From positions 1-36,879 of the forward strand of contig NZ_CAJCHS010000017.1 of assembly GCF_903970205.1 (NCBI RefSeq): a stretch of 36,879 nucleotides of DNA, in the 5' to 3' direction. A program made the position numbers and the translations under genes. This stretch comes from Nevskia soli (GTDB lineage Bacteria; Acidobacteriota; Terriglobia; Bryobacterales; Bryobacteraceae). Shown here piece after piece: positions 1 to 36,879 of this stretch. How positions within the stretch are numbered: the stretch's first letter is position 1; the number at the start of each line of letters is the position of its first letter. The notes beneath the pieces are model-generated. The model ran no database searches. It was not told where the DNA came from and saw nothing but the letters and a program-made list of their open reading frames with translations.

Positions 1-28
1 TAAAGCATGGGACTCCGCGCCACTACGT

Positions 29-34
29 TAGATT
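29..34 (+). promoter_or_regulatory. Candidate -10 hexamer for a leaderless transcript
   Basis: TAGATT preceded by CGT lies six bases before the ATG at 41. That spacing would place the transcription start at or next to the start codon. A possible -35 would fall at the very edge of the window and cannot be judged. Confidence 0.4.
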
Positions 35-40
35 GAAGGT

Positions 41-754
41 ATGTTCTCCTGGATTTGCGCGCGCTGCGGCCGCGACAACCCGCCTTCCGCGACTACGTGC
101 GTAAATTGCGGCGCCCGCTTCGACGACCCCGTCGAGCCGGACGCAGTTTCGGAGATTCCGGCTGCAAACCCTGTTGTGAATCCCGCCTTAAACCCCGTCT
201 TGAACCCGGGTGTTTCCGTATCTGTCGCTGCGCCTCCGATGCCCAAATCAGCCCGCCCCACCTTGCCGGGCCAAGCAGCCCGCGGCGGAGTTCCAACTTT
301 GTTGTTAACGATTCTTTCGTTCCTTGCGATTGTCGGCATAGGCTTCGGGATTTACTACGGAATTACCTGGTGGAACGGGCGTAAGCAAGCTACGTCGACG
401 GGCCTTGACCCGGCCGCGAACGTCGCGCGTACGAAGGTCACGAACCCGATTCAGAAGTATGTCGAGGTCGTTGGTATCCGCCTCACCGAAGGTCCGAAGA
501 AGAAGCCGGAGGCGCGATTTGTGGTTGTCAATCACTCTCAGAATTCGTTCGACAATCTTTCGGCAACAGTCACGGTGTACGCCAGCACGCAGCGCTCGGA
601 TGAGGATTCGGCGGGCACTTTCCGCTTCAAGCTTGAATCGCTCGGCCCGTATGAATCACGTGACATGAGTGTGCCGTTCGACACAAAGCTAAAACCGTAT
701 GAGTTTCCCGACTGGCAGAATGTGAATCCGGATGTTGAGATTACCTCGCCCTAG
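41..754 (+). CDS. Zinc-ribbon single-pass membrane protein of unknown function
   Basis: This is a 237-residue protein. The first 25 residues form a zinc ribbon with two CxxC knuckles (CARC and CVNC) separated by ten residues. A proline-rich linker with repeated NPVLNP-like units follows, then one hydrophobic segment at about residues 86-108, and a beta-rich C-terminal domain at about 140-237. The C-terminal domain resembles the FxLYD-type extracytoplasmic domains that often follow zinc-ribbon anchors; this is a resemblance in composition and layout, not a confirmed match. The likely topology is a cytoplasmic ribbon and an exported C-terminal domain. A TAGATT hexamer at 29-34 ends six bases before the ATG, which suggests leaderless transcription. 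The function is unknown. Confidence 0.8.
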   Translation: MFSWICARCGRDNPPSATTCVNCGARFDDPVEPDAVSEIPAANPVVNPALNPVLNPGVSVSVAAPPMPKSARPTLPGQAARGGVPTLLLTILSFLAIVGIGFGIYYGITWWNGRKQATSTGLDPAANVARTKVTNPIQKYVEVVGIRLTEGPKKKPEARFVVVNHSQNSFDNLSATVTVYASTQRSDEDSAGTFRFKLESLGPYESRDMSVPFDTKLKPYEFPDWQNVNPDVEITSP

Positions 755-764
755 CGCGTAACTT
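735..764 (+). promoter_or_regulatory. Candidate promoter of nth
   Basis: A -35-like TTGAGA at 735-740 and a -10-like TAACTT at 759-764 are 18 bases apart. The -10 ends six bases before the GTG start at 771, so the transcript would be leaderless. The -35 lies inside the end of the preceding gene. Confidence 0.4.
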
Positions 765-770
765 ACTCTA

Positions 771-1463
771 GTGACTGCTAAACGCGTCAAACTCCGTCAT
801 GGGCAGGTCCGCCCGAAAACCGCTGCTGCCCGCAAGGCGCGCTTCGAAGAGATATACCAAGTCCTCGACCGCACCTATCCGAACGCGACCTGCGCGCTTA
901 CTCATCGAGATCCTTGGGAGCTGCTAGTTGCGACGATTTTATCCGCACAATGCACAGATAAGCGCGTCAACGAAGTTACTCCGGGCCTTTTCGCGAAGTA
1001 TCCAACGCCGAAGGACTTCGCCGCCGTGCGTCCCGAAGTACTCGCCGAAGATATTCGCTCCACGGGCTTCTTCAACAACAAATCTAAGTCCATTGTCGGC
1101 GCGGCGACGAAGGTAGTCGAAGAGTTTGGCGGTGTTGTTCCGCGCACTATGGACGAACTGCTCACCATCCCAGGGGCCGCCCGGAAGACAGCTAACGTCG
1201 TGCTTGGTACGGCTTATGGCGTGGCGACCGGAGTCGTTGTCGATACTCATGTGCAGCGCATCTCGAAACGTCTTGACTTCACCCGCGAAACGGAACCCGT
1301 TAAGATCGAGCAGGATCTGATGCGCATCGTTCCCCAGTCGCGCTGGATCCTGTTTTCACACCAGATTATCTTGCATGGAAGGGCTCTCTGCATCGCTAGG
1401 AACCCCCGCTGTGCCGAATGCCCGCTTGAGAAGCTCTGTTACTCCGCCGATAAGACTGTTTGA
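771..1463 (+). CDS. nth: Endonuclease III, DNA base-excision-repair glycosylase/AP lyase
   Basis: This 230-residue protein matches the endonuclease III family in length and motifs. The helix-hairpin-helix around residues 131-146 contains the expected catalytic lysine K139 in GAARKTANVV. The catalytic aspartate is D158 in VDTHVQR. The C-terminal [4Fe-4S] site has the exact C-x6-C-x2-C-x5-C spacing (C207, C214, C217, C223). The family removes oxidised pyrimidines and nicks the resulting abasic site. The start is GTG, with no Shine-Dalgarno but a -10-like hexamer six bases upstream. Its stop codon overlaps the ATG of the next gene (TGATG), which suggests coupled translation with the sugar kinase. 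Confidence 0.96.
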   Translation: MTAKRVKLRHGQVRPKTAAARKARFEEIYQVLDRTYPNATCALTHRDPWELLVATILSAQCTDKRVNEVTPGLFAKYPTPKDFAAVRPEVLAEDIRSTGFFNNKSKSIVGAATKVVEEFGGVVPRTMDELLTIPGAARKTANVVLGTAYGVATGVVVDTHVQRISKRLDFTRETEPVKIEQDLMRIVPQSRWILFSHQIILHGRALCIARNPRCAECPLEKLCYSADKTV

Positions 1464-2407
1464 TGCTGTTTCTCGGAATCGATGGCGGACAGAGTAGCAC
1501 GACTGCACTAATCGCAGATGAAGAGGGTCGAGTGCTCGGATGGGGAACTGCAGGTCCCTGTAATCATGTTAGTGGACCCGAAGCGACGCGCCGTTTCATA
1601 AACGCGATCTCGACAAGCATCGCTGAGGCTTGTTCGCGCGCGTCGCTCAATCCCGAGTTAGTCGAATTCGAGTCCGTCTGCTGTGGGATGAGTGGGGGAA
1701 CCGCGGATAAGAGCAGCCTACTTCGCGGCATCATTCGATGTTCTCTCTTGACCGTCGTCGACGACAGTGTGATCGCTCTCGCAGGTGCAACTGCCGGCGG
1801 AAGCGGCATCGTCGTGATCGCGGGTACCGGGTCGATTGCTCTCGGACGCAGCGGTGCGCAACCGATGGTTCGGGCCGGCGGCTGGGGCTACATCTTCGGT
1901 GACGAAGGAAGCGCTTTCGATATCGTCCGGCAGGCAATCCGGGCGGCGCTGCGTTTCGAAGAAGGCTGGGGCCCGCCGACTTCGCTCCATCGCATGCTAC
2001 GAAGTGAAACCGGCTGTTCCACGGCCAACGACTTACTTCATATGTTCTACTCGCCTAAGTGGCCGCGTTCTCGAATCGCCACTCTAGCTCCGCTTGTGGA
2101 TGCGGAAGGTGCCGGCGGCGACCCGCTCGCCCGGGCGATTATGGAGCAAGCAGCCCAGATTCTGGCTGCAAACGCAGCGTCGGTTCGGGCACGACTAAGT
2201 GGGGATCAAGTCGTATTGTCCGTGTCGCCGGTCGGCGGTGTTTTCCGAAGCGAAACGCTGCATGCGCGATTTCGTCTGCTTGTAGAACTGACGGACGGCT
2301 GTTCGTATCGACCGCCGTTTTTCGGTCCGGCCGCCGGAGCGCTGCTGGAGGCTTTCCGCGCGGTGAATCGAGACGTGGTCGTTAGTGGAATGCCCGAGAC
2401 CAAATGA
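1463..2407 (+). CDS. BadF/BadG/BcrA/BcrD-type ATPase, probable N-acetylglucosamine kinase
   Basis: This 314-residue protein has the actin-like sugar-kinase fold. The N-terminal phosphate-1 loop is FLGIDGGQSSTTALI. A second glycine-rich phosphate loop is IAGTGSIALG near residue 123, followed by the family signature GGWGYIFGDEGSAFDIVRQA. The family includes eukaryotic and bacterial N-acetylglucosamine/glucosamine kinases as well as CoA-dehydratase activators. Size and motifs favour the sugar-kinase branch. The ATG at 1463 overlaps the nth stop by one base; a TTG at 1460 would add one residue. With anmK at 31 kb it would fit amino-sugar or cell-wall recycling, which is inference. Confidence 0.85.
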   Translation: MLFLGIDGGQSSTTALIADEEGRVLGWGTAGPCNHVSGPEATRRFINAISTSIAEACSRASLNPELVEFESVCCGMSGGTADKSSLLRGIIRCSLLTVVDDSVIALAGATAGGSGIVVIAGTGSIALGRSGAQPMVRAGGWGYIFGDEGSAFDIVRQAIRAALRFEEGWGPPTSLHRMLRSETGCSTANDLLHMFYSPKWPRSRIATLAPLVDAEGAGGDPLARAIMEQAAQILAANAASVRARLSGDQVVLSVSPVGGVFRSETLHARFRLLVELTDGCSYRPPFFGPAAGALLEAFRAVNRDVVVSGMPETK

Positions 2408-2431
2408 CCTTGCTAAGCTCAAGAGTCGGCC

Positions 2432-3601
2432 ATGGGAAAACTGTCAATCCAGGATCTTGATCTTCAAGGCAAGCGCCTTTTCATCCGCGTCGATTTCAAT
2501 GTGCCTTTAGCGAACGGCGGGCAGGAAATCACGAGCGATAAGCGCATCAAAGCGTCTGTACCTACCATTGAATACGCGCTGGAACACGGAGCGGGGCTGG
2601 TTCTTGCTTCTCACCTGGGCCGTCCGAAAGGGAAAGTCAATCCGGAGATGAGCCTGAAGCCATGCGCCGCCCGGCTCTCGGAAATACTCAAGCGTCCGGT
2701 CGCCATGGCGCCCGATTGTGTGGGTCCCTCGGTAACTGCGATGCTGCCGAAACCCGGCGAAATTCTGCTCCTTGAGAACCTTCGCTTTCATCCCGAAGAA
2801 GAAGCCAACGATCCGGGATTCTCAAAAGAACTCGCGTCCTTGTGTGACCTATACGTGAACGATGCTTTCGGAACGGCACATCGCGCGCACGCCTCTACAG
2901 TAGGAATGATCGCGTTTGTTCCTCAGGCGGCTGCCGGCCTCTTAATGGAGAAAGAACTGAAGTATCTGTCCATGGTCACCCAAAACCCGCAGCGTCCCGC
3001 GGTTGCGATTCTCGGCGGGGCGAAGGTTTCCGACAAAATGGACGTGATCGAAAATCTAATCCGTATCGTCGACCGCCTGATGATCGGCGGCGCGATGGCT
3101 TATACCTTTATCAAGTCAAAAGGCGAACCTATCGGTAAGTCGCTAGTGGAAGATGACAAGCTTGATCTCGCCCGGCAGTTGATGAAGGACCACGGTGACA
3201 AGATATTGCTTCCCGTCGATCACGTGGTCGCGGCGGAGTTAAAGGAAGGCGCCGCAAACGAGGTCGTCGAAACGATTCCCGCCGACCAGATGGGTCTTGA
3301 TATCGGGCCCGCCACGATCGACTTGTACTCGCATGAGATCGCGAAAGCCAAAACGATCATCTGGAATGGTCCGATGGGTGTGTTCGAAAAGCCTCCGTTC
3401 GACAAAGGAACTGTTGCGCTCGCCAAAGCTGTAGCGGCCTCGGGTGCGATCTCGGTTGTGGGCGGCGGCGATTCCGAGAAGGCGATCAAGAGCGCGGGGG
3501 TGTCAGACAAGATTTCGCATGTGTCTACCGGGGGCGGCGCTTCGCTTGAGTTCCTCGCCGGGATTGAACTGCCGGGAGTAGCGGCGCTGACCGATAAGTA
3601 G
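2432..3601 (+). CDS. pgk: Phosphoglycerate kinase
   Basis: This 389-residue glycolytic enzyme transfers phosphate from 1,3-bisphosphoglycerate to ADP. Family motifs are present in order: the N-terminal RVDFNVPL substrate loop, [36 protein letters not shown], the hinge around NGPMGVFE, and the C-terminal nucleotide-binding GGGDS and STGGGASLE. The length is normal for a monomeric bacterial enzyme. A TAAGCT hexamer lies 12 bases before the ATG. The gene ends three bases before the convergently transcribed M24 peptidase, and no hairpin terminator was seen between them. Confidence 0.98.
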
Positions 3602-3604
3602 AGG

Positions 3605-4777
3605 TTAGCTGATTAGAACCAGACTTTGCTGCTGCTCGCCGGTTACCCGCGGAGTAGTTGCATCGATGAACATGTTGATTTCAGACCGCACACCGAAGTT
3701 GTCCAGGTAGATACCCGGTTCGATTGAGAAGCAAGACCACGGCAGCACGCGGCGTATGTCATGGGTCTCTAAGTTGTCCATGTTCGCCCCGCTCCCATGT
3801 ATGTCCATGCCGATCGAATGACCTGTCCGGTGAACGAACTCATCTCCATACCCTGCATTTCGAATGAGTGTTCGCGCCGCATCGTCAACCTGAAATCCGT
3901 ATAGCTTCTCGCCGTTCTCAAATGCTGTCTTGACGCGATCGACCGCCGCATTCCTGGCGTCACGGACAATCCCGAACACCTTAGTCATCTCAGATAGAGG
4001 ATTATCACCACAGAACGCGGTCCACGTGACGTCATAGAAGATTGCTCCTCGCCGCTGAAACTTCGCCCAGAGATCAAGAAGCACGAAATCGCCCATCGCT
4101 ATCGGCGTGCTTGCGGTCGGCGACGGCTCATAGTGCGGATCGCCGGCGTGCTCGTTAACGCCAACGATCGGTCCGTGTTCTGTAAGTAATCCCTCCCGTT
4201 CGAAAGCCTCGAGAACGAACGCTGCCACATCCCACTCGGTGACCGATCGGTTCGCACGCAACGCGTGACCGATGAACTGGAAAGCACTGCGCCGCACTTG
4301 ATCCACTAACACCCCGGCCTCCAGATGCGAATCAAGCGCTGCCGAATCTAGCCGGGCCTCGAAGTGTTGGATAAGTTCGGCGGAACTCACCACCTCGACC
4401 CCGGTCGACCGGACAAGCTCGAGCGTGCCGCCATCAACGTTAGAGACGTAGGGAATCGCGCAATTAGGGGAGTACTGCATGGCGACGCGTTTCGATCCAG
4501 CCAGCAATTCAGAGAGCGCACTAGTCTGCTCTTCCCAGCTGGAGTACACATGCTTGGCTCCTTGGAGCGTGTCTAAGTTCCGGCTTTCAATGCGGTGAAC
4601 GAGCTTGCGAGGTTCACCCTTTGCAGGAACGAAGTAATACCATCGCCGGGAGGCGTGAAGGTTTGGATCCAGACCGAGTACGCGATAGGCAAGCGGGTCG
4701 CGATGATGATGGTCGAAGAACAACCACCCATCCAACTCCTGATCGATCAATTGGTCTTGAATACTCGTCACGTTCAT
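3605..4777 (-). CDS. M24-family metallopeptidase, Xaa-Pro aminopeptidase/creatinase type
   Basis: This 390-residue protein has a creatinase-like N-terminal domain at about 1-150 and a pita-bread catalytic domain at about 155-385. All five expected metal ligands can be placed: D235 and D249 (DLWAKF..., FYDVTW), H320 (RTGHSIGMDIHG), E353 (SIEPGIY) and E366 (RSEINMF). The family removes N-terminal residues before proline or acts on related amides; the exact substrate cannot be read from the sequence. A Shine-Dalgarno GGAGAG precedes the ATG. The start is 21 bases after the stop of the Wzt-like ATPase, so the two are probably co-transcribed, perhaps together with the upstream phage block. Confidence 0.9.
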   Translation of the reverse strand: MNVTSIQDQLIDQELDGWLFFDHHHRDPLAYRVLGLDPNLHASRRWYYFVPAKGEPRKLVHRIESRNLDTLQGAKHVYSSWEEQTSALSELLAGSKRVAMQYSPNCAIPYVSNVDGGTLELVRSTGVEVVSSAELIQHFEARLDSAALDSHLEAGVLVDQVRRSAFQFIGHALRANRSVTEWDVAAFVLEAFEREGLLTEHGPIVGVNEHAGDPHYEPSPTASTPIAMGDFVLLDLWAKFQRRGAIFYDVTWTAFCGDNPLSEMTKVFGIVRDARNAAVDRVKTAFENGEKLYGFQVDDAARTLIRNAGYGDEFVHRTGHSIGMDIHGSGANMDNLETHDIRRVLPWSCFSIEPGIYLDNFGVRSEINMFIDATTPRVTGEQQQSLVLIS

Positions 4778-4798
4778 GTGCTCTCCGCTCCGGACGCA

Positions 4799-6004
4799 TC
4801 ACCCGGACTTTTTCCAGCTTACATCCGCCCGCAAGTCCACGATCCCCGCTGTCTGCCGGCTCCCTACAACATCGAACACGATCGCGTCATCCAACCAATC
4901 GTTACTGCTACCATCCTCGTTTTGGGTGGCTACGGTAATCGCGTACTGTTGCGGTGTAAGCCAACACTCAAATCGGAATTTGACGTCCAATAAATCCCCT
5001 TGCGCGAACATACCAAGGTCTACTTCCTCGATTCGAGTATTGGTGCCGTATATATCGATTCCAATGCGATTGCGCACGAGAATGCCTACTGTCGGCGAAG
5101 ACTGCGCCCGATGAAACCGGCACGTGATTTGTATCTGGAGGCAGTCGCCGGTTGATATCGTGTTTATTGGGACACCCGCCGAGTTGATCAGCTTCGCTTC
5201 TATAATCTCGCTGGAGAGATCGCCGTGCCGATGGGTCGCTTGTAAGTTGCCTGATCGGTCGACCCTCTGATGTCCAGCCGACGATTCCAATACGCTAGCG
5301 ATGTATCGGTCAATCACTGTCTTAGGCTCGCCCTGCGCTTGCAACTCTCCATGCAGAAGGAATAGAGCGCGATCCGCAAGCTGCTTTACAAGCCCCATGT
5401 CATGGGAAACGAATAGCACGCTGACGCGCTGGTCGCGTAATTCACGGAACTTATGAATGCAGCGGTTGGCAAACGCGGCGTCTCCGACGGCCAAAGCTTC
5501 ATCGACGATGAGTAGTTCCGGCTCAACGTGAATCGCTGTAGAAAAAGCGAGCCGGACATACATGCCGCTCGAGTACTCTTTGACGGGGCGGTCGATAAAC
5601 TCGCCAATTCCGGCAAACTCTTCGATTTTCGGCAATGCGCGCTGCATCGCCAGCCGGGATAAGCCCAAAAGTTCGCCGTTAATCAGCACATTTTCGCGAC
5701 CGGTGAAATCGGGGTTAAATCCCGCGCCTAGTTCCAGAAGAGCCGCGACGCGCCCTCGCACAAGGACAGACCCGCCGGTCGGTCGTAAGATGCCGCTGAC
5801 TACCTGGAGCAGCGTACTCTTCCCGCATCCATTCGGTCCGACCAGCGCAACGAACTCTCCCCGTTCTTGCGAGAAAGAGACGTTCTTCAGCGCCCAAAAA
5901 TCAGTGTGAAGCTTGGCGCGCCCGAAGCGCAGCATCTCCACGATTCGGTCCGACGGCCTTCGATATAGGCGATAGACTCTTGAGACATTCTGAACGAGCA
6001 ACAC
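4799..6004 (-). CDS. Polysaccharide ABC transporter ATP-binding protein with C-terminal Wzt-like domain
   Basis: This 401-residue protein has an ABC ATPase of the polysaccharide-export (Wzt/TagH) type at about 1-235. Walker A is at 56-64 (GPNGCGKST), the signature YSSGM at 144-148, Walker B LLIVDE at 164-169, and the switch histidine follows in FVSHD. Residues 255-395 resemble the Wzt carbohydrate-binding domain that recognises the end-capped O-antigen chain. The partner permease Wzm, normally the adjacent upstream gene, is not in this window. The upstream neighbour is the last phage-tail gene, ending 37 bases before this GTG start. It could have been separated from its permease by the phage block, or it may be an orphan or a glycan-binding adaptor. 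Confidence 0.88.
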   Translation of the reverse strand: MLLVQNVSRVYRLYRRPSDRIVEMLRFGRAKLHTDFWALKNVSFSQERGEFVALVGPNGCGKSTLLQVVSGILRPTGGSVLVRGRVAALLELGAGFNPDFTGRENVLINGELLGLSRLAMQRALPKIEEFAGIGEFIDRPVKEYSSGMYVRLAFSTAIHVEPELLIVDEALAVGDAAFANRCIHKFRELRDQRVSVLFVSHDMGLVKQLADRALFLLHGELQAQGEPKTVIDRYIASVLESSAGHQRVDRSGNLQATHRHGDLSSEIIEAKLINSAGVPINTISTGDCLQIQITCRFHRAQSSPTVGILVRNRIGIDIYGTNTRIEEVDLGMFAQGDLLDVKFRFECWLTPQQYAITVATQNEDGSSNDWLDDAIVFDVVGSRQTAGIVDLRADVSWKKSG

Positions 6005-6041
6005 AAGTTAGCTGTTCTTACGATAGCTTACCCTTGCGCGG

Positions 6042-8828
6042 TCAGGCCATCGAAGAACCACTCTGGATGTTCGGATAGAAGTCCGTCGGGTAACCGATAA
6101 GACAAAACTGGTCAAGCGCAAACAGCACAACGCTCTCAACGCCCGCGCCCACCGCCAGACCCGCCTCTTTCTCCCACGGAGTCGTATAATCGCCGATCCC
6201 CACCAAGTGAGCAGTCTGATCCGCCGGAAATGAGAGCGCGAGCGGAACTCCGATTGAATTCAGCGCCTGATCCAAATTCCGGTTTCCAGTAAAAGTGAAA
6301 TTCTCCGTCTTGAAGCAATTGAGTGTTTGAGCCGTCCACGCGAAGACGGGCAGATTTATAACTTGCGTGAGTGCATAATCATTAACATCCGGCGGATAGA
6401 GTACTTCAAACTGTGCGTTTCCGACGCTTTGGCGCACATACGCCATGATGGACGAAGTAAACTGCCCAATCAGGCTGGGGAGTAGCACGGCCGCTTGCGG
6501 CACAGTTGTCGGATCGACTGTATTCGTGGCGATGAGCGGTAACGCGGTTCCGTATGCAGATTGATACTGTTGTTGAGTGTAAGCGTCGTAAAACGGCATG
6601 CTTGGCTCAGACGGCGGAGATGTTAGTTCCTCCCCGGGGAAGTACCACCATTGCACCTCGCCAAATTGAAGGTACGGAGTTTGTCCTCCGGCCGCCATGG
6701 TCTGCGCCATACAAAGGTGGACGCTTTGCCAAAAGCTGAGACTAGCTGTCGAGAAGTTCGTTTGAATAGCCGGCGTATTTACGACACAAGGTCGGCCGTT
6801 GGAATACCGCTGGGCCACGCCGACTTGAGTTGAAGGATCAGCGAACTGAAGTTCCGTACTGAAAGCGGTCGTTGCCTGAATCCCATAGCCTGTAAGCGCT
6901 TCGAAGAATGCCTGCGACCAATCGCGCGCCGCCCGGTTCAAAGGGGGACTTGCGGACAGGTCGGTTCGCCACCCCACATTCGCAGCAACATCCTGAAAGG
7001 CAACGCCGCCGGGCGTTCCATCAACACCGCCCGCCAAGCTAGGGCCGCTTGCGGTCGCAGTAAAGGTGCTCAGATCGTTCGGGTCCTCGAGCACCTTTAC
7101 CGCTAGAGTGGTCGCATTGCCGGCGGTTCCCATCAGACGCGAGGTAATCGTCAGCACATTCTCGCCAGCCCCCGCCCACACCCCCGTTGAGCCATTATTG
7201 ATTTGAAGCGCTAGGGCGATTGGCACGGTTACGGTGTCATCCCCCTGAAGGTGCAAGTGCGTAAAGTCCGTGTCGTCGATGTTTACGATCGTCTGGGCGC
7301 TTAGCGCTGAGATTCCACCGAACGTGATCGTTGCGGTTGCATAAACCTGGCCCAGGCGCGTTAGTTCAAAGAACCAAAGCGCGCCTTGATAATGATTGGC
7401 ACGACCTTGAAAACCCAACTTAGAAATCAACCAGGCGGTACGTTCGGGCGCCAGCGCCAGCGAGTGTTCCGTATCCCAATCAGTTGCCAATGTGACATTC
7501 GCAATTGCAGGCTGATCGGGCAGGTCGTTTGTTGGGTAAGCGATCTCGAGAAAATCGAAATAAAAGTAGTAGCCATTAGCCCCGGTGTACAAAACGTCGA
7601 TGGTGTGGTTTCCGGCGGCCAGGTTTCCCAGACTTACTCGAACGAGCTCATCATCCGAGAGGTAACAGTTGAAGCTCGACGGCGCTCCCCCGTCAATCGT
7701 AATCTGAACAGTACCGCATCCGGGGGCTTGTCGTGTACCAAGATATAGAGAGTGCGCAGCCGGCTCGGTATACATGCAGGAAAGCGAAGAACCCGTCGCA
7801 GTCGTGTACGCGATTGAGCCGCCGGAGAAGTTCCCTTTGTTGGCCGAGGATGGCGACCACGTGCCCGCGTAGGCCACAGTTGTAGAATCGTCTTCGATCC
7901 GCCTAGATCCCGGCCCGGCGACACTATAAGCCCGATTATTGCCCGCGACGGACCAGTTTGTCACTGAGACTTCGAATTCACTTCGCTGATAGGACGCCGT
8001 TTGGATTGCAGCGGAATAAGTCCAGCGCATTTTGCGAACGTTAGTCGCGCTAAATGTCTCGTTGGTCAGGATATCAGTCAGCGACGCGAACGGAATCGTT
8101 ACTTGCCACGTTGCGGGTGATGTGCCGCCGCTGAACGTCTGTGAAACGGGCTGCCATACCTCCGTCTGGCTGCCAGATACCGTTCCATAAACCCCAATCG
8201 CGTTCGCGTTGATCCCCTCGGTCGCGTCGAGGCGCGTCAAAAGGATCGTGCTGCCTGTCGCGCTCGCACTGACAGTTGTGGAAATCGAGTTTATAATTGA
8301 AGCCAGCTGGATTATGGCTGAGCCATTCGTGTCACCATCCGCGATTGTGTAGTTATAGTGTTCCGACGCATCCCATTCAAGCTCTATAAGATCTCCCGCG
8401 GTAGCGGCGCCCGTTAGTGAGAAAAGCGCTGAGGCGGCCCCATATTGCCCGGCAGCCGGACTGGCGTAGTCGGCCAGGCGGACCTCTCGAAAAACGTCGC
8501 CGTCCGGTCCGTCGAGCCAGAACCTAAGATACGGCCACGCGACCGTGGGGTACAAATTGGAGTCAAGCGAAATACAATTCGAGCGGCTTTCCTGATAAGT
8601 AAGCGTGAGTTCGCTCAGGTCACCGTCCGGAAGGTTTCGAAACAGCGGATGTTCAAACGTATTATCTCGATTCCATTCGATTACGGCCCAATCAAATTGC
8701 TGCCGCCAGGTGCCTGACACGGTAAACCCGGTTTCGCTCGTGCTGCTGAGCGCGGCGATCGCCGACGGCATGAAGAAATAACATTGTAAGTCGCGGTTTG
8801 GTTGAAGCTTCTGAATCGTTTCCGCCAT
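6042..8828 (-). CDS. Large phage tail protein with TIM-barrel and galactose-binding-like domains
   Basis: This 928-residue protein is the last gene of the phage block. The domains are read by eye. Residues 1-125 are beta-rich. Residues 130-237 form an Ig/tail-repeat-like unit ending in FSGG. Residues 300-430 resemble a galactose-binding jelly roll (YAGTWSPSS, then a VQITIDGG strand). Residues 450-928 look like a TIM barrel with a glycosidase-like strand ending in LQFGEVQWWYF near 720-730. A second copy of the 130-237 pattern is inserted at about 500-605. The layout recalls tail proteins with TIM barrels such as those of GTA-like elements and non-contractile tail sheaths. Enzymatic activity is unproven. 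It starts at ATG three bases after the stop of the hub gene. Confidence 0.65.
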   Translation of the reverse strand: MAETIQKLQPNRDLQCYFFMPSAIAALSSTSETGFTVSGTWRQQFDWAVIEWNRDNTFEHPLFRNLPDGDLSELTLTYQESRSNCISLDSNLYPTVAWPYLRFWLDGPDGDVFREVRLADYASPAAGQYGAASALFSLTGAATAGDLIELEWDASEHYNYTIADGDTNGSAIIQLASIINSISTTVSASATGSTILLTRLDATEGINANAIGVYGTVSGSQTEVWQPVSQTFSGGTSPATWQVTIPFASLTDILTNETFSATNVRKMRWTYSAAIQTASYQRSEFEVSVTNWSVAGNNRAYSVAGPGSRRIEDDSTTVAYAGTWSPSSANKGNFSGGSIAYTTATGSSLSCMYTEPAAHSLYLGTRQAPGCGTVQITIDGGAPSSFNCYLSDDELVRVSLGNLAAGNHTIDVLYTGANGYYFYFDFLEIAYPTNDLPDQPAIANVTLATDWDTEHSLALAPERTAWLISKLGFQGRANHYQGALWFFELTRLGQVYATATITFGGISALSAQTIVNIDDTDFTHLHLQGDDTVTVPIALALQINNGSTGVWAGAGENVLTITSRLMGTAGNATTLAVKVLEDPNDLSTFTATASGPSLAGGVDGTPGGVAFQDVAANVGWRTDLSASPPLNRAARDWSQAFFEALTGYGIQATTAFSTELQFADPSTQVGVAQRYSNGRPCVVNTPAIQTNFSTASLSFWQSVHLCMAQTMAAGGQTPYLQFGEVQWWYFPGEELTSPPSEPSMPFYDAYTQQQYQSAYGTALPLIATNTVDPTTVPQAAVLLPSLIGQFTSSIMAYVRQSVGNAQFEVLYPPDVNDYALTQVINLPVFAWTAQTLNCFKTENFTFTGNRNLDQALNSIGVPLALSFPADQTAHLVGIGDYTTPWEKEAGLAVGAGVESVVLFALDQFCLIGYPTDFYPNIQSGSSMA

Positions 8829-8831
8829 AAC

Positions 8832-11800
8832 TCATACGATGAGGGTAACTGTAAGATCGCTACCCGGAACAGATAGACCAACGCTCGCGATATCGATACT
8901 CAACTGCTGTTGAGGAAGCATCGCGGAAAGGTTGGCGCCGCTCATCGGTGCGCCCGAATTCATGGCTCCGTCCGCGATCGTGAGGCTGCAGAAAGGGCTA
9001 CCGTTGAGATTTAAGTTAATTATTATCGACGCGCCGACCGCGGCCTGCTTTACGACAGCATACAGACTTCCCACAACCTTTGGTGCGTCGATGATAATGT
9101 CGGGAGCGGCTCCGGTCTGAACAGATAAAAAACCGCCGATCTGGAATGATAGCTGGCCACCCGAAAGTGTGCGGTAACCGCCGAAATTCACGAAATTGAG
9201 GCTGTTCGTCGGGCTATTACCTTGTGAGTTTCTAATCGTACACTCCGTACTCATAATCCGTACGTTCGGCATGCTATACGGGTAACCCCAGTCACCGCTG
9301 GCAGCTGTTCCGAAGAAGTCTTTCACAAAAGGCACGACACAGACCTGTTGAAGTAACGCGAACACATCCGCGCCTGATAGATGAGCGGCGGGTATTGTGC
9401 CGTGGGCGCCCCGAGTCACCGTGAGAGAAATCCCTGTTGCGTCCAGCGCGGAGACGGCGAGGATCTCTAGATCGATAAGAATGTAGAATACCGGGGTCTC
9501 CGTGAGCGCCGTCGAAACAGTCAGTGTTGTATCTGACGGTCCGATACCGGCGGTCAAGGTTCCCGCTGGTTGTAGGTTTAACTCATCCAGATAATGAATC
9601 GCGTACGTGCCGGCGGTTGCCGTTGACGTGTTCGTCAAATCCAGAAACGACACTGGGCCGAACAGGATAGTGCCGCCTACGTTGTTCGGGATTGTCACAC
9701 CGAATGTGGGAATTGCCGGAGGAGCCGAGTCCACGGCATCGATGGGAGCCCCGCCGATCCGATATCGCGTCAGAGGGGAAATCCCATAGGGCGCCTCAAA
9801 GCCATTACTATTCGCGGCGCGACCGGAGATTTCGATTATGTTCAAGGCCTGGTTAGGAATCGTAAACTGGGCCGGACTCGTCTGCGTGGTCGCTCCAAAC
9901 TGATAAGTGCCTTGCGCGATTACAAACAGACTCGTCGAGTCGGGTTGGATGACCCACGGGCTTGCGAGGGTAAGCGTATTCGTGGTGTTTGTCGAAATTT
10001 CCAATTCCTGTGCAATGCCGGCCCCCCCCGTGATTCGGACCACCATCCCGTCGTAGGTGCCAGGTATTAGTTCGAGGTCGCTTGAGCCGATCGTATTCGA
10101 GCCGAAGATCGTAACTGGTGTCTCCGGCTGCAGTTCCATGCGCCAGTAAAAGTCCGCGTGGTCGTAGTTAGGATCGGGCGGTAGAACCGGCGTCACGGGC
10201 AGACCTAGATCCACGAACACCTGTGTCAACGGCTGATGTGATGCGATCTGAAACAGGTTGCTTGGATTCGGTCCGCGGTACACGTTAAACGTCAATGCAT
10301 TCGAAGGAAAGCTGAGGCCGGTCAGACTAATCGTGTTCGTGCTTGAACCCGTATTTACCGCGGCCTGTACCGTGAAAGAAAGCGGACTCTCGGCGCCGCT
10401 CGCGCCCACGCTTGTGACCGCATAGTACAAGGTTTGGCCGCTGGTGATCGATCCACCTGAGCTTTGGATGCCTGCTACCAAAGATAATAAGGGGATGTCT
10501 GGAGCTCCCTGCGTGCTTGCGCCCGGAGCCGCGAAAGCGATGCTAGCCGTTACCGTCGCGGTGCCGTCGGGCGCCTGGCTCCATGATTCAGATACTCCGA
10601 ACTGCAAGGTTCCGCTGCTGTCCAAGACGACCCCGGCGAGCGGTCGCGGTAAGTTGACTCCCGTGTTGCCTTGACGTCGGCTAGCGTCCGCGGGTGTTTG
10701 ACCGTTCGTATCGTCGTACCACGCGTCCATATGAAGCTGGGCCGTGACGACCGCCGTCCGGTAATTAGGCCCGGGTTGGATCCCGGTTACCCTAAAAGTT
10801 GTGCGCGAGAAGCCTTCTTTGTTATACGTGAATGTGATAATGTCGCCGGGAGTCAGGCCAAGAGCCTTGGCGCTCGTCGTGAACTCAATGATGCTATTGC
10901 CCTGCACGCTCTTCGATAAGAAGAAGGTCAGGATTCGCGCCGCTTGATCGTAGTGCGGAAGACCGAGTACCGGTGTCGTGCTTGTGATCTCCTGTCCCAT
11001 TGCTGCGACGTCGTCCACATCTACTACCGAAAGGCTGTCCTGCTGATAGTCGTTGAAGGCATCCTGAAACTCCGCGCTGAACCGGTTCGGAGTATCGGCT
11101 GAAGATCGGGCCTTCAGGCTCACGCTTGACGCGCCCTGGCTGGTCCGCGCAATTCCGGTAGTGCCATTGGTTCCGTCTCCGAACTCGTACGCGGCCCAAC
11201 CGCCATCAACAGTAGAGACGGCGTTGCTGTTTGCCGGAAGAGCTGGTTGCTGAAGCGCAACGGTGTTTTCAACGATCAGTTGGAGCAGACCGTTAGATCC
11301 GTAACGCAACAAAAGCCGCGAACCGTTGCGGATGCCTCGAATTACGTCGGAAGCGGCGCGCCGGCTCTTAATAACTAAGTTGCACTGAAACCGCGGCGTC
11401 ATCACCGGATTTCCAAAGAGGTCAGTCGTCTGGATCTGCTCAGCGCAGTAGCTAGCCGTGGCGGCGAACGTGCTCATATCGAGCTCCGCAAAAGCCCAAC
11501 CAATGCGCTGTAACACGTCGAGGATGACCCACGCGGGGTTATTGGAGAACGTCTGACCTAGGCTATTGGAATTGGCGTCATACTGTTGAGTCAACAATCC
11601 ATCTATGAGCACCGCGATTGAGGGCAGATCCGAACCGTCGTTGATGCTGTTCGGGACAACAACGGCGAGATAAGCCATGCTGCCGTAAGGGTCGCCCAAC
11701 GGATTTCCCTGCGCGTCAGTAAAGTCAAGGTTAAATGCGCCGGACCGAGTTCCGCTGCTGACGAGCGTATACCATCCTGTCCCTGTCATATTCTGGCCGG

Positions 11801-12782
11801 AAACAGCTGCTGGTATCTCAATGCTATTAACGAGGACCATCTGAATATCCTCGATAGGTCCCATTCCAAGCAGAAGTTCGAAGTGAGTTAGATTTCCGTC
11901 GTTTCTAGAGAAGACGATACTCGGGTGAAACCAAGCAGTCCCATAAACTAGAGGGACGAAATCGTTGTAGCGCGCCTCGTTGTCGTCGACCGGCGAGAGG
12001 TGGGACCCCTTTTCTCCCGCGCTGCGTACGACGATCGTCGGGGGTACAAATTCGATGCCTCCGAACCGCGCTGTCGTGCGATTGGAAGTATCGATATTGA
12101 ACATCCCTCTTAGGGTACAGTCGCTACGGGTATAGGCACAAGCTGTGTAGGGCTGCTGCGACGCCCCCGCGACTTCGAAATTGCCGCATCCGCCGTCGAC
12201 ATCGGGAGAGTAGCCACACCGGTAATAGCGTGAGTACTGTCCGGCTGTTCCGCCCGAGGCAGCCTGCTGGCGCGAGGGTAGATCAGCCGGGAACGTCCAG
12301 GGACAACGTTTCTGGATTCTTGTGTCCGGCAGCACGACGCGCTGCAGAGACAACCGATTACTCGCGCTCACCCGGAACGTCTGCTCGGTGATAAGGTCCG
12401 GCGAATCGAGAATTCCTTTGAACAGTACTTGCACGTTGCTTGAAGGTGCACTATTCGCGAAGCTGTAGAACACGATCGAAACCGTGACTTGGCCGCCTTT
12501 CACCCCAATATTCTGATTGATTTCCGATATATAGGAATCGGCATTGGCTAGCTCAATCGTAATCTTAGGAAGCGTATCGATGCCCAGGTCGGAGCCGATC
12601 TGCATCTGAAACACATTCTGTTTCAAAACTCTGGGTTGATAGAGCGTGCCATTGATCAGAACGGCGTGAGTGCTCCAACTCTCGGTCAAAACGTCCGTGC
12701 CGTCGGAGAACGTGCAGTCGAATAACAAGAGGGGAGTATCCGCAATGAGCTGTTCTTTGGCTGTGTATAGGGTCGGGGTCAC
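8832..12782 (-). CDS. Giant phage tail hub/tip protein, gpL-like and gpJ-like domains fused
   Basis: The GTG at 12782, one base after the stop of the previous gene, gives 1316 residues. A start at 12848 would overlap that gene by 65 bases and is less likely. Residues 1-230 resemble the lambda gpL/GTA hub domain, with cysteines C160, C189, C199, C215 and C222; the RCGY and ACAYTRSDC contexts recall the gpL iron-sulfur site. Residues 270-700 resemble gpJ-type hub proteins (FVPLVYGTAWF; NPAWVILDVLQRIGWAF; SYCAEQI). The remainder is a series of beta-sandwich, Ig/FN3-like segments, including one with YYAVTSVGASGAESPLS. The role would be to close the tail tube, contact the cell surface and anchor the outer tail protein. 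Confidence 0.7.
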   Translation of the reverse strand: MTPTLYTAKEQLIADTPLLLFDCTFSDGTDVLTESWSTHAVLINGTLYQPRVLKQNVFQMQIGSDLGIDTLPKITIELANADSYISEINQNIGVKGGQVTVSIVFYSFANSAPSSNVQVLFKGILDSPDLITEQTFRVSASNRLSLQRVVLPDTRIQKRCPWTFPADLPSRQQAASGGTAGQYSRYYRCGYSPDVDGGCGNFEVAGASQQPYTACAYTRSDCTLRGMFNIDTSNRTTARFGGIEFVPPTIVVRSAGEKGSHLSPVDDNEARYNDFVPLVYGTAWFHPSIVFSRNDGNLTHFELLLGMGPIEDIQMVLVNSIEIPAAVSGQNMTGTGWYTLVSSGTRSGAFNLDFTDAQGNPLGDPYGSMAYLAVVVPNSINDGSDLPSIAVLIDGLLTQQYDANSNSLGQTFSNNPAWVILDVLQRIGWAFAELDMSTFAATASYCAEQIQTTDLFGNPVMTPRFQCNLVIKSRRAASDVIRGIRNGSRLLLRYGSNGLLQLIVENTVALQQPALPANSNAVSTVDGGWAAYEFGDGTNGTTGIARTSQGASSVSLKARSSADTPNRFSAEFQDAFNDYQQDSLSVVDVDDVAAMGQEITSTTPVLGLPHYDQAARILTFFLSKSVQGNSIIEFTTSAKALGLTPGDIITFTYNKEGFSRTTFRVTGIQPGPNYRTAVVTAQLHMDAWYDDTNGQTPADASRRQGNTGVNLPRPLAGVVLDSSGTLQFGVSESWSQAPDGTATVTASIAFAAPGASTQGAPDIPLLSLVAGIQSSGGSITSGQTLYYAVTSVGASGAESPLSFTVQAAVNTGSSTNTISLTGLSFPSNALTFNVYRGPNPSNLFQIASHQPLTQVFVDLGLPVTPVLPPDPNYDHADFYWRMELQPETPVTIFGSNTIGSSDLELIPGTYDGMVVRITGGAGIAQELEISTNTTNTLTLASPWVIQPDSTSLFVIAQGTYQFGATTQTSPAQFTIPNQALNIIEISGRAANSNGFEAPYGISPLTRYRIGGAPIDAVDSAPPAIPTFGVTIPNNVGGTILFGPVSFLDLTNTSTATAGTYAIHYLDELNLQPAGTLTAGIGPSDTTLTVSTALTETPVFYILIDLEILAVSALDATGISLTVTRGAHGTIPAAHLSGADVFALLQQVCVVPFVKDFFGTAASGDWGYPYSMPNVRIMSTECTIRNSQGNSPTNSLNFVNFGGYRTLSGGQLSFQIGGFLSVQTGAAPDIIIDAPKVVGSLYAVVKQAAVGASIIINLNLNGSPFCSLTIADGAMNSGAPMSGANLSAMLPQQQLSIDIASVGLSVPGSDLTVTLIV

Positions 12783-12783
12783 G

Positions 12784-13587
12784 TCACGAGCTCGCTGGGG
12801 AAAGGATGTTAACGCGCAGGTTGTTCTGTGACGGGCCGGTCGACACAACGGTAACCTGATTCATATCGAAGCGCGCAGACGGATACGTCGCGTTTGCCGA
12901 CGTCGTTGGGAGATATGTTCCGGGATGAGGTTGGGCATCCACCTGTAACCCAAAAACGTCTACGGTGGATTCTGCTGGAACCTCCAGAGAAAACTCACCC
13001 AACGTGCTTTGGCTGCTTGCAAACGTGCTACTTATGTAGAATCGAGTCCACGCTAAGGAGGGGGAAACCGATTGCGACGCCGTGTTGTTACCGTCGCTGC
13101 GGGAAAGCATGACTGTGCAAGGACCGCTGCTAGACCGTAGATACACGCTAAAGGCGCAAGTGTATTGACCGGGTATTGAAACCGACTGGGTCACCGGCAA
13201 GGAGGTCTGGGACGAATTAACCACCTGAATGGCAGCTGCGCCTCCCATGGGGTCCGCGATCCCTGCCGTTATCTGGAGTAGGCTACTGAATACCCAGCAA
13301 GATTGAGTCAGGTCTCCGTTGAAGAGGAGCAAGTTCGCGCTCGGGTCTACAAACAGGAACGGTTGAAGCGAGCCCTCGCACGACTCGAAAAACGAAGTGA
13401 TCGTGTCGGCCTCCGCATCGGTGATGCTTTCGTAATCCAATATCCATCGAACCTGCGGAGCGTAGATGTCGTATAAAGATATGACGGAACCGTCTTGGGC
13501 GATATTCTGGATGGTCCGCTCCAACCGTTCCTTGATTAGTGGATACTGGGCCAGCGTTCCCGTTGCGAGCTGTGGGTAAAAGAGCAT
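12784..13587 (-). CDS. Distal tail protein paralogue with appended jelly-roll domain
   Basis: This protein has 267 residues. The first 90 align by eye with the next gene to the right: both open with a LATG-x2-AQYP motif, then a conserved W, an E-x3-I-x2-FF motif and F-x-F-x-DP. This resembles the DUF2460-like/distal tail families of siphophages. Residues 93-235 form a jelly-roll like those of carbohydrate-binding modules, ending in the common QPHPGTYLPTT strand. A short tail follows. A Shine-Dalgarno AGGA lies before the ATG, overlapping the upstream stop region. It is likely a ring protein between tail tube and hub that also displays a glycan-binding domain; the glycan role is inference. Confidence 0.65.
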   Translation of the reverse strand: MLFYPQLATGTLAQYPLIKERLERTIQNIAQDGSVISLYDIYAPQVRWILDYESITDAEADTITSFFESCEGSLQPFLFVDPSANLLLFNGDLTQSCWVFSSLLQITAGIADPMGGAAAIQVVNSSQTSLPVTQSVSIPGQYTCAFSVYLRSSSGPCTVMLSRSDGNNTASQSVSPSLAWTRFYISSTFASSQSTLGEFSLEVPAESTVDVFGLQVDAQPHPGTYLPTTSANATYPSARFDMNQVTVVSTGPSQNNLRVNILSPASS

Positions 13588-13588
13588 A

Positions 13589-13948
13589 CTAGGTCCTGTT
13601 CTCCCGAATTGTCACGGTTGTCTTGCCGGAGAGAACCCCGACGGAAGTCTCATCCAGTTCATCGCTCACGATGGAACAATTTGGATAGACTTGTGCGCTC
13701 CAGGGATCGGTAAACGCGAACGTGCCTGCCGCTCCTTGATTTTTCAGAAAGAACTCCTCTATGGTGTTCATTTCCTGCTCACTTAATTGGCTCAGTGCGA
13801 TTATCCATTGGTGTAGAACTCCTGGGGAGTTCCTGAAACGCTGTTCCGACCCGTCAAAAAAGCGAACGACATCCGCCCGAAAGGAAACAATGTACCGAGC
13901 GGGGTATTGAGCTACCGCTCCAGTGGCGAGAATGGGGAATTGTGCCAT
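13589..13948 (-). CDS. Small distal tail protein
   Basis: This 119-residue protein has the features of the short distal or minor tail proteins found in siphophages and GTA clusters. It has a beta-strand N-terminus with RFFDGSEQRFRN, a helix with an E-x3-I-x2-FF motif near residues 78-88, and AFTDPWSAQVYPNC. It is a clear paralogue of the N-terminal domain of the following gene. It sits directly after the chaperone pair, where a long tape-measure gene would normally intervene. The start is ATG without a strong Shine-Dalgarno. The exact family is uncertain. Confidence 0.65.
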   Translation of the reverse strand: MAQFPILATGAVAQYPARYIVSFRADVVRFFDGSEQRFRNSPGVLHQWIIALSQLSEQEMNTIEEFFLKNQGAAGTFAFTDPWSAQVYPNCSIVSDELDETSVGVLSGKTTVTIRENRT

Positions 13949-13975
13949 AAGTGTTACAGTTCGTTCATACCAAGG

Positions 13976-14377
13976 TCACCGGACAATCCGGCGTTGCTCG
14001 TTAGTTCGCTGAATCTCGGATGCATCCCGCCGTTCCTCCTCTTCCAGTTCTTTTGCCAATACAACGAATGCATCTGTTTCGCGACCATCCCGTTCACCAG
14101 CGTAACTTCCACCATGCCGCTTCCAGACCGCATAGCTCTCCAAATATCCCAGGCTGCTCGCGCTCACATATGACTTAGGACACTCAAACAGCACCAGGTC
14201 CTTGCGGACCCAAACCGGTGTCCTTGCATCGGGATCCAGGGGAATCAGGAAACCGCATCGCCGGGCGCGCTCCATGTGCTTAGCACGACACTCGTCGCAA
14301 TTCCACGCGGCTCGGCCCCTGCGGTAGAAATGGAATGCGACCCTTAGTTTTTTATTTCTGCTTCCGAAAGCCGGCAC
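13976..14377 (-). CDS. T-like frame of a frameshifted tail-assembly chaperone, with cysteine-rich motif
   Basis: This open frame of 133 codons (possible GTG at 14377) lies in the -1 frame relative to the G-like gene and overlaps it by 34 bases. It is most likely reached by ribosomal frameshifting at 14347-14353, which would add about 123 residues (from LRVAF onward) to the G-like protein and give a GT-like product of about 244 residues. The segment contains CDEC-x10-C plus a later cysteine in FECPKSY (C27, C30, C41, C66), which could bind zinc. The C-terminus is acidic then basic and probably helical. The independent GTG start has only a weak Shine-Dalgarno, so separate translation is possible but not favoured. 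Confidence 0.75.
   Translation of the reverse strand: MPAFGSRNKKLRVAFHFYRRGRAAWNCDECRAKHMERARRCGFLIPLDPDARTPVWVRKDLVLFECPKSYVSASSLGYLESYAVWKRHGGSYAGERDGRETDAFVVLAKELEEEERRDASEIQRTNEQRRIVR
14294..14353 (-). promoter_or_regulatory. Programmed -1 frameshift site: slippery heptamer plus stem-loop
   Basis: Reading the minus strand, A AAA AAC at 14353-14347 is in the canonical X XXY YYZ phase of the G-like frame and is followed at once by TAA. A five-base spacer (TAAGG) leads into the stem GTCGCATTCCA at 14341-14331, which pairs with TGGAATTGCGAC at 14305-14294: eleven base pairs with one bulged T. The 25-base loop contains a GC-rich inner CGC...GCG / GGC...GCC stem that could extend it. The -1 frame after the slip is open for 123 codons. 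Confidence 0.85.
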
Positions 14378-14709
14378 ACGGCTTTCACCAGAAGCAGCGC
14401 TTCGCGAAAGAGTTCTTCCGGACCCCTTTCGGCTAGCGTCCTGGAGGTCGCGGCGACACCGTCGATCTCTAGACCTTCAATCCCCTGCAGACCCCACTCG
14501 AGATATAAGTCGTCGATTTCGGCCGAAAGAACCCCTGCGTCAATCTTGTCCTGTTCGGACGTTCCAGCCTGGAAAAACTCGAGTTTAGGCGCGATCGCAC
14601 GCACTCGCCGCATTAAATCCAGCCGCCTCGCAAACGACATTCGCCGCACTAAGTAGAAGACGTCCGGCTGGATTGACGACCGTATTCTTTCATCGCTCTC
14701 GTAAGTCAT
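14344..14709 (-). CDS. G-like tail-assembly chaperone
   Basis: This 121-residue, mostly helical protein lies immediately after the tail-tube gene, the standard position of the tail-assembly chaperone (lambda gpG type). Its last sense codons (ATA AAA AAC, then TAA) form a slippery heptamer leading into the overlapping T-like frame. The sequence alone does not identify a family; the assignment rests on position, size and the frameshift cassette. In lambda-type tails, G and GT coat the tape-measure protein during assembly, but no tape-measure gene follows here. The ATG start lies 4 bases after the tube gene's coding end, with only a weak GGAT upstream. Confidence 0.72.
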   Translation of the reverse strand: MTYESDERIRSSIQPDVFYLVRRMSFARRLDLMRRVRAIAPKLEFFQAGTSEQDKIDAGVLSAEIDDLYLEWGLQGIEGLEIDGVAATSRTLAERGPEELFREALLLVKAVCRLSEAEIKN

Positions 14710-14712
14710 GCT

Positions 14713-15879
14713 TTATCCAAATGCAATGGCGATTTCGTCGTCGCCAAGCCCTTGCGCCTGTGAACCTTCGAACTGCCAAAGCAGGCGTGTATCCTTGTCA
14801 TTGAATTGAGGAACCTCCGGGACGACGCTGCCCATGAAGAAACCCAGTAGCTCACCGGATTGGCTACCTAATTGGAATCCGGCCGAAATCGGTAACCGCT
14901 GGCGCGCGGCCTGATAAAGCGCCGTTGTCGCGGTGTCATCCTGACCGTATAGACCCAAATTCATCAACACTTTCCGCAATCCCGGGTTAATCGCTTGCGG
15001 GAGCGTAAAGCCGAACTCCTGATTTCGCAAGTCTAACTGGTTGTTTAACATGACGTCTGCGCTCGTCAAAGTTAGAAACTGAGTCGCAACCGTCCCGAGC
15101 CAGGCTTGTCCTAGGTGGCCGGCGACGATCGTCGTAGGCGGAGTTCCCAGGGCGGGCTCAATTGGGAAAGCGGATAGTTGTCCCTCGCCCGCCGCGAAAG
15201 AACTGGAGTCAAGAACGTCTTGTGAGTAGCCCTTGAACTGAAACTGCTGATAATCCGCGTTGACGGAAAATGAAAGCTGATCAACGGCGCAACCACTCAA
15301 GAGTCGTTGCACGGCGGTGACGGGCGTCCAATAATCGAATAAGCTGTAACTGGGAAGCTCGGTCGCCGGCTGATACGTCACGGTTGGACCCACCGCGGCG
15401 CCGGTCACCGGGACATTCGTAAAGGGTGAGTTCAAGACTACCGATGTTGTGGTTGTCCCGGTAACGAACCGAATTTCGCCCATATACGTGATGGCCTGGC
15501 GCAGAGACAGCCCGTGCGGTGCTTCGAAAGTTATCACCGAAGTCGTCGAGTTCGGCGCGATGGAACCGCCATTGAAGAACATCGGGACGGATCCGAGCGC
15601 GCTTTCGAACATAGGACCATAGCCAGGGGAGATGCCGGGCGTAGTCCACGCAGTCATGTACGTAGTGACCTGGAAGTTCGTCTGTTTTCGCAAGTTGGCA
15701 GGCGCTCCCAGATAGGTTCGAGTACCCGTTTTGTCTTTACGGATCGACGTCGAAACCTTCTGCTGAACCGTCATCTCCAAAGCAGAGATTCGATTCTGGG
15801 CAGTAACAGTTCCCACCTGCCCGTAAGAAGGTTCCAACTGGCAATACCAGCGGTTGTTATTAGATGAAATATAAGCCAT
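14713..15879 (-). CDS. Phage major tail tube protein (putative)
   Basis: This 388-residue, beta-rich, soluble protein has low charge and many T, S, G and Q residues. It lies between a tail completion protein and the tail-assembly chaperone pair, the usual position of the major tail protein of siphophages. The N-terminus (MAYISSNNN..., then KVSTSIRKDKTGTRTYLG) and the repeated beta segments fit a tail-tube fold with an added domain. At 388 residues it is longer than many siphophage tube proteins, so an inserted domain at about 90-180 is likely. The ATG at 15879 has a moderate AGG upstream. The call rests on gene order and composition more than on a motif. Confidence 0.62.
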   Translation of the reverse strand: MAYISSNNNRWYCQLEPSYGQVGTVTAQNRISALEMTVQQKVSTSIRKDKTGTRTYLGAPANLRKQTNFQVTTYMTAWTTPGISPGYGPMFESALGSVPMFFNGGSIAPNSTTSVITFEAPHGLSLRQAITYMGEIRFVTGTTTTSVVLNSPFTNVPVTGAAVGPTVTYQPATELPSYSLFDYWTPVTAVQRLLSGCAVDQLSFSVNADYQQFQFKGYSQDVLDSSSFAAGEGQLSAFPIEPALGTPPTTIVAGHLGQAWLGTVATQFLTLTSADVMLNNQLDLRNQEFGFTLPQAINPGLRKVLMNLGLYGQDDTATTALYQAARQRLPISAGFQLGSQSGELLGFFMGSVVPEVPQFNDKDTRLLWQFEGSQAQGLGDDEIAIAFG

Positions 15880-15890
15880 GGTTTATCTAC

Positions 15891-16382
15891 CTAGATACTC
15901 ACGTCGATCCCCAGGGTAATCTTCGCCAGTTGAAGAAAACCCTTGCCGCCTTTCTTGACCGCGACGAAATTAACCTCATAACCGCCGCGATAAAAGAGGC
16001 CGTTTCCCCAGTCACCTCTAGCGCCGTCAAAAACCTCGCAGGTTGCGCTGACGTAGTTCTCGAGTGTCGTCTGAATGCCGCCAATTTGGTTCTGGGAGAA
16101 CCGCACGTCCACTGTTAACTGAGCGCTTCCCGAAAACGTGCGAAACTTTTCCTTCAGCGTATTATTTATCCGGTCGCAGTAGACCGCAAAAACCGGATAA
16201 GAGAGCACAAGGCTTTGTTCCATAATCTCGGGGCTCGCCGCGCCGGTCGTGACCGACTGAATCGAAATGGCGGGAACCGCCGCCAGAGCCTGGGCATTTG
16301 CGTTGAGCTGAAACGACGAGCCCACCGCGGTGGTAAGGTAAGCCACAGCCGTCGCTTCTACTGTAGTCGCCAATGAAATCAC
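15891..16382 (-). CDS. Phage head-tail joining or tail completion protein (putative)
   Basis: This 163-residue protein sits between the connector-like protein and the tail tube, where tail terminator or head-closure proteins normally lie. It has a helical, alanine-rich N-terminal half (EATAVAYLTTAVGSSFQLN) and a beta-rich C-terminal half (GSAQLTVDVRFSQNQIGG; GYEVNFVAVKKGGKGF), as in many tail-terminator proteins. The start is GTG at 16382, one base after the stop of the upstream gene, indicating translational coupling. No motif settles the exact role. Confidence 0.55.
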   Translation of the reverse strand: MISLATTVEATAVAYLTTAVGSSFQLNANAQALAAVPAISIQSVTTGAASPEIMEQSLVLSYPVFAVYCDRINNTLKEKFRTFSGSAQLTVDVRFSQNQIGGIQTTLENYVSATCEVFDGARGDWGNGLFYRGGYEVNFVAVKKGGKGFLQLAKITLGIDVSI

Positions 16383-16383
16383 A

Positions 16384-17151
16384 TCAGCCTCGCATAATCC
16401 GGCGCGGAAGATCGCGGGTTACGTCTGCACCTTGCCCGGTCCCCGGCGCCTGCCCGGTAGTTGTCCCTGGCAAAAGGAACTGAAAGCTCGCGCCCAGCGT
16501 GAGCGGAGACGTATTTTGCAGCGTCAAGGCGCTGGGCGCGACGCCGCCGTAAAAATTCCAACCAACCGCATTGGACGGCCACACCGGAGCACTGACAACA
16601 ATAACGTTCCCGTCCGGGACAGCCTGTTGTACGGTAACTGCGGGTGAGCTTTCCTGGGCTTCAGCATTGACAAACGTGACCGACAAATACCCGATCCCGC
16701 CGGCTTGCGAAGCGGGGGCTAGGGTGATCACGGGCGGCCCTGGCATCGGCAAAGGGTCCACCACGATCCCCGCGCCCGTGTCGATAAACCGCGTACAGTA
16801 CAAATTCGCTAATTGCTCGAACTGCTTCCATTTTCCCTGATAACGGTCACTGAGCTGGTTGAAATAAGCGTCTCGATACACAAGCTCGAGACTCTTAAAG
16901 GTATGCCAGAGTTGCAGGGCCGGCGTTACGCTGAGATTGGTCACGTCGAGAGGAGTCTCCCCTAACACTGGATCGTAAATCGATGCCTCGCGTCCGAATA
17001 TGACCGTTAGGGCGACGCTAACCTCGTTATACGCAAGTTGTAATTTGTTGGTTAGATTGATTCCCTCTACTCCAACCACGTTCAAGAGATAAGAGTCCTG
17101 CTGCGCCAGGTCTTCGATCGTCGAGGGCGGCCCATCTGAAAACAATGCCAT
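16384..17151 (-). CDS. Head-tail connector-like protein with appended Ig-like domain (putative)
   Basis: This protein has 255 residues. The N-terminal part to about 125 is helical (EDLAQQDSYLLNVVGVEGINL; ALQLWHTFKSLELVYRDAYFNQ; QGKWKQFEQLANLYC) and resembles helical adaptor/connector proteins that follow the capsid gene. Residues 140-235 form a separate beta-sandwich with the pattern YLSVTFVNAEAQESSPAVTV ... GWNFYGG, an FN3/Ig-like unit of the sort found on phage structural proteins. A similar unit occurs in the hub protein. A Shine-Dalgarno TGGAGA precedes the ATG at 17151. The connector role is inferred from gene order. Confidence 0.58.
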   Translation of the reverse strand: MALFSDGPPSTIEDLAQQDSYLLNVVGVEGINLTNKLQLAYNEVSVALTVIFGREASIYDPVLGETPLDVTNLSVTPALQLWHTFKSLELVYRDAYFNQLSDRYQGKWKQFEQLANLYCTRFIDTGAGIVVDPLPMPGPPVITLAPASQAGGIGYLSVTFVNAEAQESSPAVTVQQAVPDGNVIVVSAPVWPSNAVGWNFYGGVAPSALTLQNTSPLTLGASFQFLLPGTTTGQAPGTGQGADVTRDLPRRIMRG

Positions 17152-17163
17152 TCAGATTCTCCA

Positions 17164-17475
17164 CTATTCTTTGACACGTTTTGCGTGGACTTCGGCTTGC
17201 GGAACCACCACTACTTGCATCCGTTGCGCGGAAGCAATCGCTTCGGCGTCCCGCCGCGCCTCTTTTTGCTGTCGATAAAACGCGTTCGTTTCTTCCGGTG
17301 AGGCTACGCGAGACCGTCCTTCTATGATTAACCGCGCCGCCACACCTCGCGCCGTTTCCACCATCCGGCCGCACCTACCGCCTTCCGGAGTGTCAAGGCT
17401 ATACAAAACGACAAAAGGCGTGGCGATCTGACTCTCGGTTTCCCGAACTTTCCTGTAATAGACTTTGAGGTCCAT
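17164..17475 (-). CDS. Small conserved-looking head-region protein, unknown function
   Basis: The ATG at 17475, preceded by a good Shine-Dalgarno (AGGGAG), gives 103 residues. A longer frame starting at 17577 would overlap the capsid gene and is rejected. The protein begins MDLKVYYRKVRETE, has an SLDTPEGGRCGRMVE segment, and ends in a charged, probably helical tail (NAFYRQQKEARRDAEA). No family was recognised. Its place directly after the capsid suggests a minor head, decoration or head-completion protein, but that is only from position. Confidence 0.65.
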   Translation of the reverse strand: MDLKVYYRKVRETESQIATPFVVLYSLDTPEGGRCGRMVETARGVAARLIIEGRSRVASPEETNAFYRQQKEARRDAEAIASAQRMQVVVVPQAEVHAKRVKE

Positions 17476-17489
17476 TGAAATCTCCCTAG

Positions 17490-17515
17490 AAAAGGCAGCT
17501 GTGTGAGCTGCCTTT
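17490..17515 (-). terminator. Hairpin after the capsid gene, likely partial terminator
   Basis: On the minus strand a perfect 10-bp inverted repeat (AAAGGCAGCT / AGCTGCCTTT) with a 5-base CACAC loop is followed by a short T run (four T's overlapping the stem end). It begins 16 bases after the capsid stop and ends just before the next gene's ribosome site. It fits a leaky terminator or mRNA 3'-end stabiliser that raises capsid expression over downstream genes. Confidence 0.55.
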
Positions 17516-17531
17516 GATAACGAACGCCTAA

Positions 17532-18443
17532 CTAACTGTTCACCTGAACACCGAACTGATTGCGCAATACAGCACATCCATAGAGCACATCGACGGTGAA
17601 CTGTTGAGATAGCGTATTTGGCTGATAGCTCATGGTTACTCGCATGCCGAAATTGCCCAGTTCCGCGTACTCGGCGATAGCTCCGGTTCCCGGCAAGGGT
17701 TGCGGCAAACGCCGGATAACCAGACCGAGCGCGCTCCTGGTAAACGCCAGGTTATGAGTATTCAAAGGTGAACTCCCCGTCTTCTCGACATATTGTGAAC
17801 GGAAAACAAAGAAGTCTTTGATCTTCCCGAAGGTACCTTCGATGATGGCGCGGAGACCGGCCTCCCCAGCGGTCTGGAACTCACTGAAGCGCGAGATCTG
17901 ACGCATGGCCGAATACGTATTTGAATCGACCACCAGATACTTCGGCTCGCTCGGCGGCACCTTCGCCGAGAAGAGCGCGGTTTCCGCCGAATCGATTGTC
18001 GCTTCAGTAATCGCCGTACCTGCAACTCCCACCGGCGCATTAAAAGTAAACCCGGCGTAAGTGTTCAATAGGTCGGTTTCAATACGTTCCGCGATCGCGA
18101 TCACCGCGGGTTCCATGTAGACCTTTAGAAGGTCCGGCACGGCCAACACTCGAGTCACGTCGGGAATCTGAAACGTGGCTTCTACATGCGTGTTCAGTAT
18201 TACCTGGGCGTTTCCCAGATTTGGATTCTGCGGCTGTACGCTGCCACCTTCGGCGAGGTTATTCGCGACCAGCACCGGCGGGATCGGCACGTTCACCGTA
18301 TCGCCTGCATGAGCCAGTACCGGCTCATAATCCCGATTAACCAGGTTACCCATTACGAGGTTTCCGACCAGAGCGGGCAACGCATCGGCCGCCACAAGTT
18401 TTACGATCGCATTTGCTACGTTTGCTGAGGTAATTGCTCCCAT
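17532..18443 (-). CDS. Major capsid protein, P22 coat-like (HK97 fold)
   Basis: This 303-residue protein resembles P22-type coat proteins. It has an N-terminal helix and LVNRDYEPVLAHAGDTVNVPIPP, typical of the N-arm and early E-loop region, a central ATFQIPDVTRVLAVPDLLKVYMEP followed by the spine-helix-like IAIAERIETDLLNTYAG, and a later YLVVDSNTYSAMRQ and GTFGKIKDFFVFRSQYV segment. No prohead protease lies nearby, consistent with a P22-like head that does not need cleavage. A scaffold-like gene precedes it. It has a strong Shine-Dalgarno (AGGAGAG) and is flanked by a possible promoter upstream and a hairpin downstream. The family assignment is by eye. Confidence 0.8.
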   Translation of the reverse strand: MGAITSANVANAIVKLVAADALPALVGNLVMGNLVNRDYEPVLAHAGDTVNVPIPPVLVANNLAEGGSVQPQNPNLGNAQVILNTHVEATFQIPDVTRVLAVPDLLKVYMEPAVIAIAERIETDLLNTYAGFTFNAPVGVAGTAITEATIDSAETALFSAKVPPSEPKYLVVDSNTYSAMRQISRFSEFQTAGEAGLRAIIEGTFGKIKDFFVFRSQYVEKTGSSPLNTHNLAFTRSALGLVIRRLPQPLPGTGAIAEYAELGNFGMRVTMSYQPNTLSQQFTVDVLYGCAVLRNQFGVQVNS

Positions 18444-18510
18444 ATCTCTCCTTGTTCTTTCCCGAGCCGCCAGCTATTAGGCCTGTGCTCGTCCAATCCG
18501 CCCGTTATTA

Positions 18511-18540
18511 CCGGTATACCGGCCCGCAGCTAAGTGTGAA
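18511..18540 (-). promoter_or_regulatory. Candidate promoter with palindromic site upstream of the capsid gene
   Basis: On the minus strand, TTCACA (18540-18535) and TATACC (18518-18513) are separated by 16 bases. The -10-like element lies inside a perfect 12-base palindrome, CCGGTATACCGG, at 18511-18522. The 105-base gap between scaffold and capsid is the largest inside the block, so an internal capsid promoter, possibly with an operator, is plausible. Confidence 0.3.
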
Positions 18541-18548
18541 GTGTTTCC

Positions 18549-19109
18549 CTACTTATCCTGTGATGTGACCCGAAGGATCTCTTGCCGGACTCGCTCCCGG
18601 TCTTCCGGGCTCATCGTAGGCGAGATCATGTTCAACGTGATCGCGGCTTGCGGTTGCGACGTGCGGGAACCGCCCGACAACCCCGTGCCACCGGGGATTC
18701 TCGCGGGCAGGAATTCCGGATTGTCGTGAACAAAACCGGCCAGATACTCGCGCACACCAACCTCTCCGCTGTCCGTCTTGGCGACAAGCCGGCCGTCTTC
18801 CGTTCGAAAGATCTCGTCCTGGACAGCCTTGTAAGCGACATCGAGCTTCGTGACGCCCAACGCCTGTAGCTCATTCCTGATCTTTGAGCTTCGCTCTGCC
18901 TGGTCGGCCACCTCACGATTTTTCCGATTCTCTTCGGCCATTACATTGAGGCGCTTCTCCAAAGCTTCGCGGCGTCGGCGTTCCTCCACGAGTTCCGCCT
19001 TAAGTACCGGCTCTCGCTTGCTGGTATCCTGCCGCACATACTCAGCGATCGCCCGTTGTACTAACCCCTGGATGTCAAGATCTTTGTTCTGTTCTTTTGG
19101 CTCATCCAT
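18549..19109 (-). CDS. Capsid scaffolding-like protein
   Basis: This 186-residue, highly charged protein has a long predicted coiled coil at about residues 35-85 (VEERRRREALEKRLNVMAEE and following), a small central domain (LGVTKLDVAYKAVQDEIF) and a flexible proline/glycine-rich C-terminal part. This composition and the place between portal and major capsid are typical of phage scaffolding proteins, which direct capsid assembly and then leave the head. A strong Shine-Dalgarno AGGAGGG overlaps the end of the portal gene, which stops four bases before this ATG. Confidence 0.72.
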   Translation of the reverse strand: MDEPKEQNKDLDIQGLVQRAIAEYVRQDTSKREPVLKAELVEERRRREALEKRLNVMAEENRKNREVADQAERSSKIRNELQALGVTKLDVAYKAVQDEIFRTEDGRLVAKTDSGEVGVREYLAGFVHDNPEFLPARIPGGTGLSGGSRTSQPQAAITLNMISPTMSPEDRERVRQEILRVTSQDK

Positions 19110-19113
19110 TCTT

Positions 19114-20556
19114 TTAGCCCTCCTTGATTTCCGGTTTCTCCATCGTCAACGCCGCATCGATCTCGTCCGCAATCCTCGACTTGATCTCCTGCCTCGAATC
19201 GCTGAAGTACTTGAACGCGATTCTCTTGAACAACTGCTCCTTCAGCGTGGCTGAAGGAATCCCAAGCTTCAATAAGTTCTGTGCATCCTGGATTTCACTT
19301 GCAAAGTCCTGAATGTCGAATTCGTCCATCCCCGAAATACCCACGGTAAGACCGTCTTGCCGCACCTCTGAGATGGCCGTCAGTACCGCGGACATCGCTT
19401 CCTTAACCACGTCGCCATAGGCCCGCAGGATCTCCTCGGTTACCGTGAAGTCCCAAGCCTTACTCAGACCGCTCTGCTGCGTTCCTGATTTCTGACCGGT
19501 CATTTGGCTGTTCATGTAGCAGACACGATAAACTTCGTCCTGTAGCCGGACTAAATTGTCAGCCGCGATTTGAAAGACCTTACCCTCGGGTTCCGTCCAC
19601 CCAAACTTGTCTTGGGGTCCAAGCTGAATAAAGTAGGACTCGCCCGTGATCTGGGCGAATTCGCGATCTGAATATACGACCGGCGTGGCGAACAGTCCCA
19701 TTGTCAAAGCCCATGCCAGCGCGTTTGACTTATTGAAGTGTTCCAACTGGAGTAAGGAGGCTTTGTTCATTAGCCAGAGCCCCTCGCTTACTCGCATTTC
19801 GAACAAGGGTACTCTCTTCTGATCGGCTAGCGCATGTCGACCCGAGGCGGCCAGCAGTGGAGCACTTGGCCGGCCTTGCTCGTCCGCGCCGACATAAAGC
19901 TCGAAGTGTTCGCGGTCGTAATACAGCCATCTCGTTTGGCGGTTCCAGTTACCGTCGTGTATGCTAGTTTGGCGAAAGGCTGACGTCCGGAGTACAACCC
20001 AGTCAAAAACTCCGTTGTCGTCGTAAGACCAGTTAATGAGGTCCGCCGCGGAGTAGTCAACCAGATAGGCTCGCGACAAACCCTCCGCGTCTTCGTGCGC
20101 GCGGCTTACTGCGGGGCCAGAGGATTGGGGGAAGTCGATTGCCGTGTAGGCGCGCCCGAAGACCAGTGCCTCCGTGATCTGACGGCGAAAAAACGCGCTC
20201 AGGGTGGTTCGGCCCCGGTCGCAATCGTCAATAAAAACGGAAAAGAAATTCTTTCCGGCTGAATTGTCGCCTTGAAACTGGATAACCGGTTCGCGACGAA
20301 ATAGCGTTGCGGTATACCAGTCCACAATCGAACCAATATAGTTTTCATAGAATACCCGGCTTAGCCGTTCGAAGTAGATGTCGTTCGGCTCCTTGTGCCT
20401 GCGGATCAGATAGTTAGCGGCATTTACTTTGAATTGAGCGCCACCGGCGTAGAGGTCACGGTACATTGCGCGCGTTTGGCTCTGCACCCGGTACTCCGGG
20501 TGCTCGCGCGTAATGAAGTGATTTCCCGGATTGTCAGTCGCTATGATCCCGCTCAT
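19114..20556 (-). CDS. Phage portal protein (DUF4055-like)
   Basis: The ATG at 20556, with AGGGGACGG upstream, gives 480 residues; a start at 20640 would add 28 basic residues and has no ribosome site. The protein shows features of portal proteins: an N-terminal wing (YLIRRHKEPNDIYFERL; GSIVDWYTATLFRREP), a central crown/stem region with LEHFNKSNALAWALTMG, and a C-terminal stretch (QQSGLSKAWDFTVTEEILRAYG) characteristic of the DUF4055 portal-like family. The portal forms the dodecameric vertex for DNA entry and tail attachment. It is the first gene of the block; a terminase gene, normally just upstream, is absent. Confidence 0.8.
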   Translation of the reverse strand: MSGIIATDNPGNHFITREHPEYRVQSQTRAMYRDLYAGGAQFKVNAANYLIRRHKEPNDIYFERLSRVFYENYIGSIVDWYTATLFRREPVIQFQGDNSAGKNFFSVFIDDCDRGRTTLSAFFRRQITEALVFGRAYTAIDFPQSSGPAVSRAHEDAEGLSRAYLVDYSAADLINWSYDDNGVFDWVVLRTSAFRQTSIHDGNWNRQTRWLYYDREHFELYVGADEQGRPSAPLLAASGRHALADQKRVPLFEMRVSEGLWLMNKASLLQLEHFNKSNALAWALTMGLFATPVVYSDREFAQITGESYFIQLGPQDKFGWTEPEGKVFQIAADNLVRLQDEVYRVCYMNSQMTGQKSGTQQSGLSKAWDFTVTEEILRAYGDVVKEAMSAVLTAISEVRQDGLTVGISGMDEFDIQDFASEIQDAQNLLKLGIPSATLKEQLFKRIAFKYFSDSRQEIKSRIADEIDAALTMEKPEIKEG

Positions 20557-20833
20557 TCCGTCCCCTATTCCGGTCAACCTAAGACAGCGGATATACCTTT
20601 CGGCAAATCTGCCGGCCGCCCGCGCGGCTCTCTCAACCACGACTTTAGAGAACGGTATTCCGAAGTTATCCGAAATGCAGTGTTAAGTTACTAGAAACAA
20701 ACGCGATCGAGAACGAAACGATATGTCACCGCAAGCGGATGGAGTGCGCGAATGGCGGATTTCGGACCGAAAGCCGTTGAACGGGCGGTAATCGTCGATT
20801 CACTAAGTCTTAGAATAAGAGCGGACAGAGTCG
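20557..20833. promoter_or_regulatory. Divergent intergenic region between portal and histidine kinase
   Basis: This 277-base region separates the phage block from the divergent two-component genes. It holds a tandem 10-base direct repeat at 20655-20674 (GTATTCCGAA GTTATCCGAA, 8 of 10 identical), one helical turn apart, about 100 bases upstream of the portal start. A TAGAAT hexamer at 20811-20816 lies 17 bases before the kinase ATG and could be its -10 element. No convincing -35, terminase remnant, tRNA or attachment repeat was seen. Confidence 0.4.
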
Positions 20834-22318
20834 ATGATTTCGCCGCTTCTGAGAGGAACCCCCGGAGCAGTGCTGGTGCGGGCTGGCGCCATGATCGCGC
20901 TCATTGCGATAACGGATTGGCGGGTAGAGCGCGAAATCCCGCTCGGGTTTCTCTATCTGTTCCCCATGCTTCTAGTCGGCTCAACCCTGCCGCGCTGGGC
21001 GATCGCAATTGTGGCGATAATCTGCACGGCTTTGACGGAAGCTTTCGACTCATTCCCCTGGCAGCCCATTTCGGCGATTCCCAGGGATATCTTGTATTTC
21101 GCGGCGTTCTTCTGTATGGGTCTTTTTGTATTCGAAGTCGGCCGCAGCAGGCGGCTCGCTCAAGACCATCTGAATCGAATCGAAGTTGAAATTCAACGTC
21201 GGCGGGAAGCCGAAGAGCAGCTCAAGATCCTAGTCGATAGCAGCCCCGCTGCTATTTTCACTCTTGACCCCGGCGGCATCGTGCTACTGGCTAATGACGC
21301 GGCTCATCGTCTGTTCTTGCTCCCGCCCGGCTCTCTATCGGGCACTCCCATCGGACACCACCTACCTGCGCTCGCAACGGTTCCGGCTTGTAGTTCACAC
21401 GGGCAGGCCTTCCGAACGGTTATGCAGAGCCGCGGCCGCCGATCGGACGGCGACGTCTTTCTCGCCGACATCTGGTTCTCGACTTACTGGACCAGTGCGG
21501 GCCCGCGCTTGGCCGCGATGGTCATTGACACTTCAGAAGACTTGCGCTGCCGGGAAGAGTCGAGCCTGCACCAGTTGCTTGCCGGATCGCGCATTCTGGT
21601 GGGCGCTGTGTCGCATGAGATCAGGAATATCTGCGGCGCCATCGCGGTTGTGCATCAGAACCTCGCAAGGGATTCATCGATTGCGCAGAGTAAGGATTTC
21701 GAAGCTCTCGGAACTTTGATTGTCGCTTTGGAGAAGGTGTCGGCTATGGAACTTCGCCACACCGCCAATCAGGCTAGCGCCGTCGATCTTGAGTCTCTAC
21801 TGGAGGAACTCAACATTATTATTGAGCCCGATCTTCGGGACCGCATGGTCGAGGTTAGTTGGAATATCGCATCGGATCTGCCTCACGTGTGGGCCGACCG
21901 GCATAGTCTGATGCAAGTGTTTCTAAACCTCACCAAAAATAGTGTGCGCGCCATGTCCGGGCAGACACGGCGGTCACTTACGATCTCTGCGTATTCGGAG
22001 AAAGATCGGGTCCTGGTGGAAGTTCGCGACACCGGCGGCGGCGTCAACAATCCGGATAGCCTGTTCCGCCCCTTTCAGCCGGGCGCGCAAGCGACGGGCC
22101 TTGGTCTCTACCTTTCCCGCGCCTTCATGCGTTCATTCCGAGGTGATCTTCGTTACAAAGCGGTCTCGGGCGGTGCTGCCTTCCTCGTTGACCTTTCCCC
22201 GGCTTTTTCACTTACTGACAACTTGACTCAAGATGATGAACAATATTCGCCTCCTGCTGATCGACGACCACGGTCTCTTCCGCGAGAGTCTGAGCCGGCT
22301 CCTTCAAGCCGAACCTGA
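20834..22318 (+). CDS. Membrane-bound PAS histidine kinase
   Basis: This 494-residue sensor kinase has three to four hydrophobic segments at about residues 10-100, a coiled linker at 108-130, and a PAS domain at about 128-235. The HisKA-like dimerisation helix has the H-box SHEIRN with phospho-acceptor H261. The ATPase domain has an N-box (LNLTKNSVRAM, 364-374), G1 DTGGGV (399-404) and G2 ATGLGLYLS. The ligand sensed cannot be read. The last 28 codons overlap the response regulator start by 86 bases, so the two are translationally coupled. It is divergent from the phage portal and shares its upstream region. Confidence 0.92.
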   Translation: MISPLLRGTPGAVLVRAGAMIALIAITDWRVEREIPLGFLYLFPMLLVGSTLPRWAIAIVAIICTALTEAFDSFPWQPISAIPRDILYFAAFFCMGLFVFEVGRSRRLAQDHLNRIEVEIQRRREAEEQLKILVDSSPAAIFTLDPGGIVLLANDAAHRLFLLPPGSLSGTPIGHHLPALATVPACSSHGQAFRTVMQSRGRRSDGDVFLADIWFSTYWTSAGPRLAAMVIDTSEDLRCREESSLHQLLAGSRILVGAVSHEIRNICGAIAVVHQNLARDSSIAQSKDFEALGTLIVALEKVSAMELRHTANQASAVDLESLLEELNIIIEPDLRDRMVEVSWNIASDLPHVWADRHSLMQVFLNLTKNSVRAMSGQTRRSLTISAYSEKDRVLVEVRDTGGGVNNPDSLFRPFQPGAQATGLGLYLSRAFMRSFRGDLRYKAVSGGAAFLVDLSPAFSLTDNLTQDDEQYSPPADRRPRSLPRESEPAPSSRT

Positions 22319-22889
22319 TATACAGGTCGAAGGGTGCTGCGAATCTATTGCTGTGGCGATCGAATTCCTGTCGCGACGGCCCGTCGACCTCGTGCTTTTG
22401 GATTACGATCTCGGTGACTCGTCCGCGACGGCATTCTTCGACGCGGTTCGAGGTACAGGGTTCAACGCACGCGTCCTCATGGTGACTGCGGGAATGGGCG
22501 ATGCCGAAACCTTGCGGATCATGGAACTCGGCGCTTCTGGAATCTTCTTGAAACATAGTCCGCCCTCGCAGCTAATTGACGTCATTCATCGCGTCGTCGG
22601 CGGAGAAGTGTGGCTGGACGCAAAATCGCTTCGCGCTATGCTTGCCGGTTCGCACGACCGCTCCGCGCATGCCCGTCCGTCCGCTCCAATCACACCGCGC
22701 GAGCGCTCCGTGCTGAAGGGTGTTTTCGAAGGCCTCACCAACAAGGAGATCGCGGAAACCATCAGCCTCTCTGAAAGCTCCGTGAAAGCGGCGTTGCAGC
22801 AGTTGTTCGACAAGACCGGCGTTCGTACCCGCAGCCAATTGGTGCGGATCGCATTGGAGCGGTATGCTAAAGGCTGGGTCGGCGAGTGA
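22233..22889 (+). CDS. LuxR/NarL-type response regulator
   Basis: This 218-residue regulator has an N-terminal receiver domain with the acidic pair DD at 11-12, phospho-acceptor D57 in LVLLDYD, T85 and K107. The C-terminal LuxR-type helix-turn-helix at about 153-212 reads TPRERSVLKGVFEGLTNKEIAETISL and then SSVKAALQQLFDKTGVRTRSQ. It is most likely phosphorylated by the kinase just upstream, whose gene it overlaps by 86 bases. Either ATG at 22233 or 22236 may be used. Targets are unknown; the divergent phage block and the adjacent efflux genes are the obvious candidates by position. Confidence 0.93.
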   Translation: MMNNIRLLLIDDHGLFRESLSRLLQAEPDIQVEGCCESIAVAIEFLSRRPVDLVLLDYDLGDSSATAFFDAVRGTGFNARVLMVTAGMGDAETLRIMELGASGIFLKHSPPSQLIDVIHRVVGGEVWLDAKSLRAMLAGSHDRSAHARPSAPITPRERSVLKGVFEGLTNKEIAETISLSESSVKAALQQLFDKTGVRTRSQLVRIALERYAKGWVGE

Positions 22890-23027
22890 TGGACCGGTGG
22901 CCGAAAGATATTTGTGGCGTTGTCCTTAAGATACTGCGCTCACGTCGCCCGGCTTGCTATGTTATTAATTGAGGCTTCTGAATCATTGCGAGCCTGGAGA
23001 GCTTGACCCGGCGCTTCCCAGATGGTC

Positions 23028-23056
23028 TTGACATCGTCGTCCGCTGGACTTAGCGG
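23028..23056 (+). promoter_or_regulatory. Candidate promoter/operator of the efflux genes
   Basis: A perfect -35 TTGACA at 23028-23033 is followed after 17 bases by a poor -10 (TAGCGG). The -10 overlaps the inverted repeat CCGCT-GGACTT-AGCGG at 23041-23056. A good -35 with a weak -10 and a small palindrome suggests activator or repressor control of the gene starting at 23081. The evidence is weak. Confidence 0.28.
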
Positions 23057-23080
23057 ATGCCCCCGTCCCTAATCAATTGA

Positions 23081-24370
23081 ATGAGCGTTCTGCGACTGCT
23101 GCATTTTTCGCGGCTCACCCGCCGCGCTATCGTCATCCTGAGTTGCGTCGCATCTTCCGTGTCTCTAGCGCCGGCCCAAAACGCGTCGGCCCAAACGTCT
23201 GTGTATACGTGGCAGCAGGTTAAGGCGCGCTTTGAGGCAAACAACCCGACTCTACAAGCCGGTAAGCTAAATGTGGATGAGTCGCGTGCGGAGGAGGTCA
23301 CCGCGAACCTCCGCCCCAACCCCACATTAGACGTCGCCCTCGATCAGTTCAATTTCTACCCGCTCCGCCCGTTCGCTTATGCCGACCAGATTGTAGGAAT
23401 CAGCTATCTGCACGAGCGCCAGCACAAACGTGAACTTCGGCGGGAAGCCGCCGAGGACGCAACCGCGGTCGCCGCCTCCCAGCAGGTCGACCTTGAGCGC
23501 AACCTGCTCTTTAACCTGCGCAGCGCCTTCGTGCAATTACTTCAGGCCAAAGCCGTCCTCGACAACGCGGTTGAGAATCTCAAATACTATGACAAAGAGT
23601 TAGAGGTCCAGCGGATTCGTCTGAAAGACGGCGACATCGCCCCGGTTGATGAAGACCGCCTCGAACTTCAGCGAGTAACCTTCGAGTCGGATTTCGAAAA
23701 CGCGACGGTGAGCGTTCGAACGGCCAAAATCCAATTGCTGACTCTTCTGAATGACCGCACTCCGATTGAGAAATTCGATATCTCCGGAAACTTCGATTTC
23801 ACCGAACAGATCCCCGCGCTCGAACCGCTTCGTGCCACCGCGCTCGAAGCGCGGCCGGACCTTCGCGCTGCGGTTCAGTTGATCGATGAGGCTGTCGCCA
23901 ATCATAAGCTCGCTATTGCGAACGGCAGCGCGGATCCGGTCTTCGGTATCGATGCCGGCCGTAACCCGCCGGAGTTTGCCTACGTTGGGGCCAGCCTTTC
24001 CATTCCGTTACGAATCTTCGACAAGAATCAGGGTGAAAAACTTCGTACTCAGATCGACATTGATCATAATCGTAGGCTGGCCGAAGCTTCCCGGGCGCAG
24101 GTGTTCTCGGATGTTGATTCAGCCTACGCCACCATCAACAGCACATTGAATCTGCTCCGTCCTTATAAGTCGAACTATCTTCCTCGCGCGGCGAAAGTAC
24201 GCGATACCGTCTCTTATGCTTACAAGCGCGGAGCCGCCACCCTTCTTGATTTTCTGGACGCTCAGAAAAGTTATCGGGACGTCAACCTGGCTTACTTAAA
24301 TCTTATCGGCTCTTTTCTGATGTCTGCAACCCAGCTCAACCTCGCCGTGGGCCAAGAGGCCATCCAATGA
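23081..24370 (+). CDS. TolC-like outer-membrane efflux channel (CzcC type)
   Basis: This 429-residue outer-membrane channel subunit has a signal peptide at about residues 1-38 (positively charged start, hydrophobic core, then ASAQT). Two outer-membrane-efflux repeats follow, each with a long periplasmic helix pair and the beta strands that form the barrel (NPTLDVALDQF in the first, PVFGIDAGRNPPEFAYVGASL in the second). The late YKRGAATLLDFLDAQKSYRD motif is typical of the family. It forms the exit duct of a tripartite exporter. Its stop overlaps the ATG of the membrane-fusion gene (ATGA), so the two are coupled. No inner-membrane RND pump gene follows. Confidence 0.92.
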   Translation: MSVLRLLHFSRLTRRAIVILSCVASSVSLAPAQNASAQTSVYTWQQVKARFEANNPTLQAGKLNVDESRAEEVTANLRPNPTLDVALDQFNFYPLRPFAYADQIVGISYLHERQHKRELRREAAEDATAVAASQQVDLERNLLFNLRSAFVQLLQAKAVLDNAVENLKYYDKELEVQRIRLKDGDIAPVDEDRLELQRVTFESDFENATVSVRTAKIQLLTLLNDRTPIEKFDISGNFDFTEQIPALEPLRATALEARPDLRAAVQLIDEAVANHKLAIANGSADPVFGIDAGRNPPEFAYVGASLSIPLRIFDKNQGEKLRTQIDIDHNRRLAEASRAQVFSDVDSAYATINSTLNLLRPYKSNYLPRAAKVRDTVSYAYKRGAATLLDFLDAQKSYRDVNLAYLNLIGSFLMSATQLNLAVGQEAIQ

Positions 24371-25494
24371 AACTACAAATCGCCTCTTTCGCAGCTCTAG
24401 TCCTCTTCTTGGGTGCATGCGCTTCTCCCAAGAAAGACGACCCTGCCGCCGAAGCGCCTCCGGCTGCCAAGGTCGTGAACGAACAGGACGTCAATGTGAT
24501 TGCAGTAGAGGATCCGTCGAAGTTCCCGCTTGCCACCGTGGGTAAGATCGATGAGTCCACTACTTTGAACGCAACGGGATCGGTTACTCCCGATGTGTCG
24601 CGCCAGGTTCCGGCGATCTCGCTGGCTTCCGGCCGCGTGGTCGAAATTCACGCGCGCATTGGTGACTTTGTTCATAAAGGTCAGCTCCTGATGAAGGTCC
24701 AGAGTTCAGATGTCTCCGACGCCTTTTCTGACTATCAGAAAGCCGTCGCAGATGAGCGCTTGGCTCGTGTACAGCTTGACCGCGCGACCGATCTGAAAGA
24801 AAAAGGCGCGATTGCTCAGAAGGATCTCGAAGTCGCGCAGAATGCGGAGGAAGACGCCAAGACTACTCTGGCCGCGGCTCTGGACAAACTGCGTGTACTC
24901 GGGGCCGATCCTGACCATCCGTCCGCCCTTGTTGACGTTCGCGCCCCGATTACCGGCGTGATTACCGAGCAGAATATCACCAACGCGGGTGGCGTAAAGA
25001 CCCTGGATAATTCGCCCAATCTATTCACCATCTCCGATCTCGCGGAGGTCTGGATACTCTGCGACGTCTACGAGAATGATCTAAAAGATATTCATATGGG
25101 AGAGTTCGCGGACATACACATCGACGCTTACCCCAACCTTATCCTCAAGGGCCGCGTGAGCGATATCGGACCGGTTCTCGACCCGAATATCCGCACGGCC
25201 AAAGTTCGTCTTCAGGTCGCGAATCCGGGCGTTTTGCGGATCGGGATGTTCGTCACCGCGACTTTTCACAGTCTGCGCAAGCATGAGCTCGCGGTTGCTC
25301 CTACCGCGGCCGTGCTACACCTGCACGATCGCGATTGGGTTTATGTCTCGGATGGCTCCAAGCAGTTCCGGCGGGTGAATGTGGACGCGGGTAAGATACT
25401 CGCGGATAACATGCAGGAAATAATGTCCGGCGTGACACCAGGGCAGCAAGTTGTTGCGAATGCGCTGGTCCTGCAGAACACCGTCGAGCAATGA
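24367..25494 (+). CDS. Efflux membrane-fusion lipoprotein (CzcB/RND adaptor type)
   Basis: This 375-residue periplasmic adaptor has a lipoprotein signal ending LFLGAC with the acylated cysteine at residue 18. The domains in order are a barrel-sandwich (lipoyl-like) half with GRVVEIHARIGDFVHKGQLL, a coiled-coil hairpin at about 120-180, the second lipoyl half (DVRAPITGVITEQNITNAGG), a beta-barrel (IHIDAYPNLILKGRVSDIGP) and a membrane-proximal domain. The end NALVLQNTVEQ is where such proteins normally finish just before the RND pump gene, so it appears complete. The stop is again in an ATGA context, but the expected pump frame is missing and the ABC exporter gene ends nine bases later on the other strand. 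Confidence 0.92.
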   Translation: MKLQIASFAALVLFLGACASPKKDDPAAEAPPAAKVVNEQDVNVIAVEDPSKFPLATVGKIDESTTLNATGSVTPDVSRQVPAISLASGRVVEIHARIGDFVHKGQLLMKVQSSDVSDAFSDYQKAVADERLARVQLDRATDLKEKGAIAQKDLEVAQNAEEDAKTTLAAALDKLRVLGADPDHPSALVDVRAPITGVITEQNITNAGGVKTLDNSPNLFTISDLAEVWILCDVYENDLKDIHMGEFADIHIDAYPNLILKGRVSDIGPVLDPNIRTAKVRLQVANPGVLRIGMFVTATFHSLRKHELAVAPTAAVLHLHDRDWVYVSDGSKQFRRVNVDAGKILADNMQEIMSGVTPGQQVVANALVLQNTVEQ

Positions 25495-25503
25495 GCCTCC
25501 GTC

Positions 25504-27312
25504 TTAAGCGACGGTCAACTCCTGATCTTTATATTGCAATTGATATAGCGTCCAATAGATGCCCCTATTTGCGAGCAGTTGCTGGTGAGTGCCGCTCTCG
25601 CGCAGCTGCCCTTTGTGCATCACCAGGATGCGATCTGCCTTCTGTATCGTACTTAGCCGGTGCGCGATGATGATCGAAGTTCTTCCGGTCACCAGTCTAG
25701 CCAGTGCGTCGCGAACCCGAAACTCCGTTTCCGTATCGACGCTCGAAGTCGCCTCATCCAACACCAGATACCGCGGTTGTCTCACCAGCGCTCGTGCAAA
25801 GCTGATCAGCTGCTTCTGCCCTGTCGACAACGAGTTCCCACGCTCCGCGAGCGGCTGGTCGAAGTGTTCCGGCAAAGCATCGATCAACTCCATCACATTT
25901 ACCTGTTGCGCGGCTTCCATCATCCGTTCCATTGCGAGTTCCTCGTTTCCGAGCCGAATGTTCTCGCCGACGGTACCTGTAAATAGATAAGGATCCTGCA
26001 GTACGACGCCAAACTGCGAGCGTAACTCGCGCGGATCCAACTCACGGATATCGACGCCACCAATCCGGATCGCGCCGCGAGTTACATCATAGAAGCGCAG
26101 GAGCAGACTAATCAACGTGGTTTTTCCCGCTCCCGTATGCCCGACAATTGCTACCGTATCGCCCGCGTCAATGGTGAAGCTTACATCGCACAGCACCCAG
26201 TCTTCGTCTTTATAAGCGAACCAGACGTGATCGAATTCGATGCTCTGCGAAGCGGGGATCTCTTTGGGCGAAGTTGGGCGCGAGATAACTATCGGCGTGT
26301 CCAGCAGCTTGAAAACCCGTTCAGCCGCGGCCATTGCGGTTTGCAGAATGTTGTATTTCTCGCTTAAGTCCTGGATGGGGCGGAAGAACCGAAGCGCATA
26401 TTGAAGGAAGGCAACCATAACCCCCAGCGAAATGGCGCCGGCCTTCACCCTGAATCCCCCGTAGGTCAGGATCGATGCGATGGCGAGATAAGCACAAAAT
26501 TCGACCACCGGATAGAACCACCCGTAAGTCACAATAGCGTCCTTGTAAGCCTCCATGTGTGTCCGATTGATTGCATCGAACTCCTCAGTGCTCCTCTGTT
26601 CGCGATTGAATAACTGCAGGACAAGAATGCCGGCTATATGCTCCTGCAGATACGAATTGATTTTAGCGATCGCAACGCGGATACGGCGATAACTCTGTGA
26701 GACCGAGTTCCTGAAGCGCATCGTCGCCACAATCACAACCGGCATCACGCCCAGCATAAACAGCGTAAGTCCCGGGCTCATCCGGACCATCGTGGCCGTG
26801 ATTAGAGTAAGTGTCAATAAGTCCCCGATCAAGGCCACCAAACCCGAGGAGAATAGATCATTCAATACATCGACATCGCTCGTCATCCGCGTAACCAGCC
26901 GTCCGACGGGATTGCTGTCGTAGAACGAGATGTCCAGCCGCTGCAGATGACCCATAAGCTGTCGGCGAAGATCGAACATGGCGTGCTGACCGGTCGCCTG
27001 CATCAACCAGGTTTGTCCAAACTGTGCGACGAAGCTGAGCGCCAGCACCGTCAGATAGGCGGCTGCTATTTGGCCGATGCCTGTAAACGGCTCTGCCGAA
27101 AGCCAGTGTCCGAACGAAGTGGGGCGCCCCGAAGGAGCCAGATACCTATCCACCGCAATCTTCGTCAGCAGGGGACCGCAGACCTGCAGGCTCGAGTACA
27201 CAAGCAAGCAGGCCAGCGAGCCCGCGATTCGTCCGCTATACGGCCGCATGTAGCCCAGCAGCCGCACCATCAACCGGGTGTCGTAGATCTTTCCCGCGAC
27301 TTCTTCTTCCAT
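25504..27312 (-). CDS. ABC exporter half-transporter, MsbA/LmrA-like
   Basis: This 602-residue protein has six transmembrane helices at about residues 15-320 (type IV exporter fold) and a C-terminal nucleotide-binding domain with Walker A at 391-399 (GHTGAGKTT), Q-loop VLQDPYLF, signature LSTGQ at 495-499, Walker B LVLDEA at 516-521 and switch histidine in IIAHRLS. Such proteins work as homo- or heterodimers exporting lipids, peptides or drugs; the substrate cannot be told. No second half-transporter is adjacent, so a homodimer or a distant partner is likely. A TATAAC hexamer lies eight bases before the ATG, within a 63-base divergent gap shared with the dehydrogenase. Confidence 0.93.
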   Translation of the reverse strand: MEEEVAGKIYDTRLMVRLLGYMRPYSGRIAGSLACLLVYSSLQVCGPLLTKIAVDRYLAPSGRPTSFGHWLSAEPFTGIGQIAAAYLTVLALSFVAQFGQTWLMQATGQHAMFDLRRQLMGHLQRLDISFYDSNPVGRLVTRMTSDVDVLNDLFSSGLVALIGDLLTLTLITATMVRMSPGLTLFMLGVMPVVIVATMRFRNSVSQSYRRIRVAIAKINSYLQEHIAGILVLQLFNREQRSTEEFDAINRTHMEAYKDAIVTYGWFYPVVEFCAYLAIASILTYGGFRVKAGAISLGVMVAFLQYALRFFRPIQDLSEKYNILQTAMAAAERVFKLLDTPIVISRPTSPKEIPASQSIEFDHVWFAYKDEDWVLCDVSFTIDAGDTVAIVGHTGAGKTTLISLLLRFYDVTRGAIRIGGVDIRELDPRELRSQFGVVLQDPYLFTGTVGENIRLGNEELAMERMMEAAQQVNVMELIDALPEHFDQPLAERGNSLSTGQKQLISFARALVRQPRYLVLDEATSSVDTETEFRVRDALARLVTGRTSIIIAHRLSTIQKADRILVMHKGQLRESGTHQQLLANRGIYWTLYQLQYKDQELTVA

Positions 27313-27375
27313 CTAAACCCGTTATAACAGCGTCGCTGGTTAAGACTACATCCGATCATTACGTAAGATGTAGAA
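27313..27375. promoter_or_regulatory. Short divergent promoter region with back-to-back -10 elements
   Basis: Only 63 bases separate two divergent starts. For the minus-strand exporter, TATAAC (27326-27321) lies eight bases before the ATG. For the plus-strand dehydrogenase, TAAGAT (27364-27369) lies six bases before the ATG with a TTAAGA-like -35 at 27340-27345. An inverted repeat CTACAT/ATGTAG at 27346-27351 and 27368-27373 brackets the latter. Both transcripts would be leaderless or nearly so. Confidence 0.42.
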
Positions 27376-28644
27376 ATGGCGTCCATCCTTTCCCTTGAAC
27401 AGGAGACCAACCCGTGGGTTGCTGCTGAAGCGCGATTCGACGAGGCAGCGGAAAAGCTCAATCTCGATGACGGGATGCGAAAGGTGCTAAAAAGCCCCGC
27501 GCGCGAAATCACGGTCAACATCCCGGTCGGCCTGGATGATGGCCGCCTTGAGGTCTTCACCGGATACCGCGTCCAGCACTCCATTGCCCGCGGCCCCGGC
27601 AAGGGCGGCATCCGCTTTGCGCCCGATGTCACGCTCGATGAAGTGCGCGCTCTGGCCTCCTGGATGACCTGGAAATGTGCCGTCGTGAACATTCCGTTCG
27701 GGGGCGCGAAAGGCGGCGTCATCTGCCAGCCCAATCTACTGTCGGACGCGGAACTCGAACGCATCACGCGCCGCTACACCGCCGAAATCGTCGAGTTTCT
27801 GGGGCCCGAACAAGACGTTCCCGCGCCCGACGTGAACACTAATGAGCGCACGATGGCATGGATCATGGACACTTACTCCATGCACGTGCGCCGAACCACC
27901 ACAGCCGTAGTTACCGGGAAGCCGCTAAGTCTCGGCGGTTCCAAAGGTCGCCCCGAAGCTACCGGCCGCGGCTGCATGCTGGTGACGCTTGAAGCTCTGA
28001 AGCTTCTCAACCTTCAGCCGGAATCGACTCGCGTCGTCATCCAGGGTTTCGGCAACGTGGGTGGGATGGCGGCGAAACTTATGTCTCGCGCCGGCTTCAA
28101 GATCATCGCGATTGTTGAGTACGATGTCGCCGTCGTGAATAAGAACGGCCTCGACATTCCCGCGCTGATGCGGCATCGGCAGGATACCGGCTCGATCCGC
28201 GACTTCCCTGAAGCGGAAAACATGGATCGCCACCAGGCCATGTTTCTGGATTGCGAAGTATTAATTCCCGCGGCTACTGAAAACGCGATTCACTCGGGCA
28301 ACGCGGATCGCCTGCGCTGCCGCATCATCTGTGAAGGCGCCAACGGGCCCACCACTTCTATCGCCGATGAGATCCTGGCGGACCACAAAATCTTCGTTAT
28401 TCCCGACATCCTCGCCAACGCCGGCGGAGTTACTGTGTCTTACTTCGAATGGGTACAGGATCGTCAAGGCTTCTTCTGGAGCGAGAACATGGTCAATGAT
28501 CAGCTAAGAGAAATCATGGTCGATAGCTTCGCCTCGGTAATCGATTTCGCCCATAAACATCACGTGAACAATCGCACGGCTGCTTATATGCTCGCCCTTG
28601 ACCGCGTCGCATCGGCGATTCGCTTACGCGGCATCTATGCGTAA
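27376..28644 (+). CDS. Glu/Leu/Phe/Val-type dehydrogenase, probable glutamate dehydrogenase
   Basis: This 422-residue hexameric-type NAD(P)-dependent amino-acid dehydrogenase has the substrate-binding lysine in [11 protein letters not shown], another in [10 protein letters not shown], and the catalytic lysine in PFGGAKGGV. The conserved aspartate region is [18 protein letters not shown], and the Rossmann fingerprint is [10 protein letters not shown]. The length of about 420 and the opening motif fit glutamate dehydrogenase (reversible glutamate to 2-oxoglutarate and ammonia), but leucine dehydrogenases share the fold, so substrate is inferred. No Shine-Dalgarno is visible; a -10-like element sits six bases upstream. 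Confidence 0.92.
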
Positions 28645-28649
28645 CATGA

Positions 28650-31256
28650 TTGTCTCTAGTGTCTGAAGCTTCCACGCCGCTGATGCGGCAGTACAATGCG
28701 ATCAAGGCTCAGGTTCCCAACGCGTTACTCCTGTTTCGTCTGGGCGACTTCTACGAGCTGTTCTATGAAGATGCCGTCGTAGCCGCTCGCGAGCTCGGCA
28801 TTACTCTCACTTCCCGGAACAAGGAGAAGGGTGAGAACGTCCCCATGTGCGGCGTTCCCTTCCATTCCGCGGAGACTCACATCGCGCGATTGATCGGTAA
28901 AGGCTTCCGTGTCGCTATGTGCGATCAAATGGAAGCCGCCGGCGCCGGCAGGAAACTGGTTCGCCGCGAAGTTACGCGCATCCTAACTCCGGGAACCGCC
29001 ACCGATAGTCACTTACTCCGATCGCATGAGAATAACTTTCTCGCTGCCGTCGCCCATAGCGGCTCCAGAAACTCTCCACAAGCTGGAATCGCCCACGTCG
29101 ATATCTCAACCGGCGAATTTCGCGTTACCGAAGTAGATGCTTCCGAAGCGTACCTTCTCCTTGAAGGCCTCAACGCTCGCGAAGTCCTCCTGCCGGCCGA
29201 ACATCCGCTCTTTCCCAACTCCGCGCAGCCGGGCGGCCCGGTCCGCACGGAACTCGAAGATTGGATCTTCAGTCCAGACTACTCCGATCGCCTCCTCCGT
29301 GAGCATTTCAAGCTGCTCACCTTGGATGGATGCGGTCTTGCCGCCCGGACCGCGGCAATCTGTGCCGCGGGCGCGATCATTCACTACCTTCGCGAAACCC
29401 AGCGCGCGGCACTCGACCACCTCGACGCTCCGTCTTTCTACGACAGAGCGGATGCCATGGTCATCGATGCCGTCACCATCCGCAATCTGGAACTTCTGGA
29501 GCCTGCGATCCAAGGCGAAGGCGCTACCCTCATCCGCATTCTTGACCAGACACAGACAGGCATGGGCGGGCGATTGCTTCGCCAACGACTGATTCGCCCA
29601 TCCATCCGTATCGAAGAGATCGAGTCGCGCCTCGATGCCATTCAGGAAGTCTACAAGCAGCCGATCTTACGCGCCGAGTTGCGCAAACGAATCGCGGAGA
29701 TACAGGACCTTGAACGCCTGTTAGCCAAGATCACCATTGGCACTGCCGGCCCACGCGAGCTACTAGCGCTAGCTCAAAGCCTAAGTGCCTTCCCCAAGCT
29801 GAAGGCGGCCGCCGATCCGACCCGCCACATCGTCGGCGAACGCCTGAGCAGCACGTTATCGCGTCTCGACGACATCCCCGAGCTGCGCCACGCGATCGAT
29901 GCCGCCATCTCCGATCAGCCGCCGGTTAACCTCGCCGATGGTGGAACGATCCGCGCCGGCTTCAACGCCGAGTTAGACGATCTTCGCGATCTAAGTAACA
30001 ACGGCCGGGAACGAATCGCCGCCATTGAAACCCGTGAACGACAGCGTACCGGCATCGCCTCACTCAAAGTCCGTTTCAACAGCGTATTCGGATATTACAT
30101 TGAGATCTCCCGCGCCAATCTCCACTTAGCGCCACCGGACTACGAACGCAAGCAAACCTTAGTCAACGCCGAACGCTTCACCACTCCCGAACTGAAAGAC
30201 TATGAGCGCAAAATCCTGGAAGCGGAAGCTCGCATCCTGGAACTCGAGCGCGAGATCTTCGACGCCATCCGGCAAACCGCCGCCGCGCAAGCCCAGCGCA
30301 TCCGCCAGTCCGCCGCGGCCGTAGCTGAACTCGATCTTACTCTCGCCCTCGCTCAAGTCGCCGCGGAAAATCGCTATACCAGGCCGCACTTCTCACCGGA
30401 CGGCGCGATGAAAGTCCTGGCCGGCCGCCATCCGGTAATCGAGAAGCTCATGAATGACGAAGCCGGACGCTTCATCGCCAACGATCTGTATCTCGACAAC
30501 GAAGCGCGCCGCATCGGCATCATCACCGGCCCTAACATGGGTGGTAAGTCGACTTATCTCCGTCAAGCCGCCCTGATCTCCATCCTCGCCCAGGCCGGCT
30601 CGTTCGTTCCCGCCGACGCGGCCGATCTGCCGATTCTCGATCGCATCTTCACCCGTATCGGCGCCTCCGATAACCTCGCGCGAGGCCGGTCTACTTTCAT
30701 GGTCGAGATGACCGAAGCCGCTATCATCCTCAATACAGCTACTTCGCGAAGCCTGATCATCCTTGACGAAATCGGCCGCGGCACGGCAACCTATGACGGC
30801 TTGTCCCTGGCTTGGGCCATCGTCGAGTACCTCCACGACCGTACCCGCGCCAAAACGCTCTTCGCCACGCACTACCACGAACTAACTGAGCTCGCCGACC
30901 TTCTCCCTTCGATCCAGAACTTACAAGTAGCCGTCAAAGAAAGCGGTGACAAAATAATCTTCCTGCGTAAAGTAGAGCCCGGTCGCGCCGATCGCAGTTA
31001 CGGCATCGAAGTAGCCCGCCTCGCCGGATTACCGCCTGTCGTGATCGAACGCGCCCGCGAAGTCCTGAAGATACACGAGCGCAAAGAACGCGCCGCCACG
31101 GGCGAGCTCGAACCTCAAACCGGCCCTGTCCAGATCCGCCTGTTCGAACCTTCGCAAAGCGATCTAATCCATAAGATCCGTTCGCTCGACCTGGACAGCA
31201 TGCGTCCTATCGAAGCTCTCCGCCTGCTTGCTGACTTACAACGCGAGGTTTCCTAA
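28650..31256 (+). CDS. mutS: DNA mismatch repair protein MutS
   Basis: This is an 868-residue protein of normal MutS length. The N-terminal mismatch-recognition motif (GDFYELFYEDA) contains the F-x-E pair. Connector, lever and clamp domains follow. The C-terminal ATPase has Walker A GPNMGGKST at about residue 626, Walker B LIILDEIGRG and the following TATYDGLSLAWA, and ATHYHELTEL. The protein recognises mismatches and recruits MutL; no mutL is in the window. The start is TTG at 28650 or, three codons in, GTG at 28659; the second has the context CTCTAGTG also seen at nth. The gene runs into anmK with almost no gap. Confidence 0.97.
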   Translation: MSLVSEASTPLMRQYNAIKAQVPNALLLFRLGDFYELFYEDAVVAARELGITLTSRNKEKGENVPMCGVPFHSAETHIARLIGKGFRVAMCDQMEAAGAGRKLVRREVTRILTPGTATDSHLLRSHENNFLAAVAHSGSRNSPQAGIAHVDISTGEFRVTEVDASEAYLLLEGLNAREVLLPAEHPLFPNSAQPGGPVRTELEDWIFSPDYSDRLLREHFKLLTLDGCGLAARTAAICAAGAIIHYLRETQRAALDHLDAPSFYDRADAMVIDAVTIRNLELLEPAIQGEGATLIRILDQTQTGMGGRLLRQRLIRPSIRIEEIESRLDAIQEVYKQPILRAELRKRIAEIQDLERLLAKITIGTAGPRELLALAQSLSAFPKLKAAADPTRHIVGERLSSTLSRLDDIPELRHAIDAAISDQPPVNLADGGTIRAGFNAELDDLRDLSNNGRERIAAIETRERQRTGIASLKVRFNSVFGYYIEISRANLHLAPPDYERKQTLVNAERFTTPELKDYERKILEAEARILELEREIFDAIRQTAAAQAQRIRQSAAAVAELDLTLALAQVAAENRYTRPHFSPDGAMKVLAGRHPVIEKLMNDEAGRFIANDLYLDNEARRIGIITGPNMGGKSTYLRQAALISILAQAGSFVPADAADLPILDRIFTRIGASDNLARGRSTFMVEMTEAAIILNTATSRSLIILDEIGRGTATYDGLSLAWAIVEYLHDRTRAKTLFATHYHELTELADLLPSIQNLQVAVKESGDKIIFLRKVEPGRADRSYGIEVARLAGLPPVVIERAREVLKIHERKERAATGELEPQTGPVQIRLFEPSQSDLIHKIRSLDLDSMRPIEALRLLADLQREVS

Positions 31257-31257
31257 C

Positions 31258-32337
31258 GTGCGAGTTGCCGGTATCATGAGCGGCACGTCACTCGACGGGA
31301 TTGATGTCGCCATCGTCGATATTTCGGATGAAAAATCGCGCCTGATTAAGTTTTGCGCGTTCCCTTACTCGAAAAAGACACGCGCGGCAATCCTGGCCGT
31401 ATCGAATACCGAAACCCACACTGCCGCCGTATCGCGCCTCAACTTCGCGCTCGCGGAACAGTACGCAAGGGCGCTACTAAAGACAGCTGAGCACGCGCAG
31501 ATCGCGCTCAAAACGATCCAGCTGATCGGCTGTCACGGCCAGACCGTCTTCCACGAACGTTCGAACACACTGCAGCTCGGTGAGGCCGCGGTTCTTCGCG
31601 AGCGCACAGGCATTCCGGTTGTTTCGAACTTCCGTTCACGCGACATAGCCGCGGGCGGACACGGCGCGCCCCTGGTCCCGTTCTTCGATTTCCTCAGCTT
31701 CCGCGACAACCACCGCCGTCGCGTGATGCTGAATATCGGCGGTATCGCTAACATCACGGTAATTCCCGCCGGGGCATCGATAAGTGAAGTTATAGCTTTC
31801 GATACGGGTCCAGGCAACATGGTGATCGATCAACTAATCGCCGCTTCCACCGGGAATCGCGAACAATACGATCGCGACGGCCGCATCGCCGCAACCGGCC
31901 AGGTGAACAACCCACTCCTAACCGAACTAACCAAAGACCCCTACTATCGCCGGAAACCCCCGAAAACAGCAGGCCGCGAGCAATACGGCCGCGAGTTCAT
32001 CCAGCGCCTTCTCGACACCGGGTTAAGCTTCCCCGATCTAATCGCGACCGCTGCTGTACTTACCGCATTGACAATCGCCCAGGCCGTAGGCGGCGAACCC
32101 GGTGACTTAATCGTCAGCGGCGGCGGCGTACACAATCGATTCTTGATGAATCAACTCCACGCGTTACTTCCGTACATGCGCATCGCCACCACGGCCGACT
32201 ACGGAATCCCTCCCGACGCCAAGGAAGCCATCGCATTCGCCCGTCTCGCTTACCAGACCTGGCGCCGCCGGCCCTCCAACGTCCCCAACGCTACGGGCGC
32301 GCGTCACCCCGTGATCCTCGGCGATATCACGCTTTAA
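31258..32337 (+). CDS. anmK: 1,6-anhydro-N-acetylmuramic acid kinase
   Basis: The GTG at 31258, right after the mutS stop and with GAGG upstream, gives 359 residues beginning with the family signature RVAGIMSGTSLDGIDVAIV; the frame from TTG at 31228 would overlap mutS. Other family motifs are GCHGQTVFHE, SNFRSRDIAAGGHGAPLVP, MLNIGGIANIT, AFDTGPGNMVID and SGGGVHNRFLM. The enzyme phosphorylates and opens anhydro-MurNAc released from peptidoglycan, feeding cell-wall recycling through MurQ. The gene is probably co-transcribed with mutS. Confidence 0.95.
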   Translation: MRVAGIMSGTSLDGIDVAIVDISDEKSRLIKFCAFPYSKKTRAAILAVSNTETHTAAVSRLNFALAEQYARALLKTAEHAQIALKTIQLIGCHGQTVFHERSNTLQLGEAAVLRERTGIPVVSNFRSRDIAAGGHGAPLVPFFDFLSFRDNHRRRVMLNIGGIANITVIPAGASISEVIAFDTGPGNMVIDQLIAASTGNREQYDRDGRIAATGQVNNPLLTELTKDPYYRRKPPKTAGREQYGREFIQRLLDTGLSFPDLIATAAVLTALTIAQAVGGEPGDLIVSGGGVHNRFLMNQLHALLPYMRIATTADYGIPPDAKEAIAFARLAYQTWRRRPSNVPNATGARHPVILGDITL

Positions 32338-32358
32338 CTATTCAATGCAATAACGCGT

Positions 32359-32364
32359 TAGAAT
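32359..32364 (+). promoter_or_regulatory. Candidate -10 hexamer for a leaderless transcript
   Basis: TAGAAT preceded by CGT lies eight bases before the ATG at 32373. No Shine-Dalgarno is visible between it and the start. No convincing -35 was found at 17 bases. Confidence 0.38.
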
Positions 32365-32372
32365 ACCCGCTG

Positions 32373-33263
<891 letters not shown>

Positions 33264-33268
33264 CCTGA

Positions 33269-34948
33269 ATGGCATCGATCGAAATCTCGCGGACGCCCGC
33301 CTTCACCATCGTCGATCGCGAGGGCAACGCCACGCGTCAGGAGATTACCGAGTTTCCCTTTAAGATCGGCCGTCAATCCGGCAATCACCTGCTCATCCGG
33401 GATGCTCGCGCTTCGCGGCACCACGCCCACGTCACCGTCGAAAACGGCGAAATCGTGATTGAAGATCTGCAAAGCCGTCACGGCGTATGGGTGAATGGCG
33501 AACGCATCCAGAACCGCCAGCTCGAACACGGCGATCGCATCGAGTTCGGCTTCGACGATTCGTATCGTCTGATCTACGAGCGCCCCGGCAACCGGTTGCA
33601 GGATATCGCCACTCACCTGACCCAATCGGATCTCACCTCGCGTACCGGAACCGGAGGCAACCTCGCGCGGCTGCGCGCTATGCTCGAAGTCACCCGCGCG
33701 CTCCAATCGTCTTTCTCCATCGACTCCGTGCTCGATGCGGTTGTCGATGCCGCCCTCGTAATCACCAGCGCCGATCGCGGTTTCCTGCTTCTGAAAAACG
33801 GCTCGGATCTCGACATCCGCTGCGCTCGCGACTCTCGCGGACCACTGGCTGCCTCGGAATTCAGGGTCCCCCAAAACCTCATTCGAAGGGCTCTCGACCA
33901 ACCCGGCCAGACGTTCTCGATTCAATTCGGTGTCAACCAGGAATCCGCCGATCCGTCCGCAAGCGCCTACGATCTAGCGCTGAAAAGCGCCGTCTGCATC
34001 CCCCTGCTCCGCATTCAACTCGAAGGCCCCCAAAACCCGGCCGATGCCGCAGACGCGCCGCTCGAAAAGACGGGCGTCCTCTATCTCGACTCGCGCATCG
34101 ATTCCCGCGACATGAGCGCCGGCAATCGCGAACTCCTCGAAACACTCGCCATCGAAGCCTCCACCGTACTCGAGAACGCCCGCCTGCTTCAGGATGAACG
34201 CGCGCGCCGTCACTTGAACGAAGAGCTGTCGATCGCCCGCGACATCCAACAGAGCCTGCTTCCCCGCAACCTCCCGCGCGCCGGCTGGTTTCATGCCGCC
34301 GGATCGAGTCTGCCCTCCCGCGAAGTCGGCGGCGACTACTTCGATCTCTTCCCCATCAACGACGATGCCTGGGCGGTCGTCGTTGCCGATGTTGCGGGCA
34401 AAGGCGTCAGCTCCGCGCTCGTTGCCTCGCTGCTCCAAGGCGCATTCCTCGCTCTCGAAGATGATGCCGAATCGCTCCGCCACACCGTGCAGCGCGTCAA
34501 TACGTTCTTCCGGGACCGCACCAACGGTCAGAAACACGCCACGCTCTTCTGCGGCATCCTCGGCCGCAACGGCTTGCTGCGTTACTTGAACGCCGGCCAC
34601 TGCTCCCCCGTCTATCTGCCGATCAATGACGTGATGGAGACGCTGAACGCCACCGGCCCGCCGGTCGGTCTGCTCGATCATCCGGAATACACCACGGGCC
34701 ATTGCACGCTCGGCCCGCGCGACCGGCTGATCATCTTCAGCGACGGGATCACCGAAGCCCAGAACGCCGCCGGAGAATTCTTCGGAAAGAGGCGCCTCAA
34801 GCAAACCTTGCAAGCCAACGGTGATCGCTCCTGCTCCGCGCTTCACGATGCGCTGCTCGACGCCGTCCAAAACTTCACGGGTGGGCAGGAACAGAGCGAC
34901 GATCTGACGCTCCTCGTTCTCGAATTCGCGCCGGATTCACCAGCTTAA
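33269..34948 (+). CDS. FHA-GAF-SpoIIE/PP2C serine phosphatase (RsbU-like regulator)
   Basis: This 559-residue protein has an FHA phosphothreonine-binding domain at about 28-100 (FKIGRQSGNHLLIRD, ASRHHAHV, SRHGVWVNGE), a GAF domain at about 140-305 and a SpoIIE-type PP2C phosphatase at 330-555. Metal-binding aspartates are visible in GGDYFD (D356), VADVAGKG (D374), FSDGITE (D492) and EQSDDLTLL (D544). Such proteins dephosphorylate anti-sigma antagonists or similar switches. No anti-sigma partner is adjacent. The gene starts five bases after the isomerase-like gene and its 3' end overlaps the convergent kdtA-lpxK gene by 74 bases. Confidence 0.93.
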   Translation: MASIEISRTPAFTIVDREGNATRQEITEFPFKIGRQSGNHLLIRDARASRHHAHVTVENGEIVIEDLQSRHGVWVNGERIQNRQLEHGDRIEFGFDDSYRLIYERPGNRLQDIATHLTQSDLTSRTGTGGNLARLRAMLEVTRALQSSFSIDSVLDAVVDAALVITSADRGFLLLKNGSDLDIRCARDSRGPLAASEFRVPQNLIRRALDQPGQTFSIQFGVNQESADPSASAYDLALKSAVCIPLLRIQLEGPQNPADAADAPLEKTGVLYLDSRIDSRDMSAGNRELLETLAIEASTVLENARLLQDERARRHLNEELSIARDIQQSLLPRNLPRAGWFHAAGSSLPSREVGGDYFDLFPINDDAWAVVVADVAGKGVSSALVASLLQGAFLALEDDAESLRHTVQRVNTFFRDRTNGQKHATLFCGILGRNGLLRYLNAGHCSPVYLPINDVMETLNATGPPVGLLDHPEYTTGHCTLGPRDRLIIFSDGITEAQNAAGEFFGKRRLKQTLQANGDRSCSALHDALLDAVQNFTGGQEQSDDLTLLVLEFAPDSPA

Positions 34949-36879
34949 GCAGCTCCGCTTCATTCTCGATCTCGACGTCGATCCGCAGCCAATACACCTT
35001 CATCCCCTCCAACACCTGCTCGCTTCCGGAGCCGAAATTGACGACATCCTTTTCCGTCGTCACCAGCGCCTGCGCCCCCAGCGTCTTCGCGTGCCGGACC
35101 AGCGCCGCCAATTCACGCGGCGGATATTGGTGGTGGTCGCTGTAGCTGATCTGATCCAGAGTCGCAATTCCCATCCGCTCCAGGCTCCGCCAGAACGAGC
35201 CCGCATTCCCCAACCCGCAAAACGCTGCCACCCGTTCCGGTAGCTTCTCTGCTTCGCCCGAGTCCAGCGAAATCCACGCGCGCGGAATCATGCTCGATCG
35301 GAAGATCGCCGCGTGCGAATTGTAGCGCCGTAGCTGCCGTTCGATCGCCCGCGTATTGCGGCCCCGTTCGCACCTCGTAAGCACCAGAACATCCGCTCGA
35401 TTCAGCGCTTCCAGCGGTTCCCTGAGTCTGCCCAGAGGGACCAATTCGCAGCCGCCGAAAGGGTCCATCGCGTCCACCAGCACGATATCGATATCGCGCT
35501 TCAGGCGTCGATGCGAGAACCCGTCATCCAGCAAAAACACGTCGGGATGCAGCATCTTCTCGGCCTCGAGTCCGGCCACATATCGATCCGGCCCGATGCC
35601 CAGTCCCGTCATTCCGGACCGCAGAAAGATCTGCGGTTCATCTCCTGTATGCCAGACGCTCGCCGAACTTCCCCGCCGCAAAATCAGCTCGCGATGCGGT
35701 GAGATGCGCCCGTGTCCGCGCGTCAGCACGACAGGCTCGACACCGCTTTCCCGGAAGCGCTTTGCCAGGTGCAGCACGAAGGGCGTTTTTCCCGTTCCGC
35801 CGACCGTCAGATTTCCGATGCTGATCACCGGCGTCGCCAGTCGCCGCCGCTTTCGCAACCCACGCAGCGCGCGCCTGGCCGCGCCCCACTTCCACAGCGA
35901 GGCGAGCGGCGTCAGAAACGCCCATGCCGCCCAGCCATGTTGCACACAGAAAATCGATTCTTCGTAGCTCTTCTCGACCGCTTCGGCGACCGTTCTAGCG
36001 CCGCCCCGATTCCCTTCAGCGCGCGATCGCCCGCGCATCCCGACCCCTTCATCACGGGATGCCGCGAGCACCGCGGATGCCAATTCAACGGGACTCTTTA
36101 TCTCGATAAACGCATCGTGCGCCCGAAAATCCTCAGCCATCGCCTGAAAGTTTTCCAGCCGCGGCCCCACGATCACCGGCTTCCCCGCCAGCGCCGGCTC
36201 CAGAAAGTTATGGCCCCCTGTCGATGTAAAAGTCCCTCCCATGAACACGACATCCGCCAGGCTGAATAACGAATTCAATTCGCCGATCGTATCCAGCAGC
36301 AAGACCCTCTGTCCCTGGTCGAAGGCGCCGCTTGTTCTTCGCCAGAAAGCGATTCCCGCCCGCTGCAACATCTCGGAAACGCGATTGAATCGCTCCGGTT
36401 TGCGAGGCGCCAGGATCAGCCGCCACCCATCGAGCTTCCGGAACGCCTCCAGCGCTGCCATATCTTCATCGACCGCTGGGTCCGCCGTTGTGCTGGCGGC
36501 AATCAGCAAGGGTCCATCCCCCGCGTTCACCCACGCCTGAACCACCGAATCGCCTGCAATCTCCGGCATTTCGGTATCGAATTTCAGATTGCCCGCGATC
36601 GTAACGCGGTCCTCCGGCGCCCCCATTCGCACGAACCGTTCCGCCATCGTTTTGCTCTGCGCGAAAATCCGGTCCGGCCAGCACAGCACGCGCGCGAAGA
36701 ACCATCGATACCTCTCATACTTCGGAAACGCCCGATCCGATATGCGCGCATTGGCAACAATCAACCCGCATCCCGCCCGCTTCGCCTCTCGGAACAGGTT
36801 CGGCCAGATCTCGGTCTCGAGCACAACCACCACCGAAGGTTTCAGAGCGCGCAGCACGCGCCGCACGGGCCCCATCGCG
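34875..36879 (-). CDS. Kdo transferase-LpxK fusion, 5' end outside the window
   Basis: The frame is open to the window edge, with 666 residues visible from an internal methionine at 36875. Residues 1-305 match the second half of Kdo transferase (KdtA/WaaA): the VVLETEIWPNLFREAKR segment that normally sits near residue 115, then AGNLKFD and the nucleotide-sugar site FMGGTFTSTGGHNFLEPA. From about residue 310 on it is tetraacyldisaccharide 4'-kinase (LpxK), with Walker A GNLTVGGTGKT at 354-364, LLDDGFSHRRL and LVTTEKDVV. The two enzymes act at adjacent steps: LpxK phosphorylates the lipid A disaccharide and KdtA adds Kdo. About 100 N-terminal residues, including the KdtA catalytic region, lie outside. 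The membrane anchor of LpxK is at about 308-330. Confidence 0.92.
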   Translation of the reverse strand, partial: AMGPVRRVLRALKPSVVVVLETEIWPNLFREAKRAGCGLIVANARISDRAFPKYERYRWFFARVLCWPDRIFAQSKTMAERFVRMGAPEDRVTIAGNLKFDTEMPEIAGDSVVQAWVNAGDGPLLIAASTTADPAVDEDMAALEAFRKLDGWRLILAPRKPERFNRVSEMLQRAGIAFWRRTSGAFDQGQRVLLLDTIGELNSLFSLADVVFMGGTFTSTGGHNFLEPALAGKPVIVGPRLENFQAMAEDFRAHDAFIEIKSPVELASAVLAASRDEGVGMRGRSRAEGNRGGARTVAEAVEKSYEESIFCVQHGWAAWAFLTPLASLWKWGAARRALRGLRKRRRLATPVISIGNLTVGGTGKTPFVLHLAKRFRESGVEPVVLTRGHGRISPHRELILRRGSSASVWHTGDEPQIFLRSGMTGLGIGPDRYVAGLEAEKMLHPDVFLLDDGFSHRRLKRDIDIVLVDAMDPFGGCELVPLGRLREPLEALNRADVLVLTRCERGRNTRAIERQLRRYNSHAAIFRSSMIPRAWISLDSGEAEKLPERVAAFCGLGNAGSFWRSLERMGIATLDQISYSDHHQYPPRELAALVRHAKTLGAQALVTTEKDVVNFGSGSEQVLEGMKVYWLRIDVEIENEAELLKLVNPARIRERGASDRRSVPAHP

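Follow-up and report, generated by a model that had tools for sequence, protein, structure and literature searches.

Genes and features at the locus

The window, by which we mean the whole stretch of 36,879 nucleotides from Nevskia soli that was analyzed, harbors a head-tail gene cluster of 14.6 kb that is located between host genes and has all of its genes on the minus strand (Table 1). The cluster starts with a portal gene, followed by a conserved 186-residue reading frame, a P22-type coat gene, three small head-tail genes, a tail tube gene, the G/GT genes, two DUF2460-like genes, a J-like hub gene and a tail-sheath-like gene. Judging by the organism names attached to homologous loci, the element belongs to the Bryobacteraceae (Bryobacterales, Acidobacteriota).

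On one side the cluster is flanked by genes for a Wzt-type ABC transporter, located within 40 bp, an M24 peptidase and phosphoglycerate kinase. On the other side, an interval of less than 200 bp (20640-20834) separates the portal gene from the start of a divergent histidine kinase gene. Due to the proximity of these host genes there is no room for integrase, replication or lysis genes. Matches to the Wzt-type ABC transporter (4799-6004) and the M24 peptidase (3605-4777) adjoin the element in 22 and 19 loci, respectively, mostly downstream, and this shared neighborhood suggests an ancestral location of the element. The downstream end is variable, since the tail-sheath-like gene was detected in 65 loci, some contigs being too short to reach it, and locus L183 has it in inverted orientation.

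Table 1. Features of the head-tail cluster and of the G/GT cassette in the window.
Feature	Position	Strand	Evidence
Portal protein gene, first of the cluster	19114..20640	minus	phrog_145 at 1.7e-45
Conserved 186-aa gene between portal and coat, probable scaffold by position	18549..19109	minus	synteny
P22-type major capsid protein gene	17532..18443	minus	PF11651 at 2.6e-15, phrog_283 at 4e-40
Conserved small gene, 137 aa	17164..17577	minus	synteny
Conserved head-tail gene, 255 aa	16384..17151	minus	synteny
Conserved head-tail gene, 163 aa	15891..16382	minus	synteny
Tail tube protein gene, directly upstream of G	14713..15879	minus	PF18906 at E 0.003; syntenic in 103 loci
G-like ORF, zero-frame product, 121 aa	14344..14709	minus	ORF call; relatives; AlphaFold2 model; fold matches
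Slippery heptamer A AAA AAC, in phase, abutting UAA	14347..14353	minus	sequence; kept in 102/106 places
Spacer UAAGG, 5 nt, starting with the zero-frame stop	14342..14346	minus	equal spacing in relatives
Stimulatory stem, 5′ arm	14331..14341	minus	folding; compensatory changes at the outermost pair and the Ala wobble position
Stimulatory stem, 3′ arm, one bulged base	14294..14305	minus	folding; comparison of relatives
T-like domain, −1 frame after the shift, 123 aa + stop, four invariant cysteines	13976..14347	minus	purifying selection
DUF2460 distal tail-like gene, directly after T	13589..13948	minus	PF09343 at 5.7e-8
Second DUF2460-like tail gene	12784..13587	minus	profile match
J-like tail hub or fibre protein gene	8832..12848	minus	phrog_31 at 1e-25, PF13550
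Non-contractile tail sheath TIM-barrel-like protein gene, last of the cluster	6042..8828	minus	PF23845 at 6e-15

The initial annotation described the G region as a −1 frameshift cassette for a G/GT tail chaperone, with the heptamer A AAA AAC in phase just before the UAA of a G-like gene, a 5-base spacer, an 11-bp stem with one bulge and an overlapping open frame in the −1 register. All of these parts were present at the minus-strand positions listed in Table 1. The 3′ end of the G reading frame is GAA ATA AAA AAC TAA, with the heptamer in the X XXY YYZ phase. The 11-bp stem, which has its single bulge on the 3′ arm, is part of the minimum free energy structure. The −1 frame is open from 14476 to a stop at 13976, and after a slip reading would resume with LRVAF. 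The predicted products are G, of 121 residues, and a GT fusion of about 244 residues. In single-sequence folding, the energy of the 91-nt segment was not above chance (z = −0.39) and the structure was therefore judged by comparison only.

Conservation of the heptamer

A total of 201 whole genomes was searched for homologues of G. Matches were found in 105 genomes, nearly all of them from one family, and 105 regions were compared. An in-phase AAAAAA[C/T] was detected by script in 100 of the 105 located G genes, the window included, 99 with AAC and one with AAT. Two loci that first appeared to be exceptions, L207 and L214, were rejected as such because both carry the heptamer on reading the sequence, which brings the total to 102 of 106 homologous places. 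Of the four places without it, L125 has a changed heptamer and L150 a deletion of T, L212 is a prophage in which the sequence is different, and L215 is a doubtful match. IMG/VR contigs gave a similar picture: of the 40 loci that could be evaluated, 39 have the heptamer, and a further five stop within G.

The background rate of in-phase AAAAAA[C/T] in long reading frames of these elements is about 4 per 100,000 codons, which excludes a chance origin of the cassette given its occurrence in 102 of 106 places. Codon use around the site is also strongly restricted. The arginine codon that precedes the heptamer is CGA or AGA in 92 of 92 cases (A-ending arginine codons make up 23% of the background), the lysine codon is AAA in 100 of 100 (background 29%) and the asparagine codon is AAC in 99 of 100 (background 67%). 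This codon use indicates that the constraint on the heptamer acts on the RNA, beyond the protein alone. The zero-frame stop need not abut the heptamer: it lies one codon later in 21 loci and much further in a few. The heptamer and the spacing between it and the hairpin are conserved, whereas adjacency of the stop is not.

Some cassettes are damaged. Besides L125 and L150, the heptamer is changed in L106, which is apparently the same metagenome contig as L125 and thus not independent, and in L194 the T frame is broken relative to that of its congener L193. The damage in L125/L106, L150 and L194 could be due to decay or to assembly errors.

In the 22 nt examined upstream of the heptamer, a Shine-Dalgarno-like GAGG, AGGA or GGAG was found in 48 of 100 elements, mostly at a distance of 10-12 nt; the window has no such motif in these 22 nt. 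By analogy with dnaX, the motif might stimulate the shift. The second codon of the heptamer is AAC, not AAG, almost everywhere in the relatives. In E. coli, A_AAA_AAG slips more readily than A_AAA_AAC (PMC5009743). The preference for AAC may reflect the set of lysine tRNAs of these bacteria.

The predicted stimulatory hairpin

Both the 5-nt spacer and the hairpin persist in the 96 elements that were examined, in which the ten core pairs of the stem are formed in 83-100% of cases. Further evidence came from the outermost pair, 12-59 (numbered from the start of the heptamer), which is G-C in 63 elements, C-G in 9, A-T in 4 and G-U in 4. When mapped on a tree built from five structural proteins, a minimum of 5 changes involves the C-G state and a minimum of 3 involves A-T. 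The encoded amino acids differ on both arms as a result, with Val replaced by Leu and Asp by Glu, which would be expected if base pairing were the driving force. Position 17, the wobble base of an alanine codon, is C only if position 53 is G (58 of 58; hypergeometric probability 2e-15 before correction for phylogeny). When position 17 is not C it is mostly A, which is able to pair with U54, and its state changes at least 28 times on the tree. Inserted codons in the loop leave the arms of the stem intact.

Both arms are coding, and part of their conservation could therefore come from constraint on the protein. The initial annotation had proposed aligning relatives for conservation of the heptamer and for compensatory changes in the stem. 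The alignments bore this out: the two frames stand in a −1 relation in the relatives, the heptamer is kept and compensatory changes occur repeatedly. As is characteristic of −1 frameshift signals, the heptamer is followed, after a short and constant spacer, by a structure in which compensatory changes have occurred.

The T domain and the G protein

Most pairs of congeners gave a dN/dS ratio of about 0.1-0.3 for T and similar values for G, with many synonymous distances near saturation, and these ratios indicate that the T domain is under purifying selection. The segment of the T frame that leads from the last stop codon to the heptamer contains no ATG, GTG or TTG in 40 of 100 elements, and an ATG upstream of the heptamer is absent in 88 of 100. 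Four cysteines of T are invariant (C17, C20, C31 and C56 in T numbering), which suggests a metal site.

Structure prediction with AlphaFold2 gave a pLDDT of 80 for T and 88 for G. Sequence and alignment searches assigned T to no Pfam family and no PHROG; G likewise had no Pfam match and the G of the window no PHROG, in agreement with the earlier remark that the proteins show no recognizable sequence resemblance to lambda G or T. Searches of PDB sequences, Pfam and PHROGs with the G and T alignments also gave nothing useful. Foldseek against the PDB returned no significant hit for T or for G (best E 3), and tblastn against phage genomes gave no match for G and a chance match only for T (E 0.8). 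A sequence match to a known chaperone family was thus not found, but it is a supporting criterion only, since these chaperones are very diverse.

The predicted G structure was also compared with viral models. The best match was an unnamed Caudovirales protein (E 9e-8), and several tail assembly or tape-measure chaperones in the BFVD collection matched with weaker E-values. The HK97 tail assembly chaperone (PDB 2OB9) could be aligned with the predicted fold over 88 residues of its 107-residue chain at Z 5.5, with 8% sequence identity, a Z value within the range of unrelated entries, and the alignment is suggestive only. In most relatives G lies between the tail tube and the tape-measure gene, with GT extending across the −1 shift; in the window no tape-measure gene is found at the place directly after T. 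Gene order, the −1 relation of the frames and the weak fold match to tail assembly chaperones together support the reading of G/GT as a tail assembly chaperone.

Terminase and tape-measure genes

A terminase large subunit gene lies directly upstream of the portal gene in about 80 relatives (among loci L111-L210). There is none beside the portal gene of the window, and none was found in the window genome, of which the assembly is 71% complete. Genome G030, which is 99% complete, also gave no terminase match and retains only a short remnant.

In 94 of 98 elements, additional sequence separates T from the first DUF2460 gene. In nearly all of these it holds a glycine- and serine-rich reading frame with a median length of 221 residues and a conserved C-terminal motif. 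In L113, the C-terminal part of the reading frame gave a match (E 0.001) to the C-terminal end of the tape-measure profile phrog_3779. In L213 and L212, which are related prophage copies, the reading frames at this place are long, with 1122 and 999 residues, respectively. Four elements have no tape-measure-like gene between T and DUF2460, those of the window, its congener G001, G030 and G040. A simple loss in the genus of the window was considered and rejected, because G001, G030 and G040 have an unlinked copy on another contig with unrelated neighbors (L304:8109-8786, L305:8230-8934 and L306:5252-6106, respectively). In G001 and G040 this unlinked gene is located near RND efflux-type genes.

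No tape-measure gene was found in the window genome at its 71% completeness. With this level of completeness and the unlinked copies in the other three genomes, loss of the gene cannot be claimed. The window copy, with neither terminase nor tape-measure gene adjacent, may be partly decayed, split or incomplete. The tape-measure gene product is the expected partner of GT, and relocation of the gene fits an element that is selected as part of the host.

Distribution and inheritance

The coat gene was detected in 104 of 120 sampled Bryobacteraceae genomes (about 87%), mostly as one copy, and in 5 of 80 genomes outside the family. The gene order of the cluster recurs in about 100 genomes. Nearest neighbors in sequence are congeners for 35 of 49 coat, 42 of 47 portal and 44 of 51 J proteins, where less than one is expected. 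These patterns indicate that the element is mostly vertically inherited, usually with one copy per genome. Two likely prophages, L213 in G099 and L212 in G041, carry genes related to the element; L212 has a run of G where the A heptamer would be.

A vertically inherited, phage-derived structural cluster with no integrase or replication genes resembles a gene transfer agent (GTA), and from its gene content and distribution the cluster is best read as a domesticated, GTA-like element. Literature searches on GTAs in Acidobacteria or Bryobacteraceae and on frameshifting in GTAs gave no description of this element; the searches covered open-licence papers and are weak evidence of novelty. The cassette described in the initial annotation was upheld, whereas that annotation missed its setting, a vertically inherited GTA-like element with no tape-measure gene at the window locus.

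Discussion

According to the mechanism that we propose, ribosomes translating the G-like gene would slip back by one base at A AAA AAC, and the hairpin beginning 5 nt further downstream would promote this slip. The majority would terminate at the adjacent stop codon and release the 121-residue G, while a minority would continue in the −1 frame to give a GT protein of about 244 residues that includes the four-cysteine T domain. As in lambda, G and GT would be expected to chaperone the tape-measure protein and to recruit tube subunits, acting during assembly of a non-contractile tail.

The similarity to lambda G/GT lies in the organization. Both systems have the gene behind that of the tail tube and, in most relatives studied here, before that of the tape measure; both have a −1 heptanucleotide slip site near the end of G, and both join a T domain to G, in the present element as a predicted fusion and probable minor product. 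The slippery site of lambda is G GGA AAG, compared to A AAA AAC in the Bryobacteraceae element. The present element also differs in having no sequence family match, in being chromosomal and vertically inherited, and in its downstream hairpin with covariation and four invariant T cysteines. Lambda produces about 30 copies of G for each GT, both proteins bind to the tape measure, and the tube protein is bound by T (PMC5009743); the programmed −1 frameshift of lambda G/GT was reported by Xu et al. 2004 and Levin et al. 1993, as cited in PMC5009743.

A second comparison is with the GTA of Rhodobacter (RcGTA), which is also a phage-derived head-tail cluster inherited with the host. RcGTA has a short tape-measure protein and a DUF2460-type distal tail gene, as does this element, and uses separate chaperone genes where a −1 frameshifted chaperone is predicted here. 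Further differences are the P22-type coat, the different phylum and the unlinked tape-measure gene in some genomes. The E. coli dnaX site shares with this cassette an A-rich slippery heptamer, a short spacer and a hairpin, as well as the upstream Shine-Dalgarno-like motif that roughly half of the elements studied here carry, in most cases at −12 to −10. It differs in the heptamer, which is A AAA AAG (PMC5009743), in the gene and the outcome, and in that the window has no such motif.

The conservation of heptamer and hairpin bears on how T is expressed. T could be a separate gene with its own start, the heptamer then being a coincidence of a conserved Arg-Lys-Asn end. The window does offer a GTG at 14377, ahead of the heptamer and in frame with T, and some candidate start is found upstream in 60 of 100 elements. 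We nevertheless consider separate initiation very improbable, since it accounts neither for the remaining elements, in which the T frame has no start codon, nor for the invariant synonymous positions of the heptamer and a stem that shows compensatory changes at a fixed spacing behind it. The run of six A residues would also allow slippage by RNA polymerase instead of the ribosome, a reading that we regard as extremely improbable; it does not explain the in-phase constraint, the placement of the stop or the conserved downstream hairpin, and transcriptional slippage generally requires longer runs.

An alternative of another kind is that the cluster is an ordinary or recently decayed prophage in which the cassette is a mere relic. 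The absence of terminase and of a linked tape-measure gene from the window copy, the lack of a terminase match and the short remnant in the nearly complete G030 genome and the related genes in the likely prophages of G099 and G041 can be explained in this way. Such an origin appears unlikely, since in about 100 genomes the element mostly diverges together with the host genus, usually occurs as one copy with conserved gene order and evolves under purifying selection, and the host genes that hem in the window cluster leave no space for the genes of a complete phage (integrase, replication, lysis). Furthermore, an unlinked tape-measure gene, as found in three genomes, would hardly be tolerable for a mobile phage.

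Programmed −1 frameshifting that yields G and GT is thus well supported by the conservation of heptamer and hairpin, the purifying selection on T, the missing T starts and the weak fold resemblance of G, and on this comparative evidence we are highly confident that the cassette is real and functional. It is a further instance of the kind of cassette first described in phage lambda. On a broader reading, which we consider about evenly balanced between right and wrong, the Bryobacteraceae would carry an undescribed, family-wide domesticated GTA that continues to require a −1 frameshift for its assembly. Its tape-measure gene would have shrunk to about 220 codons and, in some lineages, would be expressed in trans at an unlinked site.

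The main point of interest is that a −1 frameshift cassette has been retained throughout an entire bacterial family, within an element that is inherited with the host. Selection on the bacterium has apparently maintained the ratio of G to GT, which argues that Bryobacteraceae still build tailed particles. Should such particles transfer DNA, these common soil bacteria would possess a system of their own for gene transfer, with the cassette serving as a simple marker of intact copies.
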